From: Chromatiaceae bacterium
GTDB lineage: Bacteria; Pseudomonadota; Gammaproteobacteria; Chromatiales; Chromatiaceae
Assembly: GCA_019356535.1 (NCBI GenBank)
Contig: CP037918.1
Coordinates: 1,240,001 to 1,304,000 of the forward strand
DNA: 64,000 bases
Reading direction: 5' to 3'
The notes below the pieces were generated by a model, which saw only the letters and a program-made list of their open reading frames with translations, made no database searches and had not been told where the DNA came from. Numbering within the stretch: the first letter of the stretch is position 1; each line of letters starts with the position of its first letter. Of the stretch, positions 1 to 64,000 are shown in pieces. A program made the translations under genes and the position numbers.

Positions 1-1
1 T

Positions 2-1720
<1,719 letters not shown>

Positions 1721-1749
1721 GGCGATGCCGTTCGTTTGAGTGTTGCCAA

Positions 1750-1791
1750 CCGAAACGTGCGGTTCGTGAGGACCGCGCGTTTCGGCGTTTT
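1750..1791 (+). terminator. Hairpin between dnaK and dnaJ (partial terminator or attenuator)
   Basis: A long imperfect stem pairs 1750-1765 with 1771-1785 (arms begin CCGAAACG and end CGTTTCGG), followed by CGTTTT. A leaky terminator here would lower dnaJ expression relative to dnaK, which is common for this pair; that effect is inference. Confidence 0.6.
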
Positions 1792-1856
1792 CGGGCATAG
1801 AGTATGATGCGCCGCCCGGCGGACGCGAGTCGGGTCACGAGACAGAGTGAGAATCC

Positions 1857-4095
<2,239 letters not shown>

Positions 4096-4112
4096 GCGGC
4101 GCACTGAAGATG

Positions 4113-4148
4113 CCTTGTGGGCGAGACAGGGGAGTTTTGCCCACAAGG
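4113..4148. terminator. Inverted repeat after dapB (terminator-like, no T run)
   Basis: Arms CCTTGTGGGC (4113-4122) and GCCCACAAGG (4139-4148) are perfect 10-bp complements with a 16-base loop. It lies between the convergent dapB and the minus-strand pair ending at 4182. Without a T run it may act as a hairpin protecting both 3' ends rather than as an intrinsic terminator. Confidence 0.45.
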
Positions 4149-4181
4149 GCCCCGCAGTACCAAAGGGTTCCGGGGCGGCGG

Positions 4182-4481
4182 TCAGAGCTGCTCGCCCAGT
4201 TCCATCAGTATCCGACCTTCAGGGTGATTGCTCGCCGGGCCATCGGGACCGTAGTACCAGGCAATCGCGGCGCGGACCAGGTGACGCTGGCGACGGGGAA
4301 TGGTGGCCGGGCCGTCGCCCGCAGCGAGCTGGCGGGCGGTGTCAAGCAGAGTCTCGCGGGCGACCTGGGCGCAGGGCGAGCCGCCGGGGGGATAGGCGGC
4401 TTCCACATAGGTGCGCAGGGCCTCGGCCAGCTGCACGGCTTGCGCCGGGGGGCAGTCGAGGGTGACGACCTTTCCCGCCAT
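4182..4481 (-). CDS. Small hypothetical protein, 99 aa
   Basis: I do not recognise this protein. It is soluble, without signal peptide or membrane segment, and starts MAGKVVTLDC. Its ATG shares one base with the stop codon of the upstream dehydrogenase (TGATG arrangement at 4479-4483), so the two are almost certainly translationally coupled and expressed as one unit. That coupling is the best argument that it is real. No catalytic motif is visible. Confidence 0.7.
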   Translation of the reverse strand: MAGKVVTLDCPPAQAVQLAEALRTYVEAAYPPGGSPCAQVARETLLDTARQLAAGDGPATIPRRQRHLVRAAIAWYYGPDGPASNHPEGRILMELGEQL

Positions 4482-5200
4482 CAGCTCTTGCCGTAGACCG
4501 GGATCGCCGCGCCGGTGACGCAGCGCGCGGCCTCAGAAGCGAGAAACAGCACCACATCGGCCAGTGCCTCGGGCGGTACCCACTGGCTGAAATCGGTGTC
4601 GGGCATGGCCTCGCGGTTCTGCGGAGTGTCGATGGTGCCAGGCAGGATGCAGTTGACGGTGATGTTGTCGAACTTCGTCTCGGCGGCGATGGATTCAGTG
4701 AGCGTCTTGACCGCGGCCTTGGAAGCGCAGTACGGCCCCATGCGCCCCTTGGGTTGCAGGGCGGCGCGCGCCGACACATTGATGATCCGTCCCCAGCCAT
4801 TTTCCAACATGTGGGGCAGTGCGGCGCGGCAGGTGTAGAACACCGAGCGTGCGTTGAGATTCATCATGAAGTCCCAGTCGCGGTCTTCGGTGTCCTGGAT
4901 CAGCGGTCCCATGGTGAAGCCGCCGGCGATGTTGGCGAGGATGTCGATGCGCCCGAAGCGGTCGATCACCGCCTCCAGGGCAGCGCTCACCGATTCGGGT
5001 TTGAGCAGGTCCACCACGAAGGCCTGCGTCTCGGCACCGGCAGGCAGTTGCTCGTCGATCACCGCCTGGATCACCGGTTCGCTCAGGTCGAGCAGGGCGA
5101 CACGCGCACCGCGTTCGGCGAAGGCGCGTGCTACCGCGCGTCCCAGATTGCCGGCGGCGCCGGTGACTACCGCCACCTTGTTATCGAATTCGCTGGACAT
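4481..5200 (-). CDS. Short-chain dehydrogenase/reductase (FabG-like)
   Basis: A 239-residue NAD(P)-dependent oxidoreductase of the SDR family. Seen: the cofactor motif TGAAGNLG near residue 15, the NIAGG structural motif, the catalytic Ser in INVSARA, and the YCASK catalytic Tyr/Lys. The start is set at 5200 (MSSEF) because GGGAGG sits just upstream; the frame stays open further but with no ribosome site. The substrate cannot be read from sequence; 3-oxoacyl or sugar-type alcohol substrates are typical. It is coupled to the 99-aa gene downstream. Confidence 0.9.
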   Translation of the reverse strand: MSSEFDNKVAVVTGAAGNLGRAVARAFAERGARVALLDLSEPVIQAVIDEQLPAGAETQAFVVDLLKPESVSAALEAVIDRFGRIDILANIAGGFTMGPLIQDTEDRDWDFMMNLNARSVFYTCRAALPHMLENGWGRIINVSARAALQPKGRMGPYCASKAAVKTLTESIAAETKFDNITVNCILPGTIDTPQNREAMPDTDFSQWVPPEALADVVLFLASEAARCVTGAAIPVYGKS

Positions 5201-5266
5201 GGATTTCCTCCCTGGCACATTGTCTGCTTGTGGTTCTTCGATTCCATCAGCATAGCAGGACAGAAG

Positions 5267-6238
5267 ATGACGACAGCGTCGCAATTGCCGGGTATGAAAC
5301 AGGGTTTAGAGCGCCTGTTCGAGGCTTCCCCGGCAGTGGCCTCCTCGGCGGAGACACCGGAGGGAGAGGCGTTCGGCGCAGAGCTGAAACGCTTGTTCGC
5401 CGATGGCGAGCTGGAGATCGAGGAGCTGTCGCCCGAATTGCAGGCGCTGCTGCGTCAGTGGCTGGCTGGCGGCGCCGAGCTGCCGCTGCCGCTGGCCGGT
5501 GGCGGCCAGGCATTGCCGTCGGTAGTGGCGGGGGAGGGGCAGTCACCGGTCGCGTCGTTCGCCACGATCGGTGGTCTGCTCTCGCAGCGACCGGCCGGTG
5601 GTTCAGGTGATGCCCTGTCGGCAGCGATGGCCGCCGCGCTCGATTCAGCCGATCCTGAGATCCCCGGATTCGATGATCTCCTGGCCCTGGCCGACAACAC
5701 CCGCCAGGCCTTGGTGGGCGCGAATGCGGCCGGCGAGGCGCTGGTCAGCGCTACCGGAGCACGCGCCCTGCCGGCTCGCGAGTTGCTGGCGATGCCCCTA
5801 CCGCAGCCGGTAGGCAGTCCACCTTGGGGGGGGGCCTTGGGCGAGCGCCTGCAATGGATGGTCAAGGGCGATGTGCAGCAGGTGGAACTGAAGATCACGC
5901 CGCCCAACCTGGGGCCGCTGGAGGTGCGTCTGACCATCAACGATGACAAGGCCAGCGTGAGTTTCGTGTCGCATCACGCCCTGGTGCGCGATGCCATCGA
6001 GGCGGCGCTGCCGCGCCTGCGCGAGATGCTGGCCCAGGAGTCGCTGCAGCTGGTGCAGGCCGAGGTGGGCGATGGGGCAAGGCACTCGCCGGGTGACGAG
6101 ACCGGCAACGACACCGGGACACGCGGTGAGCAGGCGACGGTCGCTGCGCCGGCAGGCGACGCCCTGGAGGAGGGGGTGAGCGTCGAGCAGCACGCTGGGG
6201 CCCTTGTCGGGAAGGGGTTGCTCGACCTGTTCGCCTGA
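5267..6238 (+). CDS. fliK: FliK-like flagellar hook-length control protein
   Basis: The last 100 or so residues match the conserved FliK C-terminal domain (LKITPPNLGPLEVRL, then VRDAIEAALPRLREML), which in flagellar assembly switches the export apparatus from hook to filament substrates. The N-terminal two thirds are low-complexity Ala/Gly/Pro/Leu-rich, as in FliK molecular rulers. At 323 residues it is slightly shorter than typical. No other flagellar gene is in the window, so it is an orphan copy; it could serve a flagellum encoded elsewhere. Start at 5267 (MTTAS); the frame stays open upstream only as antisense of the dehydrogenase. Confidence 0.75.
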   Translation: MTTASQLPGMKQGLERLFEASPAVASSAETPEGEAFGAELKRLFADGELEIEELSPELQALLRQWLAGGAELPLPLAGGGQALPSVVAGEGQSPVASFATIGGLLSQRPAGGSGDALSAAMAAALDSADPEIPGFDDLLALADNTRQALVGANAAGEALVSATGARALPARELLAMPLPQPVGSPPWGGALGERLQWMVKGDVQQVELKITPPNLGPLEVRLTINDDKASVSFVSHHALVRDAIEAALPRLREMLAQESLQLVQAEVGDGARHSPGDETGNDTGTRGEQATVAAPAGDALEEGVSVEQHAGALVGKGLLDLFA

Positions 6239-6311
6239 GTCCGGTCGCCCGGTTCAATGCGTGACCGCGTCGCTGCTATGATGTGCGCGTTACTTGAGGA
6301 GGGGGATACGC

Positions 6312-6602
6312 GTGCGCAGCCTGATCAAACTCATCGTCGCCGTGCTGCTGATGGTGCTCGGAGCGGCCTTCGCCATCGTCAATGAGCAGCCGGTGGAACT
6401 GGATCTCTATTTCGTGGCCGTGAGCATGCCCTTGTCGATGATCCTGCTGCTGGCCTTGGGGGTCGGTATCCTGCTCGGTTTGCTGGCGAGTTTCCTCTAT
6501 TTCGTGAAGATCCGGAAAGAGAACGCGGACCTGCGGCGCCATGTGCGCCTGGTCGAGCAGGAGGTGAAGAACCTCCGCAGCCTGCCGATCAACGATCGCT
6601 GA
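6312..6602 (+). CDS. lapA: LapA-domain inner membrane protein (YciS-like)
   Basis: A 96-residue protein with two hydrophobic helices (about residues 5-25 and 38-60) and a charged C-terminal helix, the layout of LapA/DUF1049 proteins that act with LapB in lipopolysaccharide assembly and LpxC turnover. The GTG at 6312 is chosen because the GGAGGGGG ribosome site at 6298-6305 precedes it; the upstream TTG at 6294 would overlap that site. It lies 7 bases before lapB, forming the conserved lapA-lapB-pyrF order. Confidence 0.9.
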   Translation: MRSLIKLIVAVLLMVLGAAFAIVNEQPVELDLYFVAVSMPLSMILLLALGVGILLGLLASFLYFVKIRKENADLRRHVRLVEQEVKNLRSLPINDR

Positions 6603-6609
6603 CATTGTC

Positions 6610-7779
6610 ATGCAGGAACTCCTCTGGTTGCTGCTGCCTGTCGCCGCCGCCTCCGGGTGGTGGGCGGCCATGCGCAGCCAGCGCAAGCAGCTCGCAGCCG
6701 GCAAGCGGCGTCACGATCCGGCCTATTTCCGGGGCTTGAACCACCTGCTCAACGAGGAGCCGGACAAGGCTATCGATGTCTTCATCGAAATGCTCGAGGT
6801 GGACAGCGATACCGTGGAGACCCACCTGGCCCTGGGCAACCTGTTCCGTCGGCGCGGCGAGGTCGATCGTGCCATTCGCATCCATCAGAACCTGATCGCG
6901 CGCCCGGCGCTCACCACCGAGCAGCGAGGCCAGGCGCTGCTGGAGCTGGGACAGGATTACCTGCGCGCGGGACTCTACGACCGGGCCGAAAACCTGTTCA
7001 ACGAGCTGTGTCAGCACAAGCTGCACCTGCCACATGCCTTGCGCCACCTCCTCACCATCTACCAGCGGGAAAAGGACTGGGAGGCCTGCCTGCGGATTGT
7101 CGACGAGCTTGAACGCCATACCGACGCCGATCTGTCGGTCGAGCGTTCGCAGTATTATTGTGAACTCGCTGGCGAGGCCGAACGCCAGGGACAGCGCAAG
7201 CGCGCTGTGGCCCTGTTGCGCAAGGCCCTGGCGGCCGACCGGGGCTGCGTGCGCGCCAGTCACCAGCTGGCCCGCATGGAGCGCGAGTCGGGCAGTGCCG
7301 CTGACGCCTTCAAGCTGTATCTCGCCACGGTGGACCGGGACCCGGACTACCTGCCCGAGGTGGTAGAGGAGGTCGTGCAGACCAGTCGCGTACTGAGGCG
7401 ACACGATCGCCTGCGCCGGTTCCTTGAGGACATGGCGGCGCGCTATCCCAACCGGGGCGCGGAACTGCACCTGGTGGACTTGATCCGCGAGACCGAGGGT
7501 GAGCAGGCAGCACTCGACTACCTGAACGATTACATCGCGCGCACGCCGTCGCTGCTGGGCCTGATGCGTCTGCTGGAGCTGCGCTGTGAACGTGCCGACG
7601 GACACAACGGCACTCTGCTCGCCCAGGTGCGCGACCAGTTGCGGCGACTGATGCGTGAGCGCGCCGCCTATCAGTGTGGCAAGTGCGGTTTCGAGGCCAA
7701 GCAATTGCACTGGCAGTGCCCGAGTTGCCATGCCTGGGCGACCATCCGGCGCCGTCCGTTGCACGATGCAGACGGCTGA
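6610..7779 (+). CDS. lapB: Lipopolysaccharide assembly protein LapB (YciM)
   Basis: LapB is an inner-membrane-anchored TPR protein that couples LPS synthesis to export and controls LpxC degradation by FtsH. The 389-residue protein has an N-terminal membrane helix (residues 2-20), a string of TPR-like helical repeats through the middle, and a C-terminal rubredoxin-like metal site with CGKC and CPSC pairs, as in E. coli LapB. Length is standard. It follows lapA and precedes pyrF by 25 bases. Confidence 0.96.
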
Positions 7780-7804
7780 TTTCCTGCAATACGAGAACCA
7801 TGTC

Positions 7805-8515
7805 ATGACCGAAGTTTCCTCCCCCCGCGTGATCGTGGCCCTGGACTACCCGGCCGAGGCGCCTGCCCTGGCGTTGATCGACCAGCTCGACCCCGGCATG
7901 TGCCGGTTGAAGATCGGCAAGGAGATGTTCACTCGCCTGGGACCGGACTTCGTGCGTCGGGTGATCGATCGCGGTTTCGAGGTGTTTCTGGACCTCAAGT
8001 ACCACGATATCCCCAACACCGTGGCTGCTGCCTGCGAGGCGGCCGCCGACCTGGGCGTATGGATGCTCAATCTGCATGCCTCGGGCGGGCGACGCATGAT
8101 GGAGACGGCAATGGCGCGCCTGGCGCAGCGCCAGGAACGCCCTCTGTTGGTTGCGGTGACCATCCTCACCAGCCTGGGGGCCGATGAGCTGGCCGAGATC
8201 GGCTTTGCCGGCAGTCCCGAAGACAACGTACGGCGACTGGCGGGGCTGGCCGCCGACTGCGGGCTTGACGGTGTGGTCTGCTCGCCACGCGAGGCGGCCA
8301 GCCTGCGTGCGCAGCAGGGCGATGACTTTCTGCTGGTGACCCCAGGGGTGCGCCCGGCGACCGCCTCGCTGGACGACCAGACCCGGGTGATGACCCCGGG
8401 CGATGCCATCCGTGCCGGTTCCAGTTACCTGGTGGTCGGCAGGCCCATCACGGCAGCGGCCGATCCGCTGGCTGCGCTCTCGGCCATCGCTGAAGAGGTT
8501 GCGGCTGCCGGTTGA
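7805..8515 (+). CDS. pyrF: Orotidine 5'-phosphate decarboxylase
   Basis: PyrF converts OMP to UMP, the last step of de novo pyrimidine synthesis. The 236-residue protein carries the catalytic [10 protein letters not shown] motif, the VTILTS strand and the C-terminal TPGVRP phosphate-binding region. The start MTEVSS at 7805 gives family length; longer in-frame starts would run into lapB. Third gene of the lapA-lapB-pyrF unit. Confidence 0.97.
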
Positions 8516-8607
8516 GCTGAAAAACCCCGATTTTCTTACCCCGATATAAAAAGAACCTTGGGGCAGAGCGCTCGCCGGTCTGGTAGCTTTAGGCGCCACT
8601 AATGTAT

Positions 8608-8678
8608 TGATGCAGAATCTTTGCGCCATCGGTTCGTGTAATCAATCGGTTAAGGCGACATCCTCACGTTCTGCATCA
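8608..8678 (+). promoter_or_regulatory. Inverted repeat in the leader of sat
   Basis: Perfect 10-bp complementary arms TGATGCAGAA (8608-8617) and TTCTGCATCA (8669-8678) bracket 51 bases, 41 bases before the sat start codon. They could close an RNA leader structure or form a split operator. No assigned riboswitch class is recognisable to me. Confidence 0.4.
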
Positions 8679-8719
8679 GAACATCTCACTGGAAATCGCA
8701 ATGCTGGAGGAGCGCCCGC

Positions 8720-9910
8720 ATGATCAATCCCGTTGGCTCTGACGAGCTCAAGCCCCTGTTCGTATACGACGACAAGGAACACGAAGCGCTGATGCACGAG
8801 GCCGAATCGTTACCGTCGCTGGTCATCAGCTCGCAGGCCGCCGGCAATGCCGTGATGCTGGGCGGTGGCTATTTCAGTCCGCTCAAGGGCTACATGAACG
8901 TGGCCGACGCCATGGGCGCTGCCGACAAGATGACGCTCACCGACGGCTCCTTCTTCCCGGTGCCGGTGATGTGCCTGGTCGAGAGCACCGAGGCCATCGG
9001 TGACGCAAAGCGCATCGCGCTGCGTGACCCCAACGTCGAGGGCAACCCGGTGCTGGCGGTGATGGACATCGAGAACATCGAGGAGGTCAGCGACGAGCAG
9101 ATGACCTTCATGACCGAGAAGGTCTATCGCACCACCGACATGGAGCACCCCGGCGTCAAGGCCTTCAACAGCCAGGGTCGCATCGCCCTGTCTGGCCCCA
9201 TCAAGGTGCTGAACTTCAGCTACTTCATCACCGACTTCCCGGACACCTTCCGCACCGCGGTGGAGATCCGCAACGAGATCAAGGAGCGCGGCTGGAACAA
9301 GGTCGTCGCCTTCCAGACCCGCAACCCCATGCACCTGGCACACGAGGAGCTGTGCCACATGGCCATGGAACGGACCGGCGCCGATGGCCTGGTGATCCAC
9401 ATGCTGCTGGGCAAGCTCAAGCCGGGCGACATCCCCGCGCCAGTGCGCGATGCAGCCATCCGCAAGATGGTGGAGCTGTACTTCCCGCCGAACAGCGTGA
9501 TGGTCACCGGCTACGGCTTCGACATGCTGTATGCCGGCCCGCGCGAGGCCGTGCTGCACGCCTACTTCCGCCAGAACATGGGCGCGACCCACTTCATCAT
9601 CGGCCGTGACCACGCCGGCGTGGGCGACTACTACGGCGCCTTCGACGCCCAGACCATCTTCGACGAGGAAGTGCCGCCGGGCGCACTGCAGATCGAGATC
9701 TTCAAGGCCGACCACACCGCCTGGTCGAAGAAGCTCAACAAGGTGGTGATGATGCGCGAGGCACCGGACCACACCAAGGAAGACTTCATCCTGCTCTCCG
9801 GCACCAAGGTGCGCGAGATGCTGGGCCAGGGTATTGCCCCGCCGCCCGAGTTCTCCCGCCCCGAGGTGGCGCAGATCCTCATCGACTACTACCAGAGCCT
9901 GAACAAGTAA
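8720..9910 (+). CDS. sat: Sulfate adenylyltransferase (ATP sulfurylase), dissimilatory type
   Basis: Sat interconverts APS plus pyrophosphate with ATP plus sulfate. In sulfur oxidisers it runs toward ATP, after APS reductase. The 396-residue protein has the nucleotide motif RNPMHLAHEE (the HxxH family signature) and the second motif GRDHAGVG. It lacks a fused APS kinase domain. The homomeric, PUA-domain-containing form is typical of dissimilatory sulfur bacteria rather than the CysDN assimilatory pair. It is preceded by GGAGGAG and followed by a clear terminator, so it is a monocistronic gene; aprAB are not in the window. Confidence 0.95.
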   Translation: MINPVGSDELKPLFVYDDKEHEALMHEAESLPSLVISSQAAGNAVMLGGGYFSPLKGYMNVADAMGAADKMTLTDGSFFPVPVMCLVESTEAIGDAKRIALRDPNVEGNPVLAVMDIENIEEVSDEQMTFMTEKVYRTTDMEHPGVKAFNSQGRIALSGPIKVLNFSYFITDFPDTFRTAVEIRNEIKERGWNKVVAFQTRNPMHLAHEELCHMAMERTGADGLVIHMLLGKLKPGDIPAPVRDAAIRKMVELYFPPNSVMVTGYGFDMLYAGPREAVLHAYFRQNMGATHFIIGRDHAGVGDYYGAFDAQTIFDEEVPPGALQIEIFKADHTAWSKKLNKVVMMREAPDHTKEDFILLSGTKVREMLGQGIAPPPEFSRPEVAQILIDYYQSLNK

Positions 9911-9936
9911 CAGGCCGGGCGGTTGCCGCCTGAAGG

Positions 9937-9967
9937 GCCCGCTCCGGTGCGCCGGGGCGGGTCTTTT
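9937..9967 (+). terminator. Rho-independent terminator of sat
   Basis: Stem CCCGCTCCGG (9938-9947) with CCGGGGCGGG (9952-9961, one G-U pair), loop TGCG, followed by TCTTTT. Confidence 0.85.
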
Positions 9968-9998
9968 CGTATGGGGCCGGCTGTGCCATGGTGGGCGC

Positions 9999-10595
9999 AT
10001 GGACGAGGAATACCGTTACCAGCCACTCGAAGAAGAGCCTGTTTGCCAGGGTTTCCTGAAGATCCACCGTCACCGCCTGCGGCACGCCAGCTTCCGTGGC
10101 GGCTGGTGCCCGGAGATCGTGCGCGAGCGCATCGAGGGCCTCGCAGCGGTCTCGGTGCTGCTCTACGATCCCGCCGAGGATGCGGTGGTGCTGGTCGAGC
10201 AGTTCCGCGTGGGCTTGATGGGGCAGGTCGAGCCCCCCTGGACCCTGGAGACGGTCTCGGGCTTCTGCGACAAGACGCGCGAGACGCCCGAGGCGGTGGC
10301 GCGGCGCGAGGTGGCCGAAGAGACCGGTTGTGTGCTGCGTGCGCTGTATCCGATCGGTGCCTTCTTCGTCAGTCCCGGCATCTCGGTCGAGCGCATTCAC
10401 CTGTTTGTGGGGGAGGTGGACAGTGGCCAGGCCGGCGGCATCCATGGTCTGCCGGAAGAAGGCGAGGAGATCCGCGTGGTGGTGATGCCGCGTGCGCAGG
10501 CGCTGGCCGAGTGCTTCGGGCGTATCAACTCCACCAGCGCGTTGATTGCCCTGCAATGGCTGGAGCTGGCGCGGCGCGACGGTCGCCTCGCGTGA
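9999..10595 (+). CDS. nudF: Nudix hydrolase, probable ADP-ribose pyrophosphatase
   Basis: A 198-residue Nudix protein likely to hydrolyse ADP-ribose to AMP and ribose 5-phosphate. The Nudix box is recognisable (G...E...RREVAEETG, residues about 85-107), but by my count one extra residue lies between the first Gly and first Glu compared with the GX5EX7REUXEEXGU consensus. The region before the box (VLVEQFR) and after it is NudF-like. Start at 9999, 38 bases after the sat terminator; the next gene is convergent and ends 2 bases away. Confidence 0.85.
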   Translation: MDEEYRYQPLEEEPVCQGFLKIHRHRLRHASFRGGWCPEIVRERIEGLAAVSVLLYDPAEDAVVLVEQFRVGLMGQVEPPWTLETVSGFCDKTRETPEAVARREVAEETGCVLRALYPIGAFFVSPGISVERIHLFVGEVDSGQAGGIHGLPEEGEEIRVVVMPRAQALAECFGRINSTSALIALQWLELARRDGRLA

Positions 10596-10596
10596 C

Positions 10597-11373
10597 TCAG
10601 TCCAGGGCGATGACCCGTGCCCGGATCGTTACCTCGTCGTGTGCACGAGTGCGCGCGGACAGGCCGATGCCCCGCTCGCGTTGGCGGCCATGCGTCTCGA
10701 TGCTGCCGATCGACAGCCATTCGCCGAGGCGGCCACTGGTCACGGTTTCGGCGTCTTGCAGGGAGAAACGTCCCCCGGCGGCTTCCCGCTGATCCTGCTG
10801 GTAGACCTCGAGTGTGACCTGATCACCATGCACCCGTGGCAGCACCAGGATGCCGGTGTGCAAGTCCTTGTAGCGCACGCTCAGGCGTTGTTCGGTCTGG
10901 TTGCTCTGGCGGGACTGTTCGACCGTGTAGATCGGCACCGAGCGACCGATGCGGATCAATGCAGGGTGCCCGTCCAGGGTGCGCACCCGTTGCACGCGCT
11001 CGCCATCTCGCCGGGTGTGGCCTTCCATGAAGCGGATGCGTGCCCGGCCATCGTGGGTGCGCAGATCGGCCTCGGTCTTGCGCTGTCCCTGTTCGCGACC
11101 GACTTCGACCTCGATCAGCAGGCGACGCAGCGGCTGGTCCAATTCGCCGATCAGCCAGCGGACCTCGGCCAGGCGCTCGGCCGGGGCGCGCACGATCAGG
11201 CGATCGCCCCAGGCCGAGACGCCGCCGTCCTTGCCCAGCAGCGCCTGCAGCTGGGGTACCAGATCGGCAGCCGGGCGGTGGCGCACGGTGAACAGTGCCG
11301 TCTCGGTGGCAGCGAAGACGAGCTGGGAGCCGAGCAGCAGGCAGGTGATCAGCAGGCGGATGTGTGGCGTCAT
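10597..11373 (-). CDS. Periplasmic protein with secretin N-type domain
   Basis: A 258-residue exported protein: residues 1-21 form a signal peptide ending FAA. Residues 25-90 resemble the short secretin/TonB N-terminal domain (betas alternating with LVPQLQALLG and a RAPAERLAEVRWLIGELD helix) found at the start of type II, III and IV pilus secretins. The beta-barrel secretin domain is missing, and the remainder is beta-rich. It stands alone, so it is not part of a secretion operon here. Function unknown; it may be a periplasmic adaptor. Confidence 0.7.
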   Translation of the reverse strand: MTPHIRLLITCLLLGSQLVFAATETALFTVRHRPAADLVPQLQALLGKDGGVSAWGDRLIVRAPAERLAEVRWLIGELDQPLRRLLIEVEVGREQGQRKTEADLRTHDGRARIRFMEGHTRRDGERVQRVRTLDGHPALIRIGRSVPIYTVEQSRQSNQTEQRLSVRYKDLHTGILVLPRVHGDQVTLEVYQQDQREAAGGRFSLQDAETVTSGRLGEWLSIGSIETHGRQRERGIGLSARTRAHDEVTIRARVIALD

Positions 11374-11455
11374 GGTTTCAGTCTAGCCTGAATATTTCAC
11401 CCGTCGAACAGCGCCGGCACCGTCCCCCCTTTATCATCGCCCTGGGTGTGAAGGG

Positions 11456-11884
11456 TTAGCCGTCTTCCAGCATCCGCACCATGCGCCGATGGGGAATGCC
11501 GGCGTCGTCGAATACCTCGCCCTCGGGCTGGAAGCCGAAACGGCGATAGAAGGGTTCTGCCGTGCACTGGGCGTTGAGAAAAACGCTGCGCAGTCCCGCG
11601 CCCCGGGCCTCTGCCAGCAGGGTGCGCAGCAGCGCCGAGCCTACGCCCTGGCCACGCCAGTCGCGGTGTACCGCCATGCGACCGATGTGCCCGTTGGCCA
11701 GCAGGCGGCCGGTGCCGATGGCCTGTCCGTCGGGCGAGAGGGCCAGCAGGTGCAGGGCCTCGGCATCCTGGGCATCCTCTTCGAGCTCAGGTGGCACCCC
11801 CTGTTCATGGACGAAGACCGCAAAGCGGATGGCCAGCAGGGTCTCGCGCTCGCTGGCCCAGTCGGCGATGCTAATTTCAATCAT
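11456..11884 (-). CDS. GNAT family N-acetyltransferase
   Basis: A 142-residue single-domain acetyl-CoA-dependent acyltransferase of the GNAT fold. The acetyl-CoA loop reads IGRMAVHRDWRGQGVGSALL, and the C-terminal FYRRFGF is the usual GNAT motif B region. The substrate cannot be told. Its start overlaps the 3' end of roxA by 8 bases, so both are probably on one transcript. Confidence 0.85.
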   Translation of the reverse strand: MIEISIADWASERETLLAIRFAVFVHEQGVPPELEEDAQDAEALHLLALSPDGQAIGTGRLLANGHIGRMAVHRDWRGQGVGSALLRTLLAEARGAGLRSVFLNAQCTAEPFYRRFGFQPEGEVFDDAGIPHRRMVRMLEDG

Positions 11885-12989
11885 CGGTCACCAGCCAGCC
11901 GCGTGCCAGCAGGGCCTCGACCACCGGGGCAGCATCTGCCGGCAGGCTGCCCCGCTCGAGACGGCGCCGGCGGCACAGTGTCTCGAGGGTCTGTGCGTGT
12001 GCACTATCGAACACCAGGCATTCACCTTGGCTGCAGAGCGCCAGACGGTCGGCGTCCAGTTCGACCAGGGCGAAACGCGCCCAGGGGTGGCGACGCAAGG
12101 TCGAGCCATTGAAGGCGGGCGAAGGTTCGGGGGGCTCGATCTCGAAGCCGGGCTTGGGTTCGGTCAGCCAGGCGGCGAGCCAGCGTCGGAAATCGGGGCT
12201 GTCGTCGGGTGCGACGCCGCCGATGAGACGGCGTGCGGCGGACAGGTCGCGGGGCTGGAGTCGCGTGGGCAGGTCGGTGTCGCTGCCGACATGGTCGCCG
12301 AGCTGTGGGCGTGCCGTCTGCGCAAGGTGTTCCAGCCAGGCTGCGGTGATCTCCAGGTCGGTGGGGCCGCGCATGCCTACCGACCAGGTCATGCATTCGC
12401 CCTCGGCCATGCCCCAGTGGCCCACATGGGGCGGCAGGTAGAGCACGTCGCCCGGTTCCAGTAGCCACTCCTCGCTCACCGGGAAATCGCGCAGCACGCG
12501 CAGCGGGCAGTCGGGCAGCAGGTCGTCGTCGGTGAAGCGGTGGTCGCTCAGGCGCCAGCGCCGACGTCCCTGTGCCTGTACCAGGAAGACGTCATAGCTG
12601 TCGGTATGTGGACCGACCCCGCCACCATCGACAGCATAGCTGACCATGATGTCGTCGAGTCGCCAGTCGGGAATGAAGTCGAAGGCGTCCAGCAGGTCCG
12701 CGACCTCGGGCAGATACTTGTCCACGTCCTGTACCAGCAGGGTCCAGTCGCGCTCGGGCAGGGCGGCGAAGTCACTGTCCTCGAAGGGGCCGTGCTGCAA
12801 GGTCCATTCGCCATCGCTGTGTGCGATCAGCCGGCTCTCGATGCCCTCTTCGCAGGCCAGGCCGGCGAGCTCCTCCGGCGCGAGCGTCAGTTGCTCCGGA
12901 TTGATGGCCTGACGCAGCAGCAGGGGGCGCTGGCCCCAGTAGCGGTCGAGAAATTCGGACCGGTCGATGTCGAGGAATGCCAGTGTCAT
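11877..12989 (-). CDS. roxA: Ribosomal oxygenase RoxA (YcfD), JmjC type
   Basis: RoxA is a 2-oxoglutarate/Fe(II) oxygenase that hydroxylates an arginine of ribosomal protein L16. The 370-residue length equals E. coli YcfD. The iron ligands are visible as HTD in GPHTDSYDVF and the distal His in PPHVGHWG; a C-terminal winged-helix-like tail follows. The start MTLAFLDI at 12989 is chosen over an upstream in-frame extension because it matches the family N-terminus. It is co-transcribed with the acetyltransferase downstream. Confidence 0.9.
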   Translation of the reverse strand: MTLAFLDIDRSEFLDRYWGQRPLLLRQAINPEQLTLAPEELAGLACEEGIESRLIAHSDGEWTLQHGPFEDSDFAALPERDWTLLVQDVDKYLPEVADLLDAFDFIPDWRLDDIMVSYAVDGGGVGPHTDSYDVFLVQAQGRRRWRLSDHRFTDDDLLPDCPLRVLRDFPVSEEWLLEPGDVLYLPPHVGHWGMAEGECMTWSVGMRGPTDLEITAAWLEHLAQTARPQLGDHVGSDTDLPTRLQPRDLSAARRLIGGVAPDDSPDFRRWLAAWLTEPKPGFEIEPPEPSPAFNGSTLRRHPWARFALVELDADRLALCSQGECLVFDSAHAQTLETLCRRRRLERGSLPADAAPVVEALLARGWLVTDD

Positions 12990-13139
12990 GTCGTGTTGTG
13001 GTGCGCTACTTCTCGGTATCCCGTCATGGCGGGCGATTGCGATATTCGGGCATTGGCTATGCCGAAAAGGTATTGTAACGGTTGGCATGAACAGACAGTG
13101 GGGCAGCCTTGCGTCGTACCTTGAACGGCCTGCGAAGGC

Positions 13140-13168
13140 TTGAACTTTGTGGGTTCTACCGGTCTAAT
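13140..13168 (+). promoter_or_regulatory. Sigma-70-like promoter of the OmpA-family gene
   Basis: A -35 box TTGAAC (13140-13145) and a -10 box TCTAAT (13163-13168) are separated by exactly 17 bases. This leaves a leader of about 100 bases before the start at 13277. Confidence 0.65.
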
Positions 13169-13276
13169 GCGGCACAAGCAGCTCGCCCGTATCGGGCTCA
13201 CGTCGCACTTTACCCTCCGACCACACCAGCAGAGGCCCGTTCACTCGCTAAGGAATTCATTATGGGGAGGAAAACC

Positions 13277-14065
13277 ATGTTCCAAAAAACCGAAAACAAG
13301 ATTGTTACCCGTATCGCACCGCTGGGCCTGGCGATAGGCCTGGCTCTGGGGGGGATGGGAGTCGCCAGTGCCTCATCGCACGGTGGTGGCGGCGTTGCCG
13401 GTCCTTACCTCACCGACGCCGAGGGCAAGGCGGTATTTACCGGCTTCAGCAAATGCTGGAAGACGGTCGGTGGGGTGGCCACCGCGGTTCCCGAGTGTGG
13501 CGACCCGGTCATGAAGCAGGAAGAAAAGAAAGAAGCTCCGAAGGACTCGGATGGCGACGGCGTGGTCGACGGCCGTGACGAGTGCCCCAACACCCCGAAA
13601 GGTGTCGAGGTCAATGCCTTCGGTTGCCCGCTGGACACCGATCACGATGGCGTGGCCGACTACATGGACAAGTGCCCCAACAGTCGTCCGGGGGCGCGTG
13701 TCAATGCCGAGGGTTGCGAAATCATCGAGAACATCACCCTCCAGACCACCATCGACCATTTCGATTTCGACAGCGCCGAACTGAAACCCGCCATGATGTC
13801 GGTTCTGGAGGATATCGCGGCCAAGCTGAAAGCCTCGCCAGGCAATGAGCAGGTGCTGCTGATCGGCCACACCGATTCCACCGGACCGGAAGGCTACAAC
13901 CAGCGTCTGTCCGAGCGTCGTGCGCAGTCTGCCGCCGACTACCTGGCTGGCAAGGGCATCACCAACCTGAGTCTCAAGGGCATGGGTGAGCGTGAGCCGG
14001 TGGCCGACAACGCTACCCGTGAAGGCCGTGCCGCCAACCGTCGTGTGGAGATCGTGATCAAGTAA
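13277..14065 (+). CDS. OmpA-family outer membrane protein with TSP3 repeats
   Basis: A 262-residue exported protein: signal peptide to about residue 37 (ending ASA), a short Gly-rich segment with a Cys pair, two calcium-binding thrombospondin type 3 repeats (DSDGDGVVDGRDECPNTP and DTDHDGVADYMDKCPN, about residues 88-140), then a C-terminal OmpA peptidoglycan-binding domain (IGHTDSTG, NRRVEI). It lacks the N-terminal eight-strand barrel of true OmpA. Likely role: tethering the outer membrane to peptidoglycan. GGGAGG precedes the ATG; a strong promoter and a terminator frame it, consistent with an abundant monocistronic mRNA. Confidence 0.92.
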   Translation: MFQKTENKIVTRIAPLGLAIGLALGGMGVASASSHGGGGVAGPYLTDAEGKAVFTGFSKCWKTVGGVATAVPECGDPVMKQEEKKEAPKDSDGDGVVDGRDECPNTPKGVEVNAFGCPLDTDHDGVADYMDKCPNSRPGARVNAEGCEIIENITLQTTIDHFDFDSAELKPAMMSVLEDIAAKLKASPGNEQVLLIGHTDSTGPEGYNQRLSERRAQSAADYLAGKGITNLSLKGMGEREPVADNATREGRAANRRVEIVIK

Positions 14066-14084
14066 TTGCTACGGTACCCACCAC

Positions 14085-14116
14085 AAAAAAGCCGCGGCTG
14101 TTGCCGCGGCTTTTTT
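14085..14116 (+). terminator. Strong rho-independent terminator, probably bidirectional
   Basis: An 8-bp GC stem GCCGCGGC (14091-14098, 14103-14110) with loop TGTT is flanked by six A on the left and six T on the right, so the stem extends to 14 bp and can work on both strands. Confidence 0.95.
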
Positions 14117-14224
14117 GTTGCCCCCTTGTCAGGGCATCCCTGAAAAACCACACTTTCTCCTCCCCCATGGAAGGAGAGAGGTTGGGAAGGAGCTTTCCAA
14201 CTAAGGAGTTACGCCCCCTCCTGA

Positions 14225-14246
14225 CCTCCCCCGCAAGCGGGGGAGG
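14225..14246. repeat. REP-like palindrome, copy between ompA-type gene and purB
   Basis: Perfect palindrome with arm CCTCCCCCGC and an AA loop, the same core as at 3185-3206. It lies in the 184-base convergent gap with no gene. Confidence 0.7.
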
Positions 14247-14300
14247 AACTGGTTCGGAGGTTCCTCAGGGAAACAGAGATCCTTCGGAGACGACAGGTTC

Positions 14301-15737
<1,437 letters not shown>

Positions 15738-15774
15738 CTAAGTAAAGCCACGCTCCCCGTGGGCGGGCCTCAGG

Positions 15775-16401
15775 TCACACCGTTTGTTCCAGCAGGGTAC
15801 GGGCAGTGGCCGCCAGGCGACGACGTCCCAGCAGGAACTGCCAACGTTTGCCGCCACATTGACGCCAGAGCACGACAGCGCGCAGCCCGGCGAGCAGGCA
15901 GGCGCGGATATCGTCGGCGATCTTCGGGTTCTGCAGGTACAGAGGTTCGCCCTTGACCAGGATGGGCGGCGGCACCGGGCTGACATGGCGCTGGTACAGG
16001 CGGGCGAGCTGGGCGTGCAGGGGAAAGTCCGGCAGGTCGAAATGCACCTGTTTGTCTTTCAGCTGTTCCAGCTCGCGACCGAGCTCGGCGAGCCGTTCCT
16101 GGTCGCGGCGCAGCTTGTCGCCATGATGCAGCAGACCGATCACGTAGCGCGCGATCTCCAGATCACGCGAGGCCGGCGATTCGAGCTGTTCGACCAGAGT
16201 CAGCAGGCCCAGGCGCACCCCGGCAAGGTTGCCGAACACCGCCTCGGTGCTCTCGGGCTCGAAGGTGAACAGCGAGCCGATGCTGGCTGCCATGGCCTGT
16301 TCGTCGGCGCGGCCGTGGCGCGCCAGGTCACGCACCAGACGTGCGGCCTGGAAGACCCCGGCCAGGGCCAGGGTGCGCTCGTTGTCGTCGTGGTGGCTCA
16401 T
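15775..16401 (-). CDS. hflD: High frequency lysogenization protein HflD homolog
   Basis: HflD is a membrane-associated helical protein named for its effect on lambda CII; its cell function is unclear. The 208-residue product starts [20 protein letters not shown], which is the family N-terminus, and ends near LLEQTV. Its ATG overlaps the mnmA stop by 4 bases (ATGA), indicating coupling. Identification rests on N-terminal similarity, length and position. Confidence 0.9.
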
Positions 16402-17483
16402 CGGATGATGCCTCCGCCCAGACAGATGTCGTCCTGGTAGAACACCACCGACTGACCCGGGGTGATGGCGCGCTGGGGCTCGGCAAAACGCACCTGCGCC
16501 AGCTCGCCGTCGAGGGTGACTTCGCAGGCCTGCAGGGGTTGACGATGACGACAGCGTGCACGACAGGTGAATTGCGCGGCGGGTGGCTGGCCCGCCACCC
16601 AATGGAGCTGCTCGGCGGTGAGTTCCCGTCGCAGCAGGGCAGGGTGATCGTGGCCTTGCACCACGCGCAGCACGTTGCGTTCGAGGTCCTTGGCGGCCAC
16701 GAACCAGGGGCGGTTGTCGCCATCGGCGCGTCCACCAATGCCCAGGCCCTGGCGTTGCCCGATGGTGTAGTACATCAGGCCCTGGTGGCGGCCGATCACC
16801 TCGCCTTCGAGCGTCTCGATGTCGCCCGGCTGCGCGGGAAGGTATTGCGCCAGGAAGTCACGGAAGCGGCGCTCGCCGATGAAGCAGATACCGGTACTGT
16901 CCTTCTTGCGGAAGTTGGCAAAACCGGCCTGCTCGGCGATCTGCCGCACTGTGGGCTTGGGCAGATCGTGCAGCGGGAACAGGGCATGTTGGAGAGCACG
17001 CTGCCCCAGCATGTAAAGGAAATAGGTCTGGTCCTTGTTCTCGTCGGCGGCACGCACCAGTTCGCAGCGGCCATCGGGCAGGCGGCGGATGCCCGCGTAA
17101 TGGCCGGTGGCGATGTAATCGGCCCCCAGGTCGAGGGCATAGTCGAGAAAGGCCTTGAACTTGATCTCACGGTTGCACAGCACGTCGGGATTGGGCGTGC
17201 GCCCGGCTCGGTATTCGGAGAGAAAGTGCTCGAACACCCGGTCCCAGTACTCGGCCGAGAAGTTGATCGTCAGCAGCTCGATGCCCAGGCGCTCGGCGAC
17301 CTGTTGTGCATCGGCCAGGTCCTCGGCGGCCGAGCAGTATTCTTCGGTGTCGTCCTCTTCCCAGTTCTTCATGAACAGGCCGGTGACCCGGTAGCCGGAC
17401 TCGAGCAGGCGCAGGGCGGCCACCGAGGAGTCGACGCCCCCGGAAAGACCGACGATCACATGGGCACCTGTCTCAGTCGTCAT
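16398..17483 (-). CDS. mnmA: tRNA-specific 2-thiouridylase MnmA
   Basis: MnmA adds sulfur to U34 of tRNA-Lys, -Glu and -Gln using ATP and persulfide from the Tus relay. The 361-residue protein shows the PP-loop SGGVDSS (residues 15-21), the first catalytic Cys in [12 protein letters not shown] and the second in STGICFIGE. Length is standard. It overlaps hflD downstream and the Nudix gene upstream by 11 bases. Confidence 0.97.
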
Positions 17484-17937
17484 TGCCGGTCTCCAGGTCG
17501 TGCAGCAAGTCCAGCGGATGGGCGATGCCCCGCTCGGCGTCGCGCACGCATTCCATCACCAGGGGGCTGCGCAGGGGCAGGCGGCCAGAGGCCAGTTCAT
17601 CTGCCTCTGCCCAGCGCAGGCCCAGGATGGCCGGGTCGCGGACCTGGTCGGCGATCTCGCCGTCGGTCTCGCCGAGAAAGCAGAAGCGCAGGTAGGTGTC
17701 GCCATCGGCTCTGGTCTGCCAGCGGTAGATGCCGAGCAGGGCAGTGGGGCGAAAGGCCAGGCAGGTCTCCTCGCGAACCTCGCGAATCACCGCATTATGC
17801 AGGGACTCGCCGGGTTCCAGGTGCCCGGCCGGTTGGTTGTATACCGGCGCGCCATCCGGTGCCTCTTCGACCAGCAGGTGACGACCAGCCGAGTCGCGGA
17901 TGACGGCGGCGACAGTGACGCGGGGGCTCCATCTCAT
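17473..17937 (-). CDS. nudJ: Nudix hydrolase NudJ-like phosphatase
   Basis: A 154-residue Nudix protein resembling NudJ (HMP-PP, GDP and UDP hydrolase), which commonly sits just upstream of mnmA. The N-terminus [11 protein letters not shown] and [12 protein letters not shown] match. In the Nudix box the Gly after the Glu pair is replaced by Cys (REVREETC), an uncommon change but not in a metal ligand. The start may be the ATG at 17937 or the GTG at 17943; neither has a strong ribosome site. Confidence 0.85.
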
Positions 17938-17973
17938 GAGCACATTCTACTCGTCGGCAGGAAGCAGAAACAG

Positions 17974-17998
17974 AAACCCCGGCACGAGGCCGGGGTTT
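17974..17998 (-). terminator. Hairpin terminator after the BI-1 family gene
   Basis: Arms AAACCCCGGC (17974-17983) and GCCGGGGTTT (17989-17998) are a perfect 10-bp inverted repeat with a 5-base loop, ending in T run on either strand. It lies between the minus-strand BI-1 gene (ending 18019) and nudJ. Confidence 0.75.
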
Positions 17999-18018
17999 AC
18001 AGGGCAGGACGGGGAGAA

Positions 18019-18690
18019 TTACTCGTCGCTGCCGAAGATGCCGAGAATCTGCAACAGGCTGATGAAGATGTTGAAGATGGTCAGGTACAGGCCGTAGGTG
18101 GCCATGATGTAGTTGGTCTCGCCGCCACGCACGATGCGCGCGGTGTCAAACAGGATGAAGCCGCTCATCACCAGGATCACGCCGGCAGAGACGGCCAGGG
18201 ACAACGCCGGCAACTCCAGGAAGATGTTGGCGACCATGGCCACCACCAGCACCATCATGCCGGCGAACAGGAAGCCGCCGAGGAAGCTGAAGTCGCGCTT
18301 GCTGGTCAGGGCGTAACCCGACAGGCCAAGGAAGATCACCCCGGTGCCCCCAAAGGCGGTGGCGATGATCTGCGGCCCGTTCGGCAGCGCCAGGTACATC
18401 GACAGGATCGGCCCCAGGCCGAAGCCCAGCAGGCCGGTAATGAGGAAGATCACGCCGATGCCGGCAGCCGAGTTGGCGGTGCGCGGCAATACGAAGATGC
18501 CCAGCACCATCGAGACGATCACCGAGACCATGTAGGCGATCGGCGGCATGTTCATGCTGATCGACACCCCTGCCATCAGGGCGCTGAAAAACAGCGTTGC
18601 CGACAGCAGCAGGTAGGTGTTCTTGAGAACCTTGTTGATCGAGCCCGCCTGTGTGGCGGTGCCGGAAACAACGGGTTGATAGCGATTCAT
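18019..18690 (-). CDS. Bax inhibitor-1 family membrane protein (YccA-like)
   Basis: A 223-residue integral inner membrane protein with about seven hydrophobic helices, typical of the BI-1/YccA family, which modulates FtsH proteolysis in E. coli and may be a calcium-leak channel. The C-terminal part IVRGGETNYIMATYGLYLTIFN and the final short acidic tail are family features. Start MNRYQP at 18690 with GGGAGGG 10 bases upstream. Confidence 0.92.
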   Translation of the reverse strand: MNRYQPVVSGTATQAGSINKVLKNTYLLLSATLFFSALMAGVSISMNMPPIAYMVSVIVSMVLGIFVLPRTANSAAGIGVIFLITGLLGFGLGPILSMYLALPNGPQIIATAFGGTGVIFLGLSGYALTSKRDFSFLGGFLFAGMMVLVVAMVANIFLELPALSLAVSAGVILVMSGFILFDTARIVRGGETNYIMATYGLYLTIFNIFISLLQILGIFGSDE

Positions 18691-19008
18691 GGTGTCATTG
18701 CCCTCCCAAGGCATCAGGAAACCGTAATCCTGTCACGAATAAGACCCCGTGCCGGGGCCAAAGTTCGCTCCAGCATACTGAAAAAGGCGCCGGGGTCAAT
18801 GCGACAGAGGCGCGGCAAAGACGGTTGTTTTACGGGGGATTTCCGGTATATTGCCCGCCTCTGGCCACAGTGCCTGAGCGCGCCGTCGCCCCGAAGGGGA
18901 TAAGGGCCTGTTTCGGCACCCCTCCCGGCCGTTTCCACACGTGGGGGGAGGGGAATGCAGAACCTTTTCAGGGGTTCTTCAGAACCAGGCGCAGTGGACA
19001 GGAAATCC
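18691..19008 (+). promoter_or_regulatory. Gene-free stretch with probable tRNA-Ser promoter
   Basis: No gene is seen in these 318 bases. A plausible promoter for the tRNA is TTGTTT (18825-18830), 16 bases, TATATT (18847-18852), which would leave a leader of about 150 bases that must be trimmed. A GGGGAGGG octamer matching the E. coli KOPS consensus lies at 18945-18952, pointing toward the dif site. Confidence 0.35.
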
Positions 19009-19099
<91 letters not shown>

Positions 19100-19105
19100 T
19101 ACACG

Positions 19106-19128
19106 AAGGCCCCGCCTGGGGCCTTTGT
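19106..19128 (+). terminator. Terminator after tRNA-Ser
   Basis: Stem AAGGCCCC (19106-19113) with GGGGCCTT (19118-19125), loop GCCT, followed by TGTC. Confidence 0.7.
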
Positions 19129-19328
19129 CATGTCAGGAGCGGATCGGGATGACAAATGATTGGCGGCCTCCGCCTCGATTCTGCGTCCCCATTTGGCCCA
19201 TGTACGTTCAGGGCGCCAATCCTTGCTCCCTTACGCCTTGGTTGTTCCCGCGAGTGCTTCCTGGTCTTCAAGGGTGCTTGTAACAACCTGTATTCGCGCG
19301 CAAAATCACGGCCGACAGGGAAGTGACC

Positions 19329-19839
19329 ATGACGCCTGAACAACAAGTGCGAGAAAAGATCGACGAACTGCTCGCCCAAGGCGGCGGGAACATCCAGGAT
19401 CCGGGCGAGGCCCACATTCACGCAGGGCGGGCGTTGCCATTCGCGAGTTTCCGCTACCGGGACATGGCTTTGCCAACTACCTGCTGTACGTGGATGGCGC
19501 ACGGCCGCTGGCGTCATCGAGGCGAAGAAGGAAGGTGCCACGTTCAGTGGCGCCGAGCCCCAGTCCGACAAATACACCACGGGGCTGCCGGAAACCCTAC
19601 CGGGCTGGCAACGTTCGCTGCCGTTTTCCTACCAGTCCACCGGTACAGAAACACGCTTTGCCAATGGTATTGATCCCCAACCGCATTCGCGATCAGTATT
19701 CGCGTTTCACCGCCCCGAGCAACTGGCCGAATGGCTGGACTCCGAACCACGGCGAATCGCCGATGACCGAGGCGAATACGGCATCGGCGGTAAGACCTTC
19801 ATCGCTATCAGCTTCATCCCACGACAGGTAGGTGCATGA
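19329..19839 (+). pseudogene. Relic of type I restriction subunit HsdR
   Basis: The translated pieces read as the N-terminus of HsdR split over frames. A first part starts TPEQQVREKIDELL, after which the frame must shift to read GVAIREFPLPGHGFANYLLYVDG, and again to read AAGVIEAKKEG, the EAK of the nuclease active site. The last frame runs to RPEQLAEWL, then jumps to GIGGKTFIAISFI, which resembles the Walker A region ATGSGKTFTAISFI. So there are at least two frameshifts and a deletion of some tens of codons before the motor domain, and the rest of the gene is gone. Its last stop overlaps the next gene's ATG. Non-functional. Confidence 0.8.
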
Positions 19840-20837
19840 AAACCCAACATCTGTGGATGGTCCGCGCCGGAGAAGGTGGCAAGTGGATCGATGAGTTCCG
19901 CAAGCACCAAGTGGTTGCCGTGGGTTGGCCGCAATTGGGGCCTATAAACGTTGGAGTCTCGCGGGAAGAAATCGCACATAAGGGGATGAAGGAGTGGCCC
20001 AATGCCAGTCGATCCACCATTGGTAGTAGTGCTGGACAGGTCTTTCGCTTCCTCAACGAATTGCAGAAGGGAGACATCGTGGTCAGCTATGATCCGAGTC
20101 GCCGCATTTATCACGTCGGGAAGATAGAGGGAGACCCTGAGTACCAGCCGGAGTTGATCGAGGAATTGCCCAGGGTTCGATCAGTCAGTTGGTTTGCAGA
20201 AGTATCCAGGGACAAGCTCAGTGTCCCAACACGCAATAGCCTCGGGGCAATCTCCACGCTATTTCAATTGCCACCGGAAGCCGCTGAAGAAATACTCGCT
20301 GTCTCGCAGGGAAAGGAAGCGGGAGAAACGGAGGACAAGGAGCAAGAGGACGACGATACCGAAGAGATTACACGCGACCTTCGCACTCGGTCTCACGAGT
20401 TCATAAAGGATCGCATTATCCGTCTCGAATGGTCGGAAATGCAGGAGCTGGTTGCCGGACTCCTGCGCGCGATGGGCTACAAAACGCGCATTTCACCCGC
20501 GGGGGCCGACCGGGGAAAGGATATCATCGCTTCGCCGGACGGGTTTGGTTTCGAACAGCCTCGCATTGTCGTAGAGGTCAAGCACCGACCCAATTGTGCA
20601 ATGGATTCCTAGGCCATCCGAAGTTTTCTCGGTGGCCGGCACAAGGATGACAAGGGACTGTATGTGAGCACCGGCGGTTTCACAAAAGACGCCCGGTACG
20701 AAGCTGAAAGGGCGGCGATCCCCTTGGTCCTGATGGATCTGGATGACATCGCGCATGAGATACAGCGACACTACGACGAAATGGACATGGAAGCCAAGCG
20801 ATTGATCCCATTGACCAAGATTTATTGGCCTGCTTGA
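19836..20837 (+). pseudogene. Mrr-like restriction endonuclease interrupted by one in-frame TAG
   Basis: The open frame runs from ATG 19836 to TAG 20610-20612 (258 residues) and resumes in the same frame to TGA 20835-20837, giving 333 codons. Residues 1-150 form an N-terminal domain beginning MKTQHLWMVRAGEGGKW. Residues about 195-330 form a Mrr-type nuclease domain: GADRGKDIIA supplies the catalytic Asp and VEVKHRP the Glu-x-Lys. The TAG lies shortly after VEVKHRP, followed by IRSFLGGRHKDDKGLYVSTGGF. A CAG-to-TAG change explains it. Truncation removes the C-terminal third of the nuclease fold, so the product is likely inactive unless the amber codon is suppressed. Confidence 0.8.
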
Positions 20838-20852
20838 TAAGGAGATGAGCTG

Positions 20853-21731
20853 ATGGCCAGAAGGAAACAGAACGTATTCGAGGACTTGGTCGAGCTGGCT
20901 GCAGGCATGCCGTGGTGGCTGGGGCTTTTGCTAGCCTTGATCAGTTATCTTGTTCTCCATTTCTTCGCCAGCGAGCCACCGAATGCGGTACGGGCTACAA
21001 ACCTCGACCAGATGGGGCAGGTGGCTGCTGTCCAGCTTTACCGCACTTTGGCCGCGATTGGGCAATACCTGGTTCCTTTTGCCTTTGTTATCGGCGCCGG
21101 TGTTTCTGCCATTGGACGAATGAAGCGCAAGGCGCTGCTTGAAGAGACCGCAAAATCGACGGCCTCAGAGCCCGTCAAGTCCTTGTCCTGGCGGGAATTC
21201 GAGATGCTCGTTGGCGAGATGTTCCGGAACAAGGGATTCTCCGTTACCGAAACGGCAAAGGGTCCGGATGGCGGTGTCGATCTCGAACTGCGGAAAGCTG
21301 GTGAGTTGTCTCTGGTGCAATGCAAGCAGTGGCGTGCCACCAAGGTTGGCGTCAGTGTCGTTCGTGAGCTGTTTGGCGTCATGGCGGCCAGAGGCGCTGT
21401 CAGTGCCTATGTGGTCACGTCGGGTACGTTCACCGAAGAGGCCAGGAAGTTTTCCCGAGGGCGCAACATCATCCTGATTGATGGAAAAGCGCTCGAAAGG
21501 GAAATCCGCAGGCAGGCCAAATCCAGATCGAATATCACGGATATTGCCAGCGCACGGCGCGAACGTGAGCGCCCGATGCAAACCGTAGTCGTTCTGGACA
21601 CGCCGCCCGATTGTCCGAACTGCGGCGCCAGCATGGTCAAGCGCGTGGCAAAGCAGGGATCTCATGCCGGAAAGGCATTTTGGGGCTGCAGTCGGTTCCC
21701 GAAATGCCGTGGAACCCGCGCTCTCGAATAA
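20853..21731 (+). CDS. Membrane-anchored Mrr-like restriction endonuclease with zinc finger
   Basis: A 292-residue protein. Residues about 18-40 and 68-90 are hydrophobic helices, then a restriction-endonuclease-like (Mrr) domain at about 108-215 with GGVDLEL (catalytic Asp) and VQCKQW (Gln-x-Lys), then a C-terminal topoisomerase-type zinc finger (CPNCGASM through CSRFPKC). Such anchored Mrr proteins are thought to cleave foreign or modified DNA at the membrane; this is family knowledge, not shown here. GGAGATGAG precedes the ATG at 20853. It directly follows the interrupted Mrr-like gene, so it is the only intact member of the cluster. Confidence 0.85.
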   Translation: MARRKQNVFEDLVELAAGMPWWLGLLLALISYLVLHFFASEPPNAVRATNLDQMGQVAAVQLYRTLAAIGQYLVPFAFVIGAGVSAIGRMKRKALLEETAKSTASEPVKSLSWREFEMLVGEMFRNKGFSVTETAKGPDGGVDLELRKAGELSLVQCKQWRATKVGVSVVRELFGVMAARGAVSAYVVTSGTFTEEARKFSRGRNIILIDGKALEREIRRQAKSRSNITDIASARRERERPMQTVVVLDTPPDCPNCGASMVKRVAKQGSHAGKAFWGCSRFPKCRGTRALE

Positions 21732-21846
21732 ACTCGAGCAAACCTGAGTAAATTTGTACGAGCATCCCGATTCGGCCGGCGGAATGGGCAAGTTGTCCAT
21801 TTCAGCCCGCGTGTTCCCGAAGAGCTCCCTTCGGGACAAACGAGCT

Positions 21847-21874
21847 ATTTAACATAATCTGTATTATGCGAACT
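21847..21874 (-). other. dif: Chromosomal dif site (XerC/XerD recombination site)
   Basis: On the minus strand the 28 bases have a left arm ending TTCGCATAA and a right arm TTATGTTAAAT separated by a 6-base centre. Compared from memory with the E. coli dif site, the right 11-bp arm is identical and only five positions differ overall, three of them in the tolerant central region. Such sites normally occur once per chromosome, at the replication terminus, where XerCD resolves chromosome dimers. It lies at the downstream edge of the restriction cluster. Confidence 0.85.
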
Positions 21875-21920
21875 AATGGGGGGCTGGGGCAAGGTGTGCC
21901 GGGGCCGCCAGGCGTTTGTT

Positions 21921-23093
21921 ATGCTCCTCGGCATGCAGCCGTTCTATTTCCCTGGCGAATTCGCCCTCGATCCCGACATCTGCTATCTCAACCATGCCGC
22001 GGTGGCGCCCTGGCCGAAGCGCACGGCGCTGGCGGTGGAGCGTTTCGCCCGCGAAAACATGCTTCGGGGTGCCAGCGATTACCCACGCTGGATGGAACTT
22101 GAGCAGCGGTTGCGCGAGCGCGCGGCCTGGCTGATCGGTGCGCCATCGCCCGATGACATCGCGCTGCTCAAGAACACCTCCGAGGGGTTGTCCTTCGTTG
22201 CTGGTGGTCTCGACTGGTCGCCGGGCGAGCGCATCGTCGGCATCAGCGACGACTTCCCCTCCAATCGTGTGGTCTGGGAATCGCTGGCAGCACACGGCGT
22301 TCACTTCGACAAGGTGGACGTGAATGCCGTTGCCGACCCGGAACAGGCACTGATCGACGCGTTGCGCCCCGAGACCCGGTTGATGGCGGTCAGCAGCGTG
22401 CATTTCGCCACCGGTCTGCGACTCGACCTGGCACGCCTGTCGGCGGCCTGCCGGGAGCGCGGGGTGCTGTTGTGCGTCGATGCTATCCAGTCGCTGGGTG
22501 CCCTGCCCTTCGATCTGCGCGAGGTGCCGGCGGATTTCGTGGTCGCCGATGGCCACAAGTGGATGCTGGGTCCCGAGGGGCTGGCAGTGTTCTACGTCAA
22601 CCCGGCAATCCGCGACCGCCTGCGCCTGCTGGAATACGGTTGGGCCATGCGCGAGGTGGCCGGTGACTACGGCACAGGCAGCTGGCAGATTGCGCGCTCG
22701 GCCCGGCGCTTCGAATGCGGCAGCCCCAACATGCTGGGCATTCACGGACTGGAGGCCAGCCTGTCGTTGCTGCAGGAGGTGGGCATGGAGACGGTCGCCG
22801 GACATCTGCACCGCAATGTGCACTACCTGCGCGAGGGACTGTCGGCCCTCCCCGGGGTGCGGATCGTCACCCCGGCCCCGCCAGAACGACATGCCGGCAT
22901 CCTGGCCTTCGCCGTCGAGGGCATCGCCAGCGAGACCCTGTACCGGCGGCTGATGGCGCGCCAGGTGATTTGCGCCTGCCGGGGTGGTTTTGTGCGTTTC
23001 TCGCCCCATTTTCATACCCGCGAGGCCACGCTGGAACGCACGCTCGAGATCCTGCGCGAGGAGATGGCCGCATGCAACGCACGTTCATCCTGA
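21921..23093 (+). CDS. Class V aminotransferase (cysteine desulfurase-like fold)
   Basis: A 390-residue PLP enzyme of fold type I. The cofactor lysine is in DGHKWMLGPEG (about residue 213 from this start), the PLP-contacting Asp is in LLCVDAIQSLG, and YLNHAAVAPWP is the usual N-terminal substrate loop. It lacks the conserved catalytic Cys loop of IscS-type desulfurases, so it could act as a kynureninase-like or isopenicillin epimerase-like lyase or transaminase. The start is uncertain: 21921 (MLLGMQP) or 21933. It begins 47 bases after dif. Confidence 0.85.
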   Translation: MLLGMQPFYFPGEFALDPDICYLNHAAVAPWPKRTALAVERFARENMLRGASDYPRWMELEQRLRERAAWLIGAPSPDDIALLKNTSEGLSFVAGGLDWSPGERIVGISDDFPSNRVVWESLAAHGVHFDKVDVNAVADPEQALIDALRPETRLMAVSSVHFATGLRLDLARLSAACRERGVLLCVDAIQSLGALPFDLREVPADFVVADGHKWMLGPEGLAVFYVNPAIRDRLRLLEYGWAMREVAGDYGTGSWQIARSARRFECGSPNMLGIHGLEASLSLLQEVGMETVAGHLHRNVHYLREGLSALPGVRIVTPAPPERHAGILAFAVEGIASETLYRRLMARQVICACRGGFVRFSPHFHTREATLERTLEILREEMAACNARSS

Positions 23094-23272
23094 TCGGACT
23101 GTTGCTGCTCCTGCTGGGGCTGTTCTGGCCCTGGCTGCGTCACCTGCCCTTCGGTCGCCTGCCGGGGGATATTGTCATCCAACGCGAGGGTTTCACCTTC
23201 TACTTCCCGGTCACCAGCATGATCCTGCTGAGCCTGGTGCTCAGTCTGCTGGCGTGGTGGTGGCGGCGCTAA
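23072..23272 (+). CDS. Small membrane protein, DUF2905 family
   Basis: A 66-residue protein with two hydrophobic helices (residues 3-20 and 43-62) separated by LPFGRLPGDIVIQREGFTF, the DUF2905 hallmark. Function unknown. It starts inside the last 22 bases of the aminotransferase gene, so it is translationally coupled. It is convergent with the RND pump, whose gene ends 4 bases away. Confidence 0.88.
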   Translation: MQRTFILIGLLLLLLGLFWPWLRHLPFGRLPGDIVIQREGFTFYFPVTSMILLSLVLSLLAWWWRR

Positions 23273-23275
23273 GCG

Positions 23276-26200
23276 TCAGCCAGCGCGCTCCCGGTAGCGT
23301 ATCAGGCGCTCCATCCCCTGCATCACCAGCGAATAGACCGCCGGCACCACCACCAGGGTGAGCAGTGTGGAGCTGATCATGCCGCCGATCACCGCCACGG
23401 CCAGCGGGCCGTTGGTGTCGGCGCCCGCACCTACCCCGAGGGCTGCGGGGAGCATGGAGAAGATCACGGTCAGCGAGGTCATCAGCACCGGGCGCATGCG
23501 GATGGGACAGGCCAGCATCAGGGCCTCGTGTACGCTGCGGCCCTCGGCACGCAGTTGATTGGTGAGGTCGATCAGCAGGATGGCGTTCTTGGCGACCAGG
23601 CCGATCAACAGGGTCATGCCGATCATTGAGTAGATGTTGAGCGTGTGGCCGGCCAGCCACAGACCGAAGATCCCGCCGACGATGGCCAGCGGCTGGGCGG
23701 TCATCACGATCAGTGGCTGGATCAGGGAGTTGAACTGGCTGGCCAGGGTCATGTAGACCAGGATCAGGCCGGTGGCCATGGCGAACAGCACATAACCCGT
23801 CGTCTTGCTGAACTCCTTGGCGCGGCCGATCAACTCGATGCGGTAGCCCGCGGGCAGCAGGTCGGCCGCCTCGCGCAGCACGATCTGCGCGGCATCGCCT
23901 TCGGCAATGGTCGGGGTGGCGAAGAAGGTGGCGGCGTATTGCAGGTTATAGCGCCCGATGGTCGCGGGGCCAAGACGCCGTTCCAGGCTGGCGACGCTGT
24001 CCAGGTGAATCATCTGTCCCGCACGGTTGCGAACCAGGATACGTTTCAGGTCTTCGGGTTGGCGGATCTGTCCGTCGGCCTTGAGGCGGATGTCATAGCG
24101 CTCGCCGTCGCCCGGTTCGTCGTTGTACTTGGCCACGTCCATGCCACCGGCCAGCACGCGCAGGGTGCGCCCCACGCTGGCGGTATCCAGGCCTGCCTGC
24201 CGGGCTTTCTCACGGTCCAGGCGTACCCGCAACTGGGGCATGTCGAGCTGGAGGTCGGTATCCAGGCTGCCGATCTCGGGAATCTGTTGCAGGCGTTGCC
24301 TGAGCGTCTCTGCCAATTGCGCCACACGCTCCAGGCGAGGACCGGTGAGCACGAACTGCAGGGGCTCCCCGCGCTGTCCGCCGATGATCGGTACCGGCGA
24401 GGCAAAGGCGCGGATGCCGGGGATGGCCTGCAATTCCTCGCGCACTGTCTCCAGGATCTGCTTCTGGGTGCGTTGGCGTCGTTCGCGCGGCACCAGGCTG
24501 ACATATACCTCGCCCTTGTTGACCTGACCGCGCTCGCCAGTGCCGATGGTGGAGAACAGGCCATGGATCTCGTCGTGCTGCTGAAGCACCTGCTCGATAC
24601 GCTGCAGGCGATCGCGGGTGTACTCGATGCCGGCTCCCTGCGGGGTGCGGAACGACACGATGAAGCGCCCTTCGTCCTCGTCCGGCATGAAGCCCTTGCC
24701 CAGTTGCCCCAGGAAGCCGCCGCTGCTGTACACCACCAGCGCCGACAGGCCGATGACCAGCCAGCGTTGTCTGAGTGTGCCCCCGAGCAGGCGACGGTAG
24801 CCGCCCTCCATGGCGCGAAACGCGGCTTCCAGTGCGCGATATACCGGCCCGTGCCGCGGTTCGACCCGCAGGTAACGGGCGCACAGCATGGGAGTGAGCG
24901 TCAGGGAGACAAACAGCGACACCAGGACGCCCAATACCACGACCACCGCGAAAGAGCCCACGAAGCGACCGATGATGCCCTGCATGAACACCACCGCGCC
25001 GAACAGCGCCACCAGAGTCAGGGTGGAGGCGAGCACCGCGAACATCACCTGGCGGGTGCCGCGTTCGGCCAGTGCGGCACGGTCCTCTTCCGGCGCCTCT
25101 TCCATGTGACGGTGGATGTTCTCCAGCACCACGATAGCGTCGTCCACCACCACGCCGATGAGCAGCAGCAGGCCGAGCAGGGTCATGACGTTGAAGGTGT
25201 AGCCGGCGAAGTACATGCCGGCGATGGCACCAAACAGGGACACCGGGATGGCCGTGGCCACGATCAGGGTCGAACGCAGACTGCGCAGGAACAGCCAGAC
25301 CACCAGCGCTGCCAGCAAGGTGCCTTCCAACAGGTGTGATTGCAGGGCCTCGACGATCTGCAGGATACGGTCGGCATCGTCTACCACCACGTCCAGCCGC
25401 ATCCCCGGTGGCAGCTGCGGCAGGATCTCCTCACGCAGCCGCCGCTTGGCCTCATCGATGATGGCCACGGTGTTGCTGCCCGAGATGCGCACCAGGCCCA
25501 GGCCGATCGCCGGCTCGCCGTCGTAGGTGGCGAGGCGCCGGAAATCGGCCTCGGCATCGTGCACTTCAGCGATGTCGCGCAGGTGGATGGGGCGGCCTTC
25601 GCGCCAGGCGACGATAAGGTCGTTCAGTGCCGCCACCTGGTGGAACTCGAAGTCGAGCTTGAGCTGGTACTCCCCTCGCCCGCTGCTCACGAAGCCGCCC
25701 GGCAGCTTCAGGTGTTCGCGCCCGAAGGCGGCGACCACTTCATCGACCCCGATGCCCAGTGCCGCCAGCCGGTCGAGCGCCAGGCTGACGCGCACCGTGC
25801 GTTCGCGGGCGCCGGCGATCACCACGTCGCCCACGCCGGAGATGGTCTCCAGGCGCTTCTTGATGACGTTGCGGGCATAGCGATCGAGCTGTTGCAAGGT
25901 GCGGTCGCCACGCAGCGCCAGCCACATGATCGGCAGGGAGCCGGCCTCGACTTTCTTGAGTACCGGGGTGTCGGCCTCGTCCGGCAGCTTGCGCAGGATC
26001 TCGTTGAGCTTGGCCTGCACCTCGTTGAAGGCGACGTCGATATCCTTTTCGAGCACGAACTGGATGACGACCAGCGACACCCCCGACAGCGACGACGAGC
26101 GGATGCTCTCGATCCCCGAAACACTGTTCACCGCCGATTCGACGACATTGGTGACCGCGGCATCCACGATAGCGGGATCGGCACCCGGTACCGTGGTGGA

Positions 26201-26341
26201 GACCGAGAGCATGGGGAAATCGATCTGCGGCAGACGGTCGACGCCGATGCGCTGGTAGGCAATAGTGCCGAAGAGGATCAGCACCAGGCTGGCCATCAGG
26301 GTCAGCACGTGCTGCCGGATCGACAGCGCCGGCAGATTCAT
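23276..26341 (-). CDS. RND efflux transporter, inner membrane pump (HAE1/AcrB family)
   Basis: A 1021-residue proton-driven pump with the AcrB layout: N-terminal helix, first periplasmic loop, six helices, second loop, five helices. The proton relay Asp pair is visible in GVVVDDAIVVLENIHRHM. It is a little shorter than AcrB and resembles the MexK/VexF-like heavy lineages of single-MFP systems. It overlaps the adaptor gene upstream by 4 bases (ATGA). No outer membrane channel gene is adjacent, so it presumably uses a TolC encoded elsewhere. Substrates cannot be deduced. Confidence 0.95.
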   Translation of the reverse strand: MNLPALSIRQHVLTLMASLVLILFGTIAYQRIGVDRLPQIDFPMLSVSTTVPGADPAIVDAAVTNVVESAVNSVSGIESIRSSSLSGVSLVVIQFVLEKDIDVAFNEVQAKLNEILRKLPDEADTPVLKKVEAGSLPIMWLALRGDRTLQQLDRYARNVIKKRLETISGVGDVVIAGARERTVRVSLALDRLAALGIGVDEVVAAFGREHLKLPGGFVSSGRGEYQLKLDFEFHQVAALNDLIVAWREGRPIHLRDIAEVHDAEADFRRLATYDGEPAIGLGLVRISGSNTVAIIDEAKRRLREEILPQLPPGMRLDVVVDDADRILQIVEALQSHLLEGTLLAALVVWLFLRSLRSTLIVATAIPVSLFGAIAGMYFAGYTFNVMTLLGLLLLIGVVVDDAIVVLENIHRHMEEAPEEDRAALAERGTRQVMFAVLASTLTLVALFGAVVFMQGIIGRFVGSFAVVVVLGVLVSLFVSLTLTPMLCARYLRVEPRHGPVYRALEAAFRAMEGGYRRLLGGTLRQRWLVIGLSALVVYSSGGFLGQLGKGFMPDEDEGRFIVSFRTPQGAGIEYTRDRLQRIEQVLQQHDEIHGLFSTIGTGERGQVNKGEVYVSLVPRERRQRTQKQILETVREELQAIPGIRAFASPVPIIGGQRGEPLQFVLTGPRLERVAQLAETLRQRLQQIPEIGSLDTDLQLDMPQLRVRLDREKARQAGLDTASVGRTLRVLAGGMDVAKYNDEPGDGERYDIRLKADGQIRQPEDLKRILVRNRAGQMIHLDSVASLERRLGPATIGRYNLQYAATFFATPTIAEGDAAQIVLREAADLLPAGYRIELIGRAKEFSKTTGYVLFAMATGLILVYMTLASQFNSLIQPLIVMTAQPLAIVGGIFGLWLAGHTLNIYSMIGMTLLIGLVAKNAILLIDLTNQLRAEGRSVHEALMLACPIRMRPVLMTSLTVIFSMLPAALGVGAGADTNGPLAVAVIGGMISSTLLTLVVVPAVYSLVMQGMERLIRYRERAG

Positions 26342-27393
26342 TGCGTGTTCTCCGGCGCCTTCACGGAGACCCGGGCACCATCGCTCAGGTAGGCAGCGCC
26401 GTCGAGCACGACCCGGTCGCCGTCCCCGAGCCCGGACAGGATCTCCACCTGGCCGTCACGACGGATGCCGGTGACCACCGGGACTGCCTCGACCCGGTCG
26501 TCTTCGCGCAGCCGATAGGCCACGATGCCCGCCGGGCGCTGTACCAGCACGGCCTCGGGCACCAGGAGGGCGTTGCGATGGACCGTCAGCTCCACGTCCG
26601 CGTTCAGATGCAGGCCGGGCGGCCAGTCAGCCGTATTGTCGAAATCGGCCAGTGCGACGAGGGCACGATTGGCGTCCTCGAGCATGGGCAATACCTTGTC
26701 CAACCGGGTCTTCAGCCGCCGCCGTCCATCGTCCAGGATCACCGGCAGGCCGGGTTTCAGGCGGTTGGCCAGGGTGTCTGGAAAGTACAGGCGGGCTCGG
26801 AGGTGGCGGGTGTCGACGATGCGAAACAACGCCTTGCTGGCCGGCGACATGGGGTTGAGGTAGTCACCGACCGAGACCAGTCGTTGCTGTACCACGCCAT
26901 CGATCGGCGAGAGGATGCGCGTATGCGACAGCTGGTAGTCGGCCTTCTCCAGCAGGGCGCGTGCATGCGCCAGCGCTGCCCGGGTCTGCTTGACCGCGGT
27001 GCGTGAGGCATCCAGCCGGGTATCGGGGACCAGACCCTTGGCGAACAGCCGCTGGTCACGCTTCAGGGTGAGTTGCTGATTGGCCAGGGTTGCCTCGAGA
27101 CGGGCGATATCGGCCAGCACGGCCTTGCGGTCCAGGCGAAAGCCCTCGTCGTCCAGCCGCGCCAGCAGCTGGCCCTTGCGCACCGTATCGCCCTCGTCCA
27201 CGCGGATCTCGACCACCTCGGCGCTCACCTTGCCGTGCAACAGGGGCGCGTTGCGGGCTTCGATCTGCGCTGGCACACGCACGCTTTCGCGGATCTCGCC
27301 CTGGTGCACGTTGACCAGAGTCACCGGCACGCCCTGTTGCACCGGCCAGGCGAGCAGCGGCCACAACAGCAGCAGATACAGGAACCGGACCAT
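26338..27393 (-). CDS. RND efflux periplasmic adaptor (membrane fusion protein)
   Basis: A 351-residue HlyD/AcrA-type adaptor: N-terminal signal or anchor (residues 2-18), lipoyl-like half motifs (VEIRVDEGDTVRKGQLLARLD), an alpha-helical hairpin, the second lipoyl half (RILSPIDGVVQQRLVSVGDYL), and beta-barrel domains. The start at 27393 shares bases with the stop of the TetR gene (TGATG), with GGAGGAGGG about 10 bases upstream. It is the middle gene of the regulator-adaptor-pump operon. Confidence 0.93.
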   Translation of the reverse strand: MVRFLYLLLLWPLLAWPVQQGVPVTLVNVHQGEIRESVRVPAQIEARNAPLLHGKVSAEVVEIRVDEGDTVRKGQLLARLDDEGFRLDRKAVLADIARLEATLANQQLTLKRDQRLFAKGLVPDTRLDASRTAVKQTRAALAHARALLEKADYQLSHTRILSPIDGVVQQRLVSVGDYLNPMSPASKALFRIVDTRHLRARLYFPDTLANRLKPGLPVILDDGRRRLKTRLDKVLPMLEDANRALVALADFDNTADWPPGLHLNADVELTVHRNALLVPEAVLVQRPAGIVAYRLREDDRVEAVPVVTGIRRDGQVEILSGLGDGDRVVLDGAAYLSDGARVSVKAPENTQ

Positions 27394-27998
27394 CACGTGC
27401 CCTCCTCCAGGCCGAGCGGGCCGCGCAACATGGCCAGGGCCAGGGCCGCGACCTGTTGTGGATCGCGCGGTGCCGGCTGCTCCAGCGCCAGATGGGGACG
27501 CAGGCCTTCCATGGCATCGTGCTGTTTGAGCATGCCCAGCACCATCTCCGAGAGCAGCAGGGCATCGCAGTCGGGGTTCAGCTCGCGCAGCAGCGCCATG
27601 AAGGGGATCTGGATGCGCGCGAACACCGCGTCGCCGAGAAATGCCAGGCGTTCACCGTCGCCATCGAGCAGTTCACGGTCGATCAGGCGCCGGAAGGCCG
27701 GTGAGTGACGGATCTCGCTGGCCGCGACGAGCAGGAAGTCGGCCAGCCGTTCGGCCGGCGCACCCGGGTGCTCCAGGGCCTCGAGCAGACGCTGGGCCTT
27801 CTCCTCGAAGGCGGCGGCCACCGCGGCGCGGTACAGCGCGGCCTTGTTCGGAAAATGGTTGTACAGCGCCGGTGGCGTGATGCCCACGGCAGTGGCGATA
27901 TCGCGGACCGACACCCCGTTGTACCCCCTTTCACTGAAATGCTCGATGGCCGTCTCGAGCAGACGGTCGCGCGTATCTTCGCTGCGCCTGGCCAGCAT
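27393..27998 (-). CDS. TetR family transcriptional repressor of the efflux operon
   Basis: A 201-residue TetR/AcrR-type regulator. The N-terminal helix-turn-helix reads VSVRDIATAVGITPPALYNHF, followed by the NKAALY start of the ligand domain. It is the first gene of the operon with the adaptor and pump. A palindrome 18 bases upstream of its ATG is the likely operator, so it should repress its own transcript and be released by a ligand that the pump exports. Confidence 0.93.
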   Translation of the reverse strand: MLARRSEDTRDRLLETAIEHFSERGYNGVSVRDIATAVGITPPALYNHFPNKAALYRAAVAAAFEEKAQRLLEALEHPGAPAERLADFLLVAASEIRHSPAFRRLIDRELLDGDGERLAFLGDAVFARIQIPFMALLRELNPDCDALLLSEMVLGMLKQHDAMEGLRPHLALEQPAPRDPQQVAALALAMLRGPLGLEEGT

Positions 27999-28015
27999 GC
28001 GTCACCCCGAGGTGA

Positions 28016-28031
28016 ATGAACGTTCGTTCAT
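28016..28031 (-). promoter_or_regulatory. Probable TetR operator
   Basis: Inverted repeat ATGAACG (28016-28022), TT, CGTTCAT (28025-28031), 18 bases from the TetR start. The arm containing GAACG is typical of AcrR/TetR-type operators in efflux systems. Confidence 0.75.
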
Positions 28032-28306
28032 GATAGGTCGCCTAACGGGCATTGAAAAGCCCTGTGCGGTGCCATGGCGCGAACGATGCGCGGTGAAATT
28101 CGGGGGAAGAAGATGTGATTCAGCAAGCGATTCGATGATTCATCATATCATCCGATATCTGAAGTGTACTTCATATGGCATTGTAATACCTGGATATCTC
28201 ATGGGTATGTAAATTGGGATTGCCATCTGATAATTGCCCGTGAAGTTATCCCTCGATCAGGCCGGTCTATACTTCTGAATAACAACACCAACCCGGGAGG
28301 TTGGGC

Positions 28307-29230
28307 ATGCACAAACTCTTGAAGTGGATCGATGAAAAGGCCACCAAGTGGCTGATCCACGATGGGCCGCCACCGCTCACCCCCCTGTGCGACTTCAAGC
28401 GACTCCAGTTCGAACTGCGTCCTGGCGACGTGTTGCTGGTCGAAGGTCGCAGCCGGGTGGCAGAGGTCATCAAGAGCATCACCCAGAGCCCCTGGAGCCA
28501 TGCCGCCCTGCACCTGGGCCGCCTGCACGACATCCGCGACCCGACACTGCGCGAGCGGGTGCTGGCCCACTATGCGGGCGATCCCGAGGAACAACTGCTG
28601 ATCGAGGCCATCATCGGCAAGGGCACCATCGTCACTCCCTTGTCCACCTACCGCGAAGACCACCTGCGGATCTGCCGTCCCGCCAGCCTGTCGCCCGACG
28701 ACGCCCAGCGCGTCATCGACTATTGCGTGCATCGCCTGGGCCTGGACTACGACATGCGCCATGTCCTCGATCTGGCGCGTTTCTTCTTTCCGTGGGGCAT
28801 CCTGCCGCGGCGCTGGCGCTCCAGCCTGTTCCAGCACAATGCGGGCGAGCCGACGCGCGCGGTGTGCTCGACCCTGATCGCCGAAGCCTTCATGGCAGTG
28901 GACTATCCCATCCTGCCGTTCATCGACCGCGAACAAGACGGCAGCATCCGCTTCTTCAAGCGCAATCCCAAGCTGTTCGCGCCGCGCGATTTCGATACTT
29001 CGCCTTATTTCGACATCATCAAGTACCCCTTCCTCGGCATCGATGAGCTGGGTCTTTACCGCAAGCTGCCCTGGAGCACCGGGGACACCTACTACAACGA
29101 CGAGCCCGAGGGCATCGCACATCCTGCCGGTGAGAAACCTTCACAGGCGTTGGCCACGAGCGGAATCGACGAGCACGAGTTGTCGACCCTGCCCCGCTGG
29201 CTGGGACGCCTGGGCGGAGGTGGAGGATGA
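28307..29230 (+). CDS. YiiX-like NlpC/P60-superfamily cysteine hydrolase
   Basis: A 307-residue protein resembling the permuted papain-like YiiX/YebB group. SPWSHAALHLG holds the probable catalytic His and AVCSTLIAEAF the Cys; LRPGDVLLVEG opens the domain. These enzymes are linked to lipid or peptide amide hydrolysis at the envelope. No signal peptide is seen. ATG 28307 follows GGGAGG. The 275 bases upstream are AT-rich for this genome with a weak TATACT -10 candidate at 28268, but I could not find a convincing -35. It is 22 bases ahead of the acyl-CoA dehydrogenase, so it may belong to the lipid operon. Confidence 0.75.
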   Translation: MHKLLKWIDEKATKWLIHDGPPPLTPLCDFKRLQFELRPGDVLLVEGRSRVAEVIKSITQSPWSHAALHLGRLHDIRDPTLRERVLAHYAGDPEEQLLIEAIIGKGTIVTPLSTYREDHLRICRPASLSPDDAQRVIDYCVHRLGLDYDMRHVLDLARFFFPWGILPRRWRSSLFQHNAGEPTRAVCSTLIAEAFMAVDYPILPFIDREQDGSIRFFKRNPKLFAPRDFDTSPYFDIIKYPFLGIDELGLYRKLPWSTGDTYYNDEPEGIAHPAGEKPSQALATSGIDEHELSTLPRWLGRLGGGGG

Positions 29231-29252
29231 AACATCACTGGAGGAGAACGCC

Positions 29253-31760
29253 ATGTGGCTCATCGGCCTGATCGCGACGGTCGCCCTGGTCTGGTTCCTG
29301 GCCTATCAGGGTGCCGGGGCCACCCTGTGGAGCACGGTAGTGATCGCTGGCCTGGTGGCGGTGACCCTGGTCGCCGACATCGCCTGGTATGCCTTGCTGC
29401 CGCTTTGGTTGCTTGCCGTAGCCGCCATGCTGCTGCTGGGCGTGCCGCGCCTGCGCCGGCGTTACGTTACCGCGCCGCTGCTGCACCAGTTCCGCAAGGT
29501 GATGCCGGCCATGTCGGACACCGAGCGCGAGGCACTGGAGGCCGGAAGTGTCTGGTGGGATGCCGAGTTGTTCTCGGGGCAGCCGCACTGGGGGCGTCTG
29601 CTGCGCCTGCCGCGCCCGCACCTGAGCGCCGAGGAGCAGGCCTTCCTCGATGGCCCGACCGAGCAGCTCTGCCGCCTGCTCGACGACTGGCAGATCACGC
29701 ATCACGAACGCGACTTGCCGCCCGAGATCTGGGACTTCATCCGCCGCGAGGGCTTCTTCGGGCTGATTATCCCGAAACGCTATGGCGGCAAGGGCTTCTC
29801 CGCGCGCGCTCATTCCGAGGTGGTGATGAAACTGGCCAGCCGCAGCGTGACCGCCGCCGTGACCGTCATGGTTCCCAACTCGCTGGGACCAGGCAAGCTG
29901 CTGCTCAGCTACGGCTCGCCCGAGCAACGTGATCAGTATCTTCCGCGCCTGGCCAGCGGGGAGGAGATCCCCTGCTTTGCGCTCACCGCGCCGGATGCCG
30001 GCTCCGATGCCGGGGCCATTCCCGACCACGGCGTAGTCTGTTACGGCGAATGGCAGGGCGAGCGCGTGCTCGGTGTGCGCATCAACTGGGAAAAGCGCTA
30101 CATCACCCTGGGCCCGGTATGCACCCTGCTGGGACTGGCCTTCCGCCTCTACGACCCCGAGCACCTGCTCGACGAAGAGGAGGACCGCGGCATCACTCTG
30201 GCGCTGATCCCGCGCGATACCCCGGGGGTGGAAATCGGTGCGCGTCACGTCACCCTGGATATCCCGTTCCAGAACGGCCCCAACCGAGGACGCGACGTGT
30301 TCGTGCCCCTGAGCCAGCTGATCGGTGGCGAGCGCCACATCGGCAACGGCTGGCGCATGCTGGTCGAATGCCTGTCGGAGGGGCGTGGCATCTCCCTGCC
30401 CTCGCTGAGTGTGGGCGCGGGCAAGCTGGCCAGCCGCTACACCGGGGCCTATGCAGCCATCCGCCAGCAGTTCGGCATGCCCATCGGGCGCTTCGAGGGC
30501 ATCGAGAAGCCACTGGCGCGTATCGCCGGGCTCACCTACCAGATGGATGCCGCACGCAATCTCACCCTGGACGGACTGGATCTGGGCGAAAAACCCTCGG
30601 TGATTTCGGCCATCGTCAAGTATCACCTCACCGAGAAGTACCGCCAGTGCATCAACGACGCCATGGACATCCAGGGCGGCAGTGGCATCTGCCTGGGGCC
30701 GAACAATCCTATCGGCAGGGTGTACCAGGCCATTCCCATCGCCATCACGGTGGAGGGCGCCAACATCCTCACCCGCAGCATGATCATCTTCGGCCAGGGG
30801 GCAGTGCGCGCCCACCCCTGGGTGCTCAAGGAGTTCCAGGCCGCGCAGAACCCCGAGCGACGGCAGGGTCTGGCCGATTTCGATCATGCCCTGTTTGGCC
30901 ACGTTGGCTTCCTGCTCGGCAACCTGGCACGCAGCCTGTTCCTGGGGATCACCCGCGGACGCTTCAGCCGCGCCCCGGTCGATGGCCCCACGCGCCGCCA
31001 CTACCAACGGTTGAACTGGATGAGTGCCGCCTTCGCGCTGTGCGCCGACGTGGCCATGATGACCCTGGGCGGCTCGCTCAAGCGCAAGGAACGCCTCTCG
31101 GCCCGCCTGGGCGACATCCTCAGCGAACTGTACCTGAGTTCGGCGGTGCTCAAGCGTTTCGAGGATCAGGGCCGGCCGAAAGATGACCTGCCGCTGCTCG
31201 AATGGTGCATGGAGCAGTCCATCTACCAGATGCAGGAGGCCTTCCGCCTGCTGTTCCGCAACCTGCCCGGGTGGCCACTGGGCTGGCTGCTGCGCCTGCT
31301 GGTGTTCCCCAGCGGTCAGCCTTTCACCGAACCACACGACCGCCTCGATCACCGGGTGGCGCAGATCCTGCTGCACCCGGGCGCGGCACGTGACCGGCTC
31401 ACCGAGGGCATCTTCATCACCGATGACCCGGCTTTTCGTATCGGCCAGCTCGAACAGGCCCTGCGCCAGGCCGAGCACGTGGCGCCGATAGAGAAGACCC
31501 TGCGCGAGGCGCGCCGCAATGGCCTGATCGATGCCCGCGCGCCCCTGCGTGCGGCCGAGCAGGCTCTGGCTCAAGGCTTGATCGACGAGAACCAGCTCGA
31601 CGCCCTGCGCACCATGCAACGGCTGCGAGCCCAGGTGATCGCGGTCGATGCCTTCGACGACTACGGGCACCAGTACGTGCTGGAGCGCCCCTTCACCCGC
31701 CCCGCCAATGTTCACCCCATCGAGGAGGCCCACCATGTCCACACACGCCAACCGCAATGA
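29253..31760 (+). CDS. fadE: Acyl-CoA dehydrogenase, FadE type
   Basis: An 835-residue flavoprotein for the first step of fatty acid beta-oxidation (acyl-CoA to trans-2-enoyl-CoA). The length and N-terminal hydrophobic helices (residues 1-60, with VVIAGLVAVTLVADIAWYALL) are those of the large E. coli FadE, not of the 380-residue form. FAD-domain motifs ALTAPDAGSDAGAIPD and the C-terminal GGSGICLGPNNPIGRVYQ are visible. Start at 29253 preceded by GGAGGAGAA. Next gene starts 26 bases before its end, a short overlap. Confidence 0.93.
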   Translation: MWLIGLIATVALVWFLAYQGAGATLWSTVVIAGLVAVTLVADIAWYALLPLWLLAVAAMLLLGVPRLRRRYVTAPLLHQFRKVMPAMSDTEREALEAGSVWWDAELFSGQPHWGRLLRLPRPHLSAEEQAFLDGPTEQLCRLLDDWQITHHERDLPPEIWDFIRREGFFGLIIPKRYGGKGFSARAHSEVVMKLASRSVTAAVTVMVPNSLGPGKLLLSYGSPEQRDQYLPRLASGEEIPCFALTAPDAGSDAGAIPDHGVVCYGEWQGERVLGVRINWEKRYITLGPVCTLLGLAFRLYDPEHLLDEEEDRGITLALIPRDTPGVEIGARHVTLDIPFQNGPNRGRDVFVPLSQLIGGERHIGNGWRMLVECLSEGRGISLPSLSVGAGKLASRYTGAYAAIRQQFGMPIGRFEGIEKPLARIAGLTYQMDAARNLTLDGLDLGEKPSVISAIVKYHLTEKYRQCINDAMDIQGGSGICLGPNNPIGRVYQAIPIAITVEGANILTRSMIIFGQGAVRAHPWVLKEFQAAQNPERRQGLADFDHALFGHVGFLLGNLARSLFLGITRGRFSRAPVDGPTRRHYQRLNWMSAAFALCADVAMMTLGGSLKRKERLSARLGDILSELYLSSAVLKRFEDQGRPKDDLPLLEWCMEQSIYQMQEAFRLLFRNLPGWPLGWLLRLLVFPSGQPFTEPHDRLDHRVAQILLHPGAARDRLTEGIFITDDPAFRIGQLEQALRQAEHVAPIEKTLREARRNGLIDARAPLRAAEQALAQGLIDENQLDALRTMQRLRAQVIAVDAFDDYGHQYVLERPFTRPANVHPIEEAHHVHTRQPQ

Positions 31761-33033
31761 GGTCTACATTGTCGATGGCCGCCGCACCCCTCAGCTCAAG
31801 GCCCAGGGGCGACCCGGCCCCTTCCACGCCAGTGATCTGGCGCATGCCGCCGCACGCGGCCTGCTGCTGGGAGTAAACATCGCCCCGGATGCCATCGACG
31901 AGGTGATCCTGGGCTGCGTGGCACCCGGTCCCAACGAGGCCAATATCAGCCGCGTGGTGGCGCTGCGGCTCGGTCTTCCCGAGCGTACCCCCGCCTGGAC
32001 GGTACAGCGCAACTGTGCCTCGGGCATGCAGGCGCTGGACGCGGCGGCCGACTCCATTCGCCTCGGCCGTTCGCACCTGGTGCTCGCTGGTGGCACCGAG
32101 GCCATGAGCCACCACCCGGTATTGCTCTCCGAGCTGATGGTGGCCTGGCTGGCCGAGTGGGCGAAGGCTCACTCGCTGCTTGCGCGTGGCCGCCTGCTGA
32201 GGCAACTGAGTGCACGACACTTCAAGCCGGTGATCGGCCTGCTGCGCGGTCTCACCGACCCGGTGGTCGGGCTGTCGATGGGGCAGACCGCAGAGGAACT
32301 GGCGACTCGCTTCGACATCTCGCGCCGCGCCATGGATGGCTTCGCTTTGCGCAGCCACCAGCGCCTGGCCGCTGCCGTCGAGGATGGCGTATTCGACGAA
32401 GAGATCGTGCCTCTCTACGACCGCGAGGGCCGAGTCTACCTGCACGACGAGGGGCTGCGTGCGGACAGCAGTATGGAGAAGCTGGGCCGTCTGCGCCCCG
32501 CCTTCGACAAGGTAGGGGGACGCGTCACCGCCGGCAACAGCGCCCAGATCACCGATGGTGCAGCGGTGTTGCTGCTGGCCTCGGCCGAGGCAGTTGAACG
32601 CTTCAACCTGCCGCTACTCGGGCGCATCTGCGACAGCCAGTGGGCCGGCCTGTCGCCGCGCCATATGGGGCTGGGGCCGGTATACGCCATGGCGCCGCTA
32701 CTCGAGCGCGCACAAATCACCTCCGGGGACATCGACACCTGGGAGATCAACGAGGCCTTTGCCGCTCAGGTGCTGGCCTGCCTCAAGGCCTGGAGCGACC
32801 CCGGGTTCTGCCACGAGGCGCTCGACAGCGAACCCTTCGATCCCATCGACGAGGAACGCCTGAACCCGCACGGTGGCGGCATCAGCCTGGGGCACCCGGT
32901 CGGTGCCAGCGGCGCGCGCATCGTGCTGCATGCGCTGAAGACGCTGCGCCGCGAAGGCGGAAGGCTGGGTATGGCCAGCCTGTGCATCGGCGGCGGCCAG
33001 GGCGGCGCCATGCTGCTCGAATCCATCCACTGA
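31735..33033 (+). CDS. fadI: Acetyl-CoA acyltransferase (3-ketoacyl-CoA thiolase, FadI-like)
   Basis: A 432-residue thiolase catalysing the final thiolytic step of beta-oxidation. The nucleophile is the Cys in QRNCASGMQ (residue about 97), the His/Cys pair near the C-terminus is in GHPVGASGAR and CIGGGQGGAML, and NEAFAAQ is present. It is paired with a fused FadJ-like protein downstream, the normal thiolase partner. GAGGAGG precedes its ATG at 31735, inside the dehydrogenase gene. Confidence 0.92.
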   Translation: MSTHANRNEVYIVDGRRTPQLKAQGRPGPFHASDLAHAAARGLLLGVNIAPDAIDEVILGCVAPGPNEANISRVVALRLGLPERTPAWTVQRNCASGMQALDAAADSIRLGRSHLVLAGGTEAMSHHPVLLSELMVAWLAEWAKAHSLLARGRLLRQLSARHFKPVIGLLRGLTDPVVGLSMGQTAEELATRFDISRRAMDGFALRSHQRLAAAVEDGVFDEEIVPLYDREGRVYLHDEGLRADSSMEKLGRLRPAFDKVGGRVTAGNSAQITDGAAVLLLASAEAVERFNLPLLGRICDSQWAGLSPRHMGLGPVYAMAPLLERAQITSGDIDTWEINEAFAAQVLACLKAWSDPGFCHEALDSEPFDPIDEERLNPHGGGISLGHPVGASGARIVLHALKTLRREGGRLGMASLCIGGGQGGAMLLESIH

Positions 33034-33046
33034 AGGAGACAAGGCC

Positions 33047-35086
33047 ATGAACGAGCACGACCTGCACTGGACACTGGACGACAACGGCATCGCCTGGCTG
33101 GCCTTCGACCGCCACGACGGCGACACCAATGTGCTGAGCGAACAGGTCCTGGAAGACTTCGACGCCATGCTGGTGGAGATCGCTCAGGGGCACCCGCGCG
33201 GACTGGTGATCCATTCGGCCAAGCCGGGTGGCTTCATCGCCGGGGCGGACGTGACGTCCTTTGCCCAGGTGGATGACCCGCAGGCCGCCGAGCGTTTCAT
33301 CTTGCGTGTGCACGAGATCTTCCAGCGTCTCGAGAGCATGGCCTTCCCCACGGTAGCCATGATCCACGGCTATTGCCTGGGCGGTGGCCTGGAGCTGGCG
33401 CTGGCCTGTGACTACCGCGTGGCACGCGACGACCCGGACACGCGCATCGGTTTTCCCGAGGTGCGGCTGGGCATCTTCCCCGGCTTCGGGGGCACGGTAC
33501 GCGCCCTGCGTGCCCTGGGGCCGCTGCAGGCCCTGCCGCTGATGCTCGCCGGGCGTACGCTCGACGGACGCCGCGCCAGGCGGCTCGGTCTGGTGGATGA
33601 GGCCGTACCCGAGCGACAGTTGCGCAATGTCGCGCGCCTGCTCATCGAGCAGCACCGCCCGCCGCGCCGTGCCTCGCTGGCCGCTCGCCTGCCCGGTCTC
33701 CTGCCCCTGCGTCCCGCAGTGGCCGTCTTCATGGCGCGCCAGCTGCGTGCGCGGGTGAATCCCGCGCACTACCCGGCCCCCTTCGCCCTGCTCGATCACT
33801 GGCGGCGGCATGGAGGCAACGCGCATGCCCTGTACGACAGTGAGGCCCGCGAGGTGTCACGTCTGATCGTTTCGGACACCGCGCAGCAACTGATCCGGGT
33901 GTTCCTGTTGCAGGAACGCCTGAAGAGCCTGGCCGACAAGGACGCCTTCGCTCCGCGCCACGTGCACGTGGTCGGTGGCGGAGTGATGGGGGGCGACATC
34001 GCCGCCTGGTGCGCCCTGCAGGGTTTCACTGTCACCTTGCAGGACCGCACGCCCGAGCTGCTGGGCCGGGCCATGGGGCGCGCCGCGCAACTGTTCGCAA
34101 AGCGTCTGAAGGACCGCTATCAAGTGCAGGCGGCGCTGGATCGTCTCACCCCCGACCATCGCGGTCTGGGCGTGCCCCGCGCCGATGTGGTGATTGAGGC
34201 CATCTTCGAAGACGCCGAGGCCAAGCGTGCCCTATACGCCGAGCTCGAACCCCGTCTGCGCGAGGATGCCGTGCTGGCCACCAACACGTCGAGCATTCCG
34301 CTGGACGAGCTGCGCCAGGAGCTAGCGCGCCCCGAACGCCTGATCGGCCTGCATTTCTTCAACCCGGTGGCCAAGATGCCGCTGCTCGAGATCGTGCGCG
34401 ACGAGCACACCGACCCCGGGATGCTGGCACGAGGTTTGGCTTTCGCTCGCCACATCGACAAGCTGCCGCTGCCGGTCAGCACCACGCCGGGCTTCCTGGT
34501 CAACCGGGTGCTCATGCCCTACCTGCTCGAGGCGGTGCACCTGCTCGACGAGGGTGTGCCCGCCGCTGCCATCGACCATGCCGCGTTGGATTTCGGTATG
34601 CCCATGGGGCCCATTGAACTGGCCGACACCGTGGGCCTGGACATCTGCCTGTCGGTGGCGCGCCAGCTGGCGCCACTGCACGACGACCCCCTGCCCGAGC
34701 AGCTTCAACAGCAGGTCGAGGCAGGCTTCCTGGGCAAGAAGAGTGGACGGGGTTTCTACCGCTGGCAAAAAGGACGGCCCCAGAAACCCCGGGTCACCAT
34801 GCCGCCGAAGGCGCGGCTGGAAGAGCTGGCCGAGCGCATGATCCTGCGCCTGATCAACGAGTCGGTTGCCTGCCTGCGCGAGGGTGTGGTCGAGGATGCC
34901 GACCTGCTGGATGCCGGGGTGATCTTCGGCACCGGTTTCGCGCCCTTCCGCGGCGGCCCGTTGCAATATGCCCGCCAGCGCGGGATGGAACGCTGCGAGA
35001 AGCGACTGCACGAACTCGAGGACCATTATGGCCATCAGTTCCACGCCGATCCCGGCTGGCACGCGCTGGCCACCGGGCATGGATGA
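33047..35086 (+). CDS. fadJ: Fused enoyl-CoA hydratase / 3-hydroxyacyl-CoA dehydrogenase
   Basis: A 679-residue bifunctional beta-oxidation enzyme. Residues 1-190 are a crotonase domain (IAGADV oxyanion region, GGGLELALACDY and PEVRLGIFPGFGGT with the two catalytic Glu). A linker follows, then an NAD-binding domain (VVGGGVMGGDIA, about 300-315), NTSS and HFFNPVAKMPLLE, and two C-terminal dehydrogenase domains. It lies 13 bases after the thiolase. Confidence 0.93.
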   Translation: MNEHDLHWTLDDNGIAWLAFDRHDGDTNVLSEQVLEDFDAMLVEIAQGHPRGLVIHSAKPGGFIAGADVTSFAQVDDPQAAERFILRVHEIFQRLESMAFPTVAMIHGYCLGGGLELALACDYRVARDDPDTRIGFPEVRLGIFPGFGGTVRALRALGPLQALPLMLAGRTLDGRRARRLGLVDEAVPERQLRNVARLLIEQHRPPRRASLAARLPGLLPLRPAVAVFMARQLRARVNPAHYPAPFALLDHWRRHGGNAHALYDSEAREVSRLIVSDTAQQLIRVFLLQERLKSLADKDAFAPRHVHVVGGGVMGGDIAAWCALQGFTVTLQDRTPELLGRAMGRAAQLFAKRLKDRYQVQAALDRLTPDHRGLGVPRADVVIEAIFEDAEAKRALYAELEPRLREDAVLATNTSSIPLDELRQELARPERLIGLHFFNPVAKMPLLEIVRDEHTDPGMLARGLAFARHIDKLPLPVSTTPGFLVNRVLMPYLLEAVHLLDEGVPAAAIDHAALDFGMPMGPIELADTVGLDICLSVARQLAPLHDDPLPEQLQQQVEAGFLGKKSGRGFYRWQKGRPQKPRVTMPPKARLEELAERMILRLINESVACLREGVVEDADLLDAGVIFGTGFAPFRGGPLQYARQRGMERCEKRLHELEDHYGHQFHADPGWHALATGHG

Positions 35087-35225
35087 GTCGACAGGCGCTC
35101 CGGAAAACATCCTGTCAGGGGTGCGCTGGCGCGCATGTCGGAATGCCTTTCGACCAGGCACGGGCAAGCTGAAAAGGGCCGATCCCGGCCCACAGGAACA
35201 CGAGGCCATTCAAGGAGTCAAGGCG

Positions 35226-37034
35226 ATGGAGAGAGAACAGGACATCATCTCACTGGAGGCGGCACCTACCCTGGCGCACGCCTTCCATGAACGCGTCCTG
35301 CGCACGCCCGACCAGGTTGCCTGGCGCGACTGGCGCAACGGCCGTTGGAGCGATCACACCTGGGCCGAGAGCCGGGCCGAGGTCGCACTCTGGCAACACG
35401 CCATGCAGGCCGACGGCCTGCAAGCCGGCGAGCGCATCGCCATCCTATGCCGCAATCGCTGGGAATGGGCACTCTGTGACCAGGCCGCGCAGGGCCTGGG
35501 ACTGGTTTCTGTGCCGCTCTACACCAACGACCGCGCGGAGAACATCGGCTGGATCCTGGAGGATGCGGGGGTACGCTGGTTGTTCCTCGAGAAGGCCGAG
35601 CACTGGGATCGGCTGCAGGAGATCCGCGACCGGCTGGACGGATTGACACGTATCGTCACCGGCGAGCGCGTGGAGGGCGAACTGCCCAATGTCATCCACC
35701 TGGACGCCTGGTTGGCACCCGCGCGCACCTTGCCTACTCCGCCGGACTACGTGCTTGATCCTGGCGCGCCCAAAGAGCTGGCCACCATCGTCTATACCTC
35801 GGGCACTACCGGACGGCCCAAAGGGGTGATGCTCTGTCATCACAATATCCTCTGGGACATCCACGCCGCCTTGCAGCAAGTGCCGGTCTATCCGCAGGAC
35901 ATGCTGCTGTCCTTCCTGCCACTGTCGCACACCCTGGAGCGCACTGCCGGGTACTACCTGCCCATTGTCACCGGCACCCCGGTCGCGTTCTCGCGCGGCA
36001 TCCAGCAACTGGCCGACGACCTGGCCATGATGAAACCCACGTTGATGATCTCGGTACCGCGTATCTTCGAGCGGGTCTACGGGCGCATCAGCGCCAAGGT
36101 GGCCGAGGAATCCGCCATGAAACAATGGCTGTTTCACAAGGCGGTGGCCCTCGGCTGGCAGCGTTTCGAATGGCGGCAGGGACGTGCGTACTGGACGCTC
36201 GGGCTGTTGCTGCAACCCTTGCTCGACCGTCTGGTCGGTCGCAAGATTCGGCAGCGTCTGGGTGGTCGCCTGCGCTTCACCGTGTGTGGCGGCGCTGCCC
36301 TGGGCGAGGAGGTGGCGCGGCGGTTCATCGGACTGGGGGTGCCCATCCTGCAAGGCTATGGGCTCACCGAGACCAGCCCGGTGATCGCGGTCAACTCCCT
36401 GGAGGACAACCTGCCGGTCAGCGTTGGCCGCGCCCTGCCCGGCATCGAGGTGCGGACAGGCGAGAACGACGAGCTGCTCACCCGCAGCCCGGCTGTGATG
36501 CTCGGCTACTGGAACAACCCCGAGGCCACCGCACGCATTATCGATGACGAGGGCTGGCTGCATACCGGTGACCAGGTGGCCATCGACGAGCAGGGCCATA
36601 TCCGCATCACCGGGCGCATCAAGGAGATCATCGTGCTCTCCAATGGCGAGAAGGTGCCGCCGGCCGACATGGAGAATGCCATCGCGCTCGACGAATTGAT
36701 CGACCAGGTGATGGTCATCGGCGAGGGCAAACCTTATCTCAGCGCTCTGGTGGTACCCAACCCCGAGGCACTGGAGCAGCTCGCCCGCGAGCTGCATCTG
36801 GACTCGGCCAATCAGGCGATTTACGATGATGCGCACCTGCGCGAAGTGCTGATGGAACACATCGAGGAACGTACCCGTGACTTTCCGGGCTATGCGCGGA
36901 TCCGCCGGATCGCCATACTCGACCATCCCTGGACGCCGGACAATGGGTTGATGACCCCGACCCTCAAGTTGCGGCGCGAGCGCATCTTGCAGCAATGCCA
37001 TGACCTGACTGAACACCTCTATGCCGGACACTGA
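35226..37034 (+). CDS. Long-chain acyl-CoA synthetase (AMP-forming)
   Basis: A 602-residue ANL-family ligase that activates fatty acids to acyl-CoA and so feeds the beta-oxidation genes just upstream. Seen: P-loop YTSGTTGRPKG (about residue 188), GYGLTETSPV, TGD and GRIKEIIVLSNGEKV with the C-terminal lysine region. This is the COG1022 (Faa/FadD15-like) type. Start at 35226 (MEREQD) after AAGGAGTCAAGG; 139 bases separate it from fadJ. Its last codons overlap the thioesterase gene. Confidence 0.92.
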   Translation: MEREQDIISLEAAPTLAHAFHERVLRTPDQVAWRDWRNGRWSDHTWAESRAEVALWQHAMQADGLQAGERIAILCRNRWEWALCDQAAQGLGLVSVPLYTNDRAENIGWILEDAGVRWLFLEKAEHWDRLQEIRDRLDGLTRIVTGERVEGELPNVIHLDAWLAPARTLPTPPDYVLDPGAPKELATIVYTSGTTGRPKGVMLCHHNILWDIHAALQQVPVYPQDMLLSFLPLSHTLERTAGYYLPIVTGTPVAFSRGIQQLADDLAMMKPTLMISVPRIFERVYGRISAKVAEESAMKQWLFHKAVALGWQRFEWRQGRAYWTLGLLLQPLLDRLVGRKIRQRLGGRLRFTVCGGAALGEEVARRFIGLGVPILQGYGLTETSPVIAVNSLEDNLPVSVGRALPGIEVRTGENDELLTRSPAVMLGYWNNPEATARIIDDEGWLHTGDQVAIDEQGHIRITGRIKEIIVLSNGEKVPPADMENAIALDELIDQVMVIGEGKPYLSALVVPNPEALEQLARELHLDSANQAIYDDAHLREVLMEHIEERTRDFPGYARIRRIAILDHPWTPDNGLMTPTLKLRRERILQQCHDLTEHLYAGH

Positions 37035-37431
37035 ATCTAACAAGAACGACTTTCTTGGAACGCGTGAACTCACTTATCGCGTGGTCGCCATGCCCGCTGA
37101 TACCAATGCTGCCGGAGACATCTTCGGTGGCTGGCTGATGTCGCAGATCGACATTGCCGGCAGCGTGCTGGCGATCCGCGAGGCTCGCGGCCGTGTAGCG
37201 ACCGTGGCCGTCAAGGAACTGCGCTTCCTCGCCCCTATCCGCGTCGGCGACCTGGTGAGCTGCTACTCCCAGGTGGTCGCGATCGGCAACACCTCGATCA
37301 CGGTGCACGTCGAGGCCGTGGCCTCGCGCCAGCGCAGTCATGACATCGACGACCAGGATCTGGTGGCCGACGCGGTGCTGGTCTACGTGGCGCTGGATGA
37401 ACAAGGCCGCCCACGGCCGGTGCATCCTTAA
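37021..37431 (+). CDS. yciA: Acyl-CoA thioesterase, YciA-like hotdog protein
   Basis: A 136-residue hotdog-fold thioesterase. GDIFGGWLMSQIDIAGSV carries the catalytic Asp and helix, and RVGDLVSCYSQVVAIGNTSI the beta sheet. YciA hydrolyses a range of acyl-CoAs and may balance CoA during lipid use. It overlaps the ligase gene by 14 bases and closes the lipid cluster. Confidence 0.9.
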   Translation: MPDTESNKNDFLGTRELTYRVVAMPADTNAAGDIFGGWLMSQIDIAGSVLAIREARGRVATVAVKELRFLAPIRVGDLVSCYSQVVAIGNTSITVHVEAVASRQRSHDIDDQDLVADAVLVYVALDEQGRPRPVHP

Positions 37432-37509
37432 AAATCAAGGAGCAGTCGATCGAAAACCCCCGATATTTTGTCGCCGGTCAATATCGAGGCGTTCTGGGGG
37501 TGGACAAGT

Positions 37510-37536
37510 GGGGACAAGGGTGATTGCATTGTCCCC
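37510..37536 (+). promoter_or_regulatory. Inverted repeat touching the next start codon
   Basis: Arms GGGGACAA (37510-37517) and TTGTCCCC (37529-37536) are perfect complements, and the second arm abuts the ATG at 37537. In RNA it would hide the translation start; in DNA it would be a dyad operator. Confidence 0.4.
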
Positions 37537-37917
37537 ATGCTAGACCGACTCAGACAGCACGACCTTCGCGTCCGCCTGGCCCTGGGGCTGGTGGCGGTGC
37601 TGTTTACACAGCTGCTGTTGCCCATTCAGGCTCACAGTCGGCTGGCGCGCGACGGTCATGGTCTGACCGTGGTGGTCTGCACCCTAGAGGGTCCCCGCGA
37701 AATCGAGCTGAGCCTGCCAGGAGCCGGTGACGATAGTCCACACGGCTCGGCGGCGATGGCTTTCTCCGACCTGCTCAATCACTTCACCCCGGCAGCACCG
37801 GTGGTGCGACCGCCGCAGGCCGTACTGCTACGGATGGCCGTGGTTGCCGAGCAGCCAATTCTGCTGCGGCACTCCCCTGCCCCTGTACCACTCGCCCGCG
37901 ATCCTCCCGCGGTCTGA
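37537..37917 (+). CDS. Small exported protein, possibly DUF2946-like
   Basis: A 126-residue protein with one hydrophobic helix (about residues 12-32) and a Pro-rich end. The pattern VVVCTLEGPREIEL then a Pro/Ala-rich tail recalls DUF2946 proteins found beside copper-handling genes, but the usual His/Cys metal motif is not visible. The neighbour is a periplasmic copper chaperone, which supports a metal role weakly. The start could be 37537 or a TTG at 37468; no clear ribosome site. Confidence 0.45.
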   Translation: MLDRLRQHDLRVRLALGLVAVLFTQLLLPIQAHSRLARDGHGLTVVVCTLEGPREIELSLPGAGDDSPHGSAAMAFSDLLNHFTPAAPVVRPPQAVLLRMAVVAEQPILLRHSPAPVPLARDPPAV

Positions 37918-38030
37918 TCTCTTTACCGGCGTCTGCACTCGTCATCAACACGGCGCATCGTCTGGTGCGATGCTGACGCCGGCCTGTCCGCTCTACATGC
38001 CTTTCACATACGCAATGGAGACAGATCGTC

Positions 38031-38528
38031 ATGAAAATACGAATCCTGGCACTTGCCGCCGCACTCTGTGTTCCTGGCCTGACGTTGGCAGCCGATAGCG
38101 ATTCCGTGCGCGTCGAAGCCCCCTACGCGCGAGCGGTCCCCCCAACGGCCCGCAACAGCGGCGCCTTCATGGTGCTGCACAATGCATCGGACCATCCGGT
38201 GCGTGTGGTGGATGCCCGTTCCGACGTGTCGCGGGTGACCGAGCTGCATACCCATGTTCACGACAAGGGGGTGATGCGTATGCGGCGTGTCGATTTCATC
38301 GAGGTGCCGGCCCACGGCAAGGTCGAACTCAAGCCCGGTGGCTATCACGTGATGCTCATCGGACTGAATCACCCGCTGAAACCCGGTGACCCGGTCCATC
38401 TCGAACTGACCCTCGGTGACGGCAGCAAGATGGCTGTCAACCTGAAGGCTCGCCAGACCGGTATGGGGATGATGCACTCCATGAAACAACACATGCAGCA
38501 ACAGCCGATGTCTCCCATGCAGCACTGA
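38031..38528 (+). CDS. PCu(A)C-type periplasmic copper chaperone
   Basis: A 165-residue exported protein: signal peptide to about residue 20 (ending TLAA), then a cupredoxin-like PCu(A)C domain. The Cu(I) ligands HxnMx21-22HxM are visible as ELHTHVHDKGVMRM and GYHVMLIGL. The C-terminus is Met- and His-rich (GMGMMHSMKQHM), an extra metal-binding tail. These proteins supply copper to cytochrome oxidase with Sco proteins. Followed by a terminator. Confidence 0.92.
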   Translation: MKIRILALAAALCVPGLTLAADSDSVRVEAPYARAVPPTARNSGAFMVLHNASDHPVRVVDARSDVSRVTELHTHVHDKGVMRMRRVDFIEVPAHGKVELKPGGYHVMLIGLNHPLKPGDPVHLELTLGDGSKMAVNLKARQTGMGMMHSMKQHMQQQPMSPMQH

Positions 38529-38593
38529 GATGCCCGAGGCCTGCCCAGCCATCAAAGTGGCATCTCTCAACCCTTGAAGAGGGTTGCTCTCCT

Positions 38594-38619
38594 GCCGGGG
38601 CTTGTGCCCCGGCCTTTTT
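38594..38619 (+). terminator. Rho-independent terminator after the copper chaperone
   Basis: Stem GCCGGGGC (38594-38601) with GCCCCGGC (38606-38613), loop TTGT, followed by CTTTTT. Confidence 0.92.
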
Positions 38620-38890
38620 GTCTCTTCCAGCCGCGAAACCCGGCGACTGTTACAAGATCCATCTGCTGGCAGCTTTGCTTGACATTCCTTGTCACCAGGT
38701 CGCGGTGGATGGCATTGCCGGCGAGATGCGTTCCCCAGAATTCCTGGCGTTCAGCGTTCGACTCGGCGGGTCCAGCTTCCCCTTCTGGAACGCGATGAGG
38801 GTCGGTTTTCGACCGGTCTGATGCCCTCGCGATCCGCGACTGGATTGCACGCATGAAGGCCCTGCCGCGACTCCAGCTGATGTGCGATCG
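38618..38890 (+). pseudogene. Relic of a glutathione S-transferase gene
   Basis: The stretch between the terminator and the TRAP binding protein gene is not empty. One frame (from about 38633) reads GDCYKIHLLAALLDIPCHQV then RSPEFLAF, which matches the N-terminal thioredoxin-like half of a GST (usual text SGNCYKIRLLLALLG...KSPEFLALNP). After about 38765 homology stops. In a second frame from 38817, ALAIRDWIARMKALPRL matches the GST C-terminus (YPAVRAWIARIEALPGF). The middle, about 150 codons, is missing. The remaining bases to 39017 hold only the leader of the next gene. Confidence 0.65.
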
Positions 38891-39017
38891 AGCTGGGCAT
38901 GCCGCTCCCGTTTCCTGGGTTGTGTCCGGGTGCTTCAACGCGATTGCGCAAGGTCGAAAAGGGGGCTACATTCACGCCTCGGTCGCACTTAAACAGACAA
39001 CCATAAGAGGAACCGAT

Positions 39018-40094
39018 ATGCTGAAGAAATTCCTGGGCTTGGCCCTCACCACTACGCTGGCGCTGGGACTTGCCGCTGGCGTCCAGGCAGCTGACAAGAA
39101 GGTCTACAAGCTGCGCCTGGCCGAAACCTGGCCGCCGAACTTCCCGATTTTCGGCGACGTCACCAAGAGATTCGCGAAGCTGGCTGAAGAGATGTCCGAC
39201 GGGCGTCTCAAGATCACCATCGACTCGAAGAACAAGCACAAGGCGCCGTTCGGCATCTTCGACATGGTCAAGTCCGGCCAGTACGACATGGGTCACTCGG
39301 CCTCCTACTACTGGAAGGGCAAGGACCCCAACACCCTGTACTTCACCACCATGCCCTTTGGTATGACCGCGCCGGAGCAATATGCCTGGTTCTACTATGG
39401 CGGCGGCATGGAGCTGATGAAGAAGGTCTATGACAAGCATGGCCTGCTGTCCTTCCCCGGCGGCAACACCGGCAACCAGATGGGTGGCTGGTTCCGCAAG
39501 GAGATCAAGTCGCTGGACGATCTGAAGGGCCTGAAGATGCGTATCCCGGGTTTTGCTGGCGAGGTGCTGGCCAAGCTGGGCGCCAAGCCGACCAACATCC
39601 CGGCTGGCGAGCTGTACACTGCGCTGGAGCGCAACACTATCGATGCCCTGGAGTGGGTTGGCCCCTCGCTGGATTTGCGCATGGGCTTCCACAAGATCGC
39701 GCCCTACTACTACACCGGCTGGCATGAGCCGGCCACCGAGCTGCAGTTCCTCGTGAACAAGCGTAAGTTCAACAAGCTGCCGAAGGACCTGCAGGCCATC
39801 CTGGTGACCGCTATGAAGGCCGCGGCCTACGACATGTATGCCCAGTCCTATCACGAGAGCGCGGTGAACTGGGAAAAGATCAAGACCGAGTACCCCAACA
39901 TCAAGATCCGCACCTTCCCCAAGGAGGTCATGGACGCCCTGCGCAAGGCCAACGACGAGCTGCTCGCCGAGCGTGCGGCCAAGAACCCGCTGGCCAAGGA
40001 GATCATCGAGTCGCAGAAGGCCTACCTGAAGAAGGTCCGTGCCTGGACCGCCATTTCCGACCAGGCCTATCTGAACTCGGCTGGCGCGGAATAA
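39018..40094 (+). CDS. dctP: TRAP transporter solute-binding protein, DctP family
   Basis: A 358-residue periplasmic binding protein: signal peptide to about residue 25 (ending VQA), then the DctP fold. GNTGNQMGGWFRKEI, the conserved Arg in GLKMRIPG, and DALEWVGP are features I recall from the 2-oxoacid binder TakP, so a 2-oxo or related organic acid is the best guess. AAGAGGAA precedes the ATG. The gene heads a dctP-dctQ-dctM unit, interrupted only by a repeat-containing 228-base gap. Confidence 0.92.
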   Translation: MLKKFLGLALTTTLALGLAAGVQAADKKVYKLRLAETWPPNFPIFGDVTKRFAKLAEEMSDGRLKITIDSKNKHKAPFGIFDMVKSGQYDMGHSASYYWKGKDPNTLYFTTMPFGMTAPEQYAWFYYGGGMELMKKVYDKHGLLSFPGGNTGNQMGGWFRKEIKSLDDLKGLKMRIPGFAGEVLAKLGAKPTNIPAGELYTALERNTIDALEWVGPSLDLRMGFHKIAPYYYTGWHEPATELQFLVNKRKFNKLPKDLQAILVTAMKAAAYDMYAQSYHESAVNWEKIKTEYPNIKIRTFPKEVMDALRKANDELLAERAAKNPLAKEIIESQKAYLKKVRAWTAISDQAYLNSAGAE

Positions 40095-40133
40095 CCACGG
40101 TCTGATCCGCGCGACCGAGCCGTGGTATCGCTA

Positions 40134-40260
40134 TCCCTCCTGGTCTCGCCCGCGAGCGGGAGAGGTCGGGAGGGGTAGCCAGCAAGGGAGCCCTGAACAA
40201 ATGTTCCATTTCCCTCTCCCGTGCGCGGAGGAGGAATTTGATAAGGGCTCCTTAACGCGA
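40134..40260. repeat. REP-like repeat region between dctP and dctQ
   Basis: Contains CCCGCGAGCGGG (40149-40160) and a second GC-rich purine/pyrimidine block (CCCTCTCCCGTGCGCGGAGG near 40212), similar in style to 3010-3206 and 14157-14246. Such hairpins inside a transporter operon often set a high binding-protein to permease ratio by protecting the upstream mRNA. Confidence 0.5.
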
Positions 40261-40322
40261 GGGGCGGTGATGGGTTACCATTGCCGCCTCTTTTATTTCC
40301 GACCGTTGTCTGGAGTCCGGCA

Positions 40323-40859
40323 ATGTCGTTCCTGCTAAAGGCGGAAGCCGCGATCGGCCGATTTTCGATTTGGGTCGGCCACTTTTCTGCTGTCCTGTTG
40401 CTCCTGCTGGTGGCCAATGTCTTCTACGACGTGATCATGCGCTACCTGTTCAACGATGTGTCCATCGGCATGCAGGAGCTGGAATGGCACCTGTTCTCTA
40501 TGATCTTCCTGTTCGGTGTGGCCTATGCCCTGCAGACCGACGGCCATGTGCGGGTGGACATCCTCTACGAAAAAGCCAGCCCGAAAATACGCGCACTGGT
40601 CGACATCTTCGGCACCCTGGCCTTTCTCTGGCCCTTCTGCTTCCTGGTCGCCAGCTATGGCATCGGGTTTGCGCGTGAGGCCTGGGAGATCAACGAGATG
40701 AGTGGCGACCCGGGTGGACTGCCGCATCGCTGGATCATCAAGGGCATGATCAGTTTGTCGTTCGCCTGTGTGCTGATCAGCAGCCTGGGCTTCCTTCTCG
40801 GGGCAATCAATGAACTGCTGGGCCTGAAGGTCCGGCAACATCAGGAAACAGAAATCTAG
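40323..40859 (+). CDS. dctQ: TRAP transporter small permease, DctQ family
   Basis: A 178-residue inner membrane protein with four predicted helices; the segment MRYLFNDVSIGMQELEWHLF is the conserved DctQ core. It pairs with the large permease to form the sodium-dependent TRAP membrane complex. ATG at 40323; the large permease starts 10 bases after its stop. Confidence 0.93.
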   Translation: MSFLLKAEAAIGRFSIWVGHFSAVLLLLLVANVFYDVIMRYLFNDVSIGMQELEWHLFSMIFLFGVAYALQTDGHVRVDILYEKASPKIRALVDIFGTLAFLWPFCFLVASYGIGFAREAWEINEMSGDPGGLPHRWIIKGMISLSFACVLISSLGFLLGAINELLGLKVRQHQETEI

Positions 40860-40869
40860 GAGCGACACC

Positions 40870-42159
40870 GTGGTTGGCATCATCATGTTCGGCGTGGCCC
40901 TGCTGCTGCTGTTGCTGGGCTTCCCGGTAGCCTTCACCTTCGGCGGGGTGGCACTGATCTTCGGGGTCTGGGCCGAGGGCTGGGACCTGTTCGCCTTCAT
41001 GCCCTTCCGCATCTACAACATCATGCAGAACGTGGTGCTGATGGCGGTACCGCTGTTCATCTTCATGGGCCTGGTGCTGCAGAAGACGCAACTGGCCGAG
41101 CAACTGCTCGAATCCATGGGCCGCCTGTTCGGCACGGTGCGTGGCGGACTGGCGGTCTCCACCATCCTGGTCGGCGCCCTGCTCGCCGCTTCCACCGGCG
41201 TGGTGGGCGCCAGCGTGGTGGCGATGGGCGTAATCTCGCTGCCGGTGATGCTCAAGTATGGCTACAACAAGGGCCTGGCCTGCGGCACCATCTGCAGTGC
41301 CGGCACCCTGGGCCAGATCATCCCGCCCTCGATCATCCTCATCATCCTCGGCGACGTGCTGGGCCTGCCGGTGGGCGACCTGTTCCAGGCCGCCGTCATT
41401 CCCGGCCTGGTGCTGGTGGGCATCTACGTCTTCTACGTGCTGAGCATCGCCTGGGCTCGCCCCGCCGCCGCCCCGCCGATACCCTTCGAAGACGATGGCA
41501 GTACGCGGACCCAGCAGATCCTGGAGGCGCTGAAGGCCATCCTGCCGCCACTGGCGCTGATCATCGTGGTGTTGGGCTCGATCTTCGCCGGCATCGCCAC
41601 ACCTACCGAGTCCTCGGCACTGGGCAGTGTGGGGGCCATCGTGCTGGCGATCCTGTACCGCAAGTTCAGCTGGCGGCTGGTATTCGACAGCGCCCTGGAG
41701 ACTGTCAAGATCACCGCCATGGTGTTCGCCATCCTGCTAGGCGCCACCGCCTTCTCGATGACCTTCACCTATACCGGCGGTGACACCATCGTCGAGGAAT
41801 TCATGTTGCAGCTGCCCGGCGAGAAATGGGGCTTCCTGATCCTGTCGATGCTGATCATCCTGTTGCTCGGCTTCTTCATCGATTTCGTGGAGATCTCTTT
41901 CATCGTGGTCCCCATCCTGTCGCCGATCGCAGAGGCGCTGGGTATCAACATGCTGTGGTTCGCGATCCTGATTGCGATGAACCTGCAGACCTCTTTCCTG
42001 ACTCCGCCCTTCGGGTTCAGCCTGTTCTACCTCAAGGGCGTGGCGCCGCCCTCGGTGCGCACCGTGGATATCTATCGCGGCGTGGTGCCCTTCATCCTGA
42101 TCCAGGTGGGCGTGGTCATATCCATTCTCGTCTATCCGGAGTTGTATGGACTTGGGTGA
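40870..42159 (+). CDS. dctM: TRAP transporter large permease, DctM family
   Basis: A 429-residue membrane protein with about twelve helices, the ion-coupled transport subunit. CSAGTLGQIIPPSIILIILGD and the C-terminal NLQTSFLTPPFGFSLFYLKG are family motifs. The start codon is GTG with AGGAGCGAC upstream. Third gene of the TRAP unit. Confidence 0.95.
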   Translation: MVGIIMFGVALLLLLLGFPVAFTFGGVALIFGVWAEGWDLFAFMPFRIYNIMQNVVLMAVPLFIFMGLVLQKTQLAEQLLESMGRLFGTVRGGLAVSTILVGALLAASTGVVGASVVAMGVISLPVMLKYGYNKGLACGTICSAGTLGQIIPPSIILIILGDVLGLPVGDLFQAAVIPGLVLVGIYVFYVLSIAWARPAAAPPIPFEDDGSTRTQQILEALKAILPPLALIIVVLGSIFAGIATPTESSALGSVGAIVLAILYRKFSWRLVFDSALETVKITAMVFAILLGATAFSMTFTYTGGDTIVEEFMLQLPGEKWGFLILSMLIILLLGFFIDFVEISFIVVPILSPIAEALGINMLWFAILIAMNLQTSFLTPPFGFSLFYLKGVAPPSVRTVDIYRGVVPFILIQVGVVISILVYPELYGLG

Positions 42160-42164
42160 GACAC

Positions 42165-42413
42165 ATGATCGAGTCGAAAGAAACGCTGGTAGCCAATTTC
42201 CTGCGTCTCGCGGCCGACTATGAACAAGTGCAGAACCCGGTAACCGGCATCGACCTCGACGATGCCATCGTGCGGCTGCGGCGCTACATCCTGACCCACG
42301 AGAACAACGAGGCCCTGGCGCGCGATCTCTACGACCTGGGCAAGCTCATCCGCAAGCTCGACATGCCCACCTACAGCACCCTGCTGGCGCGCATCCGGGA
42401 CGCCCTGGCCTGA
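42165..42413 (+). CDS. Small hypothetical protein at the end of the TRAP operon
   Basis: An 82-residue, largely helical acidic protein (MIESKETLVANFLRLAADYE) without signal peptide or membrane segment. It starts 5 bases after dctM, so it is probably co-expressed. I do not recognise the family. Confidence 0.6.
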   Translation: MIESKETLVANFLRLAADYEQVQNPVTGIDLDDAIVRLRRYILTHENNEALARDLYDLGKLIRKLDMPTYSTLLARIRDALA

Positions 42414-42428
42414 GATTTCCGACAGCCG

Positions 42429-43109
42429 TCAGTCCCAGCGCGTGGCAAGTCGGGCCAGCCCGTCCAGGTCGCTCACCACCTGCTCGGGCTGGCGTTCCCA
42501 GGGGTCGAAGATCTGCACGGCATCGCGCCGTACCCACACCGTGTGCCAGCCAGCATGCTCGGCGCCCAGCACATCGAAGGGGTTGCCGGAGACCAGCCAG
42601 GTTTGATCGGCGCGCGCGCCGGCCTGTGCCAGGAAATGCGCATACACCGCGGGATCGGGCTTGAAAGAAGACACCGCATCCACACTGACCACGTCGAGAA
42701 AGGCATCGCGGATGCCGGCGGCGCACAACAACTGTTCGACCGCCTTACGGGTGCCGTTGGAAAAGGCGTACAGGCGCGCGCCACTGTCTTGCAGGCGCGC
42801 GAGTGCGCCCGGGACCTCGGGAAAGGCCGGCAAGGTGCGATAACGCTCGAGCAGGGAATCGCGCTCGGTGGGTGCGAGCTTCACCCCGAGCGTGGCACAG
42901 GCGTAATCGAGGGCCTGACGGGTACAGGTGGCGAAGGTCACGTAGTCGCGTGCCAGGGCGCGGCGAAAGCTGTACTCGAGCTGCTTTTCTCTCCAGATAC
43001 GAGACAGTGCCGGGGCGACCTCCTCACCGACCATCTCCCCCAGCAGGGGAACCAGGCCGTGAGTGTCGATCAGGGTGCCATAGACATCGAAGGCCAGTGT
43101 CGGGGGCAT
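42429..43109 (-). CDS. HAD hydrolase, haloacid dehalogenase type II
   Basis: A 226-residue HAD enzyme. AFDVYGTLID carries the nucleophile Asp, YAFSNGTRK is motif II, and SSFKPDPAVY with SGNPFDVLGAEHAGW motifs III and IV. It resembles 2-haloacid dehalogenases, but a housekeeping phosphatase role is possible since the type II group is defined by dehalogenases found in few pathways. Start taken at 43109 (MPPTLAF), with GGAG six bases upstream; 43121 is an alternative. Confidence 0.85.
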   Translation of the reverse strand: MPPTLAFDVYGTLIDTHGLVPLLGEMVGEEVAPALSRIWREKQLEYSFRRALARDYVTFATCTRQALDYACATLGVKLAPTERDSLLERYRTLPAFPEVPGALARLQDSGARLYAFSNGTRKAVEQLLCAAGIRDAFLDVVSVDAVSSFKPDPAVYAHFLAQAGARADQTWLVSGNPFDVLGAEHAGWHTVWVRRDAVQIFDPWERQPEQVVSDLDGLARLATRWD

Positions 43110-43152
43110 GCGTTTCTCCATCACCTTTCTTGGGGGGTGACGTTTGCCGCCT

Positions 43153-44118
43153 TCAGCGTATTCCCGGCCACCAGCCCGCGAGTTTCGCCAGCGCCTCGGC
43201 CCCGGCCACGCCGATGCGATCGGCCAGGCGTTGCAGCGGATCGTCCTTGGCGGTGAAATCGACGACCTTCTCGATGCCCACCACGTCACGCGTCACATGG
43301 CCCAGGTCGCCCAGTTCGTCGGCCAGCCCCAGCTCGATGGCGCGCTGCCCGCTCCAGAACAGCCCGCTGAACAGGGTGTCGTCGTCGGCCAGGCGGTCGC
43401 CGCGCCCTTCTTTCACCGCCTCGATGAAGTGCGCGTGGATCTCGGAGAGCATCTTGCGCGCGTGTGCCTCGTCGAAGGGTTTGAGCGGGCTGAAGGGGTC
43501 GAGCATGCCCTTGTGTTCGCCGGCAGTGAGCAGGCGACGTTCGACACCCAGCTTTTCGAGGGTGCCGGTGAAGCCGAAGCCGTCCATCAGCACGCCGATG
43601 GAACCGACGATGCTGGAGCGGTTGACGAAGATCTTGTCCGCTGCGGCGGCCACGAAATAACCGCCGGAGGCGCACATGTCGCCGACCACCACGTAGAGCG
43701 GGATGTCTTCGTGCTTGCGGCGCAGGCGGCGAATCTCGTCGTAGATCAGGCTGGCTTGCACCGGGGTGCCACCAGGACTGTTGATGCGCAGCACCACCGC
43801 CTTGGTACGGCTGTCGCGGAATGCCTTGCGCAGTCCCTTGCTGACCCTATCGGCACTCGCCGGCCCATCGGAACCGATCACGCCCTCGAGTTCGACCAGG
43901 GCGACATGATCCTTTCCGGAGGCCTGGTCGAGATCGATGTCCCCGCCGCTGTTGAGCAGGTAGAGGATCACACCGAGGTAGAGAAAGGTCAGCAGCTTGA
44001 AGAAAATGCCCCAGCGCCGCGCGCGACGTTTCTCGCGCAGCGCCTCGGTGGCCAGGTTCTCCACCAGCTCGCGTTCCCAGCCGCCATCGGCAGCCCGGTT
44101 TTCTTCCTTTTCGTTCAC
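43153..44118 (-). CDS. sppA: S49 family signal peptide peptidase-like protease
   Basis: A 321-residue short-form SppA that degrades signal peptides in the inner membrane. There is one N-terminal helix (residues about 36-54), then the serine protease fold: GDMCASGGYF holds the nucleophile Ser and GEHKGMLDPF the probable catalytic Lys. The GTG at 44118 overlaps the upstream gene's stop (GTGA) with GGAG upstream. Order rluC-HAD-sppA is the usual gammaproteobacterial arrangement. Confidence 0.92.
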   Translation of the reverse strand: MNEKEENRAADGGWERELVENLATEALREKRRARRWGIFFKLLTFLYLGVILYLLNSGGDIDLDQASGKDHVALVELEGVIGSDGPASADRVSKGLRKAFRDSRTKAVVLRINSPGGTPVQASLIYDEIRRLRRKHEDIPLYVVVGDMCASGGYFVAAAADKIFVNRSSIVGSIGVLMDGFGFTGTLEKLGVERRLLTAGEHKGMLDPFSPLKPFDEAHARKMLSEIHAHFIEAVKEGRGDRLADDDTLFSGLFWSGQRAIELGLADELGDLGHVTRDVVGIEKVVDFTAKDDPLQRLADRIGVAGAEALAKLAGWWPGIR

Positions 44119-44792
44119 CCTTTCGACTCCTTCGCTTCGTGAATGCCATCCAGCCACCCGGGCAACGCGGCCAGCTCGTCCAGTACCGTCAGCGCTCCGG
44201 CCTTGAGCAGGCGGTCGGTCTCGTGCACTCCGTGCGCAATGCCCAGGGCATCCACGCGCGCGTTGGCCGCCATCAGCATGTCATATTCACTGTCACCGAT
44301 CACCAGGGCCCGCTCCGGCGGAGTGTCCAGATCGGTGAGGATGTCCTGCAACATCTGTGGGTGCGGCTTGGAGTGGGCCTCGTCGGCGCAGCGGGTCATA
44401 TCGAAACAATCTTTTAGACGGGTTTCTTCAAGTACTTTATCCAGCCCGCGCCGGCTCTTGCCGGTCGCCACCGCGAGCAGGTAGCCGGCCTCGCGCGCCC
44501 ACCGAACCACCGTTTCGGCCCCGGGGAACAGCGACGAGGCCGGGATCTCGTCACCCAACCAGTGGGTGCGGTAGGCCTCGATGATGTCCTCGATCTCGCG
44601 CTCAGCGGCCGCAGGCCACAGCCGGGCCACTGCCTCGCGCATCCCCAGGCCGATGATCTCGCGCACCGCGGCATCGTTAGGCACCGGGTGGCCGGCGTCA
44701 CGCGCCGCCCGCTGCATGCAGGTGACGATGCGGTGCGCCGAGTCCATCAGGGTACCGTCCCAGTCGAACACCAACAGGTCATAGGGTCTCAT
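44115..44792 (-). CDS. HAD phosphatase, phosphoglycolate phosphatase-like
   Basis: A 225-residue HAD-IA hydrolase: VFDWDGTLMDS (nucleophile), VATGKSRRGL (motif II), SKPHPQML (motif III) and VIGDSEYDMLMA (motif IV), with a four-helix cap. The substrate is not certain; it is of the Gph/YjjG-like kind. Its ATG overlaps the rluC stop (ATGA). Confidence 0.88.
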   Translation of the reverse strand: MRPYDLLVFDWDGTLMDSAHRIVTCMQRAARDAGHPVPNDAAVREIIGLGMREAVARLWPAAAEREIEDIIEAYRTHWLGDEIPASSLFPGAETVVRWAREAGYLLAVATGKSRRGLDKVLEETRLKDCFDMTRCADEAHSKPHPQMLQDILTDLDTPPERALVIGDSEYDMLMAANARVDALGIAHGVHETDRLLKAGALTVLDELAALPGWLDGIHEAKESKG

Positions 44793-45736
44793 TTCAGCGT
44801 ATCCACCACGGTTTGCAGTTCGGCGGGCAGCGGCACCTCCAGGCGATAGCCGCCCTTCTTGCCTTCCCAGGGAAAATCCAGTCGCCATGCGTGCAGGAAC
44901 AGGCGCTTCAGGCCGATCTCGCGGGCCCATGCCTCGGCATTCGCCTCACCGTACTTGGCATCACCCAGAATGGGGGTGCCCAGGTGGGCGGCATGTACCC
45001 GGATCTGGTGGGTGCGCCCGGTCTCCAGGCGCGCCTCCACCAGCATGGCACCTTGCAGGCGCTGACGCACGCGGAAATGGGTGACGGCGTCCTTGCCGGC
45101 CGGGTCCACGCGCACGATGCGTTCGCCGCTGCGCAGGGTGTTCTTGCGCAGCGGGGCATCGACGGTCTTGCGGTCTTGCCGCCAGCGTCCACCCAGCAGG
45201 GCCAGGTAGCGCTTTTCGACCCGCCCGGCGAGTTGGAGTTTCTGCAACTGCATCAGCGCAGAACGGCGCTTGGCGATCAGCAGCAGGCCGGAGGTGTCGC
45301 GGTCGAGCCGGTGCGCCAGTTCCAGGTAACGGGCCTGTGGGCGCAAGGCACGCAGGATCTCGATCACCCCATGCGACACTCCACTGCCCCCGTGTACCGC
45401 GATGCCCGAGGGCTTGTCGATCACCAGCAGGTCGTCGTCCTCGTGCACGATGGCCTGTTCGATCCGCCGGCGCACACCGGCGCCTGGTCCCGGGTGGGCC
45501 GTCGACTCCGCGAGCCGCAGTGGCGGGATACGCACCTGGTCGCCGATGCGCAGCCGTCGCGTAGGCTTGACCCGTCCCTTGTTGACTCGCACCTCACCAC
45601 GGCGCAGCACCCGGTACACCCAGGAGCGCGGCACGCCCTTCAGTCGGTTGAGCAGAAAGTTGTCGATGCGCTGGCCATCGGCCTCTTCGCCGACCACCAG
45701 ATGTCGCACCCTGGAACTGTTGTCACTGTCGTTCAA
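44789..45736 (-). CDS. rluC: 23S rRNA pseudouridine synthase RluC
   Basis: RluC makes pseudouridine at 955, 2504 and 2580 in E. coli 23S rRNA. The protein has an N-terminal S4 domain (VYRVLRRGEVRVNKGRVKP) and a catalytic domain with HRLDRDTSGLLL holding the active Asp. The TTG at 45736 gives 315 residues and the E. coli-like N-terminus; an ATG at 45814 would add 26 unlikely residues. It is divergent from rne, a widely conserved arrangement. Confidence 0.92.
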   Translation of the reverse strand: MNDSDNSSRVRHLVVGEEADGQRIDNFLLNRLKGVPRSWVYRVLRRGEVRVNKGRVKPTRRLRIGDQVRIPPLRLAESTAHPGPGAGVRRRIEQAIVHEDDDLLVIDKPSGIAVHGGSGVSHGVIEILRALRPQARYLELAHRLDRDTSGLLLIAKRRSALMQLQKLQLAGRVEKRYLALLGGRWRQDRKTVDAPLRKNTLRSGERIVRVDPAGKDAVTHFRVRQRLQGAMLVEARLETGRTHQIRVHAAHLGTPILGDAKYGEANAEAWAREIGLKRLFLHAWRLDFPWEGKKGGYRLEVPLPAELQTVVDTLK

Positions 45737-46291
45737 GATCTGCTCTTTGACTGAAAATGGCTGACCGCAGGTGCCGGGCAGTATACCCGGGCGCCCGGCA
45801 GGCTGGCAGGTCATGCGTCCTCACCGGCCCACCCCGGGGCGCGTCGAGTGCCTGCCCGATCACCATTGTGGGCTACGTGTCCTTCGTGGTGGGCAGGACA
45901 CGAGGATGCATCTTGTCGCGATTTGTTGTATTTTCAGGGCATGGCAGTTGGCAGAAGCTGTAGCCTGCTGCCAGGTTCGAGTGGGCGCCCGGGCACCCAC
46001 AACCGTTTTACTCTGTGCCCTGCCCAGCCAATGGCCCGGCGGACGGAGCGGCCCGATCGCACTGCCGGCACCGAATGGAACCTGAAGAAGATTGCCCGTG
46101 CCAGCCATCAGATGTCCCCATTGCCTCACCGGAATGCGGTCTCTGCCTGACCTGGCCTGTTGAAACTGAATTTGCCCTGGTGCGCGCGCCATTCCCGCCC
46201 GCTGCCGGCCATGCGCCTCAAGAATCGGCTGCAGGCCCCGGACGGGAAAGACCGAGTCCGCCGCACGGGGCTACAACGAGATACCGACAAT
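45737..46291 (+). promoter_or_regulatory. rluC-rne intergenic region, probable rne leader
   Basis: No gene is seen in these 555 bases. In E. coli the rne mRNA has a long 5' leader whose hairpins sense RNase E activity and give feedback control, and this gap has the size and position for the same. The AT-richer stretch near 45910-45945 is the most promoter-like, but no unambiguous -35/-10 pair could be fixed. Confidence 0.45.
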
Positions 46292-49003
46292 ATGAAACGT
46301 ATGCTGATCAACGCAACTCAGCCGGAAGAGTTGCGCGTAGCCATCGTGGATGGCCAGAAACTCTACAATCTCGACATCGAAGTCCCCGGCCGCGAACTCA
46401 AGAAGGCCAACATCTACAAGGGACGCATCACCCGCATCGAACCCAGTCTGGAGGCCGCCTTCGTCGACTACGGCGCCGAGCGCCACGGTTTCCTGCCGAT
46501 GAAGGAGATCGCGCGCAGCTATTTCAGCGAGGAGGCGCAGGCCTCGGGCCGGCGCCCGAGCATCAAGGAGGCGATCAAGGAAGGCCAGGAGGTCATCGTC
46601 CAGGTTGAAAAGGAAGAACGCGGCAACAAGGGAGCTGCACTCACCACCTTCCTCTCCCTGGCCGGTCGCTACCTGGTGCTGATGCCCAACAACCCGCGTG
46701 CCGGTGGAGTGTCGCGGCGTATCGAAGGCCAGGAACGCGCCGAGCTGCGCGAGGCCATGTCGCAGCTCGAGATCCCCGAGGGCATGGGCCTGATCGTGCG
46801 CACCGCCGGCATCGGCAAGCAGATCGAGGAACTGCAATGGGATCTCGACTACCTGCTGCAACTGTGGCGGGCCATCGAAGAATCGGCCGGCAAGCGCCCT
46901 GCTCCCTTCCTCATCTACCAGGAAAGCAACGTCATCATCCGTTCCATCCGCGATCACCTGCGCGCGGACATCGGCGAGATCCTGATCGACAACGAGGAGA
47001 CCTTCAACCAGGCGCGGCAATTTATCCGCCAGGTGATGCCGCACAACGAACGCAAGCTCAAGCTGTACGAGGACAAGGTCCCCCTGTTCTCGCGCTACCA
47101 GATCGAATCGCAGATCGAGTCTGCCTTCCAGCGCGAGGTGCGCCTGCCGTCCGGCGGATCTATCGTCATCGACCACACCGAGGCGCTGACCTCTATCGAT
47201 ATCAACTCGTCGCGTGCCACCAAGGGCGCCGACATCGAAGAGACAGCGCTCAATACCAATCTCGAGGCGGCCGATGAGATCGCCCGTCAGCTGCGCCTGC
47301 GCGATCTGGGCGGTCTGTTTGTGATCGACTTCATCGACATGACTCCCTCGCGTCACCAGCGCGAAGTCGAGAACCGCCTGCGTGAAGCCATGAAGGAAGA
47401 CCGCGCTCGGGTACAGATCGGCCGCATCTCGCGCTTCGGCCTGCTGGAGATGTCGCGCCAACGCATCCGACCCTCGCTGGGCGACTCGTCTGCCCAGGTG
47501 TGCCCGCGTTGCCAGGGCCAGGGCCTGATTCGCAGCGTCGATTCGCTGTCACTGTCGATCCTGCGCATCATCGAGGAAGAGGCCCTCAAGGAAGGCACCG
47601 GTCGTATCAATGCCCAGTTGCCGGTCGAGGTCGCCACCTACCTGCTCAACGAGAAGCGACGCCAGATCGCCGATATCGAGGCGCGCCACGAGGTCGAGGT
47701 GATCCTCATCCCCAACAAGTACATGGATACCCCTCGTTACGAGATCGAGCGTATTCGCCGCCAGGACATGCGCCAGGACGACAAGCCGAGCTGGCAGAAC
47801 GTGGCTCCCGAACCACGGCCCGAGCCGCCGCCCAAGGCCGCACCAACGACGCGCAGCGAAGAACCGGCAGTCAAGCAGATCACCCCGGCGGCGCCCGCCC
47901 CCACGCCGGCTCCCCGGGAGGAAAAGCAACCTGCGGCCGAACCGTCGTCCGGCAGCAATGGTGGCAGCCTGATCAAGCGCATCATCAGCAGTATCTTCAC
48001 CCCGCGCTCGACGCCTCCTGCTGAGCCGGCGGAAACGGCCGAGGAAGAAAAGCCGTCCCAGCACGAGACCCGCACCCGCAGTGGGCGCGGCGGTAGCCGC
48101 AATGGCAACGGACGCACCCGCAGCCGCGGCGGACGTGGTCGCGGGCGCGGCGGACAGCAGCAGGCACGCAAGGGCCAGGCAGCAGAGAAGGTCAGCGAAA
48201 CCAATGAGGCCAACGCCCAGGCAGCGGCACCAGCAGGCGGCGACAAGCCCCAGGAAGATACTGCCGGCGAGACTCCCAAGCGCAGCTCGCGCCGAGGTCG
48301 GCGCGGCGGACGCCGGCGTCGCGGAGGCGGCGCGGGCAGCCCCGACAACACGGGTGGGCCGAAGACCGACGCCGACACCCAGTCGACCGCCGAGCCGCGT
48401 GAGCAGGGCGAGCGGCAGGACCAGCCGGCAACGCGTAGCCAGGAATCGCGCGCACCTGCCCCTGCTCGGGAGGCCGACAAGCCCGCCGCCCTGCCGGCAA
48501 CCGAGCGCCAGGACACGAAGCCTGCAGCGCGTGGTACCCCAGCTTCGCCGTCACCGGCAAGCGATGCCGGCAAGCCAGCGGAAGACAAAGACAGAACGGC
48601 AGCACCCAAGGCGGAATCCCCGGCCAAGGAGCCGGCGCCGCAAGAGAAAAAGCCTGCCGCGCAAAAGCCTGAGGCCCCGAGCGAGGCCAAGGCCCCGGCG
48701 CAGGAGAAGCCCGCCGCACCCAAGCCGGAAAAGCACTCGGCTGAGGCCAAGGCGTCCCCCGCTCGTGCGGAAAAACCGGCTGCACCACCGTCGGATGCCC
48801 CGAGCGAGGCCAAGGCATCACCCGCGCGCGCGGAAAAAGCCGTTGCCCCGAAGCTGGAGGCTCCTGGCGAGTCCGGGACACCAGGGGCGCGACCGGAACC
48901 GGCCGCTGCTCCCGTCAAGCCTGAAAAATCAGCCAGGCCAGAGACTTCGTCGTCGAGCGATGTACCACCGCCGCCACGCAATGAAGAAAACGGAGGGGGC
49001 TGA
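46292..49003 (+). CDS. rne: Ribonuclease E
   Basis: RNase E is the endonuclease that starts mRNA decay and processes rRNA and tRNA, and it scaffolds the degradosome. Residues 1-520 are the catalytic half: S1 domain, RNase H-like and DNase I-like parts with [12 protein letters not shown], and the zinc-link CPRCQGQG. Residues 520-903 are disordered: a Pro-rich linker, an amphipathic segment ([11 protein letters not shown]) that should bind the membrane, two Arg-rich RNA-binding patches, and a long Ala-Lys-Pro-Glu repeat tail ending before [11 protein letters not shown]. Start [10 protein letters not shown] at 46292. Confidence 0.97.
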
Positions 49004-49088
49004 TACCTTCTAGCGGGAACGGCTTCGGCTGCCATCCTGGCAAGCGGTGTCTGTCAGGGTAAGAGAACTGCAACAGCGGTTGGCCTGT

Positions 49089-49122
49089 CAGCCCGGCATG
49101 TCGAACAGGGCATGCCGGGCTG
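49089..49122. terminator. Long hairpin between rne and the phosphatase gene
   Basis: Perfect 12-bp arms CAGCCCGGCATG (49089-49100) and CATGCCGGGCTG (49111-49122) with a 10-base loop. No T run follows on either strand; it may serve as a 3' end stabiliser for both convergent mRNAs. Confidence 0.55.
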
Positions 49123-49187
49123 GCAAGGGAGGCAACTTGTCGGCACGACGGCAGCCTTTACTACGGGCACGCCGCGTGTTTTCTCTC

Positions 49188-49712
49188 TTACGATGAACTG
49201 CCCTGCCGCTGTGTCTCAGCTTTTTTTTCCACCCTTTCGCGCACATGCGCCAGCAGCCCCTCGGCGGCCTCCTCCACCAGGTCGAACACATGTTCGAAGC
49301 CCTGCGGCCCCCCATAGTAGGGGTCCGGCACCTCGCGCTCGTAGCGTTGCGGGGCAAACTCCAGGAACAGACGGACCTTGTGGGCATGTTGTGGCGGGCA
49401 CTGCGACTGCAGGATGGCGAGATTGTCCTCGTCCATCGCCAGGATGTAATCGAAGTGCTCGAAATCCCGTTCTTCCACCTGGCGGGCACGCAGGTCCGAT
49501 AGCTCGATGCCACGGGCCAGTGCAGTGGCTTGGGCGCGCCGGTCAGGGGGGTTGCCCACGTGATAGGCATGGGTGCCCGCCGAGTCGATGACGATGCGAT
49601 CCTCGAGCCCTTCCTTGCGCACCAGCTCGCGGAAGACCCCGTGGGCCGTGGGGGAACGGCAGATATTGCCCATGCAGACGAATAGAATCCGTATTTTTTC
49701 GTTATCTGTCAT
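49188..49712 (-). CDS. Low-molecular-weight protein tyrosine phosphatase
   Basis: A 174-residue phosphatase with the signature CMGNICRSPT (residues 13-22, C-X5-R-S) and the general acid in DPYYGG. In Pseudomonas the equivalent gene sits next to kdsB; here about 9.6 kb of accessory DNA separates them. The last 20 residues are charged and extra. No strong ribosome site precedes the ATG at 49712, and the 236 bases upstream hold no recognisable gene, which suggests that its native promoter was lost when the island entered. Confidence 0.94.
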   Translation of the reverse strand: MTDNEKIRILFVCMGNICRSPTAHGVFRELVRKEGLEDRIVIDSAGTHAYHVGNPPDRRAQATALARGIELSDLRARQVEERDFEHFDYILAMDEDNLAILQSQCPPQHAHKVRLFLEFAPQRYEREVPDPYYGGPQGFEHVFDLVEEAAEGLLAHVRERVEKKAETQRQGSSS

Positions 49713-49948
49713 ATACTTAAAGGAGTTTCAGGAATAACGATCCGCGTATTTGACGCGTTTTGAGTGGATTCAGAATCAATGACTTACAATCCGTTTTGAT
49801 GCCAGCTACATCGTACCAGAGAGGTGTGATGGAGATCATCATCGGGTCATTGGAAGGTAGCTGCTTCAAGCGTTATTTTTGTTTGGATCGGCGACGAGAG
49901 GGCCGCTACCCGTCACGTCGCGTCGCACTTGAAGCGTGTCGAGACCCA

Positions 49949-50722
49949 TCATTTCCCTCTTGCCTGCGGACCTCGACGTCCCCGTGAGGAGAGATTGCGG
50001 GCAGGCCTCCCCAGGGACCAGGGAGTGCCGTCACGTTTGAGACCGCCAAACAGGGGCCTCCCGTGCTGGTCCACCACCCCAGCCTGCGCAATGCCGACTA
50101 CGGTCACGCCATTGCGACTTTTGGCTCGGTAGGCCTCGTGATGGTGGCCATGGAAGTGCCAGCGGGCTTCCAAGGCCTCGGCCAGGTCGTCCAGTGCCTG
50201 GACGCCATGCCGATGCACCGCAGGGGCTTCGTGAGTGACGAGCACGTCGGCGTGTTGGTCAAATAGGCGCTCATAGTCCTCCCACCAAATCGAGGAATGG
50301 TGTTTGCGCTTCAGCGGCAGGTCCCAATCCTTCGGTGGTCGTCGTTGCCGGTAGGATTCCCGTGTCGGGTAACGGGGATTCCCGGCGTCGGGATGCCAGA
50401 TCTCCTGGCGAAATACCCCGCCCAGTCCAGCTACGCGAATCCCACCAATGTCCACCACCTTGCCATGAATACTCTGTGCGCGGCGGGACGAAACCAGGTT
50501 TTCCCACCAATGGATCCGGTCGGTGTCGTGATTGCCGTGGATGTAGAAGACCTCGATGTCAGAGTTCAGGGGGCCCAGTACAGTGTCCAGCGGCTGCTCC
50601 AGGTCGAGGTCACCCGCCAGCACCAGGGCCTTGGGGTGGGCCTCGTTGACTGTCCGGATCATGTGGTCGAAATGGCCGTGCAGGTCGGATGCAATGGCCA
50701 GTACGGGGTTGTCGTTGTTCAT
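49949..50722 (-). CDS. Calcineurin-like metallophosphoesterase
   Basis: A 257-residue cytosolic binuclear metal phosphoesterase. Motifs in order: SDLHGHFDH (about residue 12), LAGDLDLE, YIHGNHDTD, VTHEAPAVH and HFHGHHHEAY. These are all metal ligands of the family. Substrate unknown; nucleotide or nucleic-acid phosphates are possible. Start MNNDN at 50722 with AAGGGAGC upstream. It lies 44 bases after the exonuclease-like gene and is the last gene of the minus-strand operon of the island. Confidence 0.85.
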   Translation of the reverse strand: MNNDNPVLAIASDLHGHFDHMIRTVNEAHPKALVLAGDLDLEQPLDTVLGPLNSDIEVFYIHGNHDTDRIHWWENLVSSRRAQSIHGKVVDIGGIRVAGLGGVFRQEIWHPDAGNPRYPTRESYRQRRPPKDWDLPLKRKHHSSIWWEDYERLFDQHADVLVTHEAPAVHRHGVQALDDLAEALEARWHFHGHHHEAYRAKSRNGVTVVGIAQAGVVDQHGRPLFGGLKRDGTPWSLGRPARNLSSRGRRGPQARGK

Positions 50723-50766
50723 GTTCAGCTCCCTTGTTCTTGTTGCCGATGTGTGCCGCAGTGAGC

Positions 50767-51303
50767 TCACTCAGCTATCTGCACCAGCTCGCACAGATGT
50801 TCGAGGTATTGCACGTCCACTGCGGCGCGGTGTCGGCGGCCACCGACTGCCTGGCGCGCCTGCTCCGCCAGACGATCGACAATGGTGTCCCGGTTCGATA
50901 CGACCGAAGCTGAGTCCAGCAGGCGGTGGAACAGCTGACGGGCGTCGCCGATCCGAAAGTGGCGCTGCACGCCTGCCGCCTCGAACAGTCGGTCGATCCA
51001 GAAGATGTCGAATTCGCCGCCGTCGCAATACAGGGTCTCGCCGCCCACCGACTGGTTCATGTGCGCCGCCACCAGCGAGGGCTCCACGCCCTCGGCTGCC
51101 AGCTGCGAGCGAGAGATGCCATGCACCGCCTGCGCCCCTGGATCCCAGTCGGTCCAGGTTTCGACGAAGCAGGGGGCGATCAGCCAGCAGTGCGGTGATT
51201 CCTCGTAATCCGTGGCAGACCAGGCCACCTCGATCGGGTAGGAGGCCTCACCGAGGCTGGAGGCCTCCACATCGAGGAAGCGGTAGATGCGTTCTCGTTT
51301 CAT
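50767..51303 (-). CDS. DEDDh-type 3'-5' exonuclease-like protein
   Basis: A 178-residue protein of the RNase T/DnaQ fold. LDVEASSL supplies the first Asp-x-Glu, an Asp in GGEFDIFW the second, and HRAAVDVQYL the His-x4-Asp of the third motif, matching DEDDh active sites. There is no other domain, so it resembles small exonucleases of unknown substrate found beside accessory genes. Start MKRERIYRF at 51303; a ribosome site is weak. Confidence 0.75.
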   Translation of the reverse strand: MKRERIYRFLDVEASSLGEASYPIEVAWSATDYEESPHCWLIAPCFVETWTDWDPGAQAVHGISRSQLAAEGVEPSLVAAHMNQSVGGETLYCDGGEFDIFWIDRLFEAAGVQRHFRIGDARQLFHRLLDSASVVSNRDTIVDRLAEQARQAVGGRRHRAAVDVQYLEHLCELVQIAE

Positions 51304-51328
51304 TTTGCGGCTCCGTGACTCCCCGGAA

Positions 51329-51826
51329 TCAGAGTGAGAAGTACTCTTCTTTTCTCGGTTTGGCGCCTGAGATCTTCTCCATGGCATCATCCGTCTCCAT
51401 TGCCGAGAACACCCTCTCTTCCAGGCCCCGCAGCGGCCCGTCCGCTGCCAGCGTCTCGAATCGCTCCGCCAGTTCGGCCACCTCGGTCTGGTTGCCCGTT
51501 CCGGAGGTTGTGGCGAGTGCCCGGATCTGTTGCATCCGCCGGGAAGTCAGCTTCACCAGAAGCTCGGCAGCGCCAGCGGCTGTCGCGCACAATTCAATAC
51601 GTGCCGCAACGGTTTCGGGCGAACCGGGATCAGCCGTGCGCAGCAGGGTGAGGACACTGGCGGCCCGTTCGAGGCAATGTCTGACGCTGTCGAAGTGATG
51701 CTGCAACGAATCGCAGTCGATGCCGCTGGCGGCATCGCTGTGTTGCATTTGGTGGTGCAGCTGTCTGAGTTCCTCAATCCTGTCAATGCTGCGATCGAGC
51801 GTTTCCTGGTAATGACGTTGTTCCAT
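51329..51826 (-). CDS. Unknown helical protein, first long gene of the island operon
   Basis: A 165-residue, soluble, almost wholly helical protein (MEQRHYQETLDRSIDRIEEL), rich in His and Gln near the start, probably coiled-coil. No family recognised. GAAGGAGAGAAATC gives a strong ribosome site before 51826. It is followed at 25 bases by the exonuclease-like gene, so the two are very likely co-expressed, hinting at a partner or sensor role. Confidence 0.7.
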   Translation of the reverse strand: MEQRHYQETLDRSIDRIEELRQLHHQMQHSDAASGIDCDSLQHHFDSVRHCLERAASVLTLLRTADPGSPETVAARIELCATAAGAAELLVKLTSRRMQQIRALATTSGTGNQTEVAELAERFETLAADGPLRGLEERVFSAMETDDAMEKISGAKPRKEEYFSL

Positions 51827-51980
51827 GATTTCTCTCCTTCGTTTCCAGGGGCAGGGGTAGGCGTCGGGCACGCGCGCCCGTCACCGGGCGGGCCGTGGAC
51901 GTTCCGAATATCTGTGATGGCTGGGCAGACCCGGCTGTGATGACGCCGGGCGCACAAGCTGTGCGCGGCGCGCCTGAAGG

Positions 51981-52079
51981 TCAGTTCGCTATTCGCAGGC
52001 GACCCTGAAGGGGGGCTGCACAGGTGAAGGCCTTGCGGAGGGTGCGCGGAGAGGTGTCGTGGTTGGCTTGGTTGGTCAT
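51981..52079 (-). CDS. Possible 32-aa leader peptide or small protein
   Basis: ATG (52079) through TGA (51981) gives 32 codons beginning MTNQANHDTS, preceded by the strong ribosome site GAAGGAGGGGG and placed directly after the promoter at 52121-52149. It is basic and contains a single Cys. It is the first translatable frame of the operon, so it may be a leader peptide or a real small protein. Nothing recognisable. Confidence 0.5.
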   Translation of the reverse strand: MTNQANHDTSPRTLRKAFTCAAPLQGRLRIAN

Positions 52080-52120
52080 GACCCCCTCCTTCTTCCTTAA
52101 GATAAAAATTGTAGCTCTAT

Positions 52121-52149
52121 ATGATAACGTGACCATTGAGCTTTGTCAA
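52121..52149 (-). promoter_or_regulatory. Near-consensus sigma-70 promoter of the island operon
   Basis: On the minus strand the -35 is a perfect TTGACA (52149-52144), then 17 bases, then TATCAT (52126-52121). Transcription would start near 52114 and run through the small frame and the three-gene operon. The -35 coincides with the stop region of the IS5 relic. Confidence 0.85.
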
Positions 52150-52316
52150 GAGCTTTGGCGCCCCTCCCGAAATCCGTCGCACCAAGGCAACTCGTATAAG
52201 ACCTCCTCCATCGCCGGGTCGGATGAGTTGAAAAAGTGCTAGCGCAGGTGGATACGCAGCATCGCCTCGAACGGAATACACCGCCGCCCGCGATCGGCCT
52301 TGGGATAGACTTGGTG
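52146..52316 (-). mobile_element. IS5-family transposase fragment
   Basis: A minus-strand frame reads [20 protein letters not shown], then RIHLR, an in-frame TAG, then HFFNSSDPAMEEVLYELPW before the last stop at 52146. This is the N-terminal region of IS5-group transposases (usual text [39 protein letters not shown]). Only about 57 codons remain, with a nonsense codon in the middle, so it is a dead relic. It abuts the truncated traB-like gene. Confidence 0.75.
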
Positions 52317-52340
52317 TTAAGTTGACCTCATTGTCCTTCA

Positions 52341-53216
52341 TTGGGTTTCGCTACCGCGCTCGTTCTGGTGTCCGTACCGCCACTCGGGGCTGTCGGCCAG
52401 CTCTCTCCGTTGCTGCTGGCCGGGTACTGGTTCCCCGGCGCTGGCTGGGCCGGCCTGTTGGCGATGTTGGCGCTCCTTGCCGGCATGACCGCCGCACGGC
52501 AGACGTTGCGGGCAGGAAGCCTTGCGCTGGCGCTGGTGCTGGCCCTGGTATCCAATGGCGTCATCAGCACACCACAATCCCCTCCCTGGTTAACCACCAC
52601 GACCACCCACCTGCCCGGCTATGACGGAACCCTCTCGGTCGAGGACTTCGCCATCCGGCAAAACCGCCTCATGTCCCTCGCCCAGCCATGGCTGAGGCAT
52701 GCCCGACCAGGGGATGTGCTGGTGTTCCCCGAAAATGCCGCAGGCCCTTGGGGCTATGTCGGGGAAACTCTTTGGGCTCCCATTGCCGACCAGGCCCGAT
52801 CCCGGGGCGTGGTGATCCTGCTGGGCGCATCGGTTCCGACCGGGATTGACCAGACCTGGTACAACGCCGCTGTCCTGCTGGGTGTCGAGCGCGGGCAGGT
52901 CACCGCCCACCAGCCGGTTCCGCTCTCGTCATGGCGACCCGGCGGGCGCGACAGCGCGGTGACCGACTGGGGCCGCACGGGCTACCGTGAGATTGCCGGC
53001 CACCGAATCGCCCTGTCCTTCTGCTACGAGTCGATTCTGGGCTGGCCGGTCCTCTGGCAGTTTCTCAGTCAGGACCCGCCGGAGGTGATCGTGGAACTGG
53101 CGAATCATCACTGGGAGTCGCCAGACTCGGAAGAAACCCGGATTCAGCGCAAGGCGCTGATGGGTATCGGCCGGTTGTTTGGCGTGCCGGTGCTGTTCGC
53201 GGACAATCGGCCTTGA
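52341..53216 (+). pseudogene. 5'-truncated TraB-like conjugal transfer protein (carbon-nitrogen hydrolase fold)
   Basis: About 290 codons remain, with the frame closed by a stop 18 bases upstream and only a TTG as start. The N-terminal hydrophobic part (about residues 5-70) is the end of a membrane domain; the rest is a nitrilase/apolipoprotein N-acyltransferase-like domain: VFPENAAG gives the catalytic Glu and SFCYESILG the Cys. The catalytic Lys expected between them is not obvious (AHQPVPLSSW). This layout is that of TraB of IncP and Ti-type plasmids. The IS5 relic starts where the gene's beginning should be, so it is probably a remnant of an integrated conjugative element. Confidence 0.65.
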
Positions 53217-53234
53217 GGAGAAGAGAAGTCGCCC

Positions 53235-53738
53235 TCAAGTCTGCTCCAACACTCGCTGCGCTTCTTCCAGCCCGAGCATGAGTGTCCTGTCATTTACGGG
53301 GGAAGGCTGGAATCCCCACCGCATGTAAAAAAAGTCCCGTGCCCGGTCGGAAAGTGCGTGAACCAGAAGAGCGCGGATGCCAGCCTGTCGGGAGACGGCC
53401 AAAGTGCGGCGCAAAGCATCCGCCAGCAGGGCAGGGCCGATGCCGCGACCTTGCCATCCCTGGTCCACGGCTAGGCGGCCTAGAACCATTATCGGGATGG
53501 ATTCGGGCATATTGCGGCGTAGCTTGCCTGGAGCCTCGTTCCTGAGCACCGCGCCGGCGGCCAGGGCGTAGTATCCCACCACACGACCGCCTTCGCAGAC
53601 CACGAAGGTCCGCGACGCCCCGCTTCTCTCGTTCCGGGCGGCGCGCTGCTTCAGCCACTCGTCCAGCACTGGCTCCCCGCACCGGAAAGGGGCGGTTTCG
53701 TGTTCCGGCCCAAGGGGAGCGGGCGGTGTCAGTCCCAA
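53235..53738 (-). CDS. GNAT toxin, TacT-like
   Basis: A 167-residue acetyltransferase of the TacT/AtaT type, which blocks translation by acetylating aminoacyl-tRNA. Seen: LDEWLKQRAARNERSGASRTFVV at the start, the acetyl-CoA loop LAVDQGWQGRGIGPALL, and FFYMRWGF with the catalytic Tyr. The start TTG at 53738 overlaps the antitoxin's last 10 bases. Paired with a DUF1778 antitoxin, the standard partner. Confidence 0.9.
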   Translation of the reverse strand: MGLTPPAPLGPEHETAPFRCGEPVLDEWLKQRAARNERSGASRTFVVCEGGRVVGYYALAAGAVLRNEAPGKLRRNMPESIPIMVLGRLAVDQGWQGRGIGPALLADALRRTLAVSRQAGIRALLVHALSDRARDFFYMRWGFQPSPVNDRTLMLGLEEAQRVLEQT

Positions 53739-54004
53739 GGCGCCTTCCTGGAGAGCAGCGCCCGCAGGGCCTCGTTGTCACCGGTCGGCGCGTTCAAGGC
53801 ATGGCAGAACGCATCGAATGCCTCGGCGTCCAAATTGAAGAGACGCTGGTCGAGCAACACCCTTTCCGCTTCCCGGCAGACCGTTTCGATGATGAAATCC
53901 GAGCGGTTTTTCCCCAGCACTTGTGCTGCCGCGTCGATCAGGTTCCGCTGGGATTCCCGGGTTCGAAGGTTGATGGGAGCGGTTTTCGTGGCTGTTTTGG
54001 ACAT
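53729..54004 (-). CDS. DUF1778 ribbon-helix-helix antitoxin, TacA-like
   Basis: A 91-residue antitoxin. The first 50 residues are a ribbon-helix-helix DNA-binding domain (INLRTRESQRNLIDAAAQVLG); the C-terminal half (LDQRLFNLDAEAFDAFCHAL) wraps the toxin, as in TacA. It precedes the toxin and should repress the operon with it. ATG at 54004 is set by this family start; the frame continues upstream without family similarity. Confidence 0.92.
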   Translation of the reverse strand: MSKTATKTAPINLRTRESQRNLIDAAAQVLGKNRSDFIIETVCREAERVLLDQRLFNLDAEAFDAFCHALNAPTGDNEALRALLSRKAPWD

Positions 54005-54036
54005 GAAAGTTCTCCACCTCCGCAGGGTCGGGAGAG

Positions 54037-54065
54037 AGTGTAGTGTATATCGATTAGATACACAA
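54037..54065 (-). promoter_or_regulatory. Promoter and operator of the TacA-TacT-like operon
   Basis: On the minus strand: -35 TTGTGT (54065-54060), 17 bases, -10 TACACT (54042-54037). The spacer carries the inverted repeat GTGTAT (54043-54048) / ATACAC (54058-54063), a likely antitoxin operator. Confidence 0.7.
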
Positions 54066-54095
54066 GGGCTTTGCTCAACTCCCCCGCCCCGCCCC

Positions 54096-54124
54096 CTTGC
54101 GTTTTCCCAGAACCCCGGATAATG
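54096..54124 (+). repeat. 29-bp array repeat, copy 1
   Basis: Identical in all 29 bases to copies at 56375 and 59155. It runs from CTTGCGTTTTCC through CCCCGGATAATG. Inside are TTGCGT and GATAAT spaced by 15 bases, a possible promoter. Copy 1 begins 92 bases from the TacA start and ends 35 bases before lipoprotein gene A. Confidence 0.9.
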
Positions 54125-54159
54125 AAAATCACGGAAGAAGAACAACAAGGAGTAGAATC

Positions 54160-55140
54160 GTGAACGCAACCAAACAACTCACCCTCGCGCTCGTCGCCGC
54201 CGCGACGCTGCTGCTCACCGGGTGCGGAACGATGGCAACCGATATTGCCGTCAGCGCGATGGACAAGGACGCCATCAAGGGCGACCTGCCGCCGGAGATG
54301 CAGGCGCACCTGAAAGAGCACCCTGGCGACATTCGCTTCAACCGCCCGAAGCTGGTCTGGAAGGTGGTGAAGGATCAGGACTTCGGCCCGGAGTGGCACG
54401 TCCTGCCCGACAAGGTGTACCTGCAAATCTACAAGGACAAGTTCAACGAGGTCTGGGACACCATGCAGCTCGATCAGGGCACCGGCAAAGCCTATGACGT
54501 GGTGGTGCGGATTCCGATCCTGTATCAGTTCCCTGGCCGCCCGATGAATTACTTTGCGGCGGGTTGGAGCTACGAGGCCGAGGTGGTCGATCCCGATACC
54601 GGCAAGGTCGTCGCCAAATGGGATGCAGGGCATGATCGAGGCCATTCCCCCTTCTGGGGTGGAAAATCAGATGCCAACCCCTCCTGTCAGGAAATGGGGC
54701 ATCAATCTGTAGTCCCTCAAATGACATTGGCTGTAACAGTGCCACTGCTGGGTGTCAAGGACGGTGGCTTCACCAATTTCGAGGCGGTGGTGGATACCTA
54801 TGTGCGTTGGAGCAAAAGCCTGGAAATGCCAGCACATACTGTTTTTGTTCGAGCGGATAAAAATAGTTATCCCTCTCTAAACCGCGACTTCCCCGGTCGC
54901 TTCAAGGACCTGTTCTGGCTGTTCGAGAAGGATGGGGATCTCTGGGGCGGACTGCGTACTATCACGATGGCCGAGACGCAGCGCGCCGCCGCGCAGGTGG
55001 GCTACCACATCGACTTCCCGGACTACTGCTATGACGCGGAGGTTTACCGGGACTACGACGGCAGCGACGGCCCGCTGGCGCTGCACCTGGCCCCGCCGGG
55101 CGAGCGCAAGGACGGGGCTTGGAAGGTCGAACGGCTCTAA
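54160..55140 (+). CDS. Array lipoprotein A (unknown family)
   Basis: A 326-residue lipoprotein: signal sequence with lipobox LLTGC, so Cys22 is lipidated. I do not recognise the rest. It contains aromatic-rich blocks such as FKDLFWLF and a conserved HIDFPDYCYDAE end. It is collinear with lipoprotein B (56439): residues 1-117 differ at only two positions, and 190-208 and 240-266 are also near-identical, while 118-134, 151-189 and 215-239 are diverged. Start GTG at 54160 after AACAAGGAG. The convergent gene that follows is a broken copy. Confidence 0.85.
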   Translation: MNATKQLTLALVAAATLLLTGCGTMATDIAVSAMDKDAIKGDLPPEMQAHLKEHPGDIRFNRPKLVWKVVKDQDFGPEWHVLPDKVYLQIYKDKFNEVWDTMQLDQGTGKAYDVVVRIPILYQFPGRPMNYFAAGWSYEAEVVDPDTGKVVAKWDAGHDRGHSPFWGGKSDANPSCQEMGHQSVVPQMTLAVTVPLLGVKDGGFTNFEAVVDTYVRWSKSLEMPAHTVFVRADKNSYPSLNRDFPGRFKDLFWLFEKDGDLWGGLRTITMAETQRAAAQVGYHIDFPDYCYDAEVYRDYDGSDGPLALHLAPPGERKDGAWKVERL

Positions 55141-55158
55141 ACCCACACCCCGGAAGCC

Positions 55159-55186
55159 AAGGGGCGGCGTGAGCCGCCCCTTTTTG
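55159..55186. terminator. Terminator between array lipoprotein A and the convergent gene
   Basis: Stem AAGGGGCGGC (55159-55168) with GCCGCCCCTT (55173-55182), loop GTGA, then TTT; A run on the opposite side makes it usable both ways. Confidence 0.88.
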
Positions 55187-55190
55187 CTGC

Positions 55191-55683
55191 TCAGGGCAGT
55201 GCGGGAGCGAAGCCCGGCGCGGTGGTGGTGCCGGTCGTGCCGTTGGTTCCCGTCGCGCCGGTCGTGCCGGGAGCGGGCTGCTGCGTCAGCGGGGGAACAT
55301 TGCCCAGCGGGTTCAGGTTGAACGACTTCATCCACGCATCGGTCTGGGCGATGACTTGCCGCAGGTAGCGGTTGGTGTACTCGATGGTGTCCCCCGGCAA
55401 CAGGTCGCGTCCCGAGACGAAGTATTCCTTGTGGGTCAGCGACTGATCGCGGAACCACTGCCCGGTCGCTCCCGGTGTCCTCTTGATGTCCTGTCCCGGA
55501 TCGGAGGCAATCATCTTGTCGTGGACCCCCTTGCGCCAGTCGAACCCGCCGGGCAGGCCGTTGATGTTGAGCGGGTCCTTGCCGGTTGCGAACACCCGGT
55601 CGGCGGCATCGCCGGGAGACACCCCGTTGGCGAGGTTCCAACCGAGGTTGGCGTGCTGCTGGATGACCCACCTGTTGACGTAC
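55191..55683 (-). pseudogene. 5'-truncated copy of the array membrane protein gene
   Basis: From 55622 to 55191 the frame encodes 143 residues nearly identical to the C-terminal part of the unit B gene (57468): GKDPLNINGLPGGFDWRKGV, then LTHKEYFVSGRDLLPGDTIE, with the same Thr/Gly-rich tail (GTNGTTGTTTAPGFAPALP). Homology extends upstream in frame to a stop at about 55684 (NLGWNLANG), after which the N-terminal and membrane part is missing. Only a GTG at 55622 could start it. Truncation ends exactly where the TumE promoter begins, as if the TA module was inserted there. Confidence 0.8.
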
Positions 55684-55703
55684 TAGACAACGGCTACTAG
55701 CAT
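55675..55703 (+). promoter_or_regulatory. Promoter of the TumE-TumA-like operon, leaderless
   Basis: -35 TTGACG (55675-55680), 17 bases, -10 TAGCAT (55698-55703). The ATG at 55711 lies 8 bases after the -10, so transcription should start at or next to it. The direct repeat TACTAG (55681-55686, 55695-55700) and the 10-mer CAACGGCTAC (55688-55697) are in the promoter; the 10-mer recurs in the RelE-type promoter. Confidence 0.7.
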
Positions 55704-55710
55704 CCCTTCC

Positions 55711-56019
55711 ATGAAAGCGGAACGCCTGCTCCACCAGCGACAATGGATCTCACAAAACGAACTCGTCGAGATGAAGATCTGGCGTGTCCCCTGCCCCGTT
55801 CCGCCTTGCAACCACGAGTACAAGTACAGCCTGGTCTATATCAGGGACGGCCAGAGGATCATCGGATTCGATAACGAACGAGGCAAGGGAGATCACTGCC
55901 ATCTGGGAGACAAGGAAATCCGATACGACTTCACGAGCACAGACAACCTGATCCGGGATTTCCTGGAATTACTGAAGGAGCACCAATCCCATGAGCCGGA
56001 CATTGACCATCACGATTGA
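55711..56019 (+). CDS. TumE-like toxin (DUF6516 family)
   Basis: A 102-residue protein resembling the TumE toxin family: HEYKYSLVYIRDGQRIIGFDNERGKGDHCH is the characteristic core. Mechanism not established for this copy. Its end overlaps the antitoxin gene by 29 bases. No ribosome site precedes the ATG, consistent with a leaderless transcript. Confidence 0.75.
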   Translation: MKAERLLHQRQWISQNELVEMKIWRVPCPVPPCNHEYKYSLVYIRDGQRIIGFDNERGKGDHCHLGDKEIRYDFTSTDNLIRDFLELLKEHQSHEPDIDHHD

Positions 56020-56341
56020 GGAAGACTGGCGCAAATCGCTCGAATCCAACGCTCGCCGGGCCATGAGCGGCGAGGTGGTTGGGGAAATTCTCAGCTTCGC
56101 CAGCGCCGATCTCTTCTTTTCGAAGCTGACGCCGGGGCGTCTGGCGCTAGTGCGGCAAGTTCAGGGCAAGGAAGTCATGGGCGTTCGGGAGATTGCCCGC
56201 CTGGTGGGGCGCGACGTGCGGCGAGTGCATGACGATATTCAGATATTGCTCGAACTGGGCCTGTTCGAGAAGACACCTGACGGCAAGATCGTCTGCCCCT
56301 ATGACGACATTCACGTTGACATGCACTTGCGGGCCGCCTAA
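55991..56341 (+). CDS. Winged-helix antitoxin, TumA-like
   Basis: A 116-residue DNA-binding protein. Residues 60-100 form a winged helix (VMGVREIARLVGRDVRRVHDDI). The family (HVO_A0114-like putative DNA-binding proteins) is a usual partner of DUF6516 toxins. It would repress the promoter at 55675 and neutralise the toxin. The stop codon TAA is 33 bases before array repeat copy 2. Confidence 0.8.
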   Translation: MSRTLTITIEEDWRKSLESNARRAMSGEVVGEILSFASADLFFSKLTPGRLALVRQVQGKEVMGVREIARLVGRDVRRVHDDIQILLELGLFEKTPDGKIVCPYDDIHVDMHLRAA

Positions 56342-56374
56342 CCACTTGCCCGGAGGCAAGGCCGCCTGGCCTCC

Positions 56375-56403
56375 CTTGCGTTTTCCCAGAACCCCGGATA
56401 ATG
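56375..56403 (+). repeat. 29-bp array repeat, copy 2
   Basis: Same 29 bases as copies 1 and 3. Identity to copy 1 continues, with few changes, through the following leader into lipoprotein gene B (start 56439). Confidence 0.9.
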
Positions 56404-56438
56404 GAAGTCACGGAAGACGAACAACAAGGAGTGGAACC

Positions 56439-57416
56439 GTGAACGCAACCAAACAACTCACCCTCGCACTCGTCTCCGCCGCGACGCTGCTGCTCACCGG
56501 GTGCGGAACGATGGCAACCGATATTGCCGTCAGCGCGATGGACAAGGACGCCATCAAGGGCGACCTGCCCCCGGAGATGCAGGCGCACCTGAAAGAACAC
56601 CCCGGCGACATTCGCTTCAACCGCCCGAAGCTGATCTGGAAGGTGGTGAAGGATCAGGACTTCGGCCCGGAGTGGCACGTCCTGCCGGACAAGGTGTACC
56701 TGCAAATCTACAAGGACAAGTTCAACGAGGTCTGGGACACCATGCAGCTCGATCAGGGCACCGGCAAAGCCTATGACGTGGTGGTGCGGGTGCCGATTGT
56801 GTATCAGTATGCCGGGTATCCGATGAGCTACTACACCTCCGGCTGGAGCTACGAGGCCGAGGTGGTCGATCCCGACACCGGCAAGGTCATCGCCCACTGG
56901 GACGCTGGGCACACGCGGATGGAGGGGCCTTATTGGGGGAGTCGAGGGCCGGCCAACCCCCCTTGTCAGGAGATGGGGCACCGCCTACCGATTCCTCATG
57001 TTGCGCTGGCTGTAACCGTGCCGCTGCTTGGAGTCAAGGACGGCGGGTTCACCAACTTCGAGACCGTGGTTGATACCTATGCTCGGTGGAGCAAAAACCA
57101 AGAAATGCCTGGTGCTGCCTTCTCCGTTCGACTGGACAACGAAAATCCAGTTCTCCTGAACCGCGACTTCCCCGGTCGCTTCAAGGACCTGTTCTGGCTC
57201 TTCGAGAAGGACGGGGATCTTTGGGGCGGGCTGCGCGGAGTCACAATGGCCGAGACGCAGCGCGCTGCCAAGAAGGTCGGCTACCACATCGACTTCCCGG
57301 ACTACTGCTACGATGCAGAGGGTTATCGGTACTACGATGGCAGCGACGGCCCGCTGGAACTGCACCTGGCCCCGCCGGGTGAGCGGAAAGACCTGATGTG
57401 GAAGATCGAACCTTGA
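56439..57416 (+). CDS. Array lipoprotein B (paralog of lipoprotein A)
   Basis: A 325-residue lipoprotein with the same signal and lipobox (Cys22) and no alignment gaps against copy A until the last few residues. In the conserved blocks even synonymous changes are rare at base level, whereas the three variable blocks (118-134, 151-189, 215-239) differ at a large share of residues. This pattern suggests recent duplication plus exchange or selection for diversity on exposed surface loops; that is inference. Start GTG 56439 with AACAAGGAG upstream. Confidence 0.85.
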   Translation: MNATKQLTLALVSAATLLLTGCGTMATDIAVSAMDKDAIKGDLPPEMQAHLKEHPGDIRFNRPKLIWKVVKDQDFGPEWHVLPDKVYLQIYKDKFNEVWDTMQLDQGTGKAYDVVVRVPIVYQYAGYPMSYYTSGWSYEAEVVDPDTGKVIAHWDAGHTRMEGPYWGSRGPANPPCQEMGHRLPIPHVALAVTVPLLGVKDGGFTNFETVVDTYARWSKNQEMPGAAFSVRLDNENPVLLNRDFPGRFKDLFWLFEKDGDLWGGLRGVTMAETQRAAKKVGYHIDFPDYCYDAEGYRYYDGSDGPLELHLAPPGERKDLMWKIEP

Positions 57417-57432
57417 TCTTACCCCCGGAAGC

Positions 57433-57460
57433 AAAGGGGCGGCGCTGCCGCCCCTTTTTT
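57433..57460. terminator. Terminator between array lipoprotein B and the convergent gene
   Basis: Perfect 11-bp stem AAAGGGGCGGC (57433-57443) / GCCGCCCCTTT (57447-57457), loop GCT, then TTT; works in both directions. Confidence 0.9.
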
Positions 57461-57467
57461 ACGCCCG

Positions 57468-58373
57468 TCAGGGCAGCGCGGGAGCGAAGCTCGGTGCGGT
57501 GGTGGTGCCGGTGGTGCCGTTCGCCCCGGTCGCGCCGGGGGACGGCACGGTGACAGCCGGGCCGACATTGGCGAGCGGGTTCAGATTGAACGACCGCATC
57601 CACGCATCGGTCTGGGCGATGACTTGCCGCAGGTAGCGGTTGGTGTACTCGATGGTGTCCCCCGGCAACAGGTCGCGTCCCGAGACGAAGTATTCCTTGT
57701 GGGTCAGCGACTGATCGCGGAACCACTGCCCGGTCGCTCCCGGTGTCCTCTTGATGTCCTGCCCCGGATCGGAGGCAATCATCTTGTCGTGGACCCCCTT
57801 GCGCCAGTCGAACCCGCCGGGCAGGCCGTTGATGTTGAGCGGGTCTTTGCCATTGGAGAAGATACGCGCGGTAGTATCGCCCAGCCCCACGCCGTTCGCC
57901 ATGTTCCAGCCGAGGTTTGCCAGACCACCGACCAGGCCGGAGGTCAGGGCGGAGACAGAGCCAATGCCCCCTACTGCTGCCCCAGTGGCAGCCCCACCCC
58001 CCACCGCCGACATCAACTGCCCGAGTCCGGGGATGAGCGCGGAGACAGCGAAGGAGAAGACGAACATGGCAAGGCCGGTCCATGCGCTTTTGGACTGAGC
58101 GAAGGTGTAGGACAGCACCTCCTGTTGCGGCAGCGTGGCGTACTGGCCCTGGTGCCGGACATAGGCGGTCTTGCCGAGGTCGAAGTTATCGCCGCGTGTA
58201 TTGGTAAAACCGAGGTGCATGGCATTCGGGATCGGCACCTGCGGAGGCGTGATGACCGTCCAACGGGGCTTGGTGTAGGCGTTGACGGTGGTGGTGATCT
58301 TTTTCTTAAAGAGCCTCCCGGACTTGCGTTGCAAGACTTCATGCCGAGTGATCATGTTGGCGACCCAGGCCAT
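57468..58373 (-). CDS. Array membrane protein B, glycine-rich, unknown family
   Basis: A 301-residue protein from ATG 58373. Residues about 85-150 are a long hydrophobic Gly/Ala-rich region (LAMFVFSFAVSALIPG, then GGGAATGAAVGGIG), followed by a soluble C-terminal domain and a Thr/Gly/Ala/Pro tail. It is not recognised. The Gly-rich helix-hairpin recalls membrane-active toxins or tail-fiber-like proteins, but this is weak. Upstream coding similarity seems to continue in another frame (DPAHPDEWTNITPNAFYAVV, 58464-58385), joined across a run of five A at 58380-58384, so the true gene may be longer. Confidence 0.7.
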   Translation of the reverse strand: MAWVANMITRHEVLQRKSGRLFKKKITTTVNAYTKPRWTVITPPQVPIPNAMHLGFTNTRGDNFDLGKTAYVRHQGQYATLPQQEVLSYTFAQSKSAWTGLAMFVFSFAVSALIPGLGQLMSAVGGGAATGAAVGGIGSVSALTSGLVGGLANLGWNMANGVGLGDTTARIFSNGKDPLNINGLPGGFDWRKGVHDKMIASDPGQDIKRTPGATGQWFRDQSLTHKEYFVSGRDLLPGDTIEYTNRYLRQVIAQTDAWMRSFNLNPLANVGPAVTVPSPGATGANGTTGTTTAPSFAPALP

Positions 58374-58487
58374 TTTGGCTTTTTGCTGGATGCCCAAGCC
58401 CCGACAACGGCATAGAAGGCGTTGGGAGTGATGTTGGTCCACTCGTCGGGGTGGGCCGGGTCCATAAGGGGTTGCCGAAAGCCCCCG

Positions 58488-58516
58488 TTGCCCGCATGTA
58501 GCCCAACGGCTACAAT
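58488..58516 (+). promoter_or_regulatory. Promoter and dyad operator of the RelE-type operon, leaderless
   Basis: -35 TTGCCC (58488-58493), 17 bases, -10 TACAAT (58511-58516). The toxin ATG at 58523 is 7 bases past the -10, so the mRNA should start at the ATG. A dyad GTAGCC (58498-58503), CAAC, GGCTAC (58508-58513) covers the -10 and is the likely operator. Confidence 0.7.
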
Positions 58517-58522
58517 AAGCCT

Positions 58523-58831
58523 ATGGGATACGAGGTTCGCACCACCCCTGTCTTTGACCGTTGGCTCAAGGGACTGAAGGACCGCCAGGCAGTGCGTGCC
58601 ATCACTCTGCGGATCGCACGTGCCGAAGCCGGCCACCTGGGGGATGCCAAGCCTGTTGGCAGTGGCGTGAGCGAGATGCGGATTTTCGTCGGCAAGGGGT
58701 ATCGCCTCTACTTCACGATTCGTGGCGACACCCTGCTGCTGTTGCTCAACGGTGGCACCAAGAGCAGCAAGAAGCAACAGCAACTCGACATTCAGCGTGC
58801 CATGCAAATTCTCAGCGAGATCGAGGAATAG
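58523..58831 (+). CDS. RelE/ParE-family toxin, Gp49/HigB type
   Basis: A 102-residue toxin of the Gp49/HigB-like RelE superfamily (FDRWLKGLKDRQAVRAITLRI, then GYRLYFTIRGDTLLLLLNGG and KQQQLDIQRA). RelE-like toxins cleave mRNA on the ribosome. It precedes its antitoxin by 3 bases, as in HigBA-type operons. Confidence 0.9.
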   Translation: MGYEVRTTPVFDRWLKGLKDRQAVRAITLRIARAEAGHLGDAKPVGSGVSEMRIFVGKGYRLYFTIRGDTLLLLLNGGTKSSKKQQQLDIQRAMQILSEIEE

Positions 58832-58834
58832 GCC

Positions 58835-59110
58835 ATGAAAACCCGAGCATTCAACCCCTTCGACTACATGGAGACGCAGGAAGAGATCAATGCCTACCTG
58901 CTGGAGTGCTTCAACGACGAGGACCCGCAGGTGTTCGTCAATGCGCTGGGGCACCTGGCGCGGCACTACGGCGTGAGCGAGGTAGCCCGTGCAGCCGGAC
59001 TCAACCGGGAAAGCCTGTACAAGATTTTCAGCGGCAAGGCGCAGCCGAAGTGGGATACGGTGCGGCGCCTGATGCGGGCGCTGCATGTGGATTTGACCAT
59101 CGCCGCCTGA
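58835..59110 (+). CDS. Helix-turn-helix antidote protein, partner of the RelE-type toxin
   Basis: A 91-residue antitoxin: GHLARHYGVSEVARAAGLNRESLYKIF is the XRE-like helix-turn-helix of the addiction module antidote family. It should bind the dyad at 58498. The stop is 44 bases before array repeat copy 3. Confidence 0.9.
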   Translation: MKTRAFNPFDYMETQEEINAYLLECFNDEDPQVFVNALGHLARHYGVSEVARAAGLNRESLYKIFSGKAQPKWDTVRRLMRALHVDLTIAA

Positions 59111-59154
59111 CCTAACCCGCAAACGCGCCCCTCCCCGCCTGCCGCGCCGACCGG

Positions 59155-59183
59155 CTTGCGTTTTCCCAGAACCCCGGATAATG
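59155..59183 (+). repeat. 29-bp array repeat, copy 3
   Basis: Same 29 bases as copies 1 and 2, but the sequence diverges right after it and no lipoprotein gene follows. It therefore marks the end of the array. Confidence 0.9.
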
Positions 59184-59259
59184 GACCACAAAGACGTCTG
59201 GGCCGGATTCAGGGCAGTGGCCGAAGAAGGTTTGCGCCGGATGCCCAGCGCTTGCGGGT

Positions 59260-59304
59260 TCAGGTACTGCCCATGCACACGAACAGAACCTTTACCATTG
59301 GCAT
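59260..59304 (-). pseudogene. 5' fragment of a low-molecular-weight phosphatase gene
   Basis: Minus-strand ATG 59304 reads MPMVKVLFVCMGST then a stop at 59262-59260. This is the phosphatase N-terminus up to the first residues of the CMGN signature; about 30 bases match the intact gene (49712 downward) with around five differences. The catalytic Arg is lost. The bases from here to copy 3 hold nothing else clear. It marks the right edge of the island, and its original neighbour is kdsB. Confidence 0.7.
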
Positions 59305-59343
59305 CACTCTCAGTTTTCAGAACCAGCGAACGGGAATCGCCCC

Positions 59344-59616
59344 ATGACATCGCCCCTGCATCGCAATCTGCGCAAGCTGGTCGGCCGGCGCTACCGTTAC
59401 CTGTCGGACGACTGGGTCCTCATCGACATACTGGGCGATGAGGACTGTGTGGTGCTGCAACGCCTATCGGGCGGCGAGCCCGACCCGCTGCAGACCGACC
59501 AGTACGGGCTGGCACGACGTCGCGTGCCCGAGACCCTCACCCTGCCCATCTCCAGCGCGGACGACCCCGACACCTATTCCGAGGAACTGCTGTTGCTGTT
59601 CAGCGAAGGCGGCTGA
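59344..59616 (+). CDS. Small hypothetical protein, 90 aa
   Basis: MTSPLHRNLRKLVGRRYRYL then an acidic end; no signal or membrane segment. The beta-strand-rich middle (DWVLIDILGDEDCVVLQRL) resembles a small SH3-like or DUF fold, not identified. It overlaps kdsB by 17 bases at the convergent 3' ends. Reality is supported by a consistent codon pattern. Confidence 0.6.
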   Translation: MTSPLHRNLRKLVGRRYRYLSDDWVLIDILGDEDCVVLQRLSGGEPDPLQTDQYGLARRRVPETLTLPISSADDPDTYSEELLLLFSEGG

Positions 59617-60352
59617 TCGCGGCGCAGACGCGTTCGTAGTCCTCCCGGGTATCCACGCCAGCCGGCGGTGGCTCGTCCACGATGCCCACCGCGATACGCT
59701 CACCTGCCCACAGCACCCGCAGCTGTTCCAGGGCCTCGTCCTGCTCGATGGGTGCAGGTGACCATTCCTGGTAACGCTGCAGAAAACTCGCCCGGTATGC
59801 GTAGATCCCCAGGTGGCGATACATACCCTCCGGTCTTGCCTCGCCCTGTTCGAAGACGCCGCGCTTCCAGGGTATGGGCGCACGGCTGAAATACAGCGCC
59901 ATGCCGTGCTGATCGGTGACCAGCTTGACCGCATTGCTGTCGAACACCTCATCGGCGTGCAGGGGTACACCTAGGGTAGCCATCGCCGCGTCGGGATGGG
60001 CATGCAGGGTGGCTGCCACGCGATCGAGCAGCGTCGGCGGCATCAGCGGTTCATCGCCCTGCAGGTTGACCACCAGGGTGTCCTCGTCCCACCCCATGCG
60101 CTCGGCAACCTCGGCGATGCGATCGGTACCGCTCTGATGCTCTGCCGCGGTCAGGCAGACCTCACCGCCGAAGGCATGGACGGCCTCGGCAATACGGGAG
60201 TCATCGGTAGCCACCACCACGTGTGCCGCGGCGCTCTCCTGCGCTCGCTCCCAGACGTGGCGGATCATCGGTTGCCCGGCGATCTCCAGCAGGGGCTTGC
60301 CGGGCAGGCGCGTCGAGGCGAAACGCGCCGGGATCACCACGTGATAGCGCAT
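59600..60352 (-). CDS. kdsB: 3-deoxy-manno-octulosonate cytidylyltransferase
   Basis: KdsB activates KDO to CMP-KDO for lipopolysaccharide core synthesis. The 250-residue protein has the nucleotidyltransferase motif RFASTRLPGKP (residues 10-20), NLQGDEPLMP and the C-terminal DEPPPAGVDTREDYERV. Length is standard. It follows the Trm112 gene by 2 bases in an LPS/envelope operon. Confidence 0.96.
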   Translation of the reverse strand: MRYHVVIPARFASTRLPGKPLLEIAGQPMIRHVWERAQESAAAHVVVATDDSRIAEAVHAFGGEVCLTAAEHQSGTDRIAEVAERMGWDEDTLVVNLQGDEPLMPPTLLDRVAATLHAHPDAAMATLGVPLHADEVFDSNAVKLVTDQHGMALYFSRAPIPWKRGVFEQGEARPEGMYRHLGIYAYRASFLQRYQEWSPAPIEQDEALEQLRVLWAGERIAVGIVDEPPPAGVDTREDYERVCAAISRLR

Positions 60353-60354
60353 GC

Positions 60355-60540
60355 TCAGTCTTCGACCTCTTCGTCGGCCGGCAACTCGCGCGCTTCCTCG
60401 ACCAGCATCACCGGGATGTCATCGCGGATCGGAAAGGCCAGGCGGTCGACCTTGCAGATCAGTTCTGCCGCCTCCTTGCGATAGACCAGCTTGCCCTTGC
60501 ACAGCGGGCAGACCAAGATTTCCAGCAGTTTCTTGTCCAT
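60355..60540 (-). CDS. Trm112 family zinc protein (YcaR)
   Basis: A 61-residue protein starting [18 protein letters not shown], the YcaR/Trm112 family; the single visible CxxC and RDDIPVML are typical. Such proteins can act as activators of methyltransferases, but in bacteria the role is not settled. It lies between lpxK and kdsB, the usual order. Confidence 0.93.
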
Positions 60541-60582
60541 GGGGTTCTCCTCGGGGCCGGCAGTCCGGCGAAAACGGCAGTG

Positions 60583-61602
60583 TCAGCGGTGCGCCTGTTC
60601 GGCCCGTGCTGGCAGCTCGTCGAGCAGCCGTTTCAGACGCTGGATGAAGGGCGCTTCTGGCACCGCCTCGATACGCACCACCCAAGCATCGTCGCGGTGG
60701 ATCAGGCGACGGCATTTTACGGCATCCTTCTCGGTCATCAGCAAGGGCAGATCGTCGTCGAAGGCGAGATCGGCGGCACTGAAGTCATGGTGATCGGGGA
60801 AGGCCACGGCCTCGACCAGCAGGCCCTGGCGGCGCAGCATGTCGAAAAAGCGTTCGGGCCGACCGATGCCGGCGATGGCACGCACCCGGCATCCGCGCCA
60901 CTCCTCGAGCGCACGCACCCGACGCTCGTCGTTGAGGGCCACCGCCCCGGTCGGACGCATGCGCATCCTGTGTGCGTTGGCCCGGCATTCGCCGTTGCAG
61001 ATCACCAGGTCCACTGAACGCAGGCGCGAGACCGGTTCGCGCAGCGGCCCGGCGGGCAGCATCAGGCCGTTGCCGAAGCCCCCCTGTCCGTCGATCACCA
61101 CGATCTCGATGTCACGTGCCAGGGCGTAATGCTGCAAGCCGTCGTCGGCGATCACGATGTCGCAATCGGTGTGCATCAGCAATGCCTCCACCGCCGCGCC
61201 CCGGTCCGGCCCTACGCACACCGGGCAGCCCCCCTGGCGCGCCAGCAGGACGGCCTCGTCACCGACCACCCTGGGGTCGCTGTCGGGGCGGACCTGCTGC
61301 GGCCAGTGCCGGGCGCAGCCGCCATAGCCGCGTGAGACGATACCCGGACGCCAGCCCTGCCCGCGTAGCCACTGCGCCAGCCAGAGCACCAGCGGGGTCT
61401 TGCCACTGCCGCCAACGGTGAGATTGCCGACCACGATCACCGGGCAGGGGGCGCGGTAGCTGCGCCGCAGGCCAAGGCGCCAGACGGTACGTCGCAACGC
61501 GACCAGCAGGCGAAACAGCAACGCGAAGGGAAGGCCGAGCAGCGCCAGCGGCCCGGTGTGCCGCCATTGCGATTCGATCCAGTGTTGCAGTAAGCGGGAC
61601 AA
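60583..61602 (-). CDS. lpxK: Tetraacyldisaccharide 4'-kinase LpxK
   Basis: LpxK phosphorylates the lipid A precursor at the 4' position, at the inner membrane. The 339-residue protein has an N-terminal amphipathic anchor (about residues 15-35) and the P-loop VGNLTVGGSGKTP (about residues 57-69). The start codon is TTG at 61602; the exbD stop is 2 bases before it. Confidence 0.93.
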   Translation of the reverse strand: MSRLLQHWIESQWRHTGPLALLGLPFALLFRLLVALRRTVWRLGLRRSYRAPCPVIVVGNLTVGGSGKTPLVLWLAQWLRGQGWRPGIVSRGYGGCARHWPQQVRPDSDPRVVGDEAVLLARQGGCPVCVGPDRGAAVEALLMHTDCDIVIADDGLQHYALARDIEIVVIDGQGGFGNGLMLPAGPLREPVSRLRSVDLVICNGECRANAHRMRMRPTGAVALNDERRVRALEEWRGCRVRAIAGIGRPERFFDMLRRQGLLVEAVAFPDHHDFSAADLAFDDDLPLLMTEKDAVKCRRLIHRDDAWVVRIEAVPEAPFIQRLKRLLDELPARAEQAHR

Positions 61603-61604
61603 GT

Positions 61605-62039
61605 TCAGGGTCGCGTCTTGCTGTCCGGTGATCCGTTGGCAGTCACGCTCAGCTTGCTCATGCCGAGCTGGGCGGCCACGTCCATGACGGTGACCATGGC
61701 CTGCAGGGGCGCCTTGCGGTCGCCGGTGACGATCACCGGGATGTCGAGACGGCCATTGGCCACCTTTTCGATGGCGCGCCGCAGGGTCGCCGCATCGTGC
61801 GAGACCAGTTCCTGCTCGTTGACGTAGAAATGTCCCTTGGCGTCGATGGTGACCTCGATCTTGTCCGGCTGCGGGGCCTTCTGCTCCACCGCCTCAGCCG
61901 AGGGCAGGTCCACCTTCAGTTGCGATTGCTTGTCGAAGGTGGTCGAGACCATGAAGAAGATCAGCATCAGGAACACCACGTCGATCAGCGGCGTGATGTC
62001 GACGCGCGGCGGCTCGGGACGGCGGGGACGCATGTTCAT
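61605..62039 (-). CDS. exbD: Biopolymer transport protein ExbD/TolR family
   Basis: A 144-residue membrane protein with one helix (about 16-36) whose Asp in LIDVVFLMLIFFMV is the proton-path residue, and a periplasmic C-terminal domain. It partners with ExbB to energise outer membrane processes via TonB- or Tol-like proteins. The position next to lpxK and comEC matches the ExbBD2 group in Pseudomonas. Confidence 0.93.
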   Translation of the reverse strand: MNMRPRRPEPPRVDITPLIDVVFLMLIFFMVSTTFDKQSQLKVDLPSAEAVEQKAPQPDKIEVTIDAKGHFYVNEQELVSHDAATLRRAIEKVANGRLDIPVIVTGDRKAPLQAMVTVMDVAAQLGMSKLSVTANGSPDSKTRP

Positions 62040-62042
62040 GAA

Positions 62043-62654
62043 TCAGCGCTCCCGTTCCCCCAGCATGACCTCGATCATCTTCATGGCCTGGGCCTCCATG
62101 CCGATCACCAGTTGATCGACTCGCCCACTGAGATAGCGATGGAAGATGAGTGCCGGGATAGCCACGCTGAGACCGGCCGCGGTGGTGATCAGTGCCTCGG
62201 AGATGCCGCCAGCCAGTACCGACGGATTGCCTACCCCGGCGGTGGTGATGGCAGTGAAGACCTTGATCATGCCGATCACGGTGCCCAGCAGGCCCAGCAG
62301 GGGCGTGATGGCGGCGATGGTGCCCAGCGTGTTGAGATAGCGCTCCAGCTCGTGCACCACCTGGCGACCTTCTTCCTCGATGGCCTCTTTCATCACCTCG
62401 CGCGTGTGCTGGCAATTGATCAGCCCGGCAGCAAGCACCCGGCCGAGCGGCGAGCCGTCACGAATGGTCGTGATTTGCGCCGTGTTGAGCTTGCCCTTCT
62501 TGTAGAGTTGCCAGATCTGTGTCACCAGGTTTTCGGGAATGACCCGGCTGGTACGCAAGGCCCAGAGCCGCTCACCGACGATCGCCATGGCGATCACCGA
62601 GCAGGCGATGATGGGCCACATCAACAAACCACCGGCCTTTACCAGTTCGAACAC
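62043..62654 (-). CDS. exbB: MotA/TolQ/ExbB family proton channel protein
   Basis: A 203-residue protein with three helices; ITPLLGLLGTVIGMIKVF and LITTAAGLSVAIPALIFHRYL are the family's conserved transmembrane segments. It forms the energising complex with ExbD. GTG at 62654 is chosen because AGAAGG precedes it and it matches the family length; the frame remains open for 28 more codons upstream. Confidence 0.93.
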   Translation of the reverse strand: MFELVKAGGLLMWPIIACSVIAMAIVGERLWALRTSRVIPENLVTQIWQLYKKGKLNTAQITTIRDGSPLGRVLAAGLINCQHTREVMKEAIEEEGRQVVHELERYLNTLGTIAAITPLLGLLGTVIGMIKVFTAITTAGVGNPSVLAGGISEALITTAAGLSVAIPALIFHRYLSGRVDQLVIGMEAQAMKMIEVMLGERER

Positions 62655-62771
62655 GCGCCTTCTCTCGTCGTGATGGTTGGACTGGCACGAATCATACTGG
62701 ATGGAAAGACCGGCCCCAAGGCCATGCGTCGGTAACATTGAGCATCCCGTGTGCCGGATCGCCCGGGTGAC

Positions 62772-64000
62772 TTACGGCGACGACATGCGGCATGCCACAT
62801 CTCGCACCTGCCAATAGCGGTGATGTGTCTCCGTACGCGGCGTAATCGTCATGGCGCCGGCATCGAGACGGATGTGCAGGCTGCCGCATCCATCGGTACG
62901 CCAGCGCATTGCGCCAACCGCGGCCCAGCGCTGGTCCACCTGGGGACGTGGAAAGCGGTAACGGTTGCGATAGCCGGTGGTATAGACCACGTGCCGTGCG
63001 GCCACCGCCTTTACGAATGCACCCGAGGACGAGGTCGCACTGCCATGATGTCCGGCCACCACCAGATCGAAGGGCGCCCGGGAACGCACCCAGGGCAGCA
63101 ATGCCCGTTCGACCGCGGTTTCAGCGTCGCCCAACAGCAGCACCCGCTTGCCCTGCCCCTCGATGGCGAGCACGCAAGAGGTGTTGTTGCCGCGTCGTCT
63201 TGCCGCCCAAGGCGGTTGTACGAAGCGAAAACGCACTCCGTCCCAGGTCCAGTGTTCACCGGCAGGGCAGCGGCGTGCCGGCACGGCGATCCGGTGTGGC
63301 TCGCCGCTGAGCACCTCGCCGACACGAATACCGCGCACCAGGGCGGCGGCCGCGCCGGCGTGGTCGCGATCGCCATGACTGAGCACCAGACGGTCGATGG
63401 CCATCACCCCGTGATGATGCAACCAAGGCAGGACCACCGCATCGGCCAGGTTGAAGCCCCCCGGATAAGCTGGCCCGGCGTCGTATACCAGACGGTGCCC
63501 GGCAGTGCGGACCACGACGCTCAACCCCTGCCCCACATCGAGCACATCGATCTCGAAGTCGCCGTTGGCCAGATCGGGCGCGCGCGGCAGGTGCAATGCC
63601 AGTAACAACAGCAGGCCGGGCCGGCGCAGCCGCCAGCCGGGTGGGGCCAGCAGCGCCAGTACCGCCAGGGACAGCAGCGCGATTGTCGCCAGCTCGCCAG
63701 GCGGTCGCGGAAAGGTAGTGACCAGCGCCGCAGCCTGTTGCAGGGCCGCCCAGAGCCATTCGAGCAGGGTCTGCACGCCGAGCAGCGGCAGGTTGGTCCA
63801 GCCCGACAGCGCCAGGGAAAGCAACAGTGCGGGCATCAGCAGCAGGCTGAACAAGGGTACCAGCAACAGGTTCACCGGCACCGACAGGGCCGCCGGCGGC
63901 ATGTCGAAGGCCAGCAACACCGGATACAGGGCCAGGGTGATCCCGAGTTGTACGCCAAGCCATTGCTGCCAGGCAGGCCTCCCCCGCAGGTGTGGCAACA
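62772..64000 (-). CDS. comEC: DNA internalization competence protein ComEC/Rec2, partial
   Basis: The C-terminal 409 residues are in the window; the gene's 5' end lies beyond 64000. Helical segments of the Competence domain are followed by a metallo-beta-lactamase-like domain: DVGQGLSVVVRT and the metal motif SHGDRDHAG, then AGHHGS. ComEC transports single-stranded DNA across the inner membrane in natural transformation. It lies 117 bases upstream of exbB. Confidence 0.93.
   Translation of the reverse strand, partial: LPHLRGRPAWQQWLGVQLGITLALYPVLLAFDMPPAALSVPVNLLLVPLFSLLLMPALLLSLALSGWTNLPLLGVQTLLEWLWAALQQAAALVTTFPRPPGELATIALLSLAVLALLAPPGWRLRRPGLLLLLALHLPRAPDLANGDFEIDVLDVGQGLSVVVRTAGHRLVYDAGPAYPGGFNLADAVVLPWLHHHGVMAIDRLVLSHGDRDHAGAAAALVRGIRVGEVLSGEPHRIAVPARRCPAGEHWTWDGVRFRFVQPPWAARRRGNNTSCVLAIEGQGKRVLLLGDAETAVERALLPWVRSRAPFDLVVAGHHGSATSSSGAFVKAVAARHVVYTTGYRNRYRFPRPQVDQRWAAVGAMRWRTDGCGSLHIRLDAGAMTITPRTETHHRYWQVRDVACRMSSP

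Follow-up and report, generated by a model that had tools for sequence, protein, structure and literature searches.

This locus raises the question of whether the replication terminus of a Chromatiaceae chromosome lies here, marked by a dif site, and, if it does, how the site came to occupy its present position. We analysed a stretch of 64,000 bp (hereafter the window), which covers bases 1,240,001–1,304,000 of a chromosome assembled as one contig of 2,745,378 bp (G000:C1), with the candidate site at 1,261,847. Our best explanation, to which we give a probability of about 0.97, is that this is the chromosome's single dif, predicted to serve XerCD/FtsK resolution at a polarity junction, and that an inversion of about 110 kb appears to have relocated it. 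The dif itself is genuine, ordinary, and expected; it fixes the chromosome terminus and confirms genome organisation, and taken alone is routine. The inversion is less expected and is the only unusual aspect.

A single dif site and its recombination machinery

The site lies between genes and consists of two arms around a central hexamer:

21847..21874, minus strand: dif site, 28 bp, 22/22 arm positions, single chromosomal copy, 25% G+C, intergenic
21847-21857: XerD arm
21858-21863: central hexamer (TACAGA on the minus strand)
21864-21874: XerC arm

These bases read ATTTAACATAATCTGTATTATGCGAACT on the plus strand and AGTTCGCATAA-TACAGA-TTATGTTAAAT on the minus strand. The arm score of 22/22 is against RNTKCGCATAA / TTATGTTAAAT, which we take to be the gammaproteobacterial Xer-arm pattern; these arms and the gene content together suggest a gammaproteobacterium. 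The first-pass annotation had claimed a match to E. coli dif at 23 of 28 bases with a perfect right arm and most changes in the centre. Counting bases against the E. coli K12 sequence given in PMC2731167 bears this out: 23/28 are identical, the XerD arm agrees with that of E. coli at 11/11, and three of the five mismatches fall in the central hexamer. Because the site has five mismatches, a search for E. coli dif at up to three mismatches found no match in the window.

Several properties attributed to dif sites in PMC2731167 are present. The highly conserved XerD arm, TTATGTTAAAT, is complete (11/11), and the two 11-bp arms are inverted, pairing at 8/11 positions around the 6-bp centre. The site is also non-coding and low in G+C, lying 115 bp past the stop of an open reading frame that ends at 21731, with others starting at 21876 or later; its G+C of 25% compares with 56% and 66% in the adjoining 2-kb bins. 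It is present in single copy, as the whole chromosome gave one match to the dif pattern at up to three mismatches and none to a reversed-pattern control, and a second dif pattern at up to two mismatches likewise gave one match. In 864 kb of the same genome, scanned at places with at least 7/11 XerD-arm matches, nowhere else reached 17/22 save the same dif read backwards, and the next-best place in the window, by an unlimited scan, scored 16/22. These searches of the chromosome found no second dif and no better one, the latter being among the findings that the annotation had named as counting against it.

The recombinases and translocase expected to act on such a site are encoded. The genome has four tyrosine-recombinase matches, namely XerD, XerC, a piece of an integron integrase, and another integrase. 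XerD, at 1.717 Mb, scores 381.2 bits against TIGR02225 (NCBIfam cut-off 329.6), and XerC, at 35 kb, scores 360.6 bits against TIGR02224 (cut-off 335.15). FtsK-gamma is encoded at 943 kb (E 4.6e-27), with 43 of 62 residues, counted from the alignment, identical to the solved FtsK-gamma chain 2j5p, presumably that of E. coli. All the parts of XerCD/FtsK dimer resolution that we looked for are therefore encoded. We note separately that the integron-integrase gene (L007, G000:C1 about 1,186 kb) is apparently split between two frames, judging from translations. By the mechanism that we propose, each 11-bp arm would be occupied by its recombinase, XerC or XerD, and FtsK, after loading at polarised KOPS, would translocate DNA toward the polarity junction and activate XerD; the two dif copies of a chromosome dimer would then recombine to monomers at division. 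Searching the genome for MatP and Tus family members turned up neither, with the E. coli control detected in both searches, so an E. coli-type terminus system, whether MatP/matS or Tus/Ter, is not apparent.

Skew and KOPS polarity around dif

GC skew was read from a contiguous 224 kb (1200001-1424000) and from 40 sampled 20-kb blocks outside the window (55–67% G+C). All 20 blocks on the left side of the window had positive skew, and all 20 on the right had negative skew. In the contiguous stretch, the cumulative maximum falls at 1,268,222, or 6,375 bp from dif, a proximity of the kind that PMC2731167 describes; the accessible part of that study gives a median distance of 7,277 bp across 161 proteobacterial chromosomes. 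The skew switch is therefore not far from the site, as it would be if the site had been misread. With the sole dif found and the skew maximum this close, the reading that the terminus lies in the window is supported. A DnaA family match starts at base 367 of the chromosome, and dif stands at 46.0% of its length, 111 kb (4.0%) off the origin antipode.

KOPS-like octamers, GGGNAGGG, switch direction across the same site. The window holds 24 of them against 15.2 expected from shuffles (4/100 shuffles reach 24), of which 20 point to dif and four point away (Fisher p = 0.0037):

3024, 5531, 6209, 12756, 16637, 18945, plus strand: left of dif, pointing toward it (span 3024..18952)
3010, minus strand: left of dif, pointing away (left total 6 toward, 1 away)
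22501, 22846, 29187, 30394, 34689, 36433, 37875, minus strand: right of dif, pointing toward it, first half (span 22501..63533)
46018, 55789, 59129, 59540, 61355, 63151, 63526, minus strand: right of dif, pointing toward it, second half
51849, 53429, 61442, plus strand: right of dif, pointing away (right total 14 toward, 3 away)
18945..22501, unstranded: polarity junction (maximal cumulative KOPS polarity), containing dif; G000:C1:1258945-1262500 in the contiguous 1200001-1424000

The five KOPS positions named in the first-pass annotation are all real, although its list was incomplete, and its remark on palindromic sites near 3010 is correct, with 3010 and 3024 forming one inverted pair. It was also right that these octamers point at the site, but it overstated their independence as evidence. 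Over 864 kb, GGGNAGGG counts (plus:minus) were 89:20 on the left and 34:91 on the right, or 180:54 toward dif (0.77). In a control of 42 octamers, each a permutation of G6-A-N and GGGNAGGG among them, the mean was 0.70 toward dif (sd 0.046), and GGGNAGGG ranked second of 42; in the window alone, the mean was 0.61 and GGGNAGGG (0.83) ranked fourth. Since the genome-wide polarity of GGGNAGGG barely exceeds that of its G-rich permutations, KOPS polarity mostly restates GC skew, and we downgraded it as independent proof of dif.

An inversion beside dif and the genes around it

Compared with the congener G005 (91.7–92.1% identity across HSPs that span 250 bp or more and are at least 80% identical), the chromosome is inverted from a point beside dif rightward:

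19009..19098, plus strand: tRNA-Ser(TGA), the final landmark conserved ahead of the breakpoint
19147..20877, unstranded: left inversion breakpoint interval relative to G005, holding hsdR-like and mrr1 remnants
20877..64000, minus strand, on to G000:C1:1370112-1370619: inverted segment from HSPs against G005, with dif at its left edge
20853..21731, plus strand: gene for an Mrr-like nuclease with a Zn ribbon (PF04471 E 6.7e-31, PF01396 E 5.5e-10)
21876..23093, plus strand: aminotransferase class V gene (PF00266), on the XerC-arm side

Same-strand homology to G005 reaches 19147, just past tRNA-Ser, and an inverted match appears first at 20877 (83 bp, 71%), with a firmer one from 21055 (422 bp, 69%). 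In chromosome coordinates, the breakpoints are 1,259,147-1,260,877 and 1,370,112-1,370,619. HSPs are on the same strand left of 1,258,876 (11) and from 1,370,887 onward (8); between 1,261,055 and 1,370,112, 14 of the 15 retained are inverted, the exception being 308 bp at 1342703. One endpoint thus lies 1.0–2.7 kb from dif, and the corresponding breakpoint in G005, which is narrowed down to about 92 bp, is about 1 kb away from its dif. The inverted piece is longer here (about 110 kb) than in G005 (69 kb). Stretches that find little counterpart in the fetched part of G005 account for much of the difference, namely about 36 kb (1,326–1,362 kb), 10 kb (1,290–1,299 kb), and, next to dif, 11 kb. 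A CRISPR-like array also sits in such DNA, running from L060 12336 (G000:C1:1336336) into L061, with 33 + 21 copies of a repeat 12-mer in two sampled stretches at a spacing of about 67–70 bp.

The inversion appears to have moved dif away from the point opposite the origin. In G005, which has dnaA homology at its contig start, dif lies 49.1% of the way along the chromosome and misses the antipode of coordinate 1 by 23 kb, and the KOPS switch interval (1,271,230-1,277,360; 33:3 on the left, 4:21 on the right) contains dif (1,275,640). At the edge of the inverted piece, dif would have been carried from near the dnaA antipode to 1,261,847, at 46% of the chromosome.

It is also conceivable, though improbable, that the window has the ancestral arrangement, the inversion having taken place in G005 or reflecting a misassembly. 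Gene order in the genus points instead to a derived arrangement here. Among the matches listed, block B (Sel1/SH3, MTAP-like, hpt-like, and nagZ-like genes, named from translations) is found less than 4 kb from dif in the congeners G002, G004, G005, and G007, whereas it sits 109 kb to the right of dif in our genome. G005 and G007 carry block A on the opposite side of dif, again among the matches listed; here it begins 11.4 kb right of dif and is inverted. The trmU-like and yccA-like genes of our left flank were near dif in none of the six genus dif contigs examined. No BLAST match was found between the two breakpoints, which argues against misassembly through repeats. In favour of an ancestral window, the base-by-base comparison covered one closely related complete genome, G005, and the order in G005 is not universal in the genus, since the matches listed for G001 include none to block B in the 10.2 kb of contig on the XerD side of dif. 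G001 shares genes found between dif and block B in G004. The G003 contig stops 1.2 kb from dif, and G006 has no dif match.

Because the segment comes from one replichore and ends beside dif, inverted motifs keep their direction relative to dif, and the skew and KOPS switch therefore still falls at dif in both species. What remains is a 46:54 replichore split with motif polarity preserved. Skew in the inverted segment is 0.0240 versus 0.0258 in G005 (difference -0.0018, bootstrap sd 0.0022), and the flanks differ by +0.0036 (0.0030) and -0.0038 (0.0022), all from HSPs no shorter than 250 bp and no less than 80% identical; decay of skew would be expected if forks pass dif. A natural inversion that put dif and the polarity junction 111 kb off the antipode, with no Tus or MatP detectable, could mean that the roughly 110 kb between dif and the antipode is replicated by the 'wrong' fork, which would separate dimer resolution from fork meeting; we hold the odds of this to be about even. 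If true, this lineage would offer a natural way to tell whether the terminus is set by FtsK polarity or by replication termination. We regard the inversion as a modestly interesting natural experiment and as a variation on known chromosome dynamics.

The Mrr-like gene runs toward dif on the XerD-arm side, and its product is predicted to have membrane segments; the aminotransferase gene more likely starts at 21933. Between tRNA-Ser and the Mrr-like gene, 19332-20837 holds restriction-gene remnants. One is an N-terminal stretch that we call hsdR-like solely on the basis of its translation, and another is an Mrr-type gene split by an in-frame stop at 20610-20612. The Mrr-like gene adjoins dif here and in G005 and is 2.3 kb from it in G004. 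The copy in the window is open, whereas that of G005 (L079 about 10083-10955) reads as broken, with two TGA codons inside the match and pieces in different frames. We considered a special link between dif and the nuclease and rejected it. Of the 55 genomes, our own included, just seven have an Mrr-like match, and in only these three is it close to dif; we read the gene as part of an inherited neighbourhood rather than of a functional module.

Restriction-type remnants next to dif could also suggest a mobile origin for the site, with the 28-mer being an attachment site of a Xer-exploiting element (IMEX or filamentous phage att) and not the host dif. The unusual centre, TACAGA, and the 11.4 kb beside dif (1,261.8–1,273.2 kb) that lack a retained match in the fetched G005 stretch would fit such an insertion. 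However, the far end of these 11.4 kb has no second dif-like site (best 11/22, near 33.2 kb), the best other place in the window is the one at 16/22, and the chromosome yielded no other dif at up to three mismatches. The 28-mer also sits at the skew switch, congeners carry a matching site, and the aminotransferase gene beside it is 1.8 kb from dif in G004. The single copy largely refutes the attachment-site explanation, which we consider very unlikely. An IMEX origin of the hexamer was likewise set aside, with no second att-like site in the window, in the sampled genome, or genome-wide at up to three mismatches. A chance palindromic match of no function is less probable still, having in its favour only that the function of the 28-mer is predicted, and against it the full arm score in a G+C-rich genome, the one match with no control match genome-wide, and a position at the polarity junction both here and in G005.

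Comparison with relatives and known systems

Matches to the site at up to two mismatches were found in 38 of 55 genomes, our own included, and in 7 of 8 in the genus, with best matches at zero mismatches in 20 genomes, one in 10, and two in eight. This count takes one match per genome and leaves out further two-mismatch places in G017, G028, and G034. Some weak matches may be due to chance, since 17 of the 55 had no match at this threshold and the reversed-pattern control matched in eight. The central hexamer is TGTATA in 22 of the 38 genomes, TACCTA in G005, and TGTCTA in G007, and our TACAGA is unique among the 38. We also observed an identical 24-bp dif core, including the rare TACAGA, in a contig of a goat-cecum Lentisphaeria MAG (L002 439-462), possibly by chance or through misbinning. 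The unusual hexamer counts against the dif explanation, as do the 4.0% offset from the antipode and a KOPS polarity hardly above that of other G-rich octamers genome-wide. Hexamers vary between species, though: the accessible part of PMC2731167 describes them as conserved within species and weakly between species.

The site resembles E. coli K12 dif in its 28-bp layout, its arms (XerD 11/11, XerC 9/11), and its single copy at the skew switch. It differs in its hexamer, TACAGA versus TGTATA, and the genome differs from E. coli in having no MatP or Tus match. The dif of Nitrosococcus oceani, TGTTCGCATAATACATATTATGTTAAAT (PMC2731167), is closer, sharing 26 of 28 bases by eye. It has the same XerC core, TTCGCATAA, and the same XerD arm, and with its centre TACATA differs at one hexamer base and at the outermost XerC base.

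For the inversion, titles and abstract openings in the literature mentioned nothing specific on natural inversions ending at dif, and we do not claim a first report. In the accessible parts of PMC2483231, zones near the terminus are described as intolerant of inversion endpoints in E. coli and Salmonella, and Yersinia as having 0 or 1 endpoints right around dif. The corresponding part of PMC2585057 reports that large engineered inversions with an endpoint at dif harm E. coli, whereas here a moderate one persists naturally. As far as that part describes it, the engineered E. coli Inv(dif-sp5) resembles our case in ending beside dif, moving the polarity junction, and leaving replichores unequal. 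The inversion here differs in being natural, in its moderate size of about 110 kb, in having its endpoint 1.0–2.7 kb from dif, and in occurring in a genome in which Tus was not found.
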